In this document: piece after piece, positions 1-64,000 of the stretch | How positions within the stretch are numbered: position 1 is the stretch's first letter | Layout of the letters: each line of letters starts with the position of its first letter | Origin: Acidovorax sp. SRB_14 | GTDB lineage: Bacteria > Pseudomonadota > Gammaproteobacteria > Burkholderiales > Burkholderiaceae_C | Length of the DNA: 64,000 nt | NCBI RefSeq assembly: GCF_012932145.1 | Contig: NZ_MWOK01000008.1 | Span: forward strand, 1-64,000 | Reading direction: 5' to 3' | Position numbers and translations under genes: made by a program | The notes under the pieces: generated by a model | The model's database searches: none | Told to the model about the DNA's origin: nothing | Seen by the model: only the letters and a program-made list of their open reading frames with translations

Positions 1-1116
1 CGTGCCGCCGGCGGGCTTGAAGGCCAGCAGGCGCAGCAGCGCCATGGTGAGCGCGGCGTATTCGTCGGGCGCCAGGCCCAGCTCGGCGCGCCCGTGCAGG
101 CAGATGCTGTAGAGCAACTGGGTTTCGTCGGCCGGCAACAGCGCCGCCAGGCGTGCGGTCTCCACCGCGTCGGGGTCGCTGGCATCCACGACATCGGCCA
201 TCTGCGGCACGGCCTGCAGCACGGCCATGCGCTGCAGCACGGCGCCCATGTCTTCGAGCGTGGAGGCGGCAGACAGGCCGTTGACCCGCAGCACGTCGGC
301 GGTTTCGACCACCGTCTTGCCGTCGCCCAGCGCCAGGGCGTCGATCAGGCGAAAGACGTAGGAGCGGTCGACGCTGCCCAGCATCAGGCGCACCGTGGGC
401 TCTTCAAGCTTGCCGCTGCCAAAGGCAATCGCCTGGTCGGTCAGCGACAGGGCGTCGCGCATCGAGCCGCGCGCGGCGCGCGACAGCAGGCGCAGCGCCT
501 GCGGCTCGGCAGGCACCTGCTCGGCGGCCAGCACCTGAGTGAGGTGGTCGAGCACGGTCTCGGGCGCCATGGGCCGCAGGTTGAACTGCAGGCAGCGCGA
601 CAGCACCGTGACCGGCACCTTCTGCGGATCGGTCGTCGCGAGCACGAACTTGAGGTATTCGGGGGGCTCTTCCAGCGTCTTCAGCATGGCATTGAAGGCC
701 GTGTTGGTGAGCATGTGCACCTCGTCGATCATGAAGACCTTGAAGCGCCCCTGCACCGGCTTGTAGACCGCCTGCTCCAGCAGGCTCTGCACCTCGTCGA
801 CGCCGCGGTTGGAGGCCGCGTCGAGCTCGGTGTAATCCACAAAACGGCCGCTGTCGATGTCCCGGCAGGCCTGGCACACGCCGCAGGGCGTGGCCGTGAT
901 GCCGCCCTGCCCGTCGGCGCCCTGGCAGTTGAGCGATTTGGCCAGAATGCGCGACACGGTGGTCTTGCCCACGCCGCGCGTCCCCGTGAACAGGTAGGCG
1001 TGGTGCAGGCGCTGCTGCGTGAGCGCGTTGGTGAGGGCCTGCACCACGTGCTCCTGCCCCACCATTTCGGTAAAGTTACGGGGACGGTATTTGCGGGCCA
1101 GCACAAGATAGGACAT
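1..1116 (-). CDS. dnaX: DNA polymerase III subunits gamma/tau, N-terminal part (cut by window edge)
   Basis: The protein begins MSYLVLARKYRPRNF and shows the clamp-loader AAA+ signature: a Walker A GTRGVGKTT near residue 45, four zinc-ligand cysteines in the segment after it (CQGADG..., CGVCQAC), a DEVHML Walker B, and SRCLQF sensor 1. This is the ATPase that loads the beta clamp in the replisome; tau also bridges the polymerase cores and DnaB. Only about 372 residues lie in the window, so the tau tail and any frameshift site are outside it. The start ATG (complement 1114-1116) is the first Met of the conserved N-terminus. Confidence 0.97.
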   Translation of the reverse strand, partial: MSYLVLARKYRPRNFTEMVGQEHVVQALTNALTQQRLHHAYLFTGTRGVGKTTVSRILAKSLNCQGADGQGGITATPCGVCQACRDIDSGRFVDYTELDAASNRGVDEVQSLLEQAVYKPVQGRFKVFMIDEVHMLTNTAFNAMLKTLEEPPEYLKFVLATTDPQKVPVTVLSRCLQFNLRPMAPETVLDHLTQVLAAEQVPAEPQALRLLSRAARGSMRDALSLTDQAIAFGSGKLEEPTVRLMLGSVDRSYVFRLIDALALGDGKTVVETADVLRVNGLSAASTLEDMGAVLQRMAVLQAVPQMADVVDASDPDAVETARLAALLPADETQLLYSICLHGRAELGLAPDEYAALTMALLRLLAFKPAGGT

Positions 1117-1208
1117 GGGGGCTGATTCTATGTGCGCGCACGCCACGCCTTCAGCGGCGCTTCATGTTGCCGCGCCACCATGTGGTCTCTTGACAAGGAA
1201 AGCCGAAC

Positions 1209-1763
1209 ATGGACACCCCACCCACCCTCCGCCGCTACAACCGCTCCTCCATGGCCTTGCACTGGCTCATGGCCGTGCTGCTCGCGGCCACGGTCGCGGC
1301 CATAGAACTCAAGGGCATCTACCCCAAGGGCAGCCCGGGGCGCGCGCTTCTCCAGTCGGTGCATTTCAGCCTGGGTCTGTCCGTTTTTGGCCTGGTCTGG
1401 CTGCGCCTGCTGGCGCGTGCGCTGGGCACGGCGCCGCCCATCACGCCCGCGCCGCCCGCCTGGCAAACGCGGCTGGCCCACCTGGTGCACGCCGCGCTCT
1501 ACCTCTTGATGATCGGCCTGCCCCTCCTGGGCTGGCTGAGCCTGAGCGCCCAGGGCCAGCCGGTGGCCTTGCCCTGGGGCGTGCCCCTGCCGCTGGCGCC
1601 CCTGGCCGAGAGCCGCGACACGGCCCGCTGGCTCAAGGACCTGCACGAAACCGGCGCCACGGTGGGCTTTGTGCTCGTCGGCCTGCACACCGCCGCCGCA
1701 CTGCTGCACCACTATGGGCTGCGCGACAACACCCTGCCGCGCATGCTGCCGGGCCAGCGCTGA
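1209..1763 (+). CDS. Cytochrome b561 family protein
   Basis: This is a 184-residue membrane protein with four hydrophobic segments. Histidines are placed as in the prokaryotic b561 family: HWLM at about residue 18, HFSLG at about 52, and the pair LHETGA/LHTAAALLHH near the C-terminus, which would bind two b-type hemes. Family members move electrons between quinol and acceptors in the inner membrane. The gene is monocistronic, divergent from dnaX and just upstream of ffs. The start ATG follows a purine-rich AAGGAAAG about 10 bases upstream. Confidence 0.9.
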   Translation: MDTPPTLRRYNRSSMALHWLMAVLLAATVAAIELKGIYPKGSPGRALLQSVHFSLGLSVFGLVWLRLLARALGTAPPITPAPPAWQTRLAHLVHAALYLLMIGLPLLGWLSLSAQGQPVALPWGVPLPLAPLAESRDTARWLKDLHETGATVGFVLVGLHTAAALLHHYGLRDNTLPRMLPGQR

Positions 1764-1788
1764 GCGCACCGCTCCTAGCGCCATCGCT

Positions 1789-1794
1789 TACAAT
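1789..1794 (+). promoter_or_regulatory. Probable -10 box of ffs
   Basis: TACAAT lies seven bases before the predicted 5' end of the SRP RNA. No strong -35 is visible, so only the -10 is proposed. Confidence 0.5.
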
Positions 1795-1801
1795 ACGCTC
1801 T

Positions 1802-1895
1802 GACGGGCCTCCCCGCATGGTCAAGCGGCCAACCGGGTCAGGTGGGGAACCAAGCAGCCCTAACTGTGGAGCCAGTGCCGGGGGTAAGGCTCGTC
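1802..1895 (+). ncRNA. ffs: 4.5S RNA of the signal recognition particle
   Basis: The apical domain is recognisable: GGTCAGGT, a GGGGAACCAAGCAGCC stretch matching the bacterial SRP RNA tetraloop and asymmetric loop, then GTGCCGGGGG. The ends pair: GACGGGCC at 1802-1809 with GGCTCGTC at 1888-1895, including one G-U pair. The size, about 94 nt, is right for the short bacterial RNA that binds Ffh. The 3' end coincides with the left edge of an inserted element, so the RNA now lacks a terminator directly after it; the likely native one is at 4467-4504. Confidence 0.88.
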
Positions 1896-2039
1896 AACTA
1901 CATATCGATTTTCGGTTTCTCCTCTGAAACCGGCGATCTCCAAGGCTGGCGCGGACTTCAACGCGATTCGATGTGCTCCGGACGTGTGAACCTGACACCT
2001 CTGGAGTACCCACAATGGCATCCCCCTAGACCGATTCCC

Positions 2040-2258
2040 CGCCTGACGCGCAGGCGTCAGACGTTCTTCCTGACCATCGTCAAGCCGGTAGACCTCAAAC
2101 GCGGCCCCTCCGACCGCTACGCCTTCCGGGCGACTCTGGGCACCCGAGACGAATCGGTTGCATGCATCAAAGCCCTGTCGATCCGCGCAGACCTTGAGAC
2201 ACAATGGGCCGCCGAGCGCGAGCGCCGACGACCACAACCTGCCATAGCCACTCGCTGA
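2040..2258 (+). pseudogene. Possible remnant of a tyrosine recombinase N-terminal domain
   Basis: The plus-strand reading ending at 2258 contains RRRQTFFLTIVKPVDLKRG, then FRATLGTRDES, then LETQWAAERE. This is the layout of the N-terminal arm-binding domain of many phage-type integrases (a Y/F-rich strand, V-P-x-D-L, then S-L-G-T-R-D and an alpha helix). The stop comes right after it and no catalytic domain follows. Its place next to ffs is where an integrase would be expected. The similarity is weak and judged by eye; it may be an unrelated open frame. Confidence 0.3.
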
Positions 2259-2469
2259 AGGCCGACGTTGCTGACGGACCGGATGACCGCTTTCAGGGTT
2301 TTCGACTGACAACAATTGGTCGGTTCCGCCAGTTCGCAGCCCGTGAGAGCTGCCTTCCAGCATCGTCCAGCTTATCCCCAAAATTCTGCGGGATACATTA
2401 CGTTAGGCGGCGCAAACTCCGACGGAGCGATACTTTCGGTTCGTTCCCTCACAACACAAGAGAAACGCC

Positions 2470-2862
2470 ATGAACTCAGTGGTTCACTTCGAGATGCCGT
2501 ATGACGATCAGGCGCGCATGACCAAGTTCTATGAGCAGGCCTTTGGCTGGCAGACCAAGGCACTTGGCGAGGCAATGGGAAACTATGTTCTTGCAACAAC
2601 GACCGAGACTGACGAACGGGGTCCCAAGAAGCCAGGAGCAATCAACGGCGGCTTCTTCCCCAAGAAGCCGGATTGGCCAGCACAACATCCGTCCGTTGTC
2701 ATCGCAGTCGACAACATCACCGAAGCAATGAAGCAGGTGCAACGGGCCGGAGGCTCCGTGCTTGGCGAACCTATGGAAATACCGGGCGTCGGGCAGTATG
2801 TATCGTTCACCGATACAGAAGGCAACCGAGTGAGCATGCTTCAACCTACCCCGCGCAACTGA
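2470..2862 (+). CDS. VOC (glyoxalase/bleomycin-resistance fold) protein
   Basis: This 130-residue protein has the paired beta-alpha-beta-beta-beta repeats of the vicinal-oxygen-chelate fold: [24 protein letters not shown] at the start, and [14 protein letters not shown] plus [14 protein letters not shown] in the second half. The subfamily binds small molecules or metals; the substrate cannot be read from the sequence. The start ATG follows AGAGAAACGCC. The motif GTTAGGC (2402-2408), identical to an integron core site, lies 60 bases upstream, and an integron-type integrase fragment lies downstream. The gene may therefore once have been a cassette, but no complete attC was found. Confidence 0.85.
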
Positions 2863-2899
2863 GACAAAAGCAGGCAATGGGTGCCGGCCAGAAAGCGCC

Positions 2900-3075
2900 G
2901 CTTAACCCACATTCAGGCGCTGAACGCCGCCATCATTTGTTTGAAGAGAGGTTGCACGCTGTCAAGAAGGCTGTGTCCCAGGCGGGCATTTGCAAGCTCG
3001 TATCGATGCAGACCCTGCGCCACAGCTTTGCCACGCACTTGCTGCAATCAGGCCCCGATATCCGAGCAACTGTTT
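2900..3075 (+). pseudogene. Fragment of an integron-type (IntI-like) tyrosine recombinase
   Basis: In one plus frame the translation reads [15 protein letters not shown], then KKAVSQAGI, then [18 protein letters not shown]. This matches the C-terminal catalytic region of integron integrases, with the ERRHH insert motif and the H-S-F-A-T-H-L-L box. The reading then departs (TVFCSGI) before the final His/Tyr motif. Both the N-terminal half and the active-site tyrosine are missing, so it cannot be active. It is evidence that integron or related recombinase DNA passed through this site. Confidence 0.65.
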
Positions 3076-3174
3076 TTTGTTCAGGCATAGTCCTGAGCAT
3101 CAAAAACAAGGTGGGAGATAGGAAATGGCACGTGCGAAGAAGACCCCTGACCCGTTGCGACTGCAAATGCACGC

Positions 3175-4353
3175 GTGGAGCATGCAGCCGCAGAGAAGCG
3201 GAAGCGAGCGCAACGACCGTTTCCTGCGACTCCGTTTGAGGAAGCCCTGGCTTTCGCGAGGACGATCTACGCATTCGGAAGTGGGCAACCTGTTCGGAGG
3301 CTTAGCGTCTTTGATCATCTCGGCAAGTCGCCCGAGAGCGGCCCCAGCCGTCAACTGATCGTCAACGCCAACAAGTACGGCTTGATAGAGGGCGGCTACC
3401 AAGCGGATCACCTGAAGATCACCGCCGACGGATTGAAGGCGGTGGATACCGACCCGGCACCACGCGAACAGGCGAAGGCGCGGGTCAAGCTGGCCATTGA
3501 AGACATCGCGCCATTTGCAGGCCTCTATGCCCGCTTCGTCTCTAACAAACTGCCCGCCCGGGCCGCCTTGATCGATGCGGCCAAAGACGTGGACGTAGCC
3601 GACGAGATGAGTGAAGAGTGCGTCGACACTTTCATCGTCAACCTCCGCTTCGTTGGCTTACTACAGACGCTCTCCGGCGCCGAGCGGATCATTACGGTCG
3701 ATCATCTTCTTGACTCGCTTCCAGCGACCCTAGGCCGGGTGGCGGGTGCTCCCTCTTCATCGACGCACAGCGGGCGAGCCGCGCCCTCAGTCGACGGGCG
3801 AAGCGAGCGAACTCACGCGATTGTCACTACAGAACAAGCACACTTTGAGACTACGTGTTTCTACGTCACGCCGATTGGCGAAGATGGCAGCGATCAGCGT
3901 AAGCATGCCGACCTGTTCCTCGGCTCCCTGATCGAACCGGCACTTGAACAGTTTGGATTGAAGGTGGTTCGCGCAGACATGATCGACAAACCCGGGACGA
4001 TCACGAGGCAGATCATCGAATACCTGTTGCGCTCCCGTCTCGTCATCGCCGATCTGTCTTTCCACAACCCAAACGTTTTCTACGAACTTGCCCTACGCCA
4101 TGCAGTGCGATTACCGGTCGTTCAGCTTGTTCGTGCGGCTGATCGGATCCCCTTCGACCTGAACCAGATTCGCACCGTACGCATCGACACCAGCGGGCTG
4201 CACGAGTTCGTCCCAAAGATCGAGACCTACCGGTCCGAGATCGCGAGCCAAGTTCGGCGGGCACTGGATGACCCGGACGCGGTTGACAACCCAATCACCA
4301 CTTACTACCCGAGCATGAGAGTCCACATCGACGGCGCCCCAAGCCATTCGTAG
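3175..4353 (+). CDS. Winged-helix protein with C-terminal TIR-like / nucleoside-deoxyribosyltransferase-like domain
   Basis: The protein has 392 residues. The N-terminal part ([18 protein letters not shown], then [16 protein letters not shown]) looks like a DNA-binding or winged-helix region. The C-terminal part from about residue 228 ([18 protein letters not shown], then [22 protein letters not shown]) is the nucleotide-binding fold shared by TIR-like NAD hydrolases and deoxyribosyltransferases, with the glutamate of FYELA near residue 304 as the likely catalytic residue. Proteins of this type are candidates for antiphage effectors, but no function is proven for this one. The marked start is a GTG; a better start (ATG 3125, after GGAGATAGGAA) is in another frame, see findings. 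It is the main cargo of the ffs element. Confidence 0.75.
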
Positions 4354-4466
4354 CCCATGGCGGCCTGTCACTCGTGTGTGAACTTTGTGTGCTCCTCTGA
4401 GGGTGGCACAATGCCATTTCCCCTCTGGAGCACTACGTAAAACGTAGGTCTCGTCAACTTCTTCTC

Positions 4467-4504
4467 AAAAAGCCTGCCGGACACAATGCCCGGCAGGCTT
4501 TTTT
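4467..4504. terminator. Strong bidirectional terminator, probably native to ffs and also serving plsY
   Basis: AAAAAGCCTGCCGG, a nine-base loop, then CCGGCAGGCTTTTTT form a 14-bp near-perfect stem with A and T tracts on both sides. It ends transcription arriving from either side: plsY on the minus strand, and ffs or the inserted element on the plus strand. Confidence 0.85.
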
Positions 4505-4519
4505 ATGGGCGCCCCGGCC

Positions 4520-5194
4520 TCAGTGGCGGCCACGGGGCTTCTTGGGATCTGCAGCGTCCCCGCTTTTGGCTTTGCCCTGCCCCAGGCGCGATTCCGTGCC
4601 TTGGATCAGCCGTCCGATATTTTCTCTGTGGCGCCAGGCCAGCAGGGCCGACATGGCGACGATGGCCGCGGCGATGCTGCGCTCGGCGTCCCAGACCACG
4701 CCGCCGCCGAGCAGGTAGAACATCGGCGCAAACACCGCCGATGCGAGCGAGGCCAGCGACGAATAGCGCAAGAAGAACGCCACGATCACCCAGGTGGCCA
4801 GCGTGGCCAGCCCCAGCCAGCCGCTGAAGCCCAGCAGCACGCCCAGCGCCGTGGCCACGCCCTTGCCGCCCTGGAAGCGGAAGAACACCGGCCACAGGTG
4901 GCCGAGGAAGGCCGCGAGCCCGACCAGGGCCTGCGTGCCCTCTTCGAGCCCGTACGGCGCGCCGAACCAGCGCACCAGCACCACCGGCAGCCAGCCCTTG
5001 GCCGCGTCGAGCAGCAAGGTCACCACGGCGGCCGCCTTGCTGCCCGATCGCAGCACGTTGGTGGCGCCGGGGTTCTTGCTGCCGAAGGTGCGCGGGTCGC
5101 TCAGGCCCATGGCCCGGCTCACGATCACGGCAAACGACAGCGAGCCGAGCAAATAGGCGGCAATGACCGCCAGGGCGGAATAAACGATGGGCAC
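4520..5194 (-). CDS. plsY: Acyl-phosphate:glycerol-3-phosphate acyltransferase PlsY
   Basis: A 224-residue integral membrane protein. It carries the three PlsY motifs: GSLSFAVIVSR and GSKNPGATNVLR (phosphate binding) in the first 50 residues, GHLWPVFFRFQGGKGVAT in the middle, and ENIGRLIQGTE near the C-terminus. It transfers an acyl group from acyl phosphate to glycerol 3-phosphate, making lysophosphatidic acid in the inner membrane. The start is a GTG; the C-terminal tail (GKAKSGDAADPKK) is a charged extension. It is followed by the strong terminator at 4467-4504. Confidence 0.95.
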   Translation of the reverse strand: MPIVYSALAVIAAYLLGSLSFAVIVSRAMGLSDPRTFGSKNPGATNVLRSGSKAAAVVTLLLDAAKGWLPVVLVRWFGAPYGLEEGTQALVGLAAFLGHLWPVFFRFQGGKGVATALGVLLGFSGWLGLATLATWVIVAFFLRYSSLASLASAVFAPMFYLLGGGVVWDAERSIAAAIVAMSALLAWRHRENIGRLIQGTESRLGQGKAKSGDAADPKKPRGRH

Positions 5195-5275
5195 GGGTGA
5201 CTCTCCTTGTTTTTTGATTCGGGCAGCGGCTGCCGCTGCAGCGCGGCGCCATTCTGCCAGCCGGCCCGGCCTGCG

Positions 5276-5779
5276 CTAGTCGGCCAGGGCACAGGCCACG
5301 GGCTTGGCGCCCAGCAGCTGCACGCAGACCTGCGGGTCGATCTGCACCAGATAGCCGCGCCGCCCGCCGTTGATGGCGATGCGCGGCAGCGCCAGGATGC
5401 TCTCTTCGATGTACACCGGCATGGCGCGGCGCGTGCCAAACGGCGAGGTGCCGCCCACCAGGTACCCGCTGTGGCGGTTCGCCACCTCGGGCGTGCAGGG
5501 CTCGACGCTCTTGGCGCCGATCTGGCGCGCCAGGTTCTTGGTCGACACCTTGCGGTTGCCGTGCATCAGCACCAGCAGCGGCTTGGCGTCCTGGTCCTGC
5601 ATGACCAGGGTCTTGACGACGCAGAACGGGTCCAGGCCCAGCACCTCGGCGCTGTGCAGCGCGCCGCCGTGCTCCAGGTATTCATACGGGTGGCCGGTGA
5701 AATCCACCCGGTGCGCCTTGAGCAGTTGCGTCGCGGGCGTCTCGCTCACATGCCCGGCCTTGGGGTCTTTTTTTGCCAT
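5276..5779 (-). CDS. ybaK: Cys-tRNA(Pro)/Cys-tRNA(Cys) deacylase, YbaK/EbsC family
   Basis: A 167-residue protein matching the YbaK family: TPATQLLKAHRVDF at the start, VVKTLVMQ with the conserved lysine, GNRKVSTKNLAR, and GYLVGGTSPFGTRRAMPVYIE, the glycine-rich substrate loop. The enzyme removes cysteine wrongly attached to tRNA(Pro). It is encoded just upstream of plsY on the same strand with about 80 bases between them. A copy of the dispersed palindromic repeat lies immediately before its start. Confidence 0.93.
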   Translation of the reverse strand: MAKKDPKAGHVSETPATQLLKAHRVDFTGHPYEYLEHGGALHSAEVLGLDPFCVVKTLVMQDQDAKPLLVLMHGNRKVSTKNLARQIGAKSVEPCTPEVANRHSGYLVGGTSPFGTRRAMPVYIEESILALPRIAINGGRRGYLVQIDPQVCVQLLGAKPVACALAD

Positions 5780-5780
5780 G

Positions 5781-5837
5781 TTCTTAAAAAGGATAGCTGC
5801 CAGCGCAGGCGGGGCCTGCGCTGGAGGTCGATGGGAC
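5781..5837 (-). repeat. Dispersed palindromic repeat, copy 1
   Basis: GATAGCTGCCAGCGCAGG pairs with CCTGCGCTGGAGG across a short loop and is followed by TCGATGGGACC. It shares the core AGCTGCCAGCGC ... GCGCTGGAGG ... GACC with the copies near 13490, 16590 and 59570. Confidence 0.6.
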
Positions 5838-5850
5838 CGCTGTGGGCGGC

Positions 5851-6912
5851 TCAGATCGCCGGGTCGTGCATCTCCGCGCGGAGCGCGTCGATGGCCGCCA
5901 GCAGGTCAGGCGCCAGCGTAGTGCCCCAGGCGTCGAGGTCTTCGTCGAGCTGTGCCAGCGAGGTCACGCCGATGATGGTGCTGGCCACCTGCCACTTGGT
6001 GTAGCAGAACGCCAGGGCCATCTGCGTCGGCGTGAGGCCGTGTTCGCGTGCCAGCGCGTTGTAGCGGCGCGCGGCCGCCAGCGCCTCGGGCCGGCCCCAG
6101 CGCTGCTTGCGCACCGATTCGTAGCGCGCCATGCGTGCACCCTTCGGCGCATCCGGGCCGGTGGTGCCGCTGGCGTCGAACTTGCCCGTGAGCAGGCCGA
6201 AGGCCAGCGGCGAATAGGCGAGCAGCGACACGCCCAGGCGGTGGCAGGTCTCGTCGAGCGCGTTCTCGTAACTGCGGTTGAGCAGGCAGTACGGGTTTTG
6301 CACCGAGGCGACGCGCGGCAGGCCATGCTGCTCGGCCAGGCGCACGAACTCGTGCACGCCGTAGGGCGTCTCGTTCGACAGGCCGATGGCGCGGACCTTG
6401 CCCGCCTTGACCAGCCCCGCCAGCGCGTCGAGCTGGTCGTGGATCGGCGTTTGCGAAGTCTCCTTGGCAGGGTCGTAGTACTTGGCGCCGAAGGCCGGCA
6501 CATGGCGCTCGGGCCAGTGGATCTGGTAGAGGTCGATCACCTCGGTCTGCAGCCGGCGCAGGCTGGCGTCGCACGAGGCGACGATGTCGGCCGCTGTCAT
6601 GCCGCTGCCTTCGCGGATCCACGGCATGCCGCGCGACGGCCCGGCCACCTTACTCGCGACCACCAGCTTCTGGCGTGCGCCAGGGTTCTTGGCAAACCAG
6701 TTGCCGATGATGGTCTCGGTCGCGCCATAGGTCTCGGCACGGGCGGGCACGGCGTACATCTCGGCCGTGTCGATGAAGTTCACGCCGCGTTCGAGCGCGC
6801 GCGCCAGGATGGCGTGGGCATCGGCTTCGCTCACCTGTTCACCAAAAGTCATGGTGCCCAGGCAGATGGGGGTGACGTGCAGGTCGCTCTGTCCGAGCCG
6901 GGTGGTGTGCAT
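5851..6912 (-). CDS. Aldo/keto reductase (Tas-like)
   Basis: A 353-residue TIM-barrel oxidoreductase. Visible family signatures are GLGTMTFG-type LGTMTFGEQVSE at the start, FIDTAEMYAVPARAETYGATE (catalytic Asp and Tyr), VVASKVAG (catalytic Lys), LYQIHWPER (catalytic His), IGLSNETPYG and ASTIIGVTSLAQLDEDL (NADPH-binding end). The ETYGATE segment and the length are typical of the Tas subgroup. The physiological carbonyl substrate cannot be read from sequence. It stands alone between ybaK and the LysR gene. Confidence 0.9.
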   Translation of the reverse strand: MHTTRLGQSDLHVTPICLGTMTFGEQVSEADAHAILARALERGVNFIDTAEMYAVPARAETYGATETIIGNWFAKNPGARQKLVVASKVAGPSRGMPWIREGSGMTAADIVASCDASLRRLQTEVIDLYQIHWPERHVPAFGAKYYDPAKETSQTPIHDQLDALAGLVKAGKVRAIGLSNETPYGVHEFVRLAEQHGLPRVASVQNPYCLLNRSYENALDETCHRLGVSLLAYSPLAFGLLTGKFDASGTTGPDAPKGARMARYESVRKQRWGRPEALAAARRYNALAREHGLTPTQMALAFCYTKWQVASTIIGVTSLAQLDEDLDAWGTTLAPDLLAAIDALRAEMHDPAI

Positions 6913-7138
6913 GCTGAGGTTGCCTCCGTTTTGAAGCGGGCCAGTTTACGGGCGCAGGCGCATTCCTGCCGGCGCCCGCGCCGCTTGGCAGACCGGCGCG
7001 GTGGATTGATTGCTATCGAAAGGAGAGCTGCAGGCGCAGACCCCTTCTACACTTCATACACCAAATCTCCCCGAAACCCAACAAATTCCAGCGCTGACTG
7101 CTCATGTTTCCGTAGCACAGCGCGGCGCCCGCGGCGCC

Positions 7139-8023
7139 TCAGGGCGCCAGGCCCCACACCGTGCGCAGCGCCGACAGCGTGGCCACGGTGGCCGGGTCGT
7201 GCTCGGCGGCGCGCGGGTAGATGAAGCTCAGCAGCGCACCCACGCGGGCATGCGGCCAGATCACGATCTCGCCGCGCTCGCTGGCCGGCAGCGCCACGTC
7301 CTCGCGCAGCAGCGACAGGCCGACACCGGCGCGCACCAGGCTTTGCGGCAGCGACACCTCGTCCGACTCGATCACCTGGCGCGGCGTAAAGCCCTGGCGC
7401 GCAAACAGGTCCTTGAGCAGGGTCTGCACATGGTGCTGCACCGGCGCGCCAATCCAGGGCATCGCGGCAATGTCGCGCCAGCCCGCGTGCAGCAGTTTCT
7501 GGCGAAAGCTGAACGGCCCGGCGATGCGGTACTGCAGCGTCTGCAGCGCCAGGCCCGCCACCTCGCGCGGAATGTGCGGGCCGATGTAGAACGCGCCCTG
7601 GAGCGCGCCGGCCGCCACCTGCTCGCGCAGCGCCTCGGCCGGGGCGTTGCGCGTCCGGATGTCCAGCAGCGGCAGGCTGCGCACCAGCGTGCCCAACAGC
7701 GAGCCCAGGCGCAGCGAATCGGGGTCGGCCACGGTGCCCAGCGTCAGCGTGCCGGTCACCTCGCCCTGCAGGTCGCGCGCCTTGCCCAGCAGGTGGCCGG
7801 CGGCCGTGAGCACCTGCTCAGCCTCGGGCAGCAGCGCCTCGCCCGCGCGCGTGAGGCTGATGCGCCCGGGGCGCCGGTCGAACAGCGCCACCCCGAGCTC
7901 TTCTTCGAGCGCCTTGATCTGCGCGCTGATGGCCGGCTGCGTCAGGTGCAGCGCCTCGGCCGTGCGCGTGATGTGGCCGAGCTGGGCGGCGGTGACGAAG
8001 GCACGTAGCTGGTAGATCTCCAT
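7139..8023 (-). CDS. LysR-family transcriptional regulator next to ABC importer
   Basis: 294 residues with the standard LysR N-terminal winged helix (MEIYQLRAFVTAAQLGHITRTAEALHLTQPAISAQI is the conserved layout) and a C-terminal effector-binding domain beginning near residue 90. It is read in the same direction as the ABC transporter genes and begins 28 bases after the ATPase gene, so it is probably co-transcribed with them and may regulate their operon. The ligand is not known. Confidence 0.92.
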   Translation of the reverse strand: MEIYQLRAFVTAAQLGHITRTAEALHLTQPAISAQIKALEEELGVALFDRRPGRISLTRAGEALLPEAEQVLTAAGHLLGKARDLQGEVTGTLTLGTVADPDSLRLGSLLGTLVRSLPLLDIRTRNAPAEALREQVAAGALQGAFYIGPHIPREVAGLALQTLQYRIAGPFSFRQKLLHAGWRDIAAMPWIGAPVQHHVQTLLKDLFARQGFTPRQVIESDEVSLPQSLVRAGVGLSLLREDVALPASERGEIVIWPHARVGALLSFIYPRAAEHDPATVATLSALRTVWGLAP

Positions 8024-8051
8024 GGGGCGCAGCGTAACGCGGACGGACAGG

Positions 8052-9143
<1,092 letters not shown>

Positions 9144-9167
9144 GGGAAGACCTTTGTGTGTTCTGCC

Positions 9168-10913
9168 TCAGGCCTGCGCGGCCTGCACCGTGGCGCGCGA
9201 GCGCTCGACGAAGCGGTGCGAAAAATATGTGCCCAGGCCGACCACGAGCACGGCCAGCACGCCGAGCGCGGCGCCCGGCCCGCGGCCCGAGATGCTTTGC
9301 ATGTAGAGGTAGATGCCGTAGCTCATGGGCGCCTGGCTCTGCGCCGAGGCCAGCAGGATGGTGGCCGACAGTTCGACGGCGGCGGTGATGAAACTCGTGA
9401 CGAAACCGGCCAGGATGCCGCCCGCCATCAGCGGCACCATCACGCGCCGGATGGTGCTGGCGCGCGTGGCGCCCAGGCTCTGCGCGGCTTCTTCGAGCGA
9501 GACGTGCACCTGCTGCAGCGCCGCCATGCACGAGCGCAGCGCGTACGGCAGTCGCCGCACCGCATAGGCCAGCATGATCAGCACCGCCGTGGTGACGACC
9601 GGCGTGTCGGTGAACGGCAGGTTCACGCCCTTGAACATGCGCAGGTAGCCAATCGCCAGCACCAGGCCCGGAATGGCCAGCGCGGCCGACGCCAGGTAGT
9701 CGAGCCACTGGCGCGCCGGCAGCGTGGTGCGCAGGATCAGGTAGGCAATCGCGGTGCCGATGACGACGTCCAGGCCCGCCGAGGTCAGGCAGTACAGCAG
9801 CGTGTTGCCGATCATGCCGCCCGCATCGGTGAACACGGTGGCGTAGTGCTCGAGCGTGTAGGCGTCGGGCAGCACCGAGAAGCTCCACACCTTGGAAAAC
9901 GACATCAGCAGGATGCCGATGTGCGGCGCCAGCGTGATGAGCAGCACGAAGCCGATCCAGCCATAGGCCAGCAGCGACTCCCAGCCCGAGAGGCGGCGCT
10001 TTTGCAGCGCGCTGCCGCCCTTTTGCAGCGTCGCGTAGTCCTTGCCCTTCATCACGCGTGCGGCCATCCACAGTGCCAGGATCGAGAACACGATCATGAT
10101 CACGCTGATGACGTAGCCCAGCGGGTCGTCGATGCCCACGGACGTGATGCGCAGGTAGGCCTGCGGCGCCAGCATGTTGGTCACGCCCATCACCAGCGGC
10201 GTGCCCAGGTCGTCGAACACCTTGACGAACACCAGCGCCGCGCCGGCCAGATACCCCGGCATCGCCAGCGGAAAGATCACGCGCCGGAACAGCCGCCAGC
10301 CGCGCGCGCCCAGGTTCAGCGCCGACTCCTCCATCGCGCCATCGATGTTGCGCATCGCGGCCACGAGGTTCAGCAGGATGAACGGGAAGTAGTGGATGCT
10401 CTCGACAAAGGTCACGCCGACCAGCCCGTCCATGATCGGCACCGTGAAGCCGAACCAGTCGTTGAGCAACAGGTTCACCGAGCCGTTGCGCCCGAAGATC
10501 AGCTGCAGCGCCACCGCGCCAACGAACGGCGGCATGATCAGCGGCAGCACGCCGAGCGTCTGGATCAGCAGCGCGCCGCGGAACTCGAAACGCACCGTGA
10601 GGTACGCCAGCGGCACCGCGATCAGGCTGGCAAAGAACACGCTGGCCAGCGACACGCACAAGCTGTTGAAGAACGACTCGCGGAACACGTCCTGCGCGAA
10701 GAAGTTGCCGAAGTGCCCGAGCGTGAGGCCGCCGGTTTCGTTGATGAACGCGGTGTAGACCACCAGGCCCACCGGCACGACCAGGAACAGCAGCAGAAAC
10801 GCCAGGATCAGCGCGAAGGCCAGCCACGGCCCGGCACTGGCGGCCAGGCGCCACGGGCGGGGCACAGCGGTGGGGCGCCCCGGCAGGCGGGGCTGCGAAA
10901 GAACAGCAGTCAT
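9168..10913 (-). CDS. ABC transporter permease, two fused six-helix halves (FbpB-like)
   Basis: 581 residues with about 12 hydrophobic helices and two EAA-type loops: ESALNLGARGWRLFRRVIFPLAMPG in the first half and EAAQSLGATRASTIRRVMVPLMAGG in the second. A single long permease with duplicated halves is the layout of the FbpB family for iron and of related importers for 2-aminoethylphosphonate. It forms the membrane channel between the binding protein and the ATPase encoded on either side. Confidence 0.93.
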   Translation of the reverse strand: MTAVLSQPRLPGRPTAVPRPWRLAASAGPWLAFALILAFLLLFLVVPVGLVVYTAFINETGGLTLGHFGNFFAQDVFRESFFNSLCVSLASVFFASLIAVPLAYLTVRFEFRGALLIQTLGVLPLIMPPFVGAVALQLIFGRNGSVNLLLNDWFGFTVPIMDGLVGVTFVESIHYFPFILLNLVAAMRNIDGAMEESALNLGARGWRLFRRVIFPLAMPGYLAGAALVFVKVFDDLGTPLVMGVTNMLAPQAYLRITSVGIDDPLGYVISVIMIVFSILALWMAARVMKGKDYATLQKGGSALQKRRLSGWESLLAYGWIGFVLLITLAPHIGILLMSFSKVWSFSVLPDAYTLEHYATVFTDAGGMIGNTLLYCLTSAGLDVVIGTAIAYLILRTTLPARQWLDYLASAALAIPGLVLAIGYLRMFKGVNLPFTDTPVVTTAVLIMLAYAVRRLPYALRSCMAALQQVHVSLEEAAQSLGATRASTIRRVMVPLMAGGILAGFVTSFITAAVELSATILLASAQSQAPMSYGIYLYMQSISGRGPGAALGVLAVLVVGLGTYFSHRFVERSRATVQAAQA

Positions 10914-11007
10914 GGGTCAGGCTTTCATCAAGGCGCACTCGGCCGCGCCGCGCCACGCCGCAGCGGTCGGCCACGGCAGCGCAGGGCGAGGCCGGTGGCC
11001 GGCGGAC

Positions 11008-12354
11008 TTACTTGGTCAGCGCGCGCGCGTCGCTGGCGAGCTTGGTGGCGCGCTCGTAGTTGTCTCGCGCCTTGGTGGCCCAGAGCTGCTCGAGGCCGGT
11101 AAGCTGCTTCGAGACCGCGACGTCGCGCCGGTTCTTGCGGAACAGCTCCAGGAACTCCTCGTTCCGGACATTGTCCGCGCCCACCAGCGGCGCATAGGCG
11201 ACGTCGCGCGCCTGGCGCACCAGGGCGCTGCCTTGGGCGTTGGGCTTGGCTTTCAGCGCCTTTTCCGCGTCCTGAATCGCCTTGGTCGCGGCCTGCAGCT
11301 CCTTCAGGCGGAAGGTCACCATCTGGTCGAACAGGCTGGTGACGACCTGGTAGCGCGCTTCCGACAGGTTGGCGTCGAACTGCACCTTGGCGCGCTTGGC
11401 CACGTCCTGCGGCACGGGGTAGCCGGCCGGCGCCTTGAGCAGGTTGTACGGCAGGATCGGCAGGCGGCTGATCTTCGGGTCGAACAGCAGCTGCTGGCCC
11501 GCGGCCGACATGCTGAAGGCCATGAACTTCTTGGCCTCGTCGGGGTTCTTGCCGCCGGCGATCAGGCCGATGTTGGCCGGCACCACGGCCGTCATGCTGG
11601 GGTAGGCGAAGTCGACCGGGTAGCCCGAGTACTTGCCCGCCAGGCCGAAGAAGTCGATCACGATGCCGATGCCGTACTGGCCGTTGTTCACGCCGTCGGG
11701 CACGGCAAAGCTGCGGTCGGTCACGGCGGCGGCGTTGCCCATCATGGCCAGCAGCTGCGACCAGCCCTTGTCCCAGCCCTCGCCCTGCAGGATGGTCTCG
11801 ACCGTGAGTTGCGTGGTGCCCGAGCGCGACGGCGACGAGATCGCGATGTGGCCGAAGTATTCGGGCCGCGTCAGGTCACTCCACTCCTTGGGGGCGGCGA
11901 GCTTGTGGGCCTGCAGGTAGCGCGTGTTCCACATGATCCCGTAGCCGGCCAGCGCCTGGCCGTAGTACAGGCCGTTGGGGTCGTTGAGCGGGTAGTTGCC
12001 GATCTTGGCGGGTGCGGCCTTGTTCACGGTCTCGGGTGCGGCCTGCAGCAGCTTGTTGCGCGCCAGCACCTCGAAGGCATCGGGGGCCGAGGCCCACATC
12101 ACGTCGGGCCGCTGGCCCTCGGCCAGCTCGCGCACATAGGCGATCGCCGCCGTGGTGTTCTTGTTCAGGATCTCGAGCTTGATGCCGGGGTTCTGCGCCT
12201 CGAAGGCCTTCTGGTACGCGGTCGTGAGTTCCTTCGGGAACGAGGTCAGCACCGTCACGGTGCCGGCCTGGGCGCCGGGCAGCACGCCGAGCGCGGCCCA
12301 AAGGCCGGCGGCCACGGCCGCAAGGAATCGCTGGTTTCTTCTGCGTGGTTGCAT
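11008..12354 (-). CDS. ABC transporter periplasmic substrate-binding protein
   Basis: 448 residues. The start chosen is ATG at 12354 because AGGAGACAGCC precedes it and the product then begins with a clean signal peptide (MQPRRRNQRFLAAVAAG ... AQAGTVTVL). An in-frame start 69 bases upstream would hide that signal. The mature part has the type II binding-protein fold (TSFPKELTTAYQKAFEAQN, RPDVMWASAPDAFEVL). First gene of the operon with permease, ATPase and LysR. The family binds ferric iron, phosphonates or polyamines; the ligand here is not assigned. The C-terminal 100 residues are unusually rich in charged helix. Confidence 0.9.
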   Translation of the reverse strand: MQPRRRNQRFLAAVAAGLWAALGVLPGAQAGTVTVLTSFPKELTTAYQKAFEAQNPGIKLEILNKNTTAAIAYVRELAEGQRPDVMWASAPDAFEVLARNKLLQAAPETVNKAAPAKIGNYPLNDPNGLYYGQALAGYGIMWNTRYLQAHKLAAPKEWSDLTRPEYFGHIAISSPSRSGTTQLTVETILQGEGWDKGWSQLLAMMGNAAAVTDRSFAVPDGVNNGQYGIGIVIDFFGLAGKYSGYPVDFAYPSMTAVVPANIGLIAGGKNPDEAKKFMAFSMSAAGQQLLFDPKISRLPILPYNLLKAPAGYPVPQDVAKRAKVQFDANLSEARYQVVTSLFDQMVTFRLKELQAATKAIQDAEKALKAKPNAQGSALVRQARDVAYAPLVGADNVRNEEFLELFRKNRRDVAVSKQLTGLEQLWATKARDNYERATKLASDARALTK

Positions 12355-12547
12355 GGCTGTCTCCTGGAGTTGTATGGCAGAGGCGGCCGACTCTAGGGCG
12401 GCTGCGCGGCAAAGACCAATCATTGTTCGTGATGGAGCGCATCAGCGACAGGAGCGCACGGGTTATCCCTGACGCCCCGCCCCGCGCGCCGCGCCTTGTC
12501 CCTGCCTTGACTGACGGGGCACGCCGCAAGCCAGAATAATCCGCGCC

Positions 12548-13468
12548 ATGTACCAAGCCACACGCCCCTCCCGCTCTGAATTTGTTCCGATCCGCTCGCT
12601 GCGCTACCACGTCCGGCGCTGGGGCACGCCCCGGGCGGGCGCGGCGCCGCTGGTGCTGGTGCACGGCTGGATGGACGTGGGGGCGTCGTACCAGTTCGTG
12701 GTCGATGCGCTCTCGCCGGCGTTTGCCGCAGGGCGGGAGATCATCGCGCCCGACTGGCGTGGTTTCGGCCTGACCGAGCCGCCGGCGGGCACCGACCACT
12801 ATGTCTTTGCCGACTACCTGGCCGACCTGGACCAGCTGCTGGATCATTGCGCGCCCGGCCAGGCCATCGACCTCGTGGGCCACAGCATGGGCGGCAACGT
12901 CGCCATGATGTACGCCGGCGTGCGCCCCGGGCGCGTGCGCCGGCTGGTCAACCTGGAGGGCTTTGGCATGCCGGCCACGCAGCCGTCGAAGGCGCCGCAG
13001 CGCTACGCGCAGTGGATGGACGAGCTCAAGAGCCTGCAGCGCGGCGAACTGGCGCTCAAGGGCTACGACAGCGCCACCGGCGTGGCGCAGCGCCTCATGA
13101 AAACCAACCCGCGCCTGCGCGCCGACAAGGCCGCGTGGCTGGCGCAGCACTGGGCGCGGCCCAACGCGCAGGGGCGCTGGGACATCCTCGGCGACCCGGC
13201 GCACAAGGTCACCAGCGCGCAGCTCTACCGCGTGGACGAGGCGCTGGCCCTCTACCGCGCCATCACCGCGCCCACGCTGGCCATCAAGGCCAGCGACGAC
13301 AGCCTGGGCCAGTGGTGGAAACACAGGTACACGCTGGCCGAGTACCACGAGCGCCTGGAGTCCGTGTCCGACTGCCGCTGCGCCGTGGTGCAGGATGCCG
13401 GCCACATGCTGCACCACGACCAGCCGCAGGCCGTGGCCGCGCTGATCGAGGAGTTTTTGCGCGGATAA
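12548..13468 (+). CDS. Alpha/beta hydrolase
   Basis: 306 residues with the alpha/beta-hydrolase core: LVLVHGWMDVGASYQ oxyanion loop, DWRGFGLTEPP, nucleophile elbow LVGHSMGGNVAMM (Ser about residue 118), and catalytic histidine in DAGHMLHHDQP near residue 286. The substrate (ester, epoxide or other) cannot be told from sequence. Divergent from the binding-protein gene, upstream of prfB. Confidence 0.9.
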   Translation: MYQATRPSRSEFVPIRSLRYHVRRWGTPRAGAAPLVLVHGWMDVGASYQFVVDALSPAFAAGREIIAPDWRGFGLTEPPAGTDHYVFADYLADLDQLLDHCAPGQAIDLVGHSMGGNVAMMYAGVRPGRVRRLVNLEGFGMPATQPSKAPQRYAQWMDELKSLQRGELALKGYDSATGVAQRLMKTNPRLRADKAAWLAQHWARPNAQGRWDILGDPAHKVTSAQLYRVDEALALYRAITAPTLAIKASDDSLGQWWKHRYTLAEYHERLESVSDCRCAVVQDAGHMLHHDQPQAVAALIEEFLRG

Positions 13469-13482
13469 GCAGTCCAATCGGC

Positions 13483-13548
13483 CTCCAGCGCTTAGTGGGC
13501 CTGCGCATGTAGCTATTCTTTTTGCTATACGCGATGCCAGCACCCGCC
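13483..13548 (-). repeat. Dispersed palindromic repeat, copy 2 (reverse orientation)
   Basis: On the minus strand it reads ATAGCAAAAAGAATAGCT, then ATGCGCAGGCCCACTAAGCG, then CTGGAGGCCGATTGGAC, matching the layout of the copies at 5781, 16564 and 59543. It fills most of the gap between the hydrolase gene and prfB. Confidence 0.6.
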
Positions 13549-13659
13549 GGCAACCGGGCTGGCAGCCGCGCTTTCACGGAGATCGGGGCCGCTGGAGGCC
13601 GCCACGCCGGGTCCATGAGAAAATCGCGGTCTATTTCACCGAACACACAGGACAGCACC

Positions 13660-14764
13660 ATGGACGCAGAACACATCAACCAGATCGGCAACACCCTCAT
13701 CGACCTGTCCGAGCGCACGCAAGAGTTACGGGGGTATCTTTGACTACGATGCCAAATTTGAACGCCTGCGCACGGTAAACGCCTCGCTCGAAGACCCGGC
13801 CGTCTGGAACGACCCGAAGAAGGCCCAGGAACTGGGCAAGGAAAAGAAGTCGCTCGACGGCGTGGTGCTCACGCTCGAGCGCCTGACGCGCGAGCTGGCC
13901 GACAACACCGAGCTCTATGAGATGAGCGTGGAGGAAGGCAACGACGCCGACCTGCTGGCCATCGCCCAGGAAGCCGCCAAGCTGCAGCCCGAGATCGAGG
14001 AGCTGGAGTTCCGACGCATGTTCCGCAACGAGGCCGACCCGCTCAACTGCTACCTCGACATCCAGGCCGGCGCCGGCGGCACCGAGGCCTGCGACTGGGC
14101 CGGCATGCTGCTGCGCCAGTACCTGCGCTACGCCGAGCGCAAGGGCTTCAAGACCACGGTCGACGACGAGACTCCCGGCGACGTGGCCGGCATCAAGGGC
14201 GCGACCATCCACATCGAGGGCGAGTACGCCTACGGCCTGCTGCGCACCGAGACCGGCGTGCACCGCCTGGTGCGCAAGAGCCCGTTCGACAGCTCGGGCG
14301 GGCGCCACACGAGCTTTGCCAGCGTGTTCGTCTACCCCGAGATCGACGACTCGATCCAGATCGACATCAACCCGTCGGACGTGCGCACCGACACCTACCG
14401 CGCCTCGGGCGCGGGCGGCCAGCACATCAACAAGACCGACTCGGCGGTGCGCCTGACGCACATCCCCACCGGCATCGTGGTGCAGTGCCAGGACGGCCGC
14501 AGCCAGCACGGCAACCGCGACATCGCCTGGCAGCGCCTGCGCTCCAAGCTCTACGACTTCGAGATGCGCAAACGCCAGGAAGAGGCCCAAAAGCTCGAGG
14601 ACACCAAGACCGACGTCGGCTGGGGCCACCAGATCCGCTCGTACGTGCTCGACAACAGCCGCATCAAAGACCTGCGCACGAACGTCGAAATCTCCGCCAC
14701 GCAGAAAGTGCTGGACGGCGATCTCGACGCCTTCATCGAAGCCTCGCTCAAGCAAGGCATATAA
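13660..14764 (+). CDS. prfB: Peptide chain release factor 2, with programmed +1 frameshift
   Basis: The first segment (ATG 13660) ends ELRGYL at an in-frame TGA (13741-13743). The conserved shift site GGGGGTATCTTTGAC follows; skipping one base joins it to the frame [13 protein letters not shown] and on to TAA 14762-14764. The long part has the GGQ peptidyl-hydrolysis motif ([18 protein letters not shown]) and the SPFD stop-codon anticodon motif. RF2 reads UGA and UAA, and low RF2 levels favour the frameshift, giving autoregulation. An internal A or G-rich SD-like stretch (CGGGGG) lies just before the shift site as in other bacteria. Confidence 0.97.
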
Positions 14765-14772
14765 GGAGAACC

Positions 14773-17496
14773 ATGTTGCCAATGCGTGACGGACAGGCGC
14801 CAGCCACCGCGATCCTGCGGAGCGACTACCAGGCACCGGCCTGGTGGATCGACACCGTGGACCTGGCGTTCGACCTCGATCCCGCCAAAACGCGGGTGCT
14901 CAACAAGATGCGCCTGCGCCGCAACCCGGAGGTGCCCGCGCAAGCGTTGCGCCTGGACGGGGAAGACCTCAATCTCTCGCGCGTGCTGGTCAACGGCGCG
15001 GGCACCTCGTTCAAGATGGACGCAGGCCAGCTGGTGCTCGAGAACCTGCCCGAGGGCGACGCGCCGTTCGACCTGGAGATCTTCACCACCTGCTGCCCGG
15101 ACAAGAACACGCAGCTGTCGGGCCTGTACGTCAGCCAGGGCACGTTCTTCACACAATGCGAGGCCGAAGGGTTTCGCCGCATCACCTACTTCCTCGACCG
15201 TCCCGACGTCATGGCCAGCTACAGCGTGGTGCTGCGCGCCGACAAGGCGCAGTACCCGGTGCTGCTGTCCAACGGCAACCTGGTCGAGCACGGCGACCTG
15301 GAAGGCGGGCGCCACTTTGCCAAGTGGGTCGACCCGCACAAGAAGCCGAGCTACCTGTTCGCGCTGGTCGCGGGCAAGCTGGTGGCGCGCCAGCAGCGCA
15401 TCACCTCGCGTGCCGGAAACGAGCATCTTCTAGAGGTCTACGTGCGCCCTGGCGACCTGGGCAAGACCGAACACGCGATGAACTCGCTGATGGCCAGCGT
15501 CGCCTGGGACGAGGCGCGCTTTGGCCTGTCGCTTGATCTGGAGCGCTTCATGATCGTCGCCACCAGCGACTTCAACATGGGCGCGATGGAAAACAAGGGC
15601 CTGAACATCTTCAACACGAAGTACGTGCTGGCGAGTGAATCCACCGCGACCGACACCGACTTCGCCAACATTGAGAGCGTGGTCGGGCACGAGTACTTCC
15701 ACAACTGGACCGGCAACCGCATCACCTGCCGCGACTGGTTCCAGCTGAGCCTCAAGGAGGGCCTGACGGTCTTCCGCGATCAAGAGTTCAGCATGGACAT
15801 GGCCGGCAGCCCGTCGGCCCGCGCCGTCAAGCGCATCGAAGACGTGCGCGTGCTGCGCACCGCCCAGTTCCCCGAGGACGCCGGCCCGATGGCGCACCCG
15901 GTGCGCCCCGACAGCTACGTCGAGATCAACAACTTCTACACCGTCACGATCTACGAAAAGGGTGCGGAAGTGGTGCGCATGATGCACACGCTGGTCGGGC
16001 GCGAAGGCTTTGCGCGCGGCATGAAGCTGTACTTCGAGCGCCACGACGGCCAGGCCGTGACCTGCGACGATTTCGCGGCCGCGATTGCCGACGCCAACCC
16101 GGCGAGCGAGCTGGCGCGCCTGCTGCCGCAGTTCAAGCGCTGGTACAGCCAGGCCGGCACGCCGCGCGTGCGCGCCACGGGCCGGTACGACGGCGCGGCA
16201 CGCACCTACACGCTCACACTGGCGCAAAGCTGCGCGCCCACGCCGGGCCAGCCGGTGAAGGAGCCGTTTGTCATCCCGGTCGAACTCGGCCTGCTGGCGC
16301 AGGACGGCAGCACCCTGCCCCTGCAACTGGCCGGCGAAGACGCTGCGGGCGCCACCTCGCGCACCGTCGTGCTGTCCGAACCGAGCCAGACGCTGGTCTT
16401 CACCCACATCGACAGCGCCCCGGTGCCCTCGCTGCTGCGCCACTTCAGCGCGCCGGTGGTCCTCGACGTGGACTACAGCGATGCCGATCTGCTGGCGCTG
16501 CTGGCGCACGACGCCGACGCCTTCAACCGCTGGGAGGCCGGCCAGCGCCTGGTGCTGCGCTGCGCTATCAATGCCATAGCTGCCAGCGCAGACCCCATCA
16601 TCGCTGCAGGCCTTTTTGACCAAAACTTCCTGAACGAGCCGGTGCTGCAGGCGCTGCGCAGCGTGCTGCGCGACCCGGCCCTGGACGCCGCCTACAAAGA
16701 GCTGGTGCTGACACTGCCGTCCGAGACCTACATCGCCGAGCAGCTCGACGTGGTCGATCCGCAGCGCGTGCACGCCGTGCGCGAAGCCATGCGCGCGCAG
16801 CTGGCGCTGGCGCTGCACAGCGACTGGCAATGGGCCTACGAGCAGCACCACAGCAACGGCGCCTACCGGCCCGATGCCGTCTCCGCGGGCCGGCGCGCGC
16901 TCACCGGCCTGGCCCTTTCCATGCTGTGCCTGGCCGCGCAGCACACGGGCGACGCCGTCTGGCCCGGCAAGGCGCTGCAGCGCTTCAAGGACGCAGGCAA
17001 CATGACCGACCGCATCAACGCGCTGGGCGCCCTCGTCGGCAGCGGCCACGCGCTGGCCGCTCCGGCGCTCACACGCTTTCATGCGCTGTTCAAGGACGAG
17101 CCGCTGGTGCTCGACAAATGGTTTGCGCTGCAGGCTGGCAGCCCCGACCGCGGCGGCAACGTGCTGCCCCTGGTCAAGCAGCTGCTGCAGCACCCGGACT
17201 TCTCGCTCAAGAACCCGAACCGCGCGCGCAGCGTGATCTTCAGCTACTGCAGCGGCAACCCCGGCGCCTTCCACCGCGCCGATGCGGCCGGCTACGTGTT
17301 CTGGTGCGAGCGCGTCTGCGAGCTCGACGCCATCAACCCGCAGGTGGCAGCCCGGCTGGCGCGCGCCCTCGACCGTTGGCAAAAGCTGGCCGAGCCATGG
17401 CGCACCGCCGCGCACGAGGCCATCGCCCGCGTAGCGGCACGCGAAGGCCTCAGCAACGACGTGCGCGAAGTCGTCACGCGCGCGCTGGCCCCATGA
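14773..17496 (+). CDS. pepN: Aminopeptidase N (M1 zinc metallopeptidase)
   Basis: 907 residues. The start ATG at 14773 follows AAGGAGAACC and lies nine bases after prfB. M1 hallmarks: the exopeptidase motif MGAMENKGLN near residue 273, the zinc site HEYFHNWTGNR with the downstream glutamate in LKEGLTVFRDQEFS, and the long C-terminal helical domain of the E. coli-type enzyme. It removes N-terminal residues from peptides in the cytosol. A stretch inside the C-terminal part (16564-16622) looks like an in-frame insertion of the dispersed palindromic repeat, see findings. Confidence 0.97.
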   Translation: MLPMRDGQAPATAILRSDYQAPAWWIDTVDLAFDLDPAKTRVLNKMRLRRNPEVPAQALRLDGEDLNLSRVLVNGAGTSFKMDAGQLVLENLPEGDAPFDLEIFTTCCPDKNTQLSGLYVSQGTFFTQCEAEGFRRITYFLDRPDVMASYSVVLRADKAQYPVLLSNGNLVEHGDLEGGRHFAKWVDPHKKPSYLFALVAGKLVARQQRITSRAGNEHLLEVYVRPGDLGKTEHAMNSLMASVAWDEARFGLSLDLERFMIVATSDFNMGAMENKGLNIFNTKYVLASESTATDTDFANIESVVGHEYFHNWTGNRITCRDWFQLSLKEGLTVFRDQEFSMDMAGSPSARAVKRIEDVRVLRTAQFPEDAGPMAHPVRPDSYVEINNFYTVTIYEKGAEVVRMMHTLVGREGFARGMKLYFERHDGQAVTCDDFAAAIADANPASELARLLPQFKRWYSQAGTPRVRATGRYDGAARTYTLTLAQSCAPTPGQPVKEPFVIPVELGLLAQDGSTLPLQLAGEDAAGATSRTVVLSEPSQTLVFTHIDSAPVPSLLRHFSAPVVLDVDYSDADLLALLAHDADAFNRWEAGQRLVLRCAINAIAASADPIIAAGLFDQNFLNEPVLQALRSVLRDPALDAAYKELVLTLPSETYIAEQLDVVDPQRVHAVREAMRAQLALALHSDWQWAYEQHHSNGAYRPDAVSAGRRALTGLALSMLCLAAQHTGDAVWPGKALQRFKDAGNMTDRINALGALVGSGHALAAPALTRFHALFKDEPLVLDKWFALQAGSPDRGGNVLPLVKQLLQHPDFSLKNPNRARSVIFSYCSGNPGAFHRADAAGYVFWCERVCELDAINPQVAARLARALDRWQKLAEPWRTAAHEAIARVAAREGLSNDVREVVTRALAP
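16564..16622 (+). repeat. Dispersed palindromic repeat, copy 3, inside pepN
   Basis: GCTATCAATGCCATAGCTGC, then CAGCGCAGACCCCATCATCG, then CTGCAGGCCTTTTTGACC follow the repeat layout seen in copies at 5781, 13483 and 59543. It is read through in frame, encoding AINAIAASADPIIAAGLFDQ. Confidence 0.5.
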
Positions 17497-17514
17497 ATTG
17501 AACCGAAAGAACCC

Positions 17515-18522
17515 ATGGCACAAAGAATCTCCCTCACCCGCTACCTCGTCGAACAGCAGCGCATCGACGGTCTCATCCCGGCCCAGCTGCGCCTGCTGCT
17601 CGAAGTGGTCGCGCGCGCCTGCAAGGGCATCAGCCAGGCCGTCAACAAGGGCGCGCTCGGCGGCGTGCTCGGCACCGCCGAGAGCGAAAACATCCAGGGC
17701 GAAATCCAGAAGAAGCTCGACATCATCGCCAACGAGGTGCTGATCGAGGCCAACGAATGGGGCGGCCACCTCGCCGCCATGGCGTCGGAAGAAATGGACG
17801 GCATCTATGTCGTGCCCAACCGCTACCCGCAGGGCGAATACCTGCTGCTGTTCGACCCCCTCGATGGCTCGAGCAACATCGACGTCAACGTCAGCATCGG
17901 CACCATCTTCAGCGTGCTCAAAAAACCCGAAGGCGACCGCGGCGTCGAAGCCGGCGACTTTCTGCAGGCCGGCCACCAGCAGGTCGCTGCCGGCTACTGC
18001 GTCTATGGCCCGCAAACCACGCTGGTGCTCACGGTGGGCGACGGCGTGGCCATGTTCACGCTCGACCGCGAGCAGGGCTCGTTCGTGCTCACGCAAGAGA
18101 ACGTGCGCATTCCCGAAGACACCAAGGAATTCGCCATCAACATGAGCAACATGCGCCACTGGGACGCTCCCATCAAGCGCTATGTCGACGAATGCCTGCA
18201 AGGCGTCGAAGGCCCGCGCGGCAAGGATTTCAACATGCGCTGGATCGCCAGCATGGTGGCCGACGTGCACCGCATCCTCACGCGCGGCGGCATCTTCATG
18301 TACCCCTGGGACAAGCGCGAACCGAACAAGCCCGGCAAGCTGCGCCTGATGTACGAAGCCAACCCCATGGGCTGGATCGTCGAGCAGGCCGGCGGCGCCG
18401 CAACCAATGGCAAGCAGCGCATCCTCGACATCGAGCCAACCCAGCTGCACGAACGCGTCAGCGTCATTTTGGGTTCAAAAAATGAGGTCGAACGCGTGAC
18501 AGGCTATCATTCGACGCTATAA
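17515..18522 (+). CDS. fbp: Fructose-1,6-bisphosphatase, class I
   Basis: 335 residues. The metal-binding sites are clear: EEMDGIY-like [35 protein letters not shown] (the FBPase signature), and [15 protein letters not shown] near the C-terminus. The enzyme converts fructose 1,6-bisphosphate to fructose 6-phosphate in gluconeogenesis. It starts 18 bases after pepN. Its final codons overlap the promoter of tRNA-Thr. Confidence 0.97.
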
Positions 18523-18523
18523 T
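18496..18523 (+). promoter_or_regulatory. Promoter of tRNA-Thr inside the end of fbp
   Basis: A perfect TATAAT (18518-18523) is preceded by GTGACA (18496-18501) with a 16-base spacer. It overlaps the fbp stop codon and is about 10 bases before the tRNA. Confidence 0.65.
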
Positions 18524-18533
18524 TTGAGACTTC

Positions 18534-18609
18534 GCCGGTGTAGCTCAGTCGGTAGAGCAGCTCATTCGTAATGAGAAGGTCGGGTGTTCGATTCATCTCT
18601 CCGGCACCA
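18534..18609 (+). tRNA. tRNA-Thr (anticodon CGU)
   Basis: The sequence folds as a tRNA: acceptor GCCGGTG with CTCCGGC (one T-T mismatch), D arm GCTC-GAGC, anticodon stem CTCA/TGAG with loop TTCGTAA giving anticodon CGT, T loop TTCGATT, and an encoded CCA at 18607-18609. Its 3' 50 bases are duplicated at the right end of the island, so this gene is the attachment target and stayed intact after insertion. Confidence 0.95.
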
Positions 18610-18610
18610 A
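18561..18610 (+). repeat. attL: 50-bp direct repeat, tRNA-Thr 3' part
   Basis: Begins CTCATTCGTAATGAGAAGG in the anticodon stem and ends CCGGCACCAA. It is identical over 50 bases to 52591-52640. Confidence 0.95.
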
Positions 18611-18625
18611 TAAAAACAAAGACTT

Positions 18626-18652
18626 AGCCCAGCCTAACCAGCTGGGCTTTTT
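18626..18652 (+). terminator. Terminator after tRNA-Thr
   Basis: AGCCCAGC, a seven-base loop, GCTGGGCT and then TTTT. It is inside the island, so it replaces the host terminator that now lies beyond attR at 52652-52691. Confidence 0.8.
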
Positions 18653-18664
18653 CATTGGCAAAAC

Positions 18665-18685
18665 CGATGTAACGGTGGATGTAAG
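18665..18685 (+). repeat. Left-end GATGTAA repeats (possible integrase arm sites)
   Basis: CGATGTAAC (18665-18673) and GGATGTAAG (18677-18685) are spaced 12 bases apart. The same pair with the same spacing occurs at 52442-52462 near the right end. Confidence 0.5.
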
Positions 18686-18809
18686 AGCGTTTTAATGCAC
18701 ACGCTAACGCACCCTCCCCCTGGAAGGGCCGAGGACCGGTGGATCACGCTAGCCTGCGTGTGGCTATAGCGCATCCAGTGCAGATAACAACCATGTTTCG
18801 TCACGCACC

Positions 18810-19445
18810 ATGAGCAGAAAGCCAAGCGGCTCGCCCGCAGCTGTCGAGCGGGCGCTCGAGACTGCCAAGACCACGCAGTCCACTATCGAACTTCGCCGCG
18901 CCCTCGCTGTAGCCTTGCCAGTCTTGCATGGGCTGAGCCTTAGAGAAACGGCCGCCTTGGTCGGTCGGTCCGAGACATGGGTTGCCAAGGAGCGGCAGAA
19001 CTTTATCCAGGAGCGGCCTAGGCAGACGGAAGATCGACCGCCGGGTGGACGTAGAAATCAGCTGATTCCTGCCGACGAAGAAGACTCTTTCATGGAGATG
19101 GTCTGCCAGCGGTACGTTCGCATACACACCCGATGGCGCCTTGGCATGTATCGAGGCCCGGAAAGGCACGAAGACATCTACCTGAGCTTTGCGGACGTGG
19201 CTCATGCCGCTCTAGAAGAACGCATTCAACGCAAGACTACAAGAACAACGGTCTACAACTTGATGGCCAGAACGGGTACACGTCGGTTCGCAAATTACAA
19301 AGCAGAAATGTGGGAGCTTGCATGTAAAAAGGACTTGCCAAATTCTATACACAACGACGCAAGGCTTTCAGATTTCCTTGCCAAACGGTATGGCCTGAGC
19401 CGCCGAAAACGTCGTTTACCAGGGAAAGGTCCGCCCCCATGTTGA
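18810..19445 (+). CDS. Helix-turn-helix protein resembling the N-terminal half of IS630-type transposases
   Basis: 211 residues. A helix-turn-helix is seen in HGLSLRETAALVGRSETWVAKE, and a second winged-helix-like region around residues 85-170 (FADVAHAALEERIQRKTTRTTVYNLM) resembles the double HTH of IS630-family transposases. No DDE catalytic domain follows, so it is more likely a DNA-binding regulator than an active transposase. It is the first gene inside the left att site, where integrative elements often keep a control gene. The last residues (RRKRRLPGKGPPPC) are basic. Confidence 0.6.
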   Translation: MSRKPSGSPAAVERALETAKTTQSTIELRRALAVALPVLHGLSLRETAALVGRSETWVAKERQNFIQERPRQTEDRPPGGRRNQLIPADEEDSFMEMVCQRYVRIHTRWRLGMYRGPERHEDIYLSFADVAHAALEERIQRKTTRTTVYNLMARTGTRRFANYKAEMWELACKKDLPNSIHNDARLSDFLAKRYGLSRRKRRLPGKGPPPC

Positions 19446-19564
19446 CACCAAACGCAGCGATTTCAGTCCGTCATTTTCATGCAGTTTGAATTTGAGACGC
19501 GGGCCTAAACTCAGCCCCGACAGTCCTTTCTCCGGCACTCAGCCGGCTCAAACGAAAGGACGAA

Positions 19565-20497
19565 ATGACCGCCAGGCCCCCTTTGGATCTCAGTGACTTC
19601 AGATTCACTGCCAGCATCGACTACGTAACTCTCAAGGGCCTCACGAAGGAGCTCCTGCCATCGCTCGAAGGCAAAGCAAAATGGCCTCGGAGGTCTCCGG
19701 GCAAACTGACCGTGCACGATGCCACGGCTGCGGATATCCAGTCTTTGGCCGAGATCTTCCCGCTCGCCCTCATTGACGAACTGGAAGTCAGCGTTGACAT
19801 CCGCACCGCCCAGCCGCTGAAGGCCGAAGTCCAGCACGAGGCTCTCAAAGCCTTCAAGGCCGAATTCGTGGCCAAGCGCCTCATGCCGACGTTCATCGAC
19901 GGTACGAATAGCGGTTTCCGTGGCGCCTACGACCACGTCCTCAATAGGACCATCCCCTACAACTATCGGGTGCCAACTGCTTTCCAGCAGCTGCTCAACG
20001 GACACCGCAACGATGGCGTTCAGGTCAAGTGCTACTTCAAGCGGTCTGATCAGCGCAAAGCATTGCCGGTGGACCAGCACTGCATTCGCGTTGAGGTTCG
20101 TATGAACATGGTGGGCCTTAACCACCACAGCTTGGTGACTGTGCGGGACTTGATCGGTTTTAAGTTCCGCAAAGAGCTCATGGCGTATTTCACTCACGTG
20201 TGTGGCTCGCGGCTCCGGAGGGTACGCAAAACACGCAGGACGCCCCTCCTCGACGTGCTGCACTCAAAGCTGAACGAACTCGACCTGCCGCACTGGGAGC
20301 GCATCGGAGTTGGTGCCTTTTTGCCGGGCGGAAAACGCCAAAAGCCCAACCTTGTGTTCAAACGCGACATCGCTCTCAACGACAGGATCGGGCAGGCCCT
20401 CGGTCGCCTGGAGCGGTCGTTCGCCGTCGAAAAATTCGTGCGTTTTCTGGTGTTCCCAAATGAGAGAAGACGAGTATCCACGCGGGTTTCAGCTTGA
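19565..20497 (+). CDS. Hypothetical protein, possibly replication-initiation-like
   Basis: 310 residues, starting after GAAAGGACGAA. There is no motif I can name with confidence. The layout (an N-terminal DYVTLKG strand, an acidic ELEVSVDI strand near residue 78, then a conserved-looking CIRVEVRMN strand near residue 178) recalls rolling-circle-type replication proteins of filamentous phages and small plasmids, but the catalytic tyrosine motif was not identified. It lies between the HTH gene and the AlpA-like gene, in a block that is plausibly the element's DNA-processing core. Confidence 0.5.
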   Translation: MTARPPLDLSDFRFTASIDYVTLKGLTKELLPSLEGKAKWPRRSPGKLTVHDATAADIQSLAEIFPLALIDELEVSVDIRTAQPLKAEVQHEALKAFKAEFVAKRLMPTFIDGTNSGFRGAYDHVLNRTIPYNYRVPTAFQQLLNGHRNDGVQVKCYFKRSDQRKALPVDQHCIRVEVRMNMVGLNHHSLVTVRDLIGFKFRKELMAYFTHVCGSRLRRVRKTRRTPLLDVLHSKLNELDLPHWERIGVGAFLPGGKRQKPNLVFKRDIALNDRIGQALGRLERSFAVEKFVRFLVFPNERRRVSTRVSA

Positions 20498-20619
20498 TGA
20501 AATAAGTCAGCTATGACTTACCTAACTAGGGCCCTCATCTCCCTCCCAGACAAGCGCTGACAACTCGCGTACATCAGCCCCTCATTTCCGTTCGTCATCA
20601 CGTTTAAGAACCCTTCAAC

Positions 20620-20862
20620 ATGCCCAATCGCAAGACCGTGACTCCCATTGAAGTTGAGACCCGTACCGTAGTGGACACCGCTACCGCAGCCTTTCACCTC
20701 AACCGCCAACCGCAGACCCTGCGTGTTTGGGCTTGCTACGAAGACGGCCCCATTCGCCCCATCAGGGTCAATGGCAGGCTTGCATGGCCTGTTGCAGCCA
20801 TCCGCAGCCTCCTCGGGTGTGCCCCCGCCAGCAATGACAACCACTTCAAGCACCGCGTTTGA
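20620..20862 (+). CDS. Small AlpA/excisionase-like DNA-binding protein
   Basis: 80 residues. The stretch VVDTATAAFHLNRQPQTLRVWA is a helix-turn-helix in which the second helix follows the turn at R-Q-P-Q, then GPIRPIRVNGRLAWPVAAIRSLL forms the wing and final helix. This is the layout of MerR/AlpA-type excisionases and recombination directionality factors. A role in excision of the island is inferred from size and place only. Confidence 0.65.
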   Translation: MPNRKTVTPIEVETRTVVDTATAAFHLNRQPQTLRVWACYEDGPIRPIRVNGRLAWPVAAIRSLLGCAPASNDNHFKHRV

Positions 20863-20917
20863 CATCGTTCCCGGGCCGACGCCTGGTGCTTACTCCTTAA
20901 TCGACACCTAGAACAAT

Positions 20918-22993
20918 ATGAATGAATTCACCATTGAAGACGACTGCGTAGTGTCCAGCGACGACCAGCTCGGAGAACCAACGTTGTCGCATAACGCACT
21001 GCAAGATACGAACATTGCGACCGACACCGAAGAAGAGATCGGCAGCCTGACGGCCGCACAGGACGTCGTGGCCAGTTACAGCCTTCCTGGCGACCAGATC
21101 GTTATAAACGTTGGCCCTGATTACCAAGGAAGCCACGCAGAAGACGAGGTGGACGCTGCAGGTGCAAATGATGTCCATTCGGAAGCGTCTAAAACTCAAC
21201 ATGAAGGACTGGCAACTGCTCATCGCGCGATCCTGGCGCAGGAAACTATGCGCGATCCACGCTCCGTCGTGTTTCCAGGATTTCCTCCGGAAGAAGACCC
21301 CCAGGAACTCGAAGAGTTGCTTAAGGACTTAGGCCTGAACGACAAGGTCGGCTCGACTTCTGCAGTCGAGAACTCCGCGCTCACCCCGTCAGAGCACTCA
21401 CCTGCCCCATCTGAAAAGGAGCGGGCGTCTGACGGCCGCTCGCCAGAGTGCACCGTCTCATCAGAGACGCCCCATGACCTCCCAACCATCCAAGTCAAGC
21501 CCGGACAACTGCATGAGGCGCTTGCTGCAGCAGAGCGCATCCTGGCACAGGCAGGCAACTACTACCAACGCGGTGACCGGGTTGTGTGCATTAGGCTCGA
21601 CCCACTGACCAAGACCGTTCATATCCAGGAGATGAGCGGACAAAGTCTGGTAGTGACGCTTGCCGGCCTGAGCAAATGGTCTCGTTTTGACAAACGCACC
21701 GGCGGCTGGACAGCAATCGACCCATGCCCCCGTGTCTGCAGGCTCCTCGCAGAATCGTGGAGGTACAGCCAGCTTAAGGTTCTCAAGGGCACGGTGCTCC
21801 AGCCGCACCTGCGCACTGACGCCACTGTCTGCACCACACCAGGCTACGACCCAGAAACGGGCCTGCTTGGGTTGTTCGATACAGGTGAGCTGGGTGTCCC
21901 TGACCATCCAACCCGTGAGAATGCAATGAGCGCGCTGGAGTTGCTCAACGACCTCCTGTCCGAATGCGCATTTGCTGGGCCTGAGGACCGCTCTGCAGCC
22001 CTGTCAGCACTGCTGACAGCAGCCGTTCGCTCGAGCCTCCCCTTGGCCCCGATGTTTCACGTCATGGCCCACCAACCCGGTTCAGGGAAGTCGTATTTGT
22101 GCCAGCTCATCAGTGCTGTAGCCACAGCTACTCCTGGTGCGCCAGTGGCTTTCCCTCGGAGCAACGATGCTTGCGACAAACTGCTCCTGGCCCAGTTGAT
22201 GAAGGCACCTGCAGTCATTGAATTCGACAATCTCACCAGTGATCTGCGGCCCTTCGACAAGCTCTGCTCAGCGCTGACTTCTGAATATCTTGAGGGCCGC
22301 CAACTGGGCCTCTCGCGCACTGTGGTTGTCGGGACTAAGGCACTGATCCTGTCGAGTGGCAACAATGTGCGTCCTATCGACGACATGGTGCGCCGGTGCA
22401 TCTGTATCCATCTCGACCCTGGTTTGGAAACACCCGCAGCACGGGTCTACACGCGCCCTCACCTTCTCGATGAGGTCCGCAAGGAACGCATCAAGTACAT
22501 CGCAGCAGCCCTGACTATCGTGCGCGCCTGGGTTTTGGCGGGCCAGCCCATGGCTAGCTGCCAATCAGTGGCGAGCTATGCAGCCTGGAGTGACTGGTGT
22601 CGTCAGCCCCTGCTGTGGCTGGATCAGCCAGACCCAGCGTCCTGCGTTTTCCAGGCGCTCAAGGAAGACCCGGCACAACTGCTGCTCGGGCGCGTCCTTC
22701 ATGGTTGGCGTGAGAAACACGGCAGCTCACCGAAGATGGTTCGCGATGTCGTGCGAGCAGCGGTACATCTTGATGATGCTGATGATTTCCGGGATGCACT
22801 TGCAGAGGCCGCCGGCGGCGCTGAAACGATCAACGCCCGCAAGCTCGGCAACTGGCTTGCACGGAATGAAGGCAAGATCGCCGGTCCCTACAGGCTGCGC
22901 CGGGCCGCCAAGACAAGGAACGCCGAGAACTGGGAGGTGATCGAGTCGGTTAGGTCGGTTGCGTCGGTTTCTGCCAGCGCGCTCACTGCATAG
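20918..22993 (+). CDS. AAA-type ATPase, probable primase/helicase-like island protein
   Basis: 691 residues. The first 190 are acidic and low in structure. The ATPase core has a Walker A (MAHQPGSGKSYLCQL, about residue 385-395), a Walker B (APAVIEFDNLTSD), and a sensor-like LILSSGNNVRPIDDMVRRC. A C-terminal helical region follows. The arrangement resembles the ATPase part of phage and satellite primase/helicase proteins. The ending has three 9-base repeats (22945-22971) encoding ESVRSVASVSA. Probably serves replication of the excised element; this is inference. Confidence 0.65.
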   Translation: MNEFTIEDDCVVSSDDQLGEPTLSHNALQDTNIATDTEEEIGSLTAAQDVVASYSLPGDQIVINVGPDYQGSHAEDEVDAAGANDVHSEASKTQHEGLATAHRAILAQETMRDPRSVVFPGFPPEEDPQELEELLKDLGLNDKVGSTSAVENSALTPSEHSPAPSEKERASDGRSPECTVSSETPHDLPTIQVKPGQLHEALAAAERILAQAGNYYQRGDRVVCIRLDPLTKTVHIQEMSGQSLVVTLAGLSKWSRFDKRTGGWTAIDPCPRVCRLLAESWRYSQLKVLKGTVLQPHLRTDATVCTTPGYDPETGLLGLFDTGELGVPDHPTRENAMSALELLNDLLSECAFAGPEDRSAALSALLTAAVRSSLPLAPMFHVMAHQPGSGKSYLCQLISAVATATPGAPVAFPRSNDACDKLLLAQLMKAPAVIEFDNLTSDLRPFDKLCSALTSEYLEGRQLGLSRTVVVGTKALILSSGNNVRPIDDMVRRCICIHLDPGLETPAARVYTRPHLLDEVRKERIKYIAAALTIVRAWVLAGQPMASCQSVASYAAWSDWCRQPLLWLDQPDPASCVFQALKEDPAQLLLGRVLHGWREKHGSSPKMVRDVVRAAVHLDDADDFRDALAEAAGGAETINARKLGNWLARNEGKIAGPYRLRRAAKTRNAENWEVIESVRSVASVSASALTA
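22945..22971 (+). repeat. Three 9-bp tandem repeats at the end of the ATPase gene
   Basis: GTCGGTTAG, GTCGGTTGC and GTCGGTTTC follow one another in frame near the C-terminus. Confidence 0.8.
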
Positions 22994-23367
22994 GTTGCAG
23001 GCGCGAAGTCTGCAAACCAGTTCCGATTCAACTTTCACACTGATGCCAGGGAGTTTTCACACTCCTGGCGTCAGCAACCCTATATCTTGATATTCATGGT
23101 GAAACGCAAGCTCTATCAGGCAGTTCTTTGCATCCGGCGGATAACGCAAGAACGCCGCATGAGACGCAGAACTTTTATGCATCCGCACCTGGAGTCAGTG
23201 CATGCTGGCCCAGTGCTTGTCCAAGAAAAAGTTCAAACAAGTAACTGCCTTCAGCGCGCCATGCTCACCGCCTCGGTCGGGCTCGTACTCCACTTGTAAG
23301 AACTCACTGCCGACTTAGCCCTTCCTATTTGATCAAACACTGACCCGTTGGAAAACAGGGCGTTATA
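22994..23367. other. Intergenic region with a hairpin, no gene supported
   Basis: A hairpin, GCCAGGGAGT with ACTCCTGGC (23045-23069), lies downstream of the ATPase gene and could help end transcription, though no T tract follows. A 70-codon open frame at 23087-23299 has no ribosome site or recognisable motif. The stretch separates the DNA-processing block from the convergent restriction operon. Confidence 0.5.
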
Positions 23368-26300
23368 TCAACTTGAGCAACTCATGCCACTGCCAGCCAG
23401 CAACGGCAATGCCGGGCTCCCCCGCTCCCTTAGTGCTTCATACAACTGCGCCGGCCCTAGCAAGATGGCCTTGAGCCCGGAGCGCACCTTCTCGCTGTCC
23501 AGCGCCTGTTTGCTCATGGTTGTGTAGGCGTCAAATGCGTCGATGATGGCGTCCGTCAACGCGCTGTCCAGGTCAGGTGAGTTGTCGAACTGGCCCTTGC
23601 TGTTATTGCTGGCCTGCTGCACCAGAATCTCCGACTCCAGCAGCTTGCCTTTGACATGGTTCACATAGACCAGCTTGTCGTCGTCGGTCAGTTCGCCCTC
23701 AAAGAGGTCGTTCACCTTGGCAACGATCTCCGACAGCAGTACCTTCAACTTGTCCTGCACCGCGCCAGCGCCGCTGTCGGTCAGGGGCTGCAGCTTGTAC
23801 TCACCGTCCGTGTCGTGCAGCGCCAAGCTGCGCCGGCCCTGTTCCTTCAGCCTGTGGTGCGTCAGTACCACCTTGGACAGGTCTACGCCCTCGCGCTCAC
23901 GGCCAAAGTCCAGCAGGGGCAGCAGGCGCTTGAAAAAGATGGCGCGCTTTTCGATGGCGGTGTTGCCGTAGTCGAACACCTGCCCCAGGAAGGCGTACAC
24001 GCGCACAAAGGTGCCCAAGTCGCGCTTGAACAGCGTGAGAGCCGCCAGTTCATCCTTGGCGGCCTGCGCTGCCGGACCGTCTACGATGGCGCTGCTTTCC
24101 GCGTTCTGCAGGGCCTGCCGCGCTGCCTTGTAGCGCTTGAGCAACCGATCGGCCACGGGCTCGATCGCGGCCACCAGCATGGCCTGCGTGGCCTTGAGGT
24201 TCATTTCAGCGAGCACCACGCGCTCGACCTCGAACTCGTCGTAGTGGCCTGAAGCATCGAGCTTGGCGCGCAGGTCATAGACCAGATGCGGGTCGGTGAC
24301 GCCAGCCAGTTCGGCGGTCTCGTAATAGGTCCTGAACGCCGCCAGAACGTCATCCGGCTCGTTCACGAAGTCGAGGATGTAGGTGGTGTCCTTGATCCCG
24401 AACGGGCCGTTGTAGGACCGGTTGAGACGGCTCAGGGTCTGCACCGCCTGGATACCACCCAGGCGCTTGTCCACGTACATGCCGCACAAGAGCGGTTGGT
24501 CAAACCCGGTCTGAAACTTGTTGGCCACCAGCAGGATTTGGTACTCGTCGGTGGCAAACGCCTCGCGCATGTCACGGCCCTTGAGGTTCGGGTTCAGCGC
24601 GGTGCTGTTCTCCGACACCGGGTCGGGCAGGCTCTGCGGGTCGTTCACCTCGCCCGAGAACGCCACCAGCGCGCCGAGCTTGTAGCCGTTGTCCTGGATG
24701 TACTTCTGCATGGCCAGCTGCCAGCGCACCGCCTCTTGGCGGCTGCCCACCACCACCATGGCCTTGGCGTGGCCGTCCAGCAGGGGTTGCACGTTCTCGC
24801 GGAAGTGCTCCACCACCACGGCCACCTTCTGGCTGATGTTGTACGGGTGCAGGCGCACCCAGCGCATCAGGCCCTTCATGGCCTCATTGCGCTCAACCTC
24901 TTTCTCGTCCCACTCCTTGCCGTTGTTGGCCAGCTTGATGGCCAGCTTGTAGGGAGTGTAGTTCTTGAGCACGTCGAGGATGAAGCCTTCCTCGATGGCC
25001 TGGCGCATGGAATAGATGTGGAATGGCGCGGGCAGGTTGCCCGGGCCGGCGGGCTGGTCAGGTTGGGGGCGGCGGCCAAACAGCTCCAGTGTCTTGGACT
25101 TGGGCGTGGCGGTGAAGGCCACGTAGGTGATGCCGGTGTCGTTGGCGCGGGCCGCCATCTGCGCAGCCAGCAGGTCTTCGGTGCCCACCTCGCCACCGTC
25201 GGCCAGGTCTTGGAGTTCTTCGGCGCTCAGCAACTGCTTGAGCTTGGACGCCGCCTCGCCGGTCTGGCTGCTGTGCGCCTCGTCGGCGATCACGGCAAAG
25301 CGCTTGCCCTGCGTGGCGGCCAGCTCCTGCACGGCCTTGAGGGCGAAAGGGAAGGTTTGGATCGTGCAGACCACAATCTTCTTGCTGCCGCCCAGCGCCT
25401 CGGCCAGCTCGCCGCTCTTGCTGCCCGCATCACCCTTGATGGTGGCCACCACGCCCTTGGTGCGCTCGAAGTCAAAGATCGCCTCTTGCAACTGCGCATC
25501 GAGCACATTGCGGTCGCTGACCACCAGCACGCTGTCAAACAGCTTGTGGTTCTGCGCGTCGTGCAGGTCGGCCAGAAAGTGCGCCGTCCAGGCAATCGAA
25601 TTAGTTTTGCCGCTGCCCGCGCTGTGCTGGATCAGGTACTTGTGCCCGGCACCCTCGGCCAGCACGGCGGTCAGCAACTGGCGCGTGGCGCCCAGCTGGT
25701 GGTAGCGCGGGAAGATGAAGCCGGTCACCTGTTTTTTGCTGTCGCGCTGGGTGACGAGGTAGCGGCCGATGATCTCCAGCCAGCTGTCGCGCTGCCACAC
25801 CTGTTCCCACAGGTAGGCCGTGCGGTGGCCCTGGGGGTTGGGCGGGTTGCCCGCGCCGCCATGGTCGCCCTGGTTGAAGGGCAGGAAGCGCGTGGCAGGG
25901 CCAGCCAGGCGCGTGGCCATCATCACCGTGCGGTTGCTGACCGCAAAGTGCACCAGCGCGCCGCGTGGAAAGTCCAGCAGCGGCTCGGCAAACGGCCGGC
26001 CCTTGGGCTTGGGGATGCGGTCAAAGCGGTACTGGTCCACCGCCGCGTTCATGTCCTGCGTGAAGTCGGTCTTGAGCTCGGCGGTGGCCACCGGGATGCC
26101 GTTCAAGAACAGCACCAGGTCGATCACGTCGTCGTGACCGGTGCGGCACTGGCGAACCACGCGCAGGCGGTTGGCGGCATAGCGCGCCTGCAGGTCGGGG
26201 TTCATGGCCAGCGCGGGCTTGAACTGCGCCAGCTTGAGCGGACTTTTAAGCCCCAGCAGGTCGATGCCCACGCGCAGCACTTCGAGCGTTCCCCGGTCGT

Positions 26301-26547
26301 CCAGCGCCTTGCGCAGGCGGTCCAGCAGCATGGCCGGGGCAGCGGCGCCGTGGTTCTTGCTCAGAGCCGCCCAGGCTTGCGGCTGCGTGGCCTGTACCCA
26401 GGCCAGCAGATCGGCGGGGTAGAGGGCGCGGGGGGTGTCGTAGCCGCTCGCATCGCCCTCGGTGCCCGGCACGGCGTAGAGCCAGCCGTGGGCCCCCAGG
26501 TGGTTGCAGATGTCGTGCTCGAATTCGATCTCGTTGTGCAGTGCCAC
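23368..26547 (-). CDS. hsdR: Type I restriction enzyme, endonuclease/translocase subunit HsdR
   Basis: 1059 residues. The N-terminal nuclease domain has the PD-(D/E)XK signature (VIDLVLFLNGIPVATAELK, about residues 138-156). The motor follows: Walker A HSAGSGKTNSIAW near residue 312, DEAHSSQTG near 424, YVAFTATPKSKTLELFG, and VANKFQTGFDQPLL (motif V/VI region). It cuts unmodified foreign DNA after translocation, in complex with HsdM and HsdS. Start is GTG at 26547. Last gene of the operon hsdM-hsdS-GIY-YIG-hsdR; no terminator is evident after it. Confidence 0.96.
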   Translation of the reverse strand: MALHNEIEFEHDICNHLGAHGWLYAVPGTEGDASGYDTPRALYPADLLAWVQATQPQAWAALSKNHGAAAPAMLLDRLRKALDDRGTLEVLRVGIDLLGLKSPLKLAQFKPALAMNPDLQARYAANRLRVVRQCRTGHDDVIDLVLFLNGIPVATAELKTDFTQDMNAAVDQYRFDRIPKPKGRPFAEPLLDFPRGALVHFAVSNRTVMMATRLAGPATRFLPFNQGDHGGAGNPPNPQGHRTAYLWEQVWQRDSWLEIIGRYLVTQRDSKKQVTGFIFPRYHQLGATRQLLTAVLAEGAGHKYLIQHSAGSGKTNSIAWTAHFLADLHDAQNHKLFDSVLVVSDRNVLDAQLQEAIFDFERTKGVVATIKGDAGSKSGELAEALGGSKKIVVCTIQTFPFALKAVQELAATQGKRFAVIADEAHSSQTGEAASKLKQLLSAEELQDLADGGEVGTEDLLAAQMAARANDTGITYVAFTATPKSKTLELFGRRPQPDQPAGPGNLPAPFHIYSMRQAIEEGFILDVLKNYTPYKLAIKLANNGKEWDEKEVERNEAMKGLMRWVRLHPYNISQKVAVVVEHFRENVQPLLDGHAKAMVVVGSRQEAVRWQLAMQKYIQDNGYKLGALVAFSGEVNDPQSLPDPVSENSTALNPNLKGRDMREAFATDEYQILLVANKFQTGFDQPLLCGMYVDKRLGGIQAVQTLSRLNRSYNGPFGIKDTTYILDFVNEPDDVLAAFRTYYETAELAGVTDPHLVYDLRAKLDASGHYDEFEVERVVLAEMNLKATQAMLVAAIEPVADRLLKRYKAARQALQNAESSAIVDGPAAQAAKDELAALTLFKRDLGTFVRVYAFLGQVFDYGNTAIEKRAIFFKRLLPLLDFGREREGVDLSKVVLTHHRLKEQGRRSLALHDTDGEYKLQPLTDSGAGAVQDKLKVLLSEIVAKVNDLFEGELTDDDKLVYVNHVKGKLLESEILVQQASNNSKGQFDNSPDLDSALTDAIIDAFDAYTTMSKQALDSEKVRSGLKAILLGPAQLYEALRERGSPALPLLAGSGMSCSS

Positions 26548-26578
26548 GTCCTCTCCCTCCCGCTTGTCGTTTTTGTGT

Positions 26579-27445
26579 TCAGGTGCCGATGGCCTGGCGC
26601 TTCAAAGCGTCCAGCGTCTTGCCATCCTTGTCTTTCCACTCCAGCCAGCCGTTCGCCGTGCGTCCAATCACGGCGACGGCCGCCATGCTGGGGGATCGGA
26701 ATAAGTGGTCTTTGGTGAATACCACTGTCTGGCCCTCCACCTTCATGACGCCCGCTGAAATGAGCTTGTCGCGGAAGGTAGCGTCGCTGGTGCCGACGAT
26801 GGATTGCACGTTGTTCTTACGACCCACCGACCCGGCCAGTACGACAAAGCCTTCTTGTGTGTACAGGCCCTTGGCATTTACGCCGCCCGCTGTGCAATAG
26901 AAATAGTCGGCTGGGCTGGTGTCCTTGGCCGGCCGGGCTACGGGCTCGAACAGCGGATGCCCCAAAGTGGCCAGCAGGGCTTGACCGGTCTCGAAGATTT
27001 CGTAGCAGTCCGCCTCCATGGGGGCGGGAGTGTGCGGGCGGCTGCCCCCATTGCGATTCGACACCACGTAACGTTCAACCTTGCGCGAGGTCTGAATGCT
27101 GAGCCACTCCAGGAACAGCGCATGGGTTTGCGTGAGCGTCTGGGTGCGGGAGATCAGCACGAGGACGCGCTCCCAGAATTCCTTTTGGCTGTCGTGTTCT
27201 TTCAGGCGCGTGCAGAGATCACCGGTCTGGCCGATGTAGACCTTCGGCTCGGTGCCATCGTCCGGCTCGGAGACCAGGTAGTAAACACCGACCTGCGTGC
27301 TCTCGGGCATCTTGAGAAAGTCGGGCAGCAGCTTGCGCGGCACATCGATGACCTGGACGATGCGCGTCGTGATCTCGGCCACGCGGATGCCAGTGGGTTC
27401 GCCGCCAGGCAGGAAGATCTGGATGGTCTTTGGCGTGGTGTTCAT
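26579..27445 (-). CDS. GIY-YIG nuclease-family protein with C-terminal DUF4357-type region
   Basis: 288 residues. The GIY-YIG core is GVYYLVSEPDDGTEPKVYIG followed by QTGDLCTRLKEHD, with the downstream catalytic-type glutamate expected near LFLEWLSIQ. The C-terminal part (SDATFRDKLISAGVMK, then FRSPSMAAVAVIGRTANGW) matches the DUF4357 region often attached to such proteins. The ATG overlaps the hsdS stop as ATGA, and hsdR starts 31 bases downstream, so it is translated inside the restriction operon. Whether it takes part in restriction or is an accessory nuclease is not known. Confidence 0.88.
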   Translation of the reverse strand: MNTTPKTIQIFLPGGEPTGIRVAEITTRIVQVIDVPRKLLPDFLKMPESTQVGVYYLVSEPDDGTEPKVYIGQTGDLCTRLKEHDSQKEFWERVLVLISRTQTLTQTHALFLEWLSIQTSRKVERYVVSNRNGGSRPHTPAPMEADCYEIFETGQALLATLGHPLFEPVARPAKDTSPADYFYCTAGGVNAKGLYTQEGFVVLAGSVGRKNNVQSIVGTSDATFRDKLISAGVMKVEGQTVVFTKDHLFRSPSMAAVAVIGRTANGWLEWKDKDGKTLDALKRQAIGT

Positions 27446-28764
27446 GCTGTGTCCACGGGCGCGAGGCTGCGCACGTCGATCTGACCGGTGACGGCGGCGG
27501 AGATCAGGGCGGTGCGGCGTTCCTTCAGCAAATTGATAGCGTGCTGCGCCTCATTTATCAACCTGTCGCTTTCAAGGTTTCGGATAGATAAAAAGCGTAG
27601 TATTTCATCTTGCTCTTCCAGGGTGGGGGGGATCACCGTTGTGCAAGACTTCACGTTATCTTTGTTTAGCTTTGGCTGGGCAGTTGACGTTGAAGCGATC
27701 TTCAATTGCTCCTGAATCCCGGGAGACATCAAACAAAGAAGTCCATATTCGTTAGAGATTTTTTGTTTGTTGAAATTTATTAGATACATATTTGGCCCAA
27801 GAGTCGCCTTGCCATGGCCGCGGGGCATCAAGCACGCGTATCCAGCGTAGGCGCCGACATTTGCGATCAACACTTCGCCACCAAACAGTTCCGATTTTGA
27901 GAGATATTGATGAGCATTTTCATCGACGAAAATGCCATCATTACTTAAATCGTCGCGTAAATCGGTGAGTCGAACGAGCCTTGAATAACCTTGTGAGAGA
28001 TAACTGACATTCTCTGCCAGCGAAGCAAAAGAGCCATTCGACGTGTAGTCAGTCAACAAACTCAATAAATGCTTGATCTGCTTGACCTCCCAATGCCCCG
28101 GCACCTCCCCCAGCCATTCCACGCCCGAGTCCTTCATCGGCACGTTCGGGTCCAACCCCTTAGTCACGGCATGGGAGATGACAGCCTGGCGCTTTTCCTG
28201 CAGCAGGGCGATCAGCTTTTCCTGCTCGGCTACCAACGCGTCAATCTTGGCGGTTTCGCGGTCGAGGAAGGTGGCGATGGCGGTTTGTTCTGCATAGGGC
28301 GGCGTTGGCAGCGGCATGGAGCCAACAAATTCCCAACTTGCGCGAGGCATTTTGGAGCCGAAGGTGGAGCCGTCAACAATGTCAATGAAGCTGCGGTTGA
28401 GGATTTCGTACTGGGCAAACCGAGCATGTACGCCAGCCTCGGGACGCATGACGTGAAAATCGCCCACCGCCTCGCCAGCAGTCTCAGCTAGCAGCGCCTT
28501 GGCGAGATATGGGCGTAGTTTTCCAAAAAGGATGTCGCCTTTATCGAAGGCAATACCTTCTCCTTCAAACTCGGTTTCGGTGGGGAGGAAGCGTCCAGAC
28601 CAGCCTTCAATGTTTTCTAGCGCGACAGGGTTCGCCCTGCGATCGGTTTTTTCCGTCAACAGTCGAAGGTTATATTTGAGACGCTTTACGTCCCAATGCG
28701 CCGGCACCTGCCCCAGCCATTCCACCCCACTGTCCTTGTACTCCGGGTATCGCGGAAAACTCAT
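27442..28764 (-). CDS. hsdS: Type I restriction enzyme, specificity subunit HsdS
   Basis: 440 residues with two target-recognition domains. Each is introduced by a conserved lead ([21 protein letters not shown] at the start, [21 protein letters not shown] near residue 210) and followed by a coiled helix ([37 protein letters not shown]). The two halves set the bipartite DNA target. The ATG overlaps the hsdM stop as ATGA. The second recognition domain (about 27560-28060) is much more AT-rich than its surroundings, as expected when a domain has been swapped. Confidence 0.95.
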
Positions 28765-30503
28765 GCCGACAGCCCCTTGATCATGTCCAGGATGCGGTCG
28801 GTGGTCTGCTTCAGCTCCGCGTCGATCTCGGCCAGCGGGCGCGGGGGCTTGAAGACGTAGAAGTGCCGGTTGAACGGGATTTCGTAGCCCACCTTGGTCT
28901 TGTCGGGGTCGATCCAGGCATCGGGGGCATGGGGCAGCACCTCGCGCTTGAAATACGCGCCCACGTCTTCGGTATAGGGCACGTTTTCGGTGTCACGCAG
29001 CGCGCTGTCGGGCTGGGGCTTGCCCTTTTGCTTGCCCTTGAGACCCAGCACGATCTGCCCGTCTTCGCCCCGCAGCGGGCGCTCTACGGTGATGCTGTGA
29101 TAGCCAAAGGCTTCGTTGTCAAAGATGCGGCTGATGGGCTGGCCACCGTGCTCGGCCTCGGCGAAGTCGCCAAACAGGCGGGTGATGTGCTCGATGTGGG
29201 CGTCGCTGAGTTCCTTGCGCTTTGACCCGAGGCTCTTGCGCATCTTCTGCCACATGCCGCTGGCGTCGATCAGCTGCACCTTTCCCTTGCGCGCAGCGGG
29301 CTTGCGGTTGCTGATGATCCAGACGTAGGTGCTGATGCCGGTGTTGTAGAACATGTCGGTGGGCAGGCCGACGATGGCCTCGCACAGGTCGTTCTCCAGC
29401 ACGTAGCGGCGGATTTCGGACTCGCCTGAGCCCGCGCCGCCGGTGAACAGGGGCGAGCCGTTGAGCACGATGCCGAAGCGGCTGCCGCCCTCTGATGCGG
29501 GGCGCATCTTGCTGAGCAGGTGCAGCAGGAACAGCATGGAGCCATCCGACACGCGCGGCAGGCCGGGGCCAAAGCGGCCGTTATAGCCTTGGCTCTCGTG
29601 CTCTTTGCGCACTTCCTTTTCGACTTTTTTCCATTCCACGCCAAAAGGAGGATTGGAGAGCATGTAGTCGAACCGCTTGTGCGCATGGCCGTCGTCGCTG
29701 AGCGTGTTGCCAAAGGCGATGTTGGCCACATCCTGGCCCTTGATCAGCATGTCTGCCTTGCAGATGGCGTAGGACTCGGGGTTGAGCTCCTGGCCAAACA
29801 CGGTGAGCCGCGCCTGGGGGTTGTGCTCGGCCAGGTATTCGCCCGCCACGCTGAGCATGCCGCCCGTGCCCGCCGTGGGGTCGTAAATGGTGCGCACCAC
29901 GCCGGGCTTGCTCAGGATGGCGTCGTCCTCGATGAAGATCAGGTTGACCATCAGCCGGATGACTTCGCGCGGGGTGAAGTGCTCCCCGGCGGTCTCGTTG
30001 CTGATTTCGGCGAACTTGCGGATCAGCTCCTCGAACACCAGGCCCATCTGCATGTTGCTGACGGCCTCGGGGTGCAGGTCGATCTGGGTGAACTTCTCGG
30101 CGACCTGGTACAGCAGCCCCGCCTTGGCCAGGCGCTCGACCTGGATGTGGAACTCGAAGCGCTCGAACACGTCGCGCACTGCGGGCGAGAACGCCTGCAC
30201 GTAGCTGAACAGGTTCTGCGCAATGTGGTCGGGGTCGCCCAGCAGCTTTTGGAGGTCGAGCGTGGAAGTGTTGTAGAAGCTCTGGCCGGCCTTGCGCAGC
30301 AGAAAGGGCTCGGGGTTGACGCCCAGCTTCTCCTTGTCGGCCAGCTCGGCCAGCACGGCGGGCTTGGTGGCTTCGAGCACGCAGTCGAGGCGGCGCAGCA
30401 CGGTGAGGGGCAGGATGACCTTGCCGTAGTCGGATTGTTTGTAATCGCCGCGCAGCAGGTCGGCGACGGACCAGATGAAAGCGGACAGGGTTTGTTGGTT
30501 CAT
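28761..30503 (-). CDS. hsdM: Type I restriction enzyme, DNA methyltransferase subunit HsdM
   Basis: 580 residues from ATG 30503, the first Met of the conserved N-terminus ([20 protein letters not shown]). AdoMet site [11 protein letters not shown] and the catalytic motif [13 protein letters not shown] mark an N6-adenine methylase; the helical N-terminal domain and C-terminal tail are of type I form. It methylates the target chosen by HsdS and forms the restriction complex with HsdR. A longer open frame upstream runs into the divergent regulator region and is not needed. Confidence 0.96.
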
Positions 30504-30683
30504 GCAGGCAGCTGTAGCGAAATGTTTGCGGGCAGTATGCCAGCGCCCCGGATCGGCTACGCCCTCAGCACCCCGCCCGCAGCGCGACCGCGCGACCCAT
30601 TCTTCCGTCCCGGGATCCAACCATCGAGATCTGTAATGAAAGCAGTCGGTCACACATTGCTGACCGCACTTCTGGAGGTATAG

Positions 30684-31070
30684 ATGACGATGAAAGTACA
30701 AACCACGCCGCAGTGGCTGGCAGATCAACAGGCGGTTGCTGGCGTGTCCGACCAGGAGCTCGCTAAAGCCTTGGGATACGACGCGCCGTCGGTGATCCAG
30801 CTGTTCAAGACCGGCGAGATGAAGGTGCCCGCTGGCAAGGCACACGCATTGGCAAGCGCCTTGGGTATCAGCCCCAGCTTGGTCATGCGTCGGCTGCTGC
30901 AAGACGTGGACCCAGACCTGCTCCACGCCGTCGAGCTCTGCCTGGGACAATTCGTTCTGAGCGAGGGCGAGCAGAAGCTCATTGCGGCCATTCGCAAGGT
31001 GAACCCCGGCAAGGAGCCAGTTCCCCTCATGTTTGACCGGGACGCCATCATCACGCTGGTGGTGGCATGA
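30684..31070 (+). CDS. Putative HTH regulator, divergent from hsdM (first of a pair)
   Basis: 128 residues. The segment [29 protein letters not shown] has the Xre-type helix-turn-helix spacing, followed by a helical tail ([22 protein letters not shown]). GGAGG lies six bases before the ATG. Its end overlaps the next gene as ATGA. Divergent from hsdM over a 180-base spacer, so it is well placed to control the restriction operon, perhaps delaying HsdR expression after transfer. That role is inferred. Confidence 0.7.
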
Positions 31071-31546
31071 CAGAGAATCAGAGCCCAACGCTGGACAAAG
31101 CCGCTGTCCTCCGGCACCCGACCTTCCTCGAACTCATCCTCGACGCGCAGCGCAGAAACGGTTGGACCGACGAAGAGCTGGAGCACAAGCTGGGCTTGCG
31201 CAAGGCGAACTTGATGGCGCTGGTGCGGGAAGGAGTCGTGCAGCTCTCGTACGACACTGCACTGAACATCGAGTCTCATCTCGAAGCCAACGTCCTGCAG
31301 ACGCTTCAGGCCAGCCTTCGCAGCCATGCGGCCTCCATGGAGGCAGCGGTGTTGTCGATGTACGCACTGCTGAAGGTGGACGGGGAGAGCCATCGCATCA
31401 TCCAGGCGTATGGATCAGTGCTCGATGGTGACACGCGGGTGTCTACGCTGAAGCTGACTAAGGCAACGGTGTGGATCGTGCCAGATGCGACGATGAAACC
31501 CGAGGGCGAGAACGAGGGCGAGGACGAGGACGAGGGCGGGGACTGA
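31067..31546 (+). CDS. Putative HTH protein with acidic tail (second of a pair)
   Basis: 159 residues, translationally coupled to the gene before it (ATGA overlap). The N-terminal part ([25 protein letters not shown]) looks like another Xre-type helix-turn-helix and shares the same layout as its neighbour, suggesting an old duplication. The C-terminus ends [14 protein letters not shown], written by GAGGGCGAG-type repeats, an acidic tail that might be variable in length. No function is known. Confidence 0.6.
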
Positions 31547-31723
31547 TCCACCCACCACGTCGGGATAAGGACCTTGCACCCCTTATGCCGACGTGCGTGT
31601 TGCTGTGGCCCTTGGCGCCGTTTTTCCTGGCTCGGCGAAAAACCATCCTTATAGGGCCAGAGCCACTGGGCACGTTCAGGTACTCGGCAGTCAGAGCCTG
31701 GCGTGGAATGCCGTCGATGCGCG

Positions 31724-32413
31724 CTACGACACGGGCAGCAAGATTTGATGGGTGTTGTCCACGGGGCCATGCACGAAAAGCTCTATGCCCGGCACCTGAA
31801 TCAACGCCTCGGCCTCCGCCGCGGTGGCATGCAACCAGGTGTCCCAGTCGCCTTTCTCCAGCGGCACCACGGTGCGCTTGTCCTGCAGGTGCGGCGGGCG
31901 CTTGGGGTCCGGCCGGTGCATCAGCTTGAGCAGCGGGTGGTCGTCGCAGTTCTGCGTGACCATCGTGTAGCTGGGCAGCACCTCGCCCGTGGCCGGGTCG
32001 GTCCATTCACTCCACAGGCCCGCCAGGCCCCAGGGCGCGCCATCGGCGCGCGAGAACTGCCAGGCGATGTGCCTGCCCGTGCCCCAGTACGGCTCGACGT
32101 AGCTTTGCGCCGCGATGATGCAGCGCTGCCCCTTGCGCCAGGGGCCGCCATAGGTCCAGGACCTGGCCATGCCTTCGCGCCGCGCGTTGACCGTGCTCAG
32201 GCGCTTGCCGTCCTGGCCTGTGGGGATATGCGTTGGGGAGTTCGGGGGAACCATGCCCCACTGCCCGACCACGAGCGCGCGCCCCGCGCCCTTGGCGCGC
32301 AGGAAAGGGCCGCGGTAGAGAGGGCTCATCTTGTCGCGCCACTCTCCCTCGGGCACTGCCCCGAAGTGCAGCGCCAGCTGTTCGCGGCCCGGAACGTCGT
32401 AAAAAACGCACAT
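31724..32413 (-). CDS. yedK: SOS-response-associated peptidase (SRAP/YedK/HMCES family)
   Basis: 229 residues from ATG 32413. The second residue is the catalytic cysteine (MCVFYD), required for the covalent link to abasic sites in single-stranded DNA. Other SRAP signatures are present: NARREGM, CIIAAQSYVEPYW (catalytic Glu), and VTQNCDDHPLLKLMHRP with the catalytic His. It shields abasic sites at stalled forks. It is divergent from umuD and shares the promoter region with its LexA box. The gene could also be called from a longer frame, but Cys2 fixes the start. Confidence 0.93.
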   Translation of the reverse strand: MCVFYDVPGREQLALHFGAVPEGEWRDKMSPLYRGPFLRAKGAGRALVVGQWGMVPPNSPTHIPTGQDGKRLSTVNARREGMARSWTYGGPWRKGQRCIIAAQSYVEPYWGTGRHIAWQFSRADGAPWGLAGLWSEWTDPATGEVLPSYTMVTQNCDDHPLLKLMHRPDPKRPPHLQDKRTVVPLEKGDWDTWLHATAAEAEALIQVPGIELFVHGPVDNTHQILLPVS

Positions 32414-32441
32414 GCCCTTATTCTGGCAGTTGGCGGATACA

Positions 32442-32457
32442 CTGTAAATATGTACAG
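32442..32457. promoter_or_regulatory. LexA (SOS) box between yedK-like gene and umuD
   Basis: CTGTAAATATGTACAG matches the consensus CTGT-N8-ACAG perfectly. It covers the predicted ATG of umuD (32450) and lies 29 bases before the start of the divergent SRAP gene, so LexA would likely repress both. Confidence 0.88.
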
Positions 32458-32899
32458 CCTTCTGGATTCCCCGCTGCCCGTGCCGTTCGATACGGCGGCG
32501 CCGGCGCTCGCGCTGCCGCTGTGCGGCATCACGGTGCGCGCGGGGTTTCCGTCTCCCGCCGACGACTTCGTGGTCGAGCGCCTGGACATCATGCGGCTGC
32601 TCGTCAAGCACCCCCAGGCCACGTTCTTCTGGCGCGTGCGCGGCGACTCGATGCGCGACGCGGGCATCGAGGACGGCAGCATCATCGCGGTCGACCGCGC
32701 GATCCGACCCAAACACGGCTGCATTGTGGTGGCCATGGTCGACGGCGAGTGCACCGTGAAGTACCTCTACCAGCGCGGCGGCCGCACCAAGCTGCGCGCA
32801 GCGAACCCCACCTACCCCGACATCATCCCGCGCGACAGCCAGACCATCGAGGTGTGGGGTGTGGTCAGTGGCTGCGTGAAGCTCTTTCCGACTTCCTGA
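32450..32899 (+). CDS. umuD: UmuD-type SOS mutagenesis protein
   Basis: 149 residues. The self-cleavage site is Ala31-Gly32 in VRAGFPSPADDF (Cys-Gly in E. coli), the nucleophile is Ser67 in RGDSMRD, and the general-base lysine is Lys104 in ECTVKYLY. RecA-stimulated cleavage would give UmuD', which joins UmuC as polymerase V. The ATG lies within the LexA box, so the mRNA is probably leaderless or nearly so. umuC follows 27 bases later. Confidence 0.93.
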   Translation: MYSLLDSPLPVPFDTAAPALALPLCGITVRAGFPSPADDFVVERLDIMRLLVKHPQATFFWRVRGDSMRDAGIEDGSIIAVDRAIRPKHGCIVVAMVDGECTVKYLYQRGGRTKLRAANPTYPDIIPRDSQTIEVWGVVSGCVKLFPTS

Positions 32900-32926
32900 C
32901 CCGAGAGCACCTGCGAGTGCACCGCG

Positions 32927-34225
32927 ATGTACGCCCTCATCGATGGCAACAACTTCTACGTCTCCTGTGAGCGCGTGTTCAGGCCGAGTCTCAACGGCCG
33001 TCCGGTGATCGTGCTCAGCAACAACGACGGCTGCGCGATTGCGCGCAGCAACGAAGCGAAAGCTTTGGGCATCAAGATGGGCGCGCCGTGGTACCAGTTG
33101 CGGCACCTCGAAGAGACCGAAGGGCTGGTGGCTTTGAGCGCAAATTTCACGTTGTACGGCGACCTGAGCGACCGCATGATGAGCTTGGCTGCGGGCCTCG
33201 GTCCGGTGCAGGAGGTCTACAGCATTGACGAGAGCTTCATTGGCCTGCTGGGGGTGCGCGGCGACCTGACCCAGCGCTGCCGCGACGTCCGCAGCCGCAT
33301 CCACCAATGGGTGGGCATCCCGTGCTGCGTGGGCGTTGGGCCGACCAAAACGCTCGCGAAGCTGGCCAACCACATTGCAAAAACCGCAGAGCGCAAGCCG
33401 GGCAGCTACCCGGCCGAGCTCGCGCAGGTCTGCAACCTCACGGCGCTGCCCGCGCAGGACCTCGACGACGTGCTGGCCGCCACGCAGGTGGAAGAAGTCT
33501 GGGGCGTGGGCCGCAGGATCGCGGCGCAGCTGCACGAAGGCGGTGTGCACAGCGTGCTCGACCTCCTGCGCATGGACCCGGCGACAGTGCGCAGGCGCTG
33601 GAGTGTGGTGCTCGAGCGCACGGTGCGAGAACTCCAAGGCATGCCGTGCATTGCGCTCGACGACGCGCCCGCGCCCAAGAAGGAAATTGCATGCACGAGG
33701 GCCTTCGGCCAGGCAGTCACTGCGCTGGCGCCGCTCGTGGAGGCCGTGAGCGAGTTCGCCTCCCGGGCGGCCGAGAAGCTGCGCAAGCAAGGCAGTTTGG
33801 CAAGCCAGCTGCTGGTGTTCGCGCACACCTCGCCGTTTCGGCCGGGCCCCAGGTTCAACAAGTCGGTCGTCGTGCCGCTGCGCCGCCCCACGGCCGATAC
33901 CGGCACCCTGGTATCGGCTGCTGCCCTCGGCATGCGGCGCATCTATGAGCCCGGCTACCCGATGGCCAAGGCCGGGGTGATGCTGCTGGACCTGATACCG
34001 GCGGACGTGCTGCAGCGCGAGCTCGACCTCGAGGGCGACAACCTGCGCGACCGCACCAAGCTGATGGTGGCGCTCGACGCGCTCAACGGAAGGTATGGCA
34101 AGGGCACTGTGCACTCGGCGAGCACCGGGGCGACCAACAAGGACAAGCATTGGGGGATGAAGCAGGAGCGGCGCACGCCTCAGTACACGACGCGCTGGGA
34201 GGATGTGCCGATAGCGAGAGCCTGA
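32927..34225 (+). CDS. umuC: UmuC-type Y-family DNA polymerase
   Basis: 432 residues with the Y-family core: [18 protein letters not shown] (first catalytic acidic residue), [10 protein letters not shown] (catalytic SIDE-type motif), [35 protein letters not shown] (HhH thumb), and the C-terminal beta-clamp region. Together with the UmuD upstream it would make translesion polymerase V. The C-terminal extension ([15 protein letters not shown] ... [10 protein letters not shown]) is typical of UmuC. Confidence 0.95.
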
Positions 34226-34436
34226 TAGCTAGACAAAGGTCCATGTATTCAACCAATACTTGCACAAGGTACATATGCCATGAAGCAGAGATCGGCCAGA
34301 AGCGAAAAAGTTGACATACGTCTGGCAAGCGACTGGTATGCAGGGCGTATTCGACCGGTTGATGCACCACATTCGCTGGACATCTCAGTGGGCCTATGAA
34401 CTGCCGATAGACTGGACGCATAGGAGGGGAAAAAAG

Positions 34437-37415
34437 ATGACCAAACCCGAGGTGGATTTAATTCGCGGATCGTTGTGGCACCGCTGGGATCCGCACATTC
34501 ATGCGCCGGGCACGGCGATGAATGACCAGTTTTCGGGGCACTACCCCTGGCAGGAGTTTTTCACCCGGGTCAACCAGCAAGAACCACCGATCCGGGCGCT
34601 CGGCATCACGGACTACTTCCTCGTGGACACGTATGAGAAGGCATGCCAAGCGAAATCGACTGGCAGCCTACCGGGCGTGGAGTTACTATTTCCCAACATC
34701 GAGATCCGCCTATCCATCGGCACCGCAAGCAGCTCGGCGATCAACGCGCACCTCCTTTTCTCGCCTGACGACAGCGATCACCTGGACCGGATACGGCGGC
34801 TGATGGCCAGCTTCAAGTTTCGCTACCTGCGCGATGAATACCGATGCGAGCGGTCCGAGCTTATCCGGCTCGGCCGCGCGCATGACGCATCCATAGTCGA
34901 TGAGGGAGCCGCCCTGACTACGGGCGTGAACCAGTTCAAGATCGACTTCGAGGAGCTGCGCGAGACATGGGAGACGAACGACTGGTTCAGGAACAACTGC
35001 CTGATCGCCGTCGCCGTGGGGGAACGCGATGGAACGTCGGGGCTGCGCGATGAGTCTTCGTCATTTGCCGCGCTGCGGACCAATATAGAGGGGTTCGCGC
35101 ACATCATCTTCAGCGCTAACCCCAAGCAGGCAGCGTTTTACCTCGGAAAGGGCGTCGTGCCCCTGGAGGAATTGAATGCTAAGTGGGGCGGCGTTAAGCC
35201 CTGCCTGCACGGCTCTGATGCGCATGCGCACGCCAAAATCGGCAAGCCTGCTCTGGACCGGTTTTGCTGGCTCAAGGGCGCGCTGAGCTTCGAGACGCTG
35301 CGCCAAGCCTGCATGAACCCAGAGGGGCGCGCGTTCATCGGTAAGGAGCCACCGCGCGGAGCGTTGCCCAGTAACGCCATCCGGTCAGTGTCTGTGAGCA
35401 ACGCGCCTTGGATGGCGCCCGCCTCGATCCAGCTCAATCCGGGTCTCGTCGCGATCATCGGCGCTCGTGGATCCGGCAAGACAGCTCTCGCGGACTTCAT
35501 CGCCATGGGCGGCTGTGCCGCCTCCAGGCATTTGAGCGACAAGTCCTTCCTGCGTCGGGCCGCCGATCACCTGAAGGAGTCGGAAGCCCAGTTGCGCTGG
35601 GAGTCGGGCGAGGACACTTCCAACGCGTACTCCGCCGTGGACGACGAAGACCTCATCGACGCGCCGCACGTCCAGTACCTGTCTCAGCAGTTTGTGGACC
35701 AGTTGTGCTCGGCAGAAGGGCTGGAAGACCCGCTGGTGCGAGAGATCGAACGCGTGGTCTTCGACGCGCACCCCGACATGGATCGTCTGGATGCCACGTC
35801 GTACGAAGAGCTGCTGGACATCCGACTGGAGGGCGCGCGCACCAGCCGGTGCAGAAACGTGGACGCGATCTCTAGACTTTCCGAGACGATGACGCTAGAG
35901 CAGGCGAGGAAAGATGGGCTTCCTGCGTTGACCAGGGATCTCGGCGAGAAGAACAAGGCGATCCTGAACGACGAGACAAACATGAGGGCGTTGATGCCTA
36001 AGGGCAATGAGATCCGTGCCAAGCGCCACGATACGGTGTCTGAAGCCGTGGATGCAAAGCGCGCTCAGGTGCTCAAGGCGAAAGTCAGGCTGGAGGCCCT
36101 GCAGCACCTGACAGCGGACATCAAGAACATGCGCGAGCAGGTACTGCCGAATATGATCGACGACTTGAGACAGGATCGGGAGGATGCCGCATTGCCCAAC
36201 GCGGATTGGGATCAATTCCGACTCGTCTTTGCCGGAGACGTTGACGCGGTCCTGACCCAGCGCCTGCTGGAGACCCGGCGCACGCTACTCAGTCTGGAGG
36301 GGGAGCCAGCAACGCCTGCGCTAGATGTCGAGGCCGATCCCAATATGGCGTTGGTGGCCGAAGGCGACGACTTGTCAAAGTATCCTTTGGCCCTGCTCGA
36401 GCAGGAGTTGGCCAGGCTGCGCAAACTGGTGGGAATGGACGCCCAGAACGAAAGGCGCTTCAAGCTCATTGCCGACCGAGTTTCAAAGGCCAAGATCGCC
36501 GCGGCTAAGGTCGACGCGGAGATCGTGAAAGGCAAAGGTGCGACAGAACGCCTCGAAGCGCTGCGGCAGCAGCGCCGCGCCGCCTACGTGGGGGTGTTCC
36601 AGGCGGTGCTTGATGAGGAAAAGGCGCTGGCTGAACTCTATGAGCCGCTCAAGGCGCAGATTGCAGTTGCCCAAGGCTCGTTGGCGAAACTGACTTTCAC
36701 CGTCCGGCGAGATGTCGATCTGGCGGCTTGGTGCGATAGGGGTGAATCGCTACTGGACCTGCGCTCCTCAGGGGCCTTCAAGGGCAAAGGCAGCCTGCGG
36801 AACATCGCGGAACTCACCTTGCACGAAGCCTGGCGCAGCGGCGACGCGGCGCGTGCCGGTGAGGCGCTCCTGCAGTTCATAAGCGCGCATTCTGGCGATC
36901 TGCGCGTGCAGCGCCCCGAACACATGGAACTCAAGACATGGGCGCGGCAAGTGTCGGTTTGGCTGTTCAGTACTGATCACATTTCTGTGAGCTACGGTTT
37001 GGAATTCGACGGTGTTCCCATCGAGCGACTATCGCCTGGTACCCGGGGAATCGTGCTGTTGCTCTTGTACCTCGCGGTCGACTCGCAAGATGATCGACCA
37101 CTGATCGTCGACCAGCCGGAAGAGAACTTGGATCCACAGTCGATTTACGACGAACTCGTCGTCGAGTTCCAGCGCGCAAAGCTACGCCGGCAAGTGATAA
37201 TCGTCACCCACAACGCAAATCTTGTCGTCAACACCGACGCCGATCAGGTCATTGTGGCCCACTGTGGCAACCATGAACCAGGTCGCCTTCCACGAATGAG
37301 CTACGTGTCCGGGGGGCTAGAAGAGCCTGCGATTCGAGAATCGGTGTGCGCGATCTTGGAGGGGGGAAGGAGAGCGTTCCAGGAGCGTGCAAAGCGTCTG
37401 CGCGTCTCTATGTGA
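34437..37415 (+). CDS. PHP-domain / SMC-like ATPase (TrlF family)
   Basis: 992 residues from ATG 34437, which follows AGGAGGGG; an in-frame start 126 bases upstream lacks this. The N-terminal PHP domain shows RWDPHIHAPGT (H20, H22), GITDYFLVDTY and HGSDAHAHAK metal ligands. An ABC/SMC-like ATPase follows: Walker A IIGARGSGKTALAD near residue 345, a long coiled-coil (about 500-800), the signature LSPGTRGIVLLLLYLA, Walker B PLIVDQPEENLDP, and H-loop VIIVTHNANLVV. This combination suggests a nuclease or phosphoesterase gated by an SMC-like motor, probably in DNA defence or repair, but the family's role is not established here. Confidence 0.82.
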   Translation: MTKPEVDLIRGSLWHRWDPHIHAPGTAMNDQFSGHYPWQEFFTRVNQQEPPIRALGITDYFLVDTYEKACQAKSTGSLPGVELLFPNIEIRLSIGTASSSAINAHLLFSPDDSDHLDRIRRLMASFKFRYLRDEYRCERSELIRLGRAHDASIVDEGAALTTGVNQFKIDFEELRETWETNDWFRNNCLIAVAVGERDGTSGLRDESSSFAALRTNIEGFAHIIFSANPKQAAFYLGKGVVPLEELNAKWGGVKPCLHGSDAHAHAKIGKPALDRFCWLKGALSFETLRQACMNPEGRAFIGKEPPRGALPSNAIRSVSVSNAPWMAPASIQLNPGLVAIIGARGSGKTALADFIAMGGCAASRHLSDKSFLRRAADHLKESEAQLRWESGEDTSNAYSAVDDEDLIDAPHVQYLSQQFVDQLCSAEGLEDPLVREIERVVFDAHPDMDRLDATSYEELLDIRLEGARTSRCRNVDAISRLSETMTLEQARKDGLPALTRDLGEKNKAILNDETNMRALMPKGNEIRAKRHDTVSEAVDAKRAQVLKAKVRLEALQHLTADIKNMREQVLPNMIDDLRQDREDAALPNADWDQFRLVFAGDVDAVLTQRLLETRRTLLSLEGEPATPALDVEADPNMALVAEGDDLSKYPLALLEQELARLRKLVGMDAQNERRFKLIADRVSKAKIAAAKVDAEIVKGKGATERLEALRQQRRAAYVGVFQAVLDEEKALAELYEPLKAQIAVAQGSLAKLTFTVRRDVDLAAWCDRGESLLDLRSSGAFKGKGSLRNIAELTLHEAWRSGDAARAGEALLQFISAHSGDLRVQRPEHMELKTWARQVSVWLFSTDHISVSYGLEFDGVPIERLSPGTRGIVLLLLYLAVDSQDDRPLIVDQPEENLDPQSIYDELVVEFQRAKLRRQVIIVTHNANLVVNTDADQVIVAHCGNHEPGRLPRMSYVSGGLEEPAIRESVCAILEGGRRAFQERAKRLRVSM

Positions 37416-37439
37416 AGCAATACGCACCGATCGAATTCG

Positions 37440-37796
37440 GTGTGGAACTCCAGTCAGTACTTTCCGCTGGTTTTGGAGACTCTGCGGCTCATCCGGCAGA
37501 GCATTGAGCTCGTTGACGAGAAGCGTGCCAAGCGGTTTTTTGCCGATGACCAAGGGGGAGATGTGTTTGTGATCACGGGACCGGTGTTCACAGACGCAGG
37601 TCCTCGCATCGGATCCAATGCGGCAACGGGGCCAACATATCTGTACAAGCTGGTCTATGCCGCTATGGCCCAGAGGGCATGGGTGCGTCTGCAGGAGAAC
37701 CAGGATGGAGAGAAGGTAAGCCGGCTGATCAGCTACCGTGAACTGGTGAGGGGGACGAGCGTAGAGTTCCTGCCGATGTTGCCCTCCAAGCTCTGA
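37440..37796 (+). pseudogene. C-terminal fragment of a DNA/RNA non-specific endonuclease (NUC1)
   Basis: About 118 residues. GDVFVITGPVFTDAGPRIG, then TGPTYLYKLVYA, then NQDGEKVSRLISYRELVRGT and EFLP are the end of a NUC1 fold (V-x-V-T-G-P-x-F; P-T-x-L-Y-K). The N-terminal half with the catalytic DRGH motif is missing, so it is a remnant. It begins 24 bases after the TrlF-family gene, which suggests the cut joint of an old insertion or deletion. Confidence 0.75.
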
Positions 37797-38228
37797 GCGC
37801 CGTGTCCGTTGTTCCAGAGCGCAAATGTAAGCACGCCTTAGTGGACCGGAAATTTCTAGAGCGTCATTGACCAAGATCTCAAATGGGTCTTGGCAGCTCG
37901 AATTGAACTACCGCAATAGGCTGAATTCGGGGTGTCGTGGTTGACGCGCAGATGTCGGCGCCGACAACCAGCAGTCACTTGGCGATCGGTGCTGCGAAGG
38001 ATAACAGTACTACCAAATCCAGACACCTCTAATGCTCATCGGGCCGGTAGGCGGAATGACCGCACATCTAGGTGAACGGGAAGTTGCGACCAAAGGGGCT
38101 CCTGCGGCAGCCAACCCGCGTCGGCTGAAAAATAAAGCGGTAGCCCCCCGAGAGCTGACGAGAGCCTTGGAATCGTGTTCGTTCCAATTGAGTGAGCAGG
38201 GCGCATGGAGGAACGACTGGGGTGTTCA
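37797..38228. other. Intergenic region, no gene supported
   Basis: No open frame with a ribosome site or recognisable motif was found on either strand in these 432 bases. The 101-codon frame at 38032-38337 overlaps the end of the muramidase gene on the other strand and looks like chance. Confidence 0.4.
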
Positions 38229-39095
38229 TTACTTCCCTGACAGCACCCCAAGGTCCTTGCCCTTGAGCTTGTTAACGTCGAACTTCACGCCCGCTCCACC
38301 GATGGCGCCCACATCGGTGAACTGCCAAACCAGGTAGTCGTGCTGCATGACTTTCAGTGGCGCGCCGTTTTTGAAGTTCAGCTGGCGATAGTCTGCGATC
38401 CAATGCGGATAGTCCTTAAGCAGCAGGCTGCCCGCCATCCTCTCGTTCCACCACGAGGCCGCGGTATAGATCATCGGACGTCGGCCCGTCGCTCCCTCCA
38501 CTGTGTCGAGCCAAGCTTTCACCACCCGAACAATCTCGTCCACAGGAAGCTTGGACCAGCGATCCACTTTGGCGTCGCCCACCTTCTCAAAATCCCATTC
38601 TAGGTCCAGCACGGGAGTGAGGTCATTGCCTGCAAACCCGCCAGACTTAGTGACGAGCGCGAGATAATTTTTTGCCTGCTCCGCCCCATCCGCCCCTGCG
38701 GTGAGGAAGTGATAGGCCCCCCTAATAATGCCCGCGTCTGCCGACGCACGCCAGTTGGCTTCAAATTTCGGGTCACGGAAGTTGGCGCCTTGGCTGGCTT
38801 TTATATAAACAAATTTCACACCCGAAACTGCGAAATTTGTCCATGGTACCTGCCCGTTGTGATGGGAAACATCTACGCCGTAAACGCCGTCATTCGCGTG
38901 CTCGGGAAAGACGAATTCCCTAACTACTTCTTTATTCCCGGGGTCCGTATATTGAAGTAGCTCGTACCTTGCCAGCTGCGACCGCGAAAGGTCATCGACA
39001 AGGTCAACCCAGGTGGGTTCAGCACTCGGCTGTGCCCAAGCAAAAGTAGCGAGAAGCACGATAGCGGCTACCGCGATTACTTTCTTCTTCCGCAT
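38229..39095 (-). CDS. Secreted GH25 muramidase (lysozyme)
   Basis: 288 residues with a signal peptide (MRKKKVIAVAAIVLLATFAWA, cut near residue 21). The GH25 barrel follows: VYGVDVSHHNGQV (D75), GVKFVYIKASQGANFRD, GIIRGAYHFL and PVLDLEWD, which gives the acidic pair D164 and E166. It would cut peptidoglycan glycan strands in the periplasm. Fourth and last gene of a tight operon; it starts 21 bases after the caspase-like gene. GH25 enzymes are usual in phage lysis and in cell-wall turnover. Confidence 0.9.
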   Translation of the reverse strand: MRKKKVIAVAAIVLLATFAWAQPSAEPTWVDLVDDLSRSQLARYELLQYTDPGNKEVVREFVFPEHANDGVYGVDVSHHNGQVPWTNFAVSGVKFVYIKASQGANFRDPKFEANWRASADAGIIRGAYHFLTAGADGAEQAKNYLALVTKSGGFAGNDLTPVLDLEWDFEKVGDAKVDRWSKLPVDEIVRVVKAWLDTVEGATGRRPMIYTAASWWNERMAGSLLLKDYPHWIADYRQLNFKNGAPLKVMQHDYLVWQFTDVGAIGGAGVKFDVNKLKGKDLGVLSGK

Positions 39096-39116
39096 ATTAT
39101 GTTTCCTCCATAGTGA

Positions 39117-40916
39117 CTATTGAGGGCTTTCTTTCTTACCAATCCATACTTCGATCAACCGTGCCCCGTTCAGCTTGGTGTGATACCCAGGCACGAAGCG
39201 AGCCTTAACCTTCCGGTTCAATATCTCCTGAATCGCACGCGCCACCTCGGCGGCATCGTCAGCTTCGCTTTTCGAGAAGTATCGGATCTCAGTCTCATTG
39301 GGAGACTTCTCAATCACCTCAATTCCCTTAGCAACTTTCGCGTTAGGCAACTGCTGAGCCAAATTCACGCCAAGTGCTGAAGCCTTCCCCACCTGCTCTC
39401 TCGTGGCCGCCTGCACATAGATCGTGGGCCCCGCCAGGGTCGACATGGCGCCGTCGCACACTAGGATCGTCATGTAGTCGGAGGCAGAGCCTGGCTTTTC
39501 TTCGATGCGAACCTGCGGAACGAGGTTTGACTGCAAACTCGTTGCCCAGGCCTTTTGAGCGGGGCTATCCCGGTTAAAGGTCAGCACAGAATCACGCGCC
39601 TTGTAGAGCGCCTGGTTCACGGCGGGCGGAACTGGAATGAGTCGGACTTCGCCCACCTCGAAGCCGCCCACGGGGGAGTTGGTTCCAGTGAGACGGATTA
39701 GGTGCTCGCGAATTCCTTCGGACTTCACGCGCCGCTGATCGGTGGCAGCATCACCGGCGCAATAGAGAATATCGAATCGTACTTTACGCGTCGGCGGCGG
39801 TACGGCAGCTGTGGCCGCAGACGCAGCCGGCGTTAACGTGTGGGTGAGATCAGGTGGCGCCGCGGCCTGCGCAAACACCGTGTTTTTCGCAGATACGCGC
39901 CAGAGATTTGGTGCCGCGCTTGTGCTAGCAAGCTTGACAAAACTTGTTAGGATTTTTTGCCGTGTTATTGGGCCGAATTCCTCGTAATAGGTCTTCCAAT
40001 CCTCTTCGAGGGTCGGGCATCCTCTAATGCAGAATCTCGGTGGACGAAAGATAATCCCGGCTCGCCCGGTCAACTGGCGTCGACGGCTATCGACGATGAC
40101 TCCTTTTCCGATGGCGCTTATAAGATGATCAAGTTCATCTGGCTGGGCGGTTGTTTGAGCTCGGATAACGCTAGCCATGACGCGCGCGTATCGCGTAATT
40201 CCGCCAGGAGCGCCGTCCGGAGAAGGCTCCCCAGCGACGGTCGAAAAATTATAGAGAATGTTGTATGGCTCCGATGCTTTGGCAGGGTACCGGATCAAAT
40301 CGAGACCTGCATCGCGTAATTTGTCCAGTATCGGGTTTGTTCTGCATGCATCGATAAACACAGCGACGGCCTTGTTCCAGAGCGGCTCGATTTGTCGCAT
40401 CGTTCTGTCCAGCGGCACGGCAGAGCCGCCAAATAGTATTGCGTTCGGATTTTCTTTATAGGTGTCGAACTCAACCTTTACATTGACATTGGCGTCGACG
40501 CCAAAGAGGTAATTTGTGCCCGCCACCTCGGCCCCATGGCCAGAAAAGTAGATGATGCCGAACGCACGCGGTTCGCGACGAACCTTATTATTAAATTTCG
40601 TTATCCTGTTCTCAAGTTGATCCGTGGTCAAGTTGCACACGGTGTCAACGCTCCAGTTGGCTGCCGTCAAGGCATCGGCTACCACTTTCGTATCGCTCTT
40701 CTCGCTCTTGTCGTCAGAGCACGGCGAACCCAAAGTGGGAAGATTCCCGTATTCGCCGTAGTCTGCGTTGCCAATGACTAGCGCGAACCTCGTGGGCTCA
40801 AGCATTTTTGTCAGCGATTGCTGCCCGTGCGCAGGACCATAGGCAGATGCGGCACCGAGCGCAAATGCGAACAGCGGCCATGTGCTGTGCCGTATTGTCT
40901 TAATTGATGGAGTCAT
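39117..40916 (-). CDS. Secreted caspase-like (C14/metacaspase-type) protease with unknown C-terminal domains
   Basis: 599 residues from ATG 40916, which follows TTTAGGAGGAATT; a longer frame exists but hides the signal sequence. The N-terminus is a signal peptide (TWPLFAFALGAASAYGPAHG). The caspase core runs from FALVIGNADYGEYGNLP to about residue 290, with the catalytic His127 in YFSGHGAE and Cys191 in FIDACRTNP both present. The second half (residues 400-599) holds a repeat-like domain ending EVWIGKK, with FDILYCAGDAATDQ and IYVQAATREQVGKASAL strands, similar in style to domains that follow periplasmic caspases. Export of a caspase to the envelope is notable. It starts 17 bases after the lipoprotein gene. 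Confidence 0.85.
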   Translation of the reverse strand: MTPSIKTIRHSTWPLFAFALGAASAYGPAHGQQSLTKMLEPTRFALVIGNADYGEYGNLPTLGSPCSDDKSEKSDTKVVADALTAANWSVDTVCNLTTDQLENRITKFNNKVRREPRAFGIIYFSGHGAEVAGTNYLFGVDANVNVKVEFDTYKENPNAILFGGSAVPLDRTMRQIEPLWNKAVAVFIDACRTNPILDKLRDAGLDLIRYPAKASEPYNILYNFSTVAGEPSPDGAPGGITRYARVMASVIRAQTTAQPDELDHLISAIGKGVIVDSRRRQLTGRAGIIFRPPRFCIRGCPTLEEDWKTYYEEFGPITRQKILTSFVKLASTSAAPNLWRVSAKNTVFAQAAAPPDLTHTLTPAASAATAAVPPPTRKVRFDILYCAGDAATDQRRVKSEGIREHLIRLTGTNSPVGGFEVGEVRLIPVPPAVNQALYKARDSVLTFNRDSPAQKAWATSLQSNLVPQVRIEEKPGSASDYMTILVCDGAMSTLAGPTIYVQAATREQVGKASALGVNLAQQLPNAKVAKGIEVIEKSPNETEIRYFSKSEADDAAEVARAIQEILNRKVKARFVPGYHTKLNGARLIEVWIGKKESPQ

Positions 40917-40933
40917 AATTCCTCCTAAATGCG

Positions 40934-41275
40934 TTAGTCTTCCATGACCTCCAAATCGTTGTATTTGCTCTTGGCCTCGTTCTCGAGCCTCTTTAGCTTT
41001 TCGTTGAACTGCTTTAGTTGACCTGTGCAGAATTGATAGGACTTGAGCAACGTGAAATAGGCATTGCGACATTCCACGAAATCCTGACGTGTGCGCAGAG
41101 CTACGTCTGGTAGGTCACCGTAGGTTACTTGCGGCGCAAGCGTAGCCGTTGCGACGCACGCGTTCTTCAACTCGGGTGAAGTGCACTCTGGCACAGCCGC
41201 AGGCCTGATGAGCACGTTCTTACATCCAACGCAAGCAAGCGCCACGACAAAGGTCCCGAGGCGAATTACATTCAT
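40934..41275 (-). CDS. Small lipoprotein resembling Rz1/LysC o-spanins
   Basis: 113 residues from ATG 41275. MNVIRLGTFVVALACVGC is a short signal sequence with a lipobox-like LAC or VGC (Cys15 or Cys18). The mature part has the o-spanin layout: a proline/cysteine-rich start (RPAAVPECTSPEL), a VTYGDLPDVAL stretch, and a Cys-containing helix (FVECRNAYFTLL) as in LysC of P2-like phages. The match is by eye and the protein is longer than a typical Rz1. Its ATG overlaps the upstream stop (ATGA), the usual Rz/Rz1 coupling. Confidence 0.6.
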   Translation of the reverse strand: MNVIRLGTFVVALACVGCKNVLIRPAAVPECTSPELKNACVATATLAPQVTYGDLPDVALRTRQDFVECRNAYFTLLKSYQFCTGQLKQFNEKLKRLENEAKSKYNDLEVMED

Positions 41276-41793
41276 GGTATGCCCATCGAATAGGATGTCT
41301 TGAGCTTTATCAATTGCGCGTCCGCGATAGACGTCACAGTACACAACTGCTGTAACTTGTTCTGATCGCTCATGATCGACAGCGCCTCCATGACCTTGGC
41401 CTCGCGCTCCGGACTCCCGACGGGAAGCTTTCCGATAGTTGTTGCAAGCGACGCGGTCGAATTTTTAATAGAAACGCCGCCGCGTTTCAACGCGGCCGTA
41501 GCCTCAGCCAGCCCCGTGCGCGCCTGGCCGAAATCCGTGCGGACTTTGTCAATTTCGCGCTCATATGCCTCGATCAGCGCCTGATTCTTTTCCTTGATCG
41601 ACTCATCGATAGCCGCCTTCAGGTCCGTGACGCGCTGGCCTAGTGATTGGTACTCAGCTAGTTGAGCCTGCAGCTTGTCTACTTCGCCCTGCTTTACCTT
41701 CATGCCAAAGTAAAATCCAAACCCGCCGATGATGACAATTACAATGACACCGGGCGCGACTTTGAGCAGTAGTTGACCGAGGGAAAATGGCAT
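41272..41793 (-). CDS. Single-pass membrane coiled-coil protein resembling an Rz-type i-spanin
   Basis: 173 residues. One transmembrane segment near the N-terminus (about 12-30: APGVIVIVIIGGFGFYFG) is followed by a long helical coiled coil (residues 33-100, KLQAQLAEYQSLGQRV, IDESIKEKNQALIEAYE). This is the topology of phage inner-membrane spanins, slightly longer than usual. It is the first gene of the four-gene operon and overlaps the lipoprotein gene by four bases. No function is known here; the lysis reading depends on the neighbours. Confidence 0.65.
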   Translation of the reverse strand: MPFSLGQLLLKVAPGVIVIVIIGGFGFYFGMKVKQGEVDKLQAQLAEYQSLGQRVTDLKAAIDESIKEKNQALIEAYEREIDKVRTDFGQARTGLAEATAALKRGGVSIKNSTASLATTIGKLPVGSPEREAKVMEALSIMSDQNKLQQLCTVTSIADAQLIKLKTSYSMGIP

Positions 41794-41804
41794 TGCTGAT
41801 TTCT

Positions 41805-41821
41805 CGAGTATTCAGTACTCG
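41805..41821. promoter_or_regulatory. Inverted repeat just upstream of the spanin-like operon
   Basis: CGAGTA, five bases, TACTCG. It sits 12-28 bases upstream of the first ATG of the operon, where it could be an operator or a leader hairpin. Confidence 0.4.
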
Positions 41822-42021
41822 CGAACCTCCATGGCGCTGAGAATAAGTGGATTCTTGGCATCGCGCAAGTTTTAAAGGACTCAGTAATTCTCGTGTTGGA
41901 CGGCGTATAGCTTGCTAAGGCTATCGCTAGGGGCCACTGACATTGAGAGCGGCTACCCCGCCCCGTTTGAGGCCAATAGCCGACAGCAAACGAAAGCGCG
42001 ATCGTACGTTCACTTTATGGC

Positions 42022-42991
42022 CTAGATGTCGCATCCCGGCCGATCATATGGCCGCTTGTGGAATAGCTGCGGGTGCTCCTGGTGCCAGCCCTTCATGGCC
42101 TGCATAGGCGTCTTGCTGCCCAGCGCTGACTGCGGCAACTGGTGGTTGTACAATGCCACATAGCGCAGCAAGGTCTGCTCCATGTCGTCTCGGCTGTTGA
42201 ACCCGTGGGTCTTGAGCACATCCGCTATGCGGCCGTTGAATCTCTCCACCATGCCGTTGGTTCTCGGGGTCCTGGGCTTGGTAAGTCGGTGCTCTATGCC
42301 CAGCGCCTGGCACAGCTGGTCGAACTCATGGTTGCCACTGGGCTCACGCTCCCTGCTGGCAAACAGGCGATCCGTGAACTCCTTGCCGTTGTCGGTCAGC
42401 AGCTTGTCGATCCTGATCGGACAGGCCTTGTGCAGGGCCTACAGAAACGCCTGTGCACTGGCGGCTTTCTTGTTGGCATTGAATTGCACGAACACCCAAC
42501 GCGTGACCCTCAATGGCCACGAACAGGAAGCGCCGTTGCGATTCGTCCTGCATCTGTGGCAGGCACTTCACGTCCATGTGCAGGTAGCCTGGCTCGTAGC
42601 CCTTGAACGCCTTGTGAGGCTCGCTGGGCGTCTTGGGTTTGAGGGCGTTCAAGTTGCCCACGCCATGGCGGCGCAGGCACCTGTCCAGGCCCGAGCGCGA
42701 GACATGGGGACAAATGAACTCTCGCGTGACCGCCAGCAGGTCATCCAGGGGCAGCAGCAAGGTGCGCCGCAGGTGGACCACCACTGTCTCTTGTGCCGGT
42801 GTGAGCACCGTCTGCAGGCGGTGCGCCGTGTGCGAGCGGTCCCAAAAGATAGAGCGCTTCTTCCACTTGTAGACCGTCTATTCCGTGATCCCAAAGCGCT
42901 GGGCTAGGGCACTGGCTGTCTCGTCGCTGGCTGCTATCTCGGCACGCACGGCGGGGGTGGTGCGTGCGTTCTTGTGCAGGGCAATCAACAT
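42022..42991 (-). pseudogene. Decayed IS481-family transposase
   Basis: The pieces read, from the start, MLIALHKNARTTPAVR, then a stop (TAG) after FGITE, VYKWKKRSIFWD, HMDVKCLPQMQDESQRRFLF (first catalytic Asp), a frameshift near 42500, IRIDKLLTDNGKEFTDRLF (second Asp) and TPRTNGMVERFNGRI (catalytic Glu) up to RPYDRPGCDI. At least one nonsense codon and one frameshift break it, so it is inactive. The element's terminal inverted repeats were not identified. It separates the lysis-like operon from the orphan ATPase gene. Confidence 0.85.
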
Positions 42992-43150
42992 GGCTTGGCT
43001 TCCCGGGTGGATTGCAAGGACTCTATCAACTCCCTTAGCACGGCTCTGGCCATGAAGAGTGGATAGCGGTTGGATCGATGCAATCGTCTGAGATGCGACA
43101 GCTAGGCAGCACGCCGGGATGCGTGACGAGTTCCCATTTTCTAGCTTTCT

Positions 43151-43188
43151 CTATGCATGTATATCTCAAACGTAATATACTTGCATAG
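43151..43188. promoter_or_regulatory. Large inverted repeat (probable operator) before the orphan ATPase
   Basis: CTATGCATGTATAT (43151-43164) and ATATACTTGCATAG (43175-43188) are inverted copies with one mismatch, separated by ten bases. The repeat ends 32 bases before the ATG and may overlap a promoter. Confidence 0.65.
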
Positions 43189-43220
43189 CAATTCATAGAG
43201 TTCACGCTACAGGAGATCCC

Positions 43221-44405
43221 ATGGACGCCGTGAGAAACCCATTTGCCCCGGGCGCCGGGAGTAGGCCGCCAGAGCTTGCCGGACGGGAAACCATCCTTCA
43301 GGACGCGCAGACAGCAATTCAAAGGGCGCTGTTAGGTAAGTCCAGCCGCTCACAGATGCTGCTTGGGCTGCGTGGCGTAGGAAAGACGGTGCTACTGAAC
43401 AAAATCGAAGAGATGGCCGAAGCCGCGGGGCACGTGACATCCTCGATCGAAGCGCCAGAGGGAAAGGCGCTCAGTGAGTTGCTCGTGCCAAAGATCAATC
43501 AAGCCTTGCGCAAACTCTCGATTTCGGAGAACGCGAAGGCCAAAGTCCATCAGGCTCTTCGGGCACTTCGCTCTTTCGCCTCTGCGTTCAAGCTCTCGTA
43601 CGGAGATACTTCAATTTCGGTTGATCCGGAAATAGGCGTCGCTGATAGCGGAGATATGGAGGCAGACCTACCCGAATTGTTCGTACGCGTAGGCGAAGCT
43701 GCAAAGGCAGCCGGTAAGGCCTGGACGCTTCTCATTGACGAAGTTCAGTACCTGCGCTCTGAGGATCTGGCAGCTCTGATAGTCGCTCTCCACAAGGTTA
43801 ACCAGAGAGACCTACCAGTTTTGTTCTTCGGTGCGGGGCTGCCACAGGTTGCGGCTCTTTCGGGCGATGCGAAATCCTACGCTGAACGGCTCTTTCACTA
43901 CCCTGCGGTTGGTGCGCTTGTGGAGGCGGATGCGGAGACCGCAATTAGGCAGCCAATCGAGGGTGAAGGTGAGCAAATTGACGACACCGCAATCAGAGAG
44001 ATTCTGGCAAAGACCAAAGGCTATCCCTACTTTCTGCAGGAGTGGGGCTATCAGTGCTGGAACATCGCCGAGGGGCCGCGCATCAAGCTAGAGGATGCAT
44101 CGAAGGCTGCAGGAGAGGCGACAAAACGGCTGGACGAAGGCTTCTTCAAGGTACGATTTGATCGCTTAACGCCTAAGGAGCGAGAGTACGTTATCGCGAT
44201 GGCCAAACTTGGTGCCGGGCCGTATAGATCATCGGACGTCGCAGACGCACTTAAAGAAACCCATCAAAGCCTGGGCCCGCGGCGCGCGCAGATCATCAGC
44301 AAGGGAATGATCTACAGCCCATCTCACGGCGACATTGCGTTCACCGTTCCCATGTTCAACGAGTACCTAATCCGCAACTACGTGGAGAAACCGAGCAAAG
44401 CGTAG
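43221..44405 (+). CDS. ATP-binding protein of the AAA/STAND type
   Basis: 394 residues; ATG follows AGGAGATCCC. Walker A LLGLRGVGKTVLLNKI near residue 48-62, Walker B TLLIDEVQYL near residue 172, and a sensor-like VLFFGAGLPQVAAL follow the ATPase fold. A winged-helix-like tail (RLTPKEREYVIAMAKLGAGPYRSSDVADAL) comes next. Similar orphan ATPases are found in islands of many bacteria and are named only ATP-binding protein. A palindrome upstream suggests strong repression. Defence role possible, not shown. Confidence 0.7.
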   Translation: MDAVRNPFAPGAGSRPPELAGRETILQDAQTAIQRALLGKSSRSQMLLGLRGVGKTVLLNKIEEMAEAAGHVTSSIEAPEGKALSELLVPKINQALRKLSISENAKAKVHQALRALRSFASAFKLSYGDTSISVDPEIGVADSGDMEADLPELFVRVGEAAKAAGKAWTLLIDEVQYLRSEDLAALIVALHKVNQRDLPVLFFGAGLPQVAALSGDAKSYAERLFHYPAVGALVEADAETAIRQPIEGEGEQIDDTAIREILAKTKGYPYFLQEWGYQCWNIAEGPRIKLEDASKAAGEATKRLDEGFFKVRFDRLTPKEREYVIAMAKLGAGPYRSSDVADALKETHQSLGPRRAQIISKGMIYSPSHGDIAFTVPMFNEYLIRNYVEKPSKA

Positions 44406-44613
44406 CTGCGCGGAGGACGAGTGAGCGGTGTCTGTGTGCTGCCTGCGACAGGCTAGGCCGTATTTCGTGCTGATATTGGGCGACCGCAGCGTCCGCGCGT
44501 TCCGAACGGATGGCCATGGTGTAGGCGCCCGAGTCAATTTCGTCGCCTAGGCGGCGAATGACGGTGGCCAGCGCGCGGATGGACCTGTGGAAGTGGGGAG
44601 GCTTAAATTTCAT
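44356..44613 (-). CDS. Small hypothetical protein (doubtful)
   Basis: An 85-codon frame starting MKFKPPHFHRSIRALATVI with a region (IRRLGDEIDSGAYTM) that reads like protein rather than chance, but no ribosome site is clear and its end overlaps the ATPase gene on the other strand by 50 bases. Kept as a weak candidate for the gap between 44406 and 44715. Confidence 0.25.
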   Translation of the reverse strand: MKFKPPHFHRSIRALATVIRRLGDEIDSGAYTMAIRSERADAAVAQYQHEIRPSLSQAAHRHRSLVLRAATLCSVSPRSCGLGTR

Positions 44614-44715
44614 AGATATCGGATGTAGTGAAAGGGGAAGCACGGGCCTGGCCCATGCAAATGGGTATAGAGCCTCTGTTTATCCAATTTCCTAGGCACA
44701 AACCCTTCTCCGCCT

Positions 44716-45990
44716 TCACAACACCATTAGCTCTTCGTCATCAGGCCGCCGCACCGTGAAGACCGCCTCGGCACCACCGGCGTCACGGAAAACCGCCGAC
44801 GTTTGGATGCCTGGGCCAGGGGTCGCCAGCGACAACGCTTTGTCGCCAACCCGCAGGGGGTAGTAGAGGTGCCCACGCTGAAACAGATACTGCCCAGTCA
44901 CATCCCCCAGCGAACCGTGCGTCGACATCAGCTGCAAAGCCGTCGGCCGGTTCACGACCTTGCCGCTTAGCTGCATCACCGCCAGCTTCACCCCTCGCTG
45001 CATGTAGCGGCTGGTCAGCGCGACAGGCAGGTAGTACGAGATGACCGACCCCGACTTTTCCCGCGCCACCGACGATTGAGTGAAGAACACCGCGCCGACC
45101 ACGCAGCCAGGCTGCTGAAGCAGTTCGCTGGCCAAGCTTCGCAAGGCATCCACATCGGCGGTGGCGTGCACGCGCATGAAGATGACATTGCTGTATAGCT
45201 CCGACAGCGGCGAGTGAAGCGCGAAGGCGTCGATGGCCTTGAGCAGCTTGTTCCTGAAATTCGCCTGTTCATTGGCGTGCGCCGGCGACCGAACCACCAA
45301 CTGATAGGAAGGTGGCTGTATGCCTGGGAACATCAGCGGCGAGAACTGGATGGCTGTCTCGCTGCCCGGCAGACGGTATTGCCGCCCGGATCCCATCAGC
45401 GGCATGACCTGCATCTGCTCGACCAGCGCTTGCAGCGTCCGCTTGCCCATGTGCGTGAGCGACCCGGCAGTCAGGCTCCATGAGCCGCCCGAGCTTGCCA
45501 CGCGCGCACGCGCAACAGCATCAAGGACTTGACAGCCCTCCCGAAAGGCAGCCTCGTGGCTGGACAAGTCGTGGTTCTTGATGGAAGCGCGCAACATGTG
45601 ACCGTCCGGCAGGGTGATTTGCGCGTCATAGCCGGCCGTGCGCGCCGGCATTGGCCTCACCTTGGAGCCCCCAGCTGCCAGCCCGCCCAGCATCATGATC
45701 TCGAAGAGGTGGCCGTGACCGCCGGCGGGCTGATTGCGCGCCGCGCGTGCGGTGTCCTTCAGCCACTTGCCGTGCTTGGCCAGCGCCTCGATGGCATGGC
45801 CCAGCGACGCCAGCTCGAGTTGGGCGAGTTCATCCTTTCGGTGCCATAGCTTTTGCAGACGGTGCTGCTGCGCCGACTCCAGCCACTGCACGCTGAACAA
45901 CTCGCCCGCGACGCGCCGGAAGTGCTCCTTCTCCTCCTTCGTGGTCGGCATAGGCGGGAGATCGTAGGCCTCAGTGGCTATGTCGGTCAT
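44716..45990 (-). CDS. Uncharacterised protein, possible PD-(D/E)XK nuclease fold, divergent from CBASS
   Basis: 424 residues. No family is recognised. The stretch from residue 90 to 140 (HLFEIMMLGGLAAGG, then AGYDAQITLPDG, then LRASIKNHD) has a glutamate, an aspartate at a strand end and an x-x-K strand in the order used by PD-(D/E)XK nucleases. The rest is mixed alpha/beta without signal peptide or membrane segment. It is divergent from the CBASS operon over a 227-base spacer, so it may share regulation with it. Could be a separate defence gene. Confidence 0.5.
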   Translation of the reverse strand: MTDIATEAYDLPPMPTTKEEKEHFRRVAGELFSVQWLESAQQHRLQKLWHRKDELAQLELASLGHAIEALAKHGKWLKDTARAARNQPAGGHGHLFEIMMLGGLAAGGSKVRPMPARTAGYDAQITLPDGHMLRASIKNHDLSSHEAAFREGCQVLDAVARARVASSGGSWSLTAGSLTHMGKRTLQALVEQMQVMPLMGSGRQYRLPGSETAIQFSPLMFPGIQPPSYQLVVRSPAHANEQANFRNKLLKAIDAFALHSPLSELYSNVIFMRVHATADVDALRSLASELLQQPGCVVGAVFFTQSSVAREKSGSVISYYLPVALTSRYMQRGVKLAVMQLSGKVVNRPTALQLMSTHGSLGDVTGQYLFQRGHLYYPLRVGDKALSLATPGPGIQTSAVFRDAGGAEAVFTVRRPDDEELMVL

Positions 45991-46070
45991 GGGCTATGGG
46001 GCGCTACGGGCGCAATCTATCCCGCTTTTTCATCGCTGGAAATTTTGTGGCGCAACACTAGCAGTAGTGG

Positions 46071-46099
46071 TTGAAAAACCGAATGACCACACATATAGC
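46071..46099 (+). promoter_or_regulatory. Probable promoter of the CBASS operon
   Basis: TTGAAA (46071-46076), a 17-base spacer and TATAGC (46094-46099). Predicted start of transcription is near 46106, 37 bases before the ATG at 46143 and 112 before the ATG at 46218. Confidence 0.5.
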
Positions 46100-46217
46100 G
46101 TGCTTTTCCGTAAAATGTAACGGATTGCGATTCATCTGCACCATGCACCCACTACTCGGCCTTGGACTGTTCGCGGGAGCCCTGGTCTGGCTATTTTCTG
46201 AAGACAAGGAATACACG

Positions 46218-47231
46218 ATGCCAGCAGTACAGAAGCAGTTTGAAGGCTTCCACAGCGCCATCAAGCTCGACGAAGATGACGAGAACGCTAAGCTCCGCAT
46301 GAAGCGCGACACCCTGATCAAGGCGCTCAAGGCCAAGATGGGCGACGACGTGCCCACGTTCGAGTACTTCAACCAGGGCAGCTACTCCATGTTCACCGGT
46401 GTCGTGCCCGTGGACGGCAACTACGACATCGACGTCGGTCTGGTCTTCGACTGCAAGCAAGACAAGTACCCCGACCCGGTGGTGCTGAAGCAGAAGGTGC
46501 GCGACGCGCTGAACTCGAACTTCCGCACCGTGGCCATCCGCCGCCCCTGCGTGACGGTGAACTATCTGGTGAACGGCATGGCCGACTATCACGTCGACCT
46601 GGCCATCTACGTCAAGCGCGACGACGACATGCTGGACCTGGCGAAGGGCAAGGAAGGCTCGGCTTCCGAGTTCCGGGTCTGGCAGGTCTCCGACCCCAAG
46701 AAGCTGACGGAACTCATTCGCACCGCCTTCACCGACGCTGACGAGCTCGCGCAGTACCGCCGCTGTATCCGCTACCTGAAGCGCTGGCGCCACGTCCAGT
46801 TCCGCAACGGCGGCGCGCCGCTGAGCATCGCCCTGACCGTCGCTGCACGCGAGTGGTTCAAACCCAACTTCAGCACCGCGGGCAAGCCGCTGGACTTGCT
46901 GGCCATGCTCGACTGGACCAACGCGATGCTCTCCCGCTCCGAGACCGACTTCACGATGGAGGACGGCCTTTATTCGCGGCTCAAGGTGCAGTTGCCCGTC
47001 ACGCCCTATGGCGATCTGATGGGGCACATGACCAAAGGCCAGATGGAGAACTTCTGGGAGCGCCTGCAGGCCCTGCGCGACGCCCTGGAGGCAGCGGAGA
47101 GCGAGGACCTGCCGGAGGACGCCTGCAAGATCCTGAACAAGCAGTTCGGCGACGACTTCAAGGTGCCCGAGAAGGCTGAGACCGCGAAGGCCGTTACGGC
47201 TCCGGTCATCAACACCGGTAGCTCCGCTTGA
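46218..47231 (+). CDS. CBASS CD-NTase (Cap1), cyclic oligonucleotide synthase
   Basis: 337 residues from ATG 46218 (AAGGA seven bases upstream). The nucleotidyltransferase core has NQGSYSMFTG (GS at 54-55), the catalytic pair D70 and D72 in YDIDVGLVF, and the third aspartate D127 in YHVDLAI. It would make a cyclic di- or trinucleotide on phage infection. An in-frame start at 46143 would add a hydrophobic segment (LLGLGLFAGALVWLF). The C-terminus ends in small residues (INTGSSA), compatible with Cap2 conjugation. First gene of a type II CBASS operon. Confidence 0.93.
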   Translation: MPAVQKQFEGFHSAIKLDEDDENAKLRMKRDTLIKALKAKMGDDVPTFEYFNQGSYSMFTGVVPVDGNYDIDVGLVFDCKQDKYPDPVVLKQKVRDALNSNFRTVAIRRPCVTVNYLVNGMADYHVDLAIYVKRDDDMLDLAKGKEGSASEFRVWQVSDPKKLTELIRTAFTDADELAQYRRCIRYLKRWRHVQFRNGGAPLSIALTVAAREWFKPNFSTAGKPLDLLAMLDWTNAMLSRSETDFTMEDGLYSRLKVQLPVTPYGDLMGHMTKGQMENFWERLQALRDALEAAESEDLPEDACKILNKQFGDDFKVPEKAETAKAVTAPVINTGSSA

Positions 47232-48946
47232 CCGACACGCCATCCGCCGCGCCTCCTGGCGGGCCGGTGCCCGAAGACATCGCCTTCGCCGCCTTGCTTG
47301 AATGGTGCAGCAGGCGCGGCCTGACTCCGCAGCGGCTGGACGACGCCAACCCGGGAAAACTGGGTGTGCGCCTCCAGGGTGCGAACCGAACCTGGGAGCT
47401 CTACATCCGGGCCGAGGAGAAGAGCCTGCTGATGCCGCAAGTTTGGCTTGCTCCGATGCGTGGATTGCTGCCCCACGTCAGCTACGAGGGCATCGTCTGC
47501 GTCAATGACGGTCAAGGCACGTCGCTGGACATCGACCGCAGGGCCGATGTCGTCGCCTACACCCTACTCGAAGCCTACGACCTGCTGGAGAAGTGGGCTG
47601 CCGATCCGGCCGCCAGCAAGACCGAGTTCTTCAACGAGCTGGAGGGCTACTGGTCGCACCTGCCGCAGGCAGCCCGTGGCCGCATCCGCTTCGAGGTGGA
47701 CCGCAAGGACCGCCTAGTAACGGCCTACGTCGACGCCAAGGACAAGGCCAAGGCGAAGACCTGGTTCCTGACCGAGCGCAACGAGCGCCCGCCCACCGAG
47801 TTCGACGCCAAGAGCCTGGCGGCGCAGCGCGCCCTGTACCTGCACCTCGACGACGTCCCGTTGCCGCCAGCGCATCCTGAGGTCCTGACCGCCGACTACA
47901 TCGAGGCGATCCGAGTCAGCCTGTCGACAGCCCAGTTGGAGCTCTGGGCGGGCATGATCGGCCCGTCCAAGAACGGCCCGCGTCCAATAACCCTGTTGTT
48001 GTCCGTGCCCCGGGCCGCGGGCGGCGACTCGCTGATCGGCGTGGCGTTCACGGCCAGGGGCGGCGTGGTCGATGCAAAGTTCCCAGTGGTGCCGCTCACC
48101 ATCCGGCGCCACACTGTGAAGTACATGCGCGAGCGCGGCGGCGCGTCATTGGACCTGCTCGGCAAGCATGTGGCGGTGCTCGGCTGCGGAGCGATCGGCT
48201 CGGTCGTGGCGGATGCGCTCGCGGCCGCTGGAGTCGGCAAGCTGACTCTGGTCGACCATGACGAGTTCTCTGAGGACAACGTGTTCCGGCACCTGCTGGA
48301 GCCGCTGTGGGTCGACATTTCCAAGGTCCGCGCGCTAAAGATCCGGCTGACCCAGCACTACCCCGGCCTGGAAGTCACCGCGGTCAATGATGTTGCGCAG
48401 GACTGGATTGATTCCAAGGTGCTGGCCGGCCTCGACGGCATAGTGGTCGCATTCGGCGCCCCCTCGGTCGAGCGGTCATTCGCCCGCTTCTTTCGGGGCA
48501 CCGGGTTGAAGCTGCCCATCGTCTTCACATGGCTGGAGGCGCTCGACCTGGGCGGACACTCCATCCTGACGTGGACTGACGCCGAAGGTTGCCTGGACTG
48601 TTTGTACCGGAACGACGAGGGCGAGCCATCGCTGTCCCCGCGCACGTCCTACCTTGAGCCTGACCAGGCCGTTACTCGCAACTTGACCGGCTGCGCCAGC
48701 ATTTTCATGCCGTTCGGCGCCCTGCAGGCCCGCAAAACCGGGATCATGGCGGCGGAGCATATGCTGCGCGCCATAGGCAATTCGGGATCCGCGTCGTACC
48801 GTTTCTGGGTGGGCGAAGGTGCAGCGGCCACCGAGGCTGGGCTGAAGATGACACCCTGGCACCAGATCGCGTCGGCCGTCTCCCAGGCTGAAGGCACGCG
48901 CAGGGTCTTCGGGCGCCCCTGCAAACGATGCAGGAGCAAGCCTTGA
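47228..48946 (+). CDS. cap2: CBASS Cap2, fused E2-E1 ubiquitin-transfer-like protein
   Basis: 572 residues. The N-terminal E2-like part has the putative active cysteine in YEGIVCVND (Cys91). The E1/ThiF-type part has VAVLGCGAIGSVVADAL (ATP binding) and LVDHDEFSEDNVFRH, and a likely E1 cysteine in NLTGCASIFMPF; paired CLDCLY may bind zinc. Cap2 attaches the CD-NTase C-terminus to a target protein, which primes it. The start is TTG, overlapping the Cap1 stop as TTGA, so translation is coupled. Confidence 0.93.
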   Translation: MTDTPSAAPPGGPVPEDIAFAALLEWCSRRGLTPQRLDDANPGKLGVRLQGANRTWELYIRAEEKSLLMPQVWLAPMRGLLPHVSYEGIVCVNDGQGTSLDIDRRADVVAYTLLEAYDLLEKWAADPAASKTEFFNELEGYWSHLPQAARGRIRFEVDRKDRLVTAYVDAKDKAKAKTWFLTERNERPPTEFDAKSLAAQRALYLHLDDVPLPPAHPEVLTADYIEAIRVSLSTAQLELWAGMIGPSKNGPRPITLLLSVPRAAGGDSLIGVAFTARGGVVDAKFPVVPLTIRRHTVKYMRERGGASLDLLGKHVAVLGCGAIGSVVADALAAAGVGKLTLVDHDEFSEDNVFRHLLEPLWVDISKVRALKIRLTQHYPGLEVTAVNDVAQDWIDSKVLAGLDGIVVAFGAPSVERSFARFFRGTGLKLPIVFTWLEALDLGGHSILTWTDAEGCLDCLYRNDEGEPSLSPRTSYLEPDQAVTRNLTGCASIFMPFGALQARKTGIMAAEHMLRAIGNSGSASYRFWVGEGAAATEAGLKMTPWHQIASAVSQAEGTRRVFGRPCKRCRSKP

Positions 48947-49425
48947 AGATGGTCTTCCGCGTCACAGAGCGCCAGCGCCTGATCTTGGTGCCCGGCGCCG
49001 TAGAGCAAATGCAGGCCTACGCACAGAGACGCTGGCGGAACGCTGAAGCCGGTGGCGTGCTGCTAGGCCGGCATCTGCTGGATTCGCATGATGTGGTGGT
49101 CGACGAGGTCACGACGCCGCAGGACAGCGACCGCCGCAGCAGGTTCAGCTTTTTCCGCTCAAGACGGCACGAGTCCCTGGCGCGGGAGCGCTGGCAGATC
49201 CAGTCCAGCACGATGGCCTACCTGGGCCTCTGGCACACCCATCCCGAGGCCGATCCGACGCCCAGTGGCGTGGACCGCAACGACTGGGCCCAGGCCGTTT
49301 CGCGCGACGCCTACGAGGGCGACCTGCTGTTTTTTCCAATCGTGGGCACCCGGTGCGTCCGCGTCTGGACCCTGAGCCGCCGCGGCACTTTCAGGGAGTT
49401 GAAGCGAGAGGTGAAGCGTGGCTAG
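48928..49425 (+). CDS. cap3: CBASS Cap3, JAB/JAMM metallo-isopeptidase
   Basis: 165 residues as marked; an alternative ATG at 48949 gives MVFRVTERQRL and has AGGAG farther upstream, so the exact start is open. The JAMM zinc motif is complete: E40 (RNAEAGG), H103-x-H105 (WHTHPE) and D116 in the TPSGVDRNDW stretch. It would remove the Cap2-made link from the CD-NTase and so antagonise it. Overlaps cap2 and the next gene. Confidence 0.92.
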   Translation: MQEQALKMVFRVTERQRLILVPGAVEQMQAYAQRRWRNAEAGGVLLGRHLLDSHDVVVDEVTTPQDSDRRSRFSFFRSRRHESLARERWQIQSSTMAYLGLWHTHPEADPTPSGVDRNDWAQAVSRDAYEGDLLFFPIVGTRCVRVWTLSRRGTFRELKREVKRG

Positions 49426-50536
49426 GACTCAAGATCGGGCCAACATCCCAAAGGATGTGCGTCGGGATTTGTGGATCGCGGCCGCCGGCCGGTGCGAGTT
49501 CCGGGGTTGCAACCAGCCGGTCGGGCGCGACTTTCTGACTAAGGCGCGCTGTAATGTCGGCGAGTACGCCCATATCGTGGCCGACAGCCCGGACGGCCCG
49601 CGCGGCATCCTCGGCGAGTCCGAACGACTGGCCAAGGATGCGAGCAACCTGATGCTGGCCTGCTTCGGCTGTCACAGCCGCATCGACCGGCACGGCCAAA
49701 ACAACGAGTTTACCGCCGAGCAGCTAAGCGCCATGAAGCGGGAGCACGAGGCCCGGATCGAGCGCATTTATTCCGCGGTGGGGACGCGGGACAGCCTGCT
49801 CATCTTGATGACCTTTCCGATTGCCGAGCACAAGCCCACCATCACCTTGGGCCAGGTGCACTATGCGATGTTGCAGAACAGCGACTACACGCTCTTCCCC
49901 GGTGCCGACCATGTCTTCATCGACAAAAGCGACTTCGACATCCAGGACAACGATCCTGACTTCTGGGCGCGGGCGGAAACCGCGCTGGGTCAGCTCTTTG
50001 ACCGCCGGATTCAGCCTGCCATCGAGGCCAAGAACGGCGCCGCCCACCTCACCATCGCCGCGTTCGCTCCCATCCCGATGTTGATGAAGTTGGGCACCTT
50101 GCTGGGCGACAAGACCGAGGCGAGCATCCTTGACCTGCCGGGCGACCAGTGGCTCTGGGATCGACGCTTGGATTGCCCAGCGCCAAAGTTCACCTACACG
50201 GTGCCGGATAAGCTGCCCCGGGAAGTGGCGGTGATGGTCAACATCTCCAACATCGCGCAGGTGCCGACCGACATGAACACGGTCGAGTTCACGGCCGTCG
50301 AGCCCAACCGCGGCATTATCCGCACCGAAGCCCACATGCTGGATTTCCGGCGGGAGTTCAACGCCTTCCTACTGAACCTGCACAGGTCCGGCGCTCGGGT
50401 CATCCACCTGCACCCGACTACACCGCTGTCGGCCAGCGTCGAGATCGGGCGGCTTCTGCTGCCCAAGGTTTTCGAGGAGGTCCACGTTTGGGAATGGCGC
50501 GCGCCGAGCTGGCGGCCGGCCCTGCGGCTCCGGTAG
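49418..50536 (+). CDS. cap5: CBASS Cap5, HNH nuclease fused to a SAVED domain
   Basis: 372 residues, GTG start overlapping cap3 by eight bases. The N-terminal HNH domain shows the zinc cysteines (C26, C31, C82, C85) and H52, N77, H86 of GEYAHIVADS and SNLMLACFGCHSRID. The C-terminal SAVED domain (about 120-372) senses cyclic nucleotide: LGQVHYAMLQN, EVAVMVNISNIAQVP, GARVIHLHPTTPLSASVEIGR. When bound it would degrade double-stranded DNA, killing the infected cell. It is the effector of the CBASS operon. Confidence 0.93.
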   Translation: MARTQDRANIPKDVRRDLWIAAAGRCEFRGCNQPVGRDFLTKARCNVGEYAHIVADSPDGPRGILGESERLAKDASNLMLACFGCHSRIDRHGQNNEFTAEQLSAMKREHEARIERIYSAVGTRDSLLILMTFPIAEHKPTITLGQVHYAMLQNSDYTLFPGADHVFIDKSDFDIQDNDPDFWARAETALGQLFDRRIQPAIEAKNGAAHLTIAAFAPIPMLMKLGTLLGDKTEASILDLPGDQWLWDRRLDCPAPKFTYTVPDKLPREVAVMVNISNIAQVPTDMNTVEFTAVEPNRGIIRTEAHMLDFRREFNAFLLNLHRSGARVIHLHPTTPLSASVEIGRLLLPKVFEEVHVWEWRAPSWRPALRLR

Positions 50537-51124
50537 GCAGCCGTTGAAAGCATTCAAGGCGGGAGAGCCATGAATACTCGACTCGCGCAACTCGCTGTCG
50601 GCGCCATGGTGGCCGCCGCGGCTTGCAGCCTTTAGGCGAACAGTTGCAATTTGCCATCGATAGCCGCCATTGAACCAGACCTGCCGGTTGTCCAGCGAAT
50701 GACCGGAAGCTGACCAACAGCGATCCTTGGTGCCAGGCCGACGGAGGGCGGCAATCGCTGCATCGCCGACCTTCAAGTCGATTCTGCAAATGCCCGCGTT
50801 GGGTCGTGAGCACTAGCTCGCAATCGGGGGCATCGGACGTTCAAGATAAAAGTTTGCAGCGACATGCACCCGACTTCGGCTGCTCATCTGAAACCGGCCG
50901 TCGGGCCTGCAAGGGTCGCTGCTGGAGCAGACCGCGAGGTTACGGTGCGCTCACGGCCGACAGCAACCGCTGCGAAGTCATCATCGAATTGCTGGATAAA
51001 AGAATGGAATCCACTTTTGAGTCGGCATGATGAGCACCGGGCACCCTCGGCTGGGCCCAACCAGTTGAAACGCACGTTCGCCCCTTACCTGTCTCTCTAG
51101 AGTGACCACGCGAAGCCTCGCTAG
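50537..51124. other. Remnant-rich gap between CBASS and integrase
   Basis: Holds one tiny frame (next entry) and scattered pieces without intact genes. A minus-strand reading near 50640-50780 (GTKDRCWSASGHSLDNRQVW) looks like translated repeat DNA seen in many betaproteobacteria rather than a gene; that is my impression, not a proven match. No promoter or operator stands out. Confidence 0.4.
50570..50635 (+). pseudogene. Orphan 21-codon lipoprotein-signal frame
   Basis: Starts at ATG 50570 after GCGGGAGAGCC and codes MNTRLAQLAVGAMVAAAACS plus Leu, then stops. It is a clean lipoprotein signal with a lipobox cysteine but no mature part. It is either a truncated gene or a very small lipoprotein. 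Confidence 0.35.
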
Positions 51125-52402
51125 CTACTCATGCGAAGCCCCCTGCTCCACCAGCTGCTCCAAGTGAGCCTCGACACGAAGGATATAGACACGTAACTGC
51201 TCGATGCTCCGTGGCTTGTACCCTTCATGCGTCCCACTCGGGCTTTGCCCCATGTATTGGGCCGCAGCACCTGTCGGGATACCCGACTCCTCTGCCAGCA
51301 GTGCAAACGTGCGACGAAGCCCGTGAATAGACACATGATCAAGACCAGCAGCTGCGAGTGTCGATCTCATACTGGCTCGAGGGTCTGCAACGTGTCCAGT
51401 CTTACCGCGGCCGGCAAAAACAAACTCGCCGATTTTTGGCAAGGAATTCAGTATCTTGAGCAGCATGTCCCCCAAGGGAATGACTCTGGTGCCGTGAACC
51501 TTGTCCATGAAAGTAGCTTTCTTCCACCGAAAATCCACCTCGTTCCATTTGAGATTGGCCATAGACTCTCTCCGCAAGCCCGTCATCGCCAGGGCGCGCA
51601 AGTATGCGCTTATGTGAGGGTTGGGCAGCTGAAGTACCGCAGCCCACCAACCCGCCAATTGGGACTGCTCAATCGCATCGGTGCGCCGCTTGAGCGCAGG
51701 CAACTCACCCACAAGAGCAGGCGCCTTGGCAGACTCCTGCGCGCACTTGGCAATCGCCCTGTACTGGGGTTGGGCCAAGCACCACCGCAAAAACCCTCGG
51801 AACATCATCAACGCGCGAGCAGCCTGTGCTCGACCGCGTGTCTCTTGCTCTCTGTACCAATCTAAAAGCCGGTCTTCGTCCAACTCCGCGATGGTCATGG
51901 ACAACAGCGAATAGATTGGTCCAGCTTTCGTTAGGCCTTGGCCGCGTTTCTTTGCTACACCCCCAGGCGACGCCATCAATCGCAAATCTTGCAAATAACG
52001 TGGCTTGAATCCGTCCTTCCCTTTTGGCCTTCCCTGCGCAAGGTAAACTGGCCATACTTCACCGACGGTGATGCCTTGGGTGCTGAGGCGCACACGCTCA
52101 GCGGCCGCGGTTGCGATCTTCGCCTTTTTTGCAGCAACGGGGTCCTCGCCCTGATCCAATTGACGCTGAAGTTCGCGGGCCTTAATGCGAGCATCTGGTA
52201 TCGTCCATGCGTCGGTCCCTCCAATGGTTATCCGAACCGTGCGCCCGTTGTGCTGTCGTTGAAAAACAAAGGCAGTCTTACCACGTGGTGTGGCTCGGAC
52301 ACCAAGCCCGTTGACATCGAGATCCCACAAAAAGTCTTGAGCGCGATTGTCAGGACACTTGAAGGCATTGATGCGAGGTTTTGTTAGGTTGTCTTTTGGC
52401 AT
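51125..52402 (-). CDS. Island integrase, P4-type tyrosine recombinase
   Basis: 425 residues. The N-terminal arm-binding domain (DFLWDLDVNGLGVRATPRGK) and the DUF4102-like region precede the catalytic domain: arginine in MTGLRRESMANLKW (R277), H360-x-x-R363 in SIHGLRRTFALLAEES, and the nucleophile Y395 in THEGYKPRS. The usual histidine of the MGHS box is a glutamine here (MGQSPSG). It would integrate the island at the tRNA-Thr 3' end. It lies 188 bases from attR. Confidence 0.95.
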   Translation of the reverse strand: MPKDNLTKPRINAFKCPDNRAQDFLWDLDVNGLGVRATPRGKTAFVFQRQHNGRTVRITIGGTDAWTIPDARIKARELQRQLDQGEDPVAAKKAKIATAAAERVRLSTQGITVGEVWPVYLAQGRPKGKDGFKPRYLQDLRLMASPGGVAKKRGQGLTKAGPIYSLLSMTIAELDEDRLLDWYREQETRGRAQAARALMMFRGFLRWCLAQPQYRAIAKCAQESAKAPALVGELPALKRRTDAIEQSQLAGWWAAVLQLPNPHISAYLRALAMTGLRRESMANLKWNEVDFRWKKATFMDKVHGTRVIPLGDMLLKILNSLPKIGEFVFAGRGKTGHVADPRASMRSTLAAAGLDHVSIHGLRRTFALLAEESGIPTGAAAQYMGQSPSGTHEGYKPRSIEQLRVYILRVEAHLEQLVEQGASHE

Positions 52403-52441
52403 CTGCGCGTAGAAGGCATGTCGAAGGTCTTACATCCGACA

Positions 52442-52462
52442 GCATGTAACGGCCGATGTAAG
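52442..52462 (+). repeat. Right-end GATGTAA repeats (possible integrase arm sites)
   Basis: GCATGTAAC (52442-52450) and CGATGTAAG (52454-52462) repeat the left-end pair with the same 12-base spacing; an inverted TTACATCCGA lies just before (52430-52439). Confidence 0.5.
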
Positions 52463-52590
52463 AGAATTTGTGACATCCTAACGCATTTTGATCAACACAC
52501 GCACCTCCGAAAATCAGGCAAAACTATCGTAACTTGATGATTTGAAAAGAATTTCCCATGAACTCGAACAACGATCAACACGCAAATCAA

Positions 52591-52640
52591 CTCATTCGTA
52601 ATGAGAAGGTCGGGTGTTCGATTCATCTCTCCGGCACCAA
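52591..52640 (+). repeat. attR: 50-bp direct repeat of tRNA-Thr 3' part
   Basis: Identical over 50 bases to 18561-18610. It lacks the tRNA 5' half, so it is not a tRNA gene; it marks the right end of the island. Confidence 0.95.
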
Positions 52641-52651
52641 CAAAGCAAGAT

Positions 52652-52691
52652 AAGCCCCGCTATCCAATCCGGTAGCGGGGCTTATTTTTTT
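52652..52691 (+). terminator. Original terminator of tRNA-Thr, beyond attR
   Basis: AAGCCCCGCTA, ten bases, TAGCGGGGCTT, then ATTTTTTT. The position relative to attR mirrors what tRNA-Thr would need before the island came in. Confidence 0.85.
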
Positions 52692-52756
52692 GCGCTACAA
52701 GGCAATGCACGAGCCAGGACAATGAACTAAACAGCTTGGCAGGCAAGGAATACAAC

Positions 52757-53125
52757 GTGATTGATGGACTGATTGGCGGCAAGCTGTACGGCACGCCCGA
52801 AAAACGCCTGGGCAAGGCAGGCAAACCGTTTGCCATGGCCAAGGTGCGCGCAACCGCCGGCGACGGCGAAACACCGCTGTTTGTCAACGTGATCGCATTT
52901 GACGGCGCCGCCTGCGCGGCCTTGCTGGCGCTCAGCGATGGTGACTCCGTCACCCTTGCGGGCAGTCTGACCCCCAAGGTCTGGAGCGACAAACAGGGCG
53001 TGGTGCGCCCATCGCTCGACATGGTGGCGCACCAAGTGCTGACGGCATACCACGTTCAGCACAAACGGGCTGCCATGCAATCGCCCGAACCGCGCGAGTT
53101 GCCGCACGAGCCCCTGGACTCCTGA
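52757..53125 (+). CDS. SSB-like OB-fold protein
   Basis: 122 residues from GTG 52757 (AAGGA seven bases upstream); an earlier TTG in frame is less likely. The sequence (MIDGLIGGKLYGTPEKRLGKAGKPFAM..., then PLFVNVIAFDGAACAALLALSDGDSVTLAGSLTPKVW) has the beta-barrel pattern of single-stranded-DNA-binding proteins, with the F-V-N-V and G-x-L-x-P strands, but no acidic C-terminal tail typical of main SSB. It is outside the island and probably a host accessory SSB. Role not known. Confidence 0.7.
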   Translation: MIDGLIGGKLYGTPEKRLGKAGKPFAMAKVRATAGDGETPLFVNVIAFDGAACAALLALSDGDSVTLAGSLTPKVWSDKQGVVRPSLDMVAHQVLTAYHVQHKRAAMQSPEPRELPHEPLDS

Positions 53126-53304
53126 GCGCAAATACCCCGGATTCGACCGCGAGAACCCAGCGCCACCCACGCCGCGGCCCTCGCAGTCTGGCCCAACCCC
53201 GTTGTGTTCTGGATCTACCGCTGTGCCGCCTATGCACAGCTGAACCTGGCCGACGACGCCGCGATCCTGGCGCTGATTTTTTGTTGACCTTGCGCTGTTT
53301 TCAC

Positions 53305-53326
53305 AACCCGCTACGCGCGGGTTTTT
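53305..53326 (+). terminator. Terminator after the SSB-like gene
   Basis: AACCCG, a seven-base loop, CGGGTT followed by TTTT. Confidence 0.6.
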
Positions 53327-53372
53327 TGCCATAGACAGATAGGCCAGCCCTGTTCGGCAGGGTCCAAAAAAT

Positions 53373-53404
53373 AAAAAACCCGCTATCGCGAGACAGCGGG
53401 TTTT
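53373..53404 (-). terminator. Terminator after tRNA-His
   Basis: AAAACCCGCT, ten bases and AGCGGGTTTT; read on the minus strand it ends in a T tract. Confidence 0.8.
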
Positions 53405-53412
53405 AGTTTACT

Positions 53413-53489
53413 TGGGGTGGCTGATGGGGCTCGAACCCACGACAACAGGAATCACAATCCTGGACTCTACCAACTGAGCTACAGCCACC
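53413..53489 (-). tRNA. tRNA-His (anticodon GUG)
   Basis: Read on the minus strand: acceptor GGTGGCT with AGCCACC, D arm GCTC-GAGT, anticodon stem CCAGG-type around loop ATTGTGATT giving GTG, T loop TTCGAGC, encoded CCA at 53413-53415. The extra G at position -1 expected of tRNA-His is present. Confidence 0.94.
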
Positions 53490-53537
53490 GTAGCTTTGTA
53501 TTATAGCGTGAAAAACTGGACTCCACGCTCATTCCAC

Positions 53538-55469
53538 TCATCTTTCAGCGACATCTGCAGTGGCCGTGGGACGCGGCACCTTGATTTGCGCCTTGAAGCG
53601 GTCCTTGAGCATCTCGTAATAAGCCATGCCCTCCGCACCTGCCCACCACTGTTCGTACTGCTGCAGATGCTGGGCAGCCCGTTGTGCATCGACGGTCTCG
53701 GTCGGCAGCACGCGGCCCAACTTGGCGATCACATAGCCTTGCGCCCCCAGGCTGACACCCGTCCAGGCAGGCAATGTGTCGGCCTTGGTGCTCAGGACCG
53801 CATCCACCAGAGCGCGGGGCTGGTTCTGGGGTTGATCACGGGCCACGACCAGAGGGGCCGAGAGTCCGGTCGCGCTGTCGGGCTTGGCCACCCAGGCGGC
53901 CAGCTTGGCTTCGCCTTGCTTGCGGGCCAATTCTGCCGATGTGTCACCGATGTACAGCTGCCTGACGCGCGCCTGCACCTCTTGCAACGGCAGCGTGCGT
54001 GCCGGGCTGTATTGCGTCACACGCCCCGCCACCATCTGGTTGGGTGCAATTTCCACGGCTTCGGTGTTGCGCTTGTGCTCCAGCGAGTCTGCGGAGAAAA
54101 GCGCCTCCAGAAACTTCGCGTTGGCCAGAGGTCCTGTGGCACCGGGCGCAGGCGTGCGTGTTACGTTCTGGGCCGTCTGCAATTTGAGTTTGAGCTTGTC
54201 CACCACCGGCTGCAGCGTGTCCGACTGTTCGTAGGCAGCATTGGCAAACGCCTCGGCCACTTCGGCAAACTTGCGCTGCGCCTGCTGCTGCTTGAGCTCA
54301 ACCTCCATCGAAGGACGCAGTTCCTCGAAGCTCGGTTGGCGCGGCGCCTTGATGTCGGTCAGCAGGATGATGTGGTAGCCAAAATCGCTTTCCACCAGGT
54401 CACTGATCTCGCCCTTTTTCAGGGCAAAGGCCGCGTCCTCGAACGGCTTGACCATGGCGCCGCGCGCGAAGAAGTTCAGGTCGCCGCCCTGGGCTGCAGA
54501 GCCCGAATCTTCGGACGATTTCTTCGCCACGTCGGCAAAGCTGGCAGGCGCCTTGCGCACCTGCTCCAGCAGCGCCGTAGCGCGTGCCTTGGCTTTTTCG
54601 CGCTCGGCGGCCGGTGCGTCCTTGGGCGCAGCGATGAGGATGTGGCTGGCGCGGCGCTCTTCCTTGCCTGCCAGGCGGGCGACGTTTTCCTTGTAGTAGG
54701 TGCGCAGATCGTCTTCGTTGAGTGTGATGCCGGCACGAACACTGTCGAGGTCCAGCACCACATACTCCACCGCGGCCTGTTCTGGCTGCTGGAACAGCGC
54801 CGGGTGTGCCTTGTAGTAGGCCTCCAGGTCTGCCTCGCTGGGCTTCACCTGGGCCGCGAAATCGGCGGGATCGAAACGAACGACCTGGATTTCGCGGCGC
54901 TGGAACAAGGCATCGAGTGACACATTGGCCTGCGCCTGCGTGGCAAAGGCCGTGCCCATGACGCCACCCAAGACCTGGTTGACCGCCAGATCCCGGCGCA
55001 CTGTGGCCTCAAAGCCTTCGGGTGTCATGCCCTGCGCGCCGACAAGGGCACGGTAGGCTTCGACGTCGAGCGTGCCGTCCGCGCGCTTGAGAGCGGAAAT
55101 CTGCGGGATTTCTTGCAGGCTGCGCGCCAGGCGCGCATCGCTGGTGGCAAGGTGCATCTTCTGGGCCGCCACTTGCAGCACCCGATCTCGCACCATGCGC
55201 TCCAGGGTGGCATAACGCGCCTGCGGCGAATCCAGAAGCCTGGCGTCCAGCGTCGGCTGCTGCGCACGGACCCTGTCCGACTCCACCCGGTGGGCATTGT
55301 CCCAGTCGGCCTGCGTGATGTCGTGGCCATCGACCCGCGCCACCACGGGGCTGCCGCCCGAAAAGTAGTTTCGGTCGATACCGACGAGCACGAACGACGG
55401 AACGATCAACAAGAACAGCAAGAACATCGTGATCTTGGAGTGCTTGCGGATGGATTCAAACATGGTCAA
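53538..55469 (-). CDS. ppiD: Peptidyl-prolyl cis-trans isomerase PpiD (SurA_N/rotamase)
   Basis: 643 residues. A single N-terminal membrane helix ([20 protein letters not shown]) anchors it to the periplasmic face; the SurA-like chaperone region follows ([23 protein letters not shown]). The parvulin domain lies near 270-370 ([17 protein letters not shown], then [21 protein letters not shown], then [22 protein letters not shown]). It helps outer-membrane and periplasmic proteins to fold. It lies between tRNA-Val and tRNA-His, all on the minus strand. Confidence 0.95.
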
Positions 55470-55481
55470 TCTTTCAATGAC

Positions 55482-55514
55482 AAAAAAACAAAAGGCGAAC
55501 TCACGTTCGCCTTT
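55482..55514 (-). terminator. Terminator after tRNA-Val
   Basis: AAAGGCGAAC, four bases, GTTCGCCTTT; on the minus strand it is followed by TTGTTTTTTTG. Confidence 0.8.
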
Positions 55515-55523
55515 GTTCGGTGA

Positions 55524-55599
55524 TGGTGGGTCCTGACGGTCTCGAACCGCCGACCTACTCCGTGTAAAGGAGCCGCTCTACCAACTGAGCTAAGGACCC
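55524..55599 (-). tRNA. tRNA-Val (anticodon UAC)
   Basis: Minus strand: acceptor GGGTCCT with AGGACCC, D arm GCTC-GAGC, anticodon stem CTCCT/AGGAG-type with loop giving TAC, T loop TTCGAGA, encoded CCA at 55524-55526. Confidence 0.94.
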
Positions 55600-55614
55600 C
55601 ACCGCAATTGCCTG

Positions 55615-55887
55615 TCAGTTCAGGGCATCTTTCAATGCCTTGCCTGGACGGAACTTCGGAACTTTAGCAGCCTTGATCTTAATCGCAGCGCCAGTGCGGG
55701 GATTGCGGCCGGTGCGCGCTGCACGCTTGCCCACGGCAAAAGTGCCGAAACCAACGAGCGACACCGTACCGCCTTTTTTCAGGGTCTTCTTGACCGCTTC
55801 AATCGTGGACTCCAGGGCGCGCGCAGCGGCAGCTTTGGAGATGTCGGCATTGGTCGCAATGTGCTCAATCAGTTCGGTTTTGTTCAC
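55615..55887 (-). CDS. hupB: HU family DNA-binding protein
   Basis: 90 residues from GTG 55887, giving the usual HU start [21 protein letters not shown]; the longer upstream frame has no ribosome site. The HU signature [21 protein letters not shown] and the C-terminal [22 protein letters not shown] are intact. It bends and compacts DNA as a nucleoid protein. Upstream of tRNA-Val and ppiD on the same strand. Confidence 0.95.
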
Positions 55888-56214
55888 AAAAAGCCTCTCG
55901 ATATAAGAGTTAATGGAATGTCGCATGGCTATCGGCGGTTCACGCACCAGGCCCTTTTGAAGGGGCTTTTGCAAGGCAAGTGAGAGGTTGGCGTGCACCG
56001 CGGTCACGGTGACGTCCGATTAGAGCCATCGACATTCGAGGTGTCAATATAGTGCGCCGTTTGGGACAGCGACGGAATGGATTCTAGTCGCAAAAGCACC
56101 GCCTAGCGGGGCTTGCGGGAGGTTTTGTCGGGCGCTGGCCCCAAACACTTTCCCCGATTGACACGCACACCCAGCTAAGTCCCACGACCGCATCTGAGGC
56201 TTGGCCACTGGCCC

Positions 56215-56860
56215 GACCCAGATCCTGAGTCGTCGCCGCGCCGCCCATATCGGGGGCGCGGCCCGCGGTTGCGCGGCATCAGAACGGTTTCAATGGCCGG
56301 CAACATCATCGCGTTGTGCGCGGCACGGTGACTCTGAGCAAGTCGAGCACCAGCGCGCCGCCCCAGGACTTCCCATCGGGTTGGCGATGCCGCGCCCGCC
56401 GATGTCGGTGTCATCGCGCACGATTGGCATGTCGTTTCCGCCGGGCAGACGGGCGCTGCCGTCACGCCGCACCCGGGCGCGGGGATACGGGGATACGGGG
56501 ATACGGGGATGCCGGGCATGAGGCGCGCCGGACGCAGTTCACGCACGGGTCGAACTCGCGTCGGAACAGCCGCAGCGGGCCCCACAACGAGGCATGGTCG
56601 GGAATTTTCGGCCCAGCCGACGGCGCCGGAGTCGACGGCTGCGTGGCCGCCGATCTGCGCCTTCCGCGCGTCGGGCAGTATCTTGCCGTGGCGTTCGCAA
56701 CAGTCCCAGATGGAGCCGTCCGCGTGGTCGAACTGCAGTGCGATGCCGGGCTCGCGCGCGGCCTCGTCCAGAACGCGCAGCCCCTCGGGCACAGCTTGCT
56801 TGCCAATGCCGTCACCGGCTGTGACGGCAATCCGATGCGCCAGGATTTACCCCTGAATTA
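56215..56860 (-). pseudogene. Decayed tartrate/isopropylmalate-dehydrogenase-like gene
   Basis: Pieces in shifting minus-strand frames read GIGKQAVPEGLRVLDEAARE, then FDHADGSIWDCCERHGKILPD, then SGAVGWAE, then IPDHASLWGPLRLFRREFD, then RPARLMPG. This is the N-terminal order of tartrate dehydrogenase-type decarboxylating enzymes (PEGLRVL; H-G-x-M-P; GAVGWP; SLWG-L-x-x-RRxFD; RP-x-RLMPG). Frames change several times and no start or C-terminal catalytic part remains. An 8-base tandem repeat (56481-56512) sits within it. Confidence 0.75.
56481..56512. repeat. 8-bp tandem repeat, four near-perfect units
   Basis: Three copies of GGGGATAC followed by GGGGATGC. It lies inside the decayed dehydrogenase and adds a frame shift relative to the family. 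Confidence 0.85.
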
Positions 56861-56913
56861 ACAGCTTCCAGCGCTGCGTGCATGCGCGCCAAAGGCGTGC
56901 TTGGGTGAAATGG

Positions 56914-57483
56914 TTACTTCTTGACGCGCGCACGTATCTCGGGCACGGCTTTCTGCAGGTAATAGACCATGGACCACACCGTGAGCACGGCGGCCAGCCA
57001 GATCAGCCAGGTGCCCCACACGCCGGCGTCGATCAGTCCAAACAGCCGACCGTCGAACAGCAAGAACGGGATGGCCACCATTTGCACGGTGGTCTTGAGC
57101 TTGCCCAGCATGTGCACCGCGACGCTTTTGGCCGCGCCAATCTGGGCCATCCATTCACGCAGCGCGGAAATCGCGATCTCGCGCCCGATGATGATCAGCG
57201 CCACGAACACATCGGCGCGCTGCAGGTGCACCAGCACCAGCAGCGAGGCGCAGACCAGGAATTTGTCGGCCACCGGGTCGAGGAAGGCGCCGAACGATGA
57301 GGTCTGGTTGAGCTTGCGTGCCAGGAAGCCATCGAGCCAGTCGGTGGCGGCAAAGAGCACGAACATCACGGTGGCGATGAGGTTTTGCAGCTCGGGCGCC
57401 ATGGGCGTGTAGAACACCCCCACGATCAAAGGTATCGCGACGATGCGCGTCCAGGTCATGATGGTGGGAATGGTCCAGAACAT
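56914..57483 (-). CDS. pgsA: CDP-diacylglycerol--glycerol-3-phosphate 3-phosphatidyltransferase
   Basis: 189 residues from ATG 57483 (MFWTIPTIMTWTRIVAIPL). The CDP-alcohol phosphotransferase motif D-G-x2-A-R-x8-G-x3-D-x3-D is present as ATDWLDGFLARKLNQTSSFG then AFLDPVADK. It makes phosphatidylglycerophosphate, the precursor of phosphatidylglycerol and cardiolipin, in the inner membrane. It lies just downstream of uvrC (44-base gap) and is probably co-transcribed. Confidence 0.95.
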   Translation of the reverse strand: MFWTIPTIMTWTRIVAIPLIVGVFYTPMAPELQNLIATVMFVLFAATDWLDGFLARKLNQTSSFGAFLDPVADKFLVCASLLVLVHLQRADVFVALIIIGREIAISALREWMAQIGAAKSVAVHMLGKLKTTVQMVAIPFLLFDGRLFGLIDAGVWGTWLIWLAAVLTVWSMVYYLQKAVPEIRARVKK

Positions 57484-57527
57484 GGCCGCGATTGTGTCAT
57501 GCCAAGCGCAGCCTCCGGCCGCGCGCA

Positions 57528-59492
57528 TCAGCGCAGCGCGCGGTAGATCGCCTCGGCCAAATCGTGCGAGATGCCTTCCACCGTCGCCAGGTCTTCGACA
57601 CTGGCCGAGGCCACGCCGCGCACGCCGCCGAAGCGCTGCAGCAGGCGCGCGCGCTTCTTCGGCCCCACGCCGGCGATCTCTTCGAGTTGGCCACCGCCCA
57701 CGCGCACCTTGGCGCGCTGCGCGCGCATGCCGGTGATGGCGAAGCGGTGCGCCTCGTCGCGGATCTGCGCCACCAGCATCAGCGCGGCCGAGTCCTTGCC
57801 CAAGTAGACCTTTTCGCGCCCGTCGGCAAACACCAGCTCCTCGAGGCCCACCTTGCGGCCCTCGCCCTTTTCGACGCCGACGATGCGCGACAGGTCCAGG
57901 CCCAGCGCAGTGAACACTTCGCGCGCCATGCTGACCTGGCCCTTGCCGCCATCGACCAGCACCAGGTCGGGCAGGCGCGCCTGGCCCGGTGCCGGTTCGG
58001 CGCCGCCGGCCTCGCGTTGCGCCTCGGCCACCTTGCTGTAGCGGCGCGTGAGCACCTGGCGCATGGCAGCGTAGTCGTCGCCGCCGGTGATGCCTTCGAT
58101 CCTGTACCGGCGGTATTCGCTGCTCTGCATCTTGTGCTGCGCAAACACCACGCACGACGCCTGCGTGGCCTCGCCGGCGGTGTGCGAGATGTCGAAGCAC
58201 TCGATGCGCAGCGCGTCGAGGTCTTCCTGCGGCAGGTCGAGCGCCTCGGCCAGGGCGCGCGTGCGCGCCTGCTGCGAGCCCTCCTCGGAGAGCAGGCGCG
58301 CGAGCTGCAGGCCGGCGTTCTGCTGCGCCATGTCGAGCCAGGCGCGGCGCTGCCCGCGCGGCTGGTGCACGGCGTGCACGCGCACGCCGCTTTGCTCGCC
58401 CAAGGCGTCGAGCAGCGCGCGGTCCACGGGCTCGCTGGTGACCAGCGTGGGCGGCACCGGCACGGCGATGTAGTGCTGGGCGATGAAGGCTTCGAGCACC
58501 TGCGCCTCCACGCTGCGCGCGGCCGCAGCCTCTGCCGCGTCCGTGCCGTCGTCCGGCCCCTCGGGATGGAACACGGCCGCGGCATCCTCGACATGCACCG
58601 GAAAGTACGCGCGGTCGCCCAGGTGGCGGCCGCCGCGCACCATGGCCAGGTTGACGCAGGCGCGCCCGCCGCGCACCTGCACGGCCAGGATGTCCACGTC
58701 CTTGTCCGAGGCGGTTTCGATCGACTGCTGATGCAGCACGCGCGAGAGCGCCGTGATCTGGTTGCGCAGCTCGGCCGCCTGCTCGAATTCGAGCCGGTCC
58801 GAGTGCGCCATCATGCGCGCCTCGATCTGCTGCAGCAGCGCCTGCGTCTCGCCACGCAGCAGCGCTTCGGCGTGTGCCACGTCCTGCGCGTAGGCCTCGC
58901 GCGAAATCAGGCCCACGCAGGGCGCGGTGCAGCGCTTGATCTGGTAGAGCAGGCAGGGCCGCGTGCGGTTGGCAAACACCGTGTCCTCGCAGGTGCGCAG
59001 GCGAAACACCTTCTGCAGCAGCAGGATGGTTTCCTTCACGGCCCAGGCGCTCGGGTAGGGGCCGAAGTAGCGTTGCCGCTTGTCGATGCCGCCGCGGTAA
59101 TAGGCCAGGCGCGGATAGGCCTGCCCCGGCGCATCGCCCGTGCCGTCCCGGGCGGCCACGCCGGTGATCTTCAGGTACGGGTAGCTCTTGTCGTCGCGAA
59201 ACAGGATGTTGTAGCGCGGCTGCAGCGACTTGATGAGGTTGTTTTCGAGCAGCAGCGCCTCGGCCTCGGAGCGCACCACGGTGGTCTCCATGCGCGCGAT
59301 CTTGCCGACCATGTGGCCGGTGCGCGTGCCACCGTGGCTCTTCTGGAAATAGCTGGACACGCGCCGCTTGAGGTTGAGCGCCTTGCCCACATACAAGAGC
59401 GCGCCCTGGGCGTCGAAATAGCGGTACACGCCTGGCAGCGGCGGCAGCGCGGCCACCTGTGCCAGGAGTTCGTCGGAATGCACGTCGGACAT
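57528..59492 (-). CDS. uvrC: Excinuclease ABC subunit C
   Basis: 654 residues from ATG 59492 ([16 protein letters not shown]); an in-frame ATG 33 bases earlier is less likely. The GIY-YIG N-terminus ([29 protein letters not shown]) makes the 3' cut, the UVR motif region ([11 protein letters not shown]) binds UvrB, and the RNase H-like part ([21 protein letters not shown]) makes the 5' cut. Two helix-hairpin-helix motifs end the protein ([13 protein letters not shown]). Nucleotide excision repair. Confidence 0.96.
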
Positions 59493-59542
59493 GGTGCGTA
59501 TTGTGGCCGCGTGCCCGCAGCCCATGCGCGGACCAAGTCCAT

Positions 59543-59603
59543 CAGCTATTGAATCAATAGCTGCAAGCGCTTGTGTGGCAAGCGCTGCAGGCTTAAAAGA
59601 CCC
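59543..59603. repeat. Dispersed palindromic repeat, copy 4
   Basis: AGCTATTGAATCAATAGCTG then CAAGCGCTTGTGTGGCAAGC then GCTGCAGGCTTAAAAGACCC: an inverted pair of GCAAGCGC-type arms like the other copies. It lies between uvrC and the Bug-family gene. Confidence 0.65.
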
Positions 59604-59618
59604 GAAATCCCGGCCGCA

Positions 59619-60614
59619 TCAGTCGGCTTCGATCTTCGACGCCTTGACCACCGTGGTCCAGCGCGCCAAGTCGGACTTGACCTTGTCGCCCAGTTGTTGC
59701 GGGTTCTGGTAGTCGGCCGTGGCGCCCTGCTCCTGCACCTTTTGCTTGAACGCCGGCTGGTTCACCACCTTGCCGATGTCGGCGGTGAGCTTGTCGATCA
59801 CCGGCTTGGGCGTGGCCGCCGGCGCGAACACGGCAAACCACGAGGTCGCATCGACCTGCGGGTAACCGGCCTCGGCCGTGGTCGGCACCTCGGGCAGGCT
59901 GGGCAGGCGCTCCTTGCTGGTGACGGCCAGCACGCGCAGCTTGCCCGACTGGATGTGCGGCATGAAGGGCGGCGCCGTGCCGAAGGTCAGGTCCACCTGG
60001 CCACCCAGCAGATCCTGCAGGGCCGGGCCGGTGCCCTTGTAGGGCACGTGCATCATCTTCACGCCCGCCTGTTGCTCGAGCATGGCGCCGGTGACGTGCT
60101 GCAGCGAGCCATTGCCCGACGAGGCATAGTTGAGCTTGCCCGGGTGCGCCTTGGCGTAGGCCACGAGCTCGGCCATGGTCTTGATTGGCAGGTCGGCGCG
60201 CAGCACGATAATCTGCGGCGCCGAGATCACATTGGCCACGGGCACAAAGTCTTTTTGCTCCCAGGGCGGGGTCTGCTTGCTGACGATCGGCGAAATCACG
60301 TGGTAGCCCGAGTACTGCATCAGCAGCGTGTAGCCGTCGGGCTCGGCGCGCTTGACGACCGAAGCCGCGATGTTGCCGTTGCCGCCGCCCTTGTTGTCGG
60401 CCACCACCGACTGGCCGATCACGGGGCCGAGCGCCTGCGCCAGCATGCGCGCCGACAGGTCGGTGGTGCCGCCCGCGGCCGTGGGCACTACCATGGTGAT
60501 GGGCTTGGCCGGGTAGGCCGCCGGCTGCGCCCAGGCGCCGCTGCTGGCCAGGGCCGCGCCGCCGCCGAGCACCGCGAACATCAGGGTGTTGAATTGTTTT
60601 CGGGTGGTTTTCAT
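59619..60614 (-). CDS. Bug/TctC-family tripartite tricarboxylate-type periplasmic binding protein
   Basis: 331 residues from ATG 60614 (AGGAGACAAACC before it; a longer frame hides the signal). The signal MKTTRKQFNTLMFAVLGG ... SGAWAQ is followed by YPAKPITMVVPTAAGGTTDLSAR, the Bug signature, and an ENKGGG-like DNKGGGNGNIA. Bug proteins bind carboxylates for secondary transport. No transporter gene is adjacent; it is downstream of the HMG-CoA-lyase and CoA-transferase genes, so the ligand may be an organic acid of that pathway. Ligand not assigned. Confidence 0.92.
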   Translation of the reverse strand: MKTTRKQFNTLMFAVLGGGAALASSGAWAQPAAYPAKPITMVVPTAAGGTTDLSARMLAQALGPVIGQSVVADNKGGGNGNIAASVVKRAEPDGYTLLMQYSGYHVISPIVSKQTPPWEQKDFVPVANVISAPQIIVLRADLPIKTMAELVAYAKAHPGKLNYASSGNGSLQHVTGAMLEQQAGVKMMHVPYKGTGPALQDLLGGQVDLTFGTAPPFMPHIQSGKLRVLAVTSKERLPSLPEVPTTAEAGYPQVDATSWFAVFAPAATPKPVIDKLTADIGKVVNQPAFKQKVQEQGATADYQNPQQLGDKVKSDLARWTTVVKASKIEAD

Positions 60615-60642
60615 GGTTTGTCTCCTGGTTAAGGTCAAAAAA

Positions 60643-61629
60643 TCAGGTCGCGCTGCGCGCCAGCGCGCGCTCGCGGATCTCGGCAAAGCCCGCGGGCACG
60701 GCGTGCAGGTCCAGGCGCCGGCCGGCTTTGACGATCTGGCTCGGAATGTCGTGGCCGATGAGGGCCGGCAGCCGCGCCGCCGCGGCGATCACCAGAGCCT
60801 CGTCCAGCCCGGTGTCAAAGTCCATCAGCGCCAGCGCATGGGCCACCTCCTCGGTGCACACGTTGCCGGTGGCACCGGGCGCATAGGGGCAGCCGCCGAG
60901 GCCGCCCAGCGAGGTGTCGAACAGCGTCGCGCCGGCATCGATCGCAGCCAGCACATTGGCCAGGCCCATGCCGCGTGTGTTGTGGAAATGCAGGGTGAAG
61001 CGCACTTCGGGCCAGCGCGCGCGCGCCGCCGCCGTGAGCGCGGCCACCTGCGCGGGGTAGGCCATGCCCGTGGTGTCGCACAGGGTGACACCGGTCACGC
61101 CCAGGTCCACGAAACGCTGGACCCAGGCAAACACCTCGCTCTGCGCAACGTCGCCCTCCATCGGGCAGCCGAACACGCACGACAGCGAAATATTGAGCGC
61201 CACCGGCGCGCCCTGCGCGGCGGCCACCACCTGCGCCAGCGCCGCGAACGACTGCTCGCGCGTCATGCGCAGGTTCGCCAGGTTGTGCGTGGCGCTGGTC
61301 GACATGACGAGGTTGAGCTCATCGGTGCGCGCCTCGATCGCGCGCTCGGCGCCGCGCACATTGGGCACCAGCGCGCTGTAGACCGTGCCCGGCCGGCGCT
61401 CGATCTCGCGCATCACGATTTCCGCATCGCGCAGCGCGGGGATGGCGCTGGGCGAGACAAAGGCCGTGACCTCGATCTTCGACAAGCCGGCCTGCGACAG
61501 CGCGTTCACGAGCGCAATCTTGTCGGACGTGGGCACGAAGGCCTGCTCCATCTGCAGGCCGTCGCGCGTTCCCACTTCCTGCAGGTGGATGCGCCGCCGC
61601 GCCCCCTGCCACACCGTGCTTGCGGTCAT
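60643..61629 (-). CDS. HMG-CoA lyase family enzyme
   Basis: 328 residues. DRE-TIM barrel signatures: VGTRDGLQME at the start, TAFVSPSAIPALRDAE, ISLSCVFGCPMEGDVA, FHNTRGMGLANVLAAIDAG, and the C-terminal catalytic Cys in GLGGCPYAPGATGNVCTEE. It cleaves 3-hydroxy-3-methylglutaryl-CoA or a related branched acyl-CoA. Its start overlaps the stop of the CoA-transferase gene (ATGA) so the two work together, as in catabolism of leucine- or itaconate-type acids. Confidence 0.92.
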   Translation of the reverse strand: MTASTVWQGARRRIHLQEVGTRDGLQMEQAFVPTSDKIALVNALSQAGLSKIEVTAFVSPSAIPALRDAEIVMREIERRPGTVYSALVPNVRGAERAIEARTDELNLVMSTSATHNLANLRMTREQSFAALAQVVAAAQGAPVALNISLSCVFGCPMEGDVAQSEVFAWVQRFVDLGVTGVTLCDTTGMAYPAQVAALTAAARARWPEVRFTLHFHNTRGMGLANVLAAIDAGATLFDTSLGGLGGCPYAPGATGNVCTEEVAHALALMDFDTGLDEALVIAAAARLPALIGHDIPSQIVKAGRRLDLHAVPAGFAEIRERALARSAT

Positions 61630-62852
61630 GCCACCACCCCCTTTTCGCGCAACAGCGCAATCTGTGCGGGCGTGAGCCCGGCTTCCTGGAGCACCGCATC
61701 GGTGTCGTCGCCCAGGTGCGGCGCGCTGCTGCGGATGCGGCCCGGCGTGGCCGAGAGCTTGGGCACGATACCCGGCACCTCGATGCGGTGGCCGTCGCGC
61801 GTGGTCTGCTGCAGCAGCATGCCGCGGGCGCGGTAGTGCGGGTCCTCGGCAATGTCCTTGGCCGTGTAGACCTTGCCGGCGGGCACGCGCGCGGCACCGA
61901 GTGCGTCCAGCACCTGCTGCACCGTGCGCGGCGCGCTCCAGGCGCCGATGGCGGCGTCGAGCTCTGCCACGCGGGCCACGCGGCCAGCGTTGTCGGCCAG
62001 GTCGGCGGCAGCGCCCAGGTCGGGGCGGCCAATGGCCTCCATCAGGCGTTTGAAGATGCTGTCGCCGTTGCCGGCGATCAGCACCCAGCCGTCACTGCAC
62101 GGGTAGGCGTTGGACGGCGCGATGCCCGGCAGCGCGCTGCCCGCGGCCTCGCGCACCGCGCCAAAGGCGCTGTACTCGGGGATCAGGCTCTCCATCACGT
62201 TGAACACCGCCTCGTGCAGCGCCACGTCGATCACCTGGCCCTGCCCGCCGTTGACCCTGCGGTGGTAGAGCGCCGTGAGCACGCCGATGGTGCCGTGCAG
62301 CGCCGCCAGCGTGTCGCCGATCGACACACCCACGCGCACCGGCACGCGGCCCGGCTCGCCCGTGAGGTGGCGCAGGCCGCCCATGGCCTCGCCGATGGCA
62401 CCAAAGCCTGGCAGGTCGCGGTAGGGGCCGGTCTGGCCGTAGCCCGAGATGCGCAGCATCACCAAGCCCGGGTTGAGCTGGTGCAGCGCCTCGGGCGACA
62501 TGCCCCAGGCTTCGAGCGTGCCGGGGCGGAAGTTCTCGATCAGCACATCGGCCTCGGCGATCAGCTGGCGCGCGATGGCCTGGCCCTCGGGCTGGCGCAG
62601 GTCCAGCGCCAGCGAGCGCTTGTTGCGCGACTGCACCTGCCACCAGACGGAGGTGCCGTCCTGGATCAGCCGCCAGTTGCGCAGCGGGTCGCCCCCGCCC
62701 GGGGCCTCGATCTTGACCACGTCGGCGCCGAACTCGCCCAGCGTCTTGCCGCAAAAAGGGCCGGCGATGAGCTGGCCCATCTCGACCACGCGCACGCCCT
62801 GCAGCGCCGATGGCGCCACGGCGCCCGCACCTGCCTGTGGCTGGGAATCCAT
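61626..62852 (-). CDS. CaiB/BaiF family CoA transferase
   Basis: 408 residues of class III CoA-transferase form: LQGVRVVEMGQLIAGPFCGKTLGEFGADVVKIEAPGGGD, NKRSLALDLRQPEGQAIARQL, DVLIENFRPGTLE with the catalytic aspartate downstream in FGAIGEAMGGLRHLTG. It activates an acid by moving CoA from a donor. First gene of the operon with the lyase and the Bug protein; a LysR gene is divergent from it and likely controls it. Confidence 0.93.
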   Translation of the reverse strand: MDSQPQAGAGAVAPSALQGVRVVEMGQLIAGPFCGKTLGEFGADVVKIEAPGGGDPLRNWRLIQDGTSVWWQVQSRNKRSLALDLRQPEGQAIARQLIAEADVLIENFRPGTLEAWGMSPEALHQLNPGLVMLRISGYGQTGPYRDLPGFGAIGEAMGGLRHLTGEPGRVPVRVGVSIGDTLAALHGTIGVLTALYHRRVNGGQGQVIDVALHEAVFNVMESLIPEYSAFGAVREAAGSALPGIAPSNAYPCSDGWVLIAGNGDSIFKRLMEAIGRPDLGAAADLADNAGRVARVAELDAAIGAWSAPRTVQQVLDALGAARVPAGKVYTAKDIAEDPHYRARGMLLQQTTRDGHRIEVPGIVPKLSATPGRIRSSAPHLGDDTDAVLQEAGLTPAQIALLREKGVVA

Positions 62853-62997
62853 GGAATGTGTCTCCTGTCATGCTGGGGCGCCGCACGGGCCCCGGTTCGT
62901 CTGGCGGGGCATGTTGCCGGCATCGCCGCCAAACGCAAAACGCTGTTGCACGACGCTGCCATCGCAAACCGGCATGGCCAGCCGCTACCATGCGCGC

Positions 62998-63897
62998 ATG
63001 AAACTCGACCCGCTCTCCCTGCGCCTGTTCGTCGCGGTGATGGAAGAAAACACCATCGCTCGCGCCAGCGCGCGCGAGCACATCGCCGCCTCGGCGGCCA
63101 GCCGGCGCCTGTCCGAACTCGAAGGCGCCCTGCGCGTGGAGCTGTTCACGCGCAGCAACCGGGGTGTGGAGCCGACGGCCGCCGCCTACGCACTGCTGAA
63201 CCTCGCGCGCGGCGTGCTCAACGACATGGACGGCATCGCCAGCCAGATGCGCGACTACGCCTCGGGCACGCGCGGCCATGTGCGCGTGGTGGCCAACATC
63301 TCGGCCATCACGCAGTTCCTGCCCAGCGAGCTGCAAAGCTTTCTCGCGCGCCACCCGCAGGTGGACGTGCGCCTGCAGGAGCAGATCAGCAGCGCCATTG
63401 CCCACTCGGTGGCCGAGAATGCCGCCGACGTCGGCATCCTCAACGACGGCAGCTACGGCGAGCGCGTCACCCTGCTGCCCTACCGCAGCGATGAGCTGGT
63501 GCTGGTCGTGCCGGCGCAGCATGCGCTGGCGCGGCGCAAGGCGGTGCGCCTGGCCGAGGTGCTGCACCACGACTTTGTCGGCATGCACCCGGGCAGCGCC
63601 ATCAACCACCAGCTCATGCGCGCCGCCGGCGAAGCCGGGCTGCCGCTCAAGCTGCGCATCCAGGTCACGGGCTACGACGCGCTGTGCCTGATGGTGGCCT
63701 GCGGCCTGGGCATCGGCGTGATGCCGCGCGGCAGCGCGCAGCTGTACCGGGGCGCACTCGCCGTGCGCACGGTGACGCTGGCCGAGCCCTGGGCGCACCG
63801 CCAGCTGGCGCTGTGCGTGCGCTCGTGCGAGTCGCTCTCGAGCGTGGCCCGCCTGCTGGTCGAACACCTGCGCGCACCGGCCGGAGCCGCGCCATGA
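62998..63897 (+). CDS. LysR-family regulator, divergent from the CoA-transferase operon
   Basis: 299 residues from ATG 62998 (MKLDPLSLRLFVAVMEENTIARASA). The helix-turn-helix (EHIAASAASRRLSELEGALRVELF) and effector domain are typical. It is divergent from the CaiB/HMG-CoA-lyase/Bug operon over 145 bases, the usual place for a LysR that controls its target; the inducer is probably the acid or its CoA ester. It overlaps the start of earP as ATGA. Confidence 0.92.
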   Translation: MKLDPLSLRLFVAVMEENTIARASAREHIAASAASRRLSELEGALRVELFTRSNRGVEPTAAAYALLNLARGVLNDMDGIASQMRDYASGTRGHVRVVANISAITQFLPSELQSFLARHPQVDVRLQEQISSAIAHSVAENAADVGILNDGSYGERVTLLPYRSDELVLVVPAQHALARRKAVRLAEVLHHDFVGMHPGSAINHQLMRAAGEAGLPLKLRIQVTGYDALCLMVACGLGIGVMPRGSAQLYRGALAVRTVTLAEPWAHRQLALCVRSCESLSSVARLLVEHLRAPAGAAP

Positions 63898-64000
63898 ACG
63901 CGGCCGCACCGCTGCGCTGGGACATCTTCTGCCAGGTCATCGACAACTATGGCGACATTGGCGTGTGCTGGCGCCTGGCCGCCGACCTGGCCGGCCGCGG
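63894..64000 (+). CDS. earP: EF-P arginine rhamnosyltransferase EarP, N-terminus (cut by window edge)
   Basis: Only 35 residues are in the window: RWDIFCQVIDNYGDIGVCWR, with the conserved D-N-Y-G-D-I-G start of EarP. This enzyme rhamnosylates an arginine of EF-P. It overlaps the LysR stop as ATGA. In betaproteobacteria efp itself usually lies close, beyond this window. Confidence 0.85.
   Translation, partial: MNAAAPLRWDIFCQVIDNYGDIGVCWRLAADLAGR

What the first reader, a model, noticed from the sequence alone, without database searches (positions are those of the whole stretch)
38229..41793. Envelope-targeted caspase with a spanin-like pair and a GH25 muramidase in one operon
Four minus-strand genes are packed with a 4-base overlap and gaps of 17 and 21 bases: membrane coiled-coil protein, lipoprotein, secreted caspase-like protease with intact His127 and Cys191, and secreted GH25 muramidase. 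Seen in sequence: each product carries a signal peptide, lipobox or membrane anchor. The first two resemble i- and o-spanins, and with the muramidase they make a phage-type lysis set without a holin. Established: spanins disrupt the outer membrane and GH25 cuts peptidoglycan; caspase-like proteases serve as death effectors in bacterial defence. Inference: this may be a protease-gated self-lysis or envelope defence system. A holin-free lysis set would rely on Sec export of the muramidase. I know of no described system with this exact composition.
Basis: partly seen in the sequence, partly recalled or inferred. Interest (0 to 1): 0.9.

Follow-up and report, generated by a model that had tools for sequence, protein, structure and literature searches.

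The report
Caspase–muramidase pair of the envelope
A bacterial gene cluster on a mobile island pairs an exported caspase-like protease with an exported cell-wall-cutting enzyme, and relatives across Proteobacteria keep this pair together, usually with a caspase fused to a second such enzyme domain, which suggests a little-known way of putting a cell-wall cutter under protease control.

Summary
The four genes exist as described. The exact four-gene set was found nowhere else, but its core recurs. The window GH25 muramidase belongs to a distinct subfamily whose N-terminal leader carries one invariant arginine ([DE]-x-[S/T/A]-R). In an unbiased genome scan 23 of 25 full-length members (27 of 29 with four plasmid loci picked by hand) have a caspase-like gene nearby. 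In 25 of these 27 it is an intact caspase–GH25 fusion right behind the GH25 gene. Control GH25 loci: 0 of 20 bacterial, 0 of 9 viral. The window and Caballeronia sordidicola have the split form (separate caspase and GH25, plus a lipoprotein-like protein). The operon sits on a 34-kb tRNA-Thr-integrated island with type I restriction genes and CBASS. The spanin reading of the two small proteins is weak: no close relatives, low HMM scores, coiled-coil background. Best explanation: an envelope-located, protease-controlled muramidase; self-lysis or defence is possible but unshown. Caspase–amidase fusions are in print (PMC3501461); eight searches of the held papers listed no description of a caspase–GH25 pair. 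Verdict: real, new variant of a known kind.

The parts
38229..39095 (-). Secreted GH25 muramidase with a leader (about residues 25-70, invariant R38) of the caspase-associated subfamily
   Evidence: PF01183 E 2.8e-42; subfamily clade 99/96; R38/D75/D164/E166; model mean pLDDT 84.9
39117..40916 (-). Secreted caspase-like protease (His127, Cys191 in D-A-C-R) with a ~300-aa C-terminal part of unknown fold; its last ~100 aa resemble the C-terminus of an ATPase-type protein in another genome
   Evidence: PF00656 E 2.6e-13; conservation; C-terminal similarity to L049, E 1.2e-4
40934..41275 (-). Small exported, probably lipidated Cys-containing protein, weakly Rz1/LysC-like (o-spanin candidate)
   Evidence: PF23793 LysC E 0.037, below cut-off; only LysC match reported in the window's genome at E 10 or less, E 0.093; 0 of 8 shuffled/reversed controls hit LysC
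41272..41793 (-). Single-TM coiled-coil protein, weakly Rz-like (i-spanin candidate)
   Evidence: phrog_739 Rz-like spanin E 2.5e-4 plus three weaker Rz families; best phrog_739 hit of the genome (3.8e-4), with other proteins at 0.0023 and 0.012
18561..52640 (.). Integrated genomic island that carries the operon: 50-bp exact repeat of the tRNA-Thr 3' end at 18561-18610 and 52591-52640, integrase 51125-52402

Best explanation
The core of the operon is an envelope-located protease–muramidase module: a caspase-like protease and a GH25 muramidase are both exported and act together. The most likely way is that the protease acts on the GH25 leader, at or near its invariant arginine, to release or activate the enzyme when a signal reaches the periplasm. 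The consequence would be local cell-wall opening or lysis. Shown: gene content, export signals (by eye), catalytic residues, recurrence of the pair, caspase–GH25 fusions in relatives, mobile-island setting. Inferred: that the partners act on each other, the direction of control, the cut site, and any lytic outcome. The two small proteins may help breach the outer membrane; this is the weakest step.
For: Unbiased scan of genome contigs with the GH25 alignment: 26 loci, 25 full length plus one fragment (L129, dropped). A caspase-like gene is nearby in 23 of 25, or 27 of 29 with the four plasmid loci picked by hand; the exceptions are L108 and L114. Controls: 0 of 20 bacterial GH25 loci and 0 of 9 viral, confirmed with a second profile. 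Fisher p 8e-12 for 27/29 against 0/20 (loci are not independent). In 25 of 29 loci the partner is an intact fusion. The profile was built from these fusions, so I retested: a profile from the 8 fusions with independent caspase support (Pfam; caspase profile) finds the other 17 of 17 at E 7e-44 or better, and the stand-alone GH25 profile finds GH25 in 23 of 25, the last two by a fusion profile. GHG and active-site Cys motifs are in 25 of 25. The window and all 29 form one clade (99/96); window and Caballeronia L105, both with separate caspases, branch outside the other 28. R38 is kept in 29 of 29 and is a gap in 28 of 28 controls. Prokaryotic orthocaspases cut after basic residues (PMC6426788, passages). 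In L108, which lacks the caspase, the next genes are a metzincin-like protein (sub-threshold Pfam, HExxH motif) and a trypsin-like protease.
Against: R38 is kept in the two loci without a caspase (L108, L114), and in the model it starts a moderately confident helix, which fits a structural or docking role as well as a cut site. The fused caspases mostly have N-A-C or G-S-C rather than D-A-C at the active site, so one specificity for all is doubtful. Pfam's caspase model missed two of five fusions scanned, L069 and L104. The subfamily is very patchy: only the window genome among 399 sampled from its order. The caspase model was too poor to use (mean pLDDT 40.3).
Confidence: 0.5

Rival explanations
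1. The operon is a self-lysis or abortive defence cassette: the caspase gates the muramidase, and the two small proteins act as spanins to break the outer membrane.
For: Island with type I restriction and CBASS genes; weak Rz/Rz1 hits in the right order with a 4-base overlap; shuffled or reversed controls give no Rz hit.
Against: No spanin-like pair was recognised beside the relatives (by eye, part of that listing was cut); Escherichia copies sit at the same place in four genomes with the same neighbours; the tested fusions and Escherichia GH25 match no PADLOC model at E 0.001 and no NCBIfam model above its cut-off; phrog_739 rings in all 14 control genomes.
Confidence: 0.25
2. Cell-wall remodelling without death: the fused GH25-like domain is a wall-binding anchor, the caspase trims envelope proteins, and the stand-alone GH25 opens the wall locally.
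For: In 14 of 25 fusions at least one GH25 catalytic acid is changed or not aligned (depends on the alignment), so that domain may bind rather than cut.
Against: The stand-alone GH25 keeps all three acids in 29 of 29.
Confidence: 0.2
3. Antibacterial effector with immunity: the muramidase is used against neighbours, the lipoprotein or membrane protein protects the producer, and the caspase processes the effector.
For: Probable lipoproteins beside the pair in the window, L105 and some rhizobial loci.
Against: The lipoproteins show no evident likeness; the window neighbours scanned include no secretion-system gene, though other loci were not searched for these; signal peptides point to the producer's own periplasm.
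Confidence: 0.13
4. Remnant of a phage lysis cassette with a caspase gene inserted by chance.
For: Endolysin and weak Rz-like PHROG hits; three Lactobacillus phage records align from residue 29 at 27.8%.
Against: The GH25 groups with 29 leader-bearing relatives and apart from 19 control GH25s; 9 viral relatives lack leader and caspase; the best-ranked phage hit is 31.7% over residues 51-276.
Confidence: 0.05

Closest known systems
Prokaryotic caspase homologs fused to an N-acetylmuramoyl-L-alanine amidase (Amidase_2), four sequences including Polaromonas naphthalenivorans (PMC3501461, passages read)
   Same: Caspase-like protease joined to a peptidoglycan hydrolase; the authors also suggested a cell-death role.
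   Different: Amidase, not GH25. 'glyco' and 'muramidase' have no occurrence in its main text, 'lysozyme' none. No two-gene pair with a leader-type muramidase in the passages seen.
Phage lysis cassette (holin, endolysin, Rz/Rz1 spanins; recalled)
   Same: Muramidase plus a TM coiled-coil protein and a small lipoprotein-like protein in overlap.
   Different: No further gene in the operon that could be the holin; exported GH25 of a cellular subfamily; a protease in the operon; spanin assignment weak.
Orthocaspases/metacaspases, peptidase family C14
   Same: Caspase family by Pfam, His/Cys dyad.
   Different: Exported, linked to a muramidase, with a C-terminal part not in Pfam.
Bacterial gasdermin–protease operons (recalled, not tested)
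   Same: A protease in an operon with a possible death effector.
   Different: The effector would be a wall hydrolase in the periplasm, not a membrane pore from the cytosol.

Membership tests
GH25 muramidase | PF01183 domain with catalytic acids | tested here: met
   E 2.8e-42; D75, D164, E166; solved relative 1jfx E 6.9e-24
Caspase-associated GH25 subfamily (defined here) | Leader with invariant Arg and one clade apart from the control GH25s | tested here: met
   (99/96)
Peptidase C14 (caspase-like) | PF00656 with His/Cys dyad | tested here: met
   E 2.6e-13; H127, C191
Peptidase C14 (caspase-like) | Cleavage after a basic residue (metacaspase/orthocaspase type) | not testable with these tools
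   D189 of D-A-C-R fits by analogy (recalled); best solved hit MALT1 E 0.0018; specificity not measured
Rz/Rz1 spanin pair | Significant match to spanin families | tested here: inconclusive
   phrog_739 E 2.5e-4; PF23793 E 0.037 below its cut-off; controls
Rz/Rz1 spanin pair | o-spanin with canonical lipobox | tested here: inconclusive
   CVGC; position -3 is not L/V/I (by eye)
Phage lysis cassette | Holin gene in the cassette | tested here: not met
   no further gene in the operon; holins elsewhere in the genome not searched
Known anti-phage defence system | Match to PADLOC models of a system | tested here: not met
   window caspase hits only the general 'caspase' model weakly, E 0.0037, and GH25 and small exported protein none; L105 caspase hits it at 3.6e-8; two fusions and one GH25 none
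Caspase–amidase fusions of PMC3501461 | Amidase_2 domain | tested here: not met
   no amidase hit in the four proteins

The most novel reading that the evidence does not exclude
A caspase-triggered cell-wall death system: a periplasmic caspase cuts the leader of a dormant exported muramidase after its invariant arginine, and in the window version a captured spanin pair finishes the outer membrane, giving a holin-free, protease-gated lysis module that travels on mobile islands.
Probability: 0.2. Interest if true: 0.88.

Novelty: new variant of a known kind. Interest (0 to 1): 0.62.

Why it matters
Few substrates are known for exported bacterial caspase-like proteases (recalled, not surveyed). 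A family in which the protease is fused to, or encoded next to, a muramidase names a testable substrate and places caspase action in the periplasm. If control is confirmed, it would be a wall-targeting counterpart to protease-gated pore systems and a new model for regulated lysis.

Tried and rejected
Close relatives of the window caspase by peptide pattern: none in genome contigs or viral contigs; membrane protein and GH25 as single queries in viral contigs: none. Caspase neighbours in the order: the caspase query matches 58 of 399 genomes, the window's own included, but phmmer with the window GH25 found none in 20 fetched regions, 18 of them around caspase-domain hits and 2 around C-terminal hits. 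So the caspase is not the marker of this system; the GH25 is.

C-terminal half of the caspase: hits in L060 (a transporter-like protein) and L062 look like chance; L049, an ATPase-type protein, looks real over the last ~100 residues. Not followed further.

Spanin homologues: phage and plasmid tblastn found nothing credible; a genome search with the membrane protein gave 7 weak matches besides the window in 274 genomes (best E 7.2e-4), probably coiled-coil background. Caspase structure: the model was too poor for a fold search, so none was run. Empty site: relatives keep the tRNA-His flank, but the tRNA-Thr flank was not in the four stretches fetched; the island's ends rest on the 50-bp repeat and the integrase. 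Escherichia GH25 in the complete E. coli collection: no DNA match. Papers: searches (listings and abstract starts); two papers were read in passages.
Full report
Observation. The caspase domain (PF00656, E 2.6e-13) and the GH25 domain (PF01183, E 2.8e-42) are secure; His127 and Cys191 are nearly invariant among relatives, and the GH25 catalytic acids are present. The small exported protein has a non-canonical lipobox (by eye).

Setting. A 50-bp exact repeat of the tRNA-Thr 3' end lies at 18561-18610 and 52591-52640, with a tyrosine integrase (51125-52402) just inside. The element of about 34 kb carries type I restriction-modification genes, an AAA/SMC-type protein at 34311-37412 with a Ppl hit in PADLOC (E 2.8e-30), and a CBASS set of cyclase, E1-E2, JAB and SAVED effector. 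G+C is 54.6% in the operon, 60.1% in the island and 66.8% in the flanks. The host is probably a Comamonadaceae member: the best plasmid match of flank DNA, over 39% of the query, is 81.5% identical to such a bacterium.

Recurrence. The best matches of the window caspase in its order are about 30% identical, and in 20 fetched regions no relative of the window GH25 was found. Searching by the GH25 changed the picture. The best plasmid hits, in rhizobia, lay directly before a gene annotated as GH25 that also has a caspase-like part. An alignment of the window GH25 with four of these was run against genome contigs: 26 loci, 25 of them full length, from Alpha-, Beta- and Gammaproteobacteria and one Bdellovibrio bin; the fragment L129 was dropped. 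With two caspase profiles built here, 23 of these 25 have a caspase-like gene, 27 of 29 with the four plasmid loci. The plasmid loci were picked by hand from the best hits; a fifth plasmid GH25 hit that I fetched, L073, lacks the leader and has no caspase. Of the two misses, L108 has a metzincin-like gene (HExxH motif, Pfam below cut-off) and a trypsin-like gene instead. L114 has no caspase hit; its other genes were not annotated. Controls: 20 GH25 loci without the leader, chosen by hand, have no caspase hit, nor do 9 viral ones. Some loci are near copies (four Escherichia, two Mesorhizobium), so the p-value of 8e-12 overstates the number of independent events.

Checking the fusions. The main fusion profile was built from the fusions themselves, so retested it. 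A profile from 8 fusions with independent caspase support finds the other 17 of 17 at E 7e-44 or better, and none in 30 control loci. Pfam's caspase model was met in 3 of 5 fusions scanned (L068, L071, L112) and missed in L069 and L104. The GH25 part is found by the stand-alone GH25 profile in 23 of 25, and in the last two (L110, L122) by a fusion profile.

Two forms. In 25 of 29 loci the partner is an intact fusion, overlapping the GH25 gene by 4 bases or starting within about 25 bases where the start is clear; L070 has it split into two overlapping frames; L105 has a separate caspase. All 25 fusions keep a GHG and an active-site Cys motif. In 9 of 25 the fused GH25 keeps all three catalytic acids, in 2 more one position is a gap, and in 14 at least one acid is changed or not aligned. 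So an intact muramidase is often paired with a caspase that carries a possibly inactive GH25-like domain. The window and Caballeronia sordidicola L105 have separate caspase and GH25 plus a lipoprotein-like protein, and their GH25s branch outside the other 28 members (the window branch is long). The two lipoprotein-like proteins show no evident likeness.

Leader. Before the catalytic domain the subfamily has a leader whose only invariant residue before position 61 is R38, in [DE]-x-[S/T/A]-R. It is kept in 29 of 29, and that column is a gap in 28 of 28 controls. Orthocaspases cut after basic residues (PMC6426788, passages), so this is a natural candidate cut site. Against this, R38 is kept where no caspase is seen, and the model puts it at the start of a helix, in blocks of mean pLDDT 76-79, so a structural or docking role is equally open.

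Spanins. The membrane protein hits four Rz-like PHROGs (E 2.5e-4 to 0.094), with unrelated families from 0.0038. The small protein hits the Rz1-like LysC family at E 0.037, below cut-off, with unrelated families close behind. Shuffled or reversed versions hit no Rz family (0 of 7; 0 of 8), though one shuffle reached 0.016 with another family. In the window's genome each is the best hit to its family, but other proteins come close for phrog_739, which rings in all 14 control genomes; LysC rings in 6 of 14. I treat the pair as spanin candidates, not spanins.

Reading. The recurring unit is an exported caspase–muramidase pair. Fusion and tight gene order argue that the two act together. I take protease control of the muramidase as most likely (0.5), with lysis or defence as a possible purpose (0.25). 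Caspase–amidase fusions are already in print (PMC3501461, passages), so this is a new variant of a known kind. Eight paper searches gave no listing that describes a caspase–GH25 pair; most subscription papers and all bioRxiv preprints are outside that library.

Noticed in passing
window 46071-50536: CBASS operon: DncV-like cyclase, E1-E2 fusion, JAB protease, SAVED endonuclease-type effector.
   Followed up: partly
window 18561-18610 and 52591-52640: 50-bp exact direct repeat of the tRNA-Thr 3' end bounding a 34-kb island with an integrase at its right end.
   Followed up: partly
window 42044-42808: Frameshifted transposase-like remnant (by eye; no Pfam hit for the one ORF tested) just upstream of the operon.
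   Followed up: no
window 37440-37796: Fragment with a sub-threshold match to the later part of the DNA/RNA non-specific endonuclease profile, convergent with the operon.
   Followed up: no
L069 11373-13412, L113 5665-7755, L119 5604-7610, L120 4448-6790: These rhizobial loci carry a further caspase gene on the other strand beside the GH25 / caspase–GH25 pair; L068 has a caspase with EAD1 nearby and L071 a CHAT-TPR gene.
   Followed up: no
L112, L115, L116, L117: Four Escherichia genomes hold the pair between the same two genes (537 aa exported protein upstream, 343 aa membrane protein downstream); the L112 GH25 DNA has no match in the complete E. coli collection.
   Followed up: partly
L108 8957-10848: In Mesorhizobium kowhaii a metzincin-like gene and a trypsin-like gene stand where the caspase would be, next to the same type of GH25.
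   Followed up: partly
L049 6143-8308, last ~100 aa: An ATPase-type protein shares the C-terminal region of the window caspase (RYF ... PG motif).
   Followed up: no
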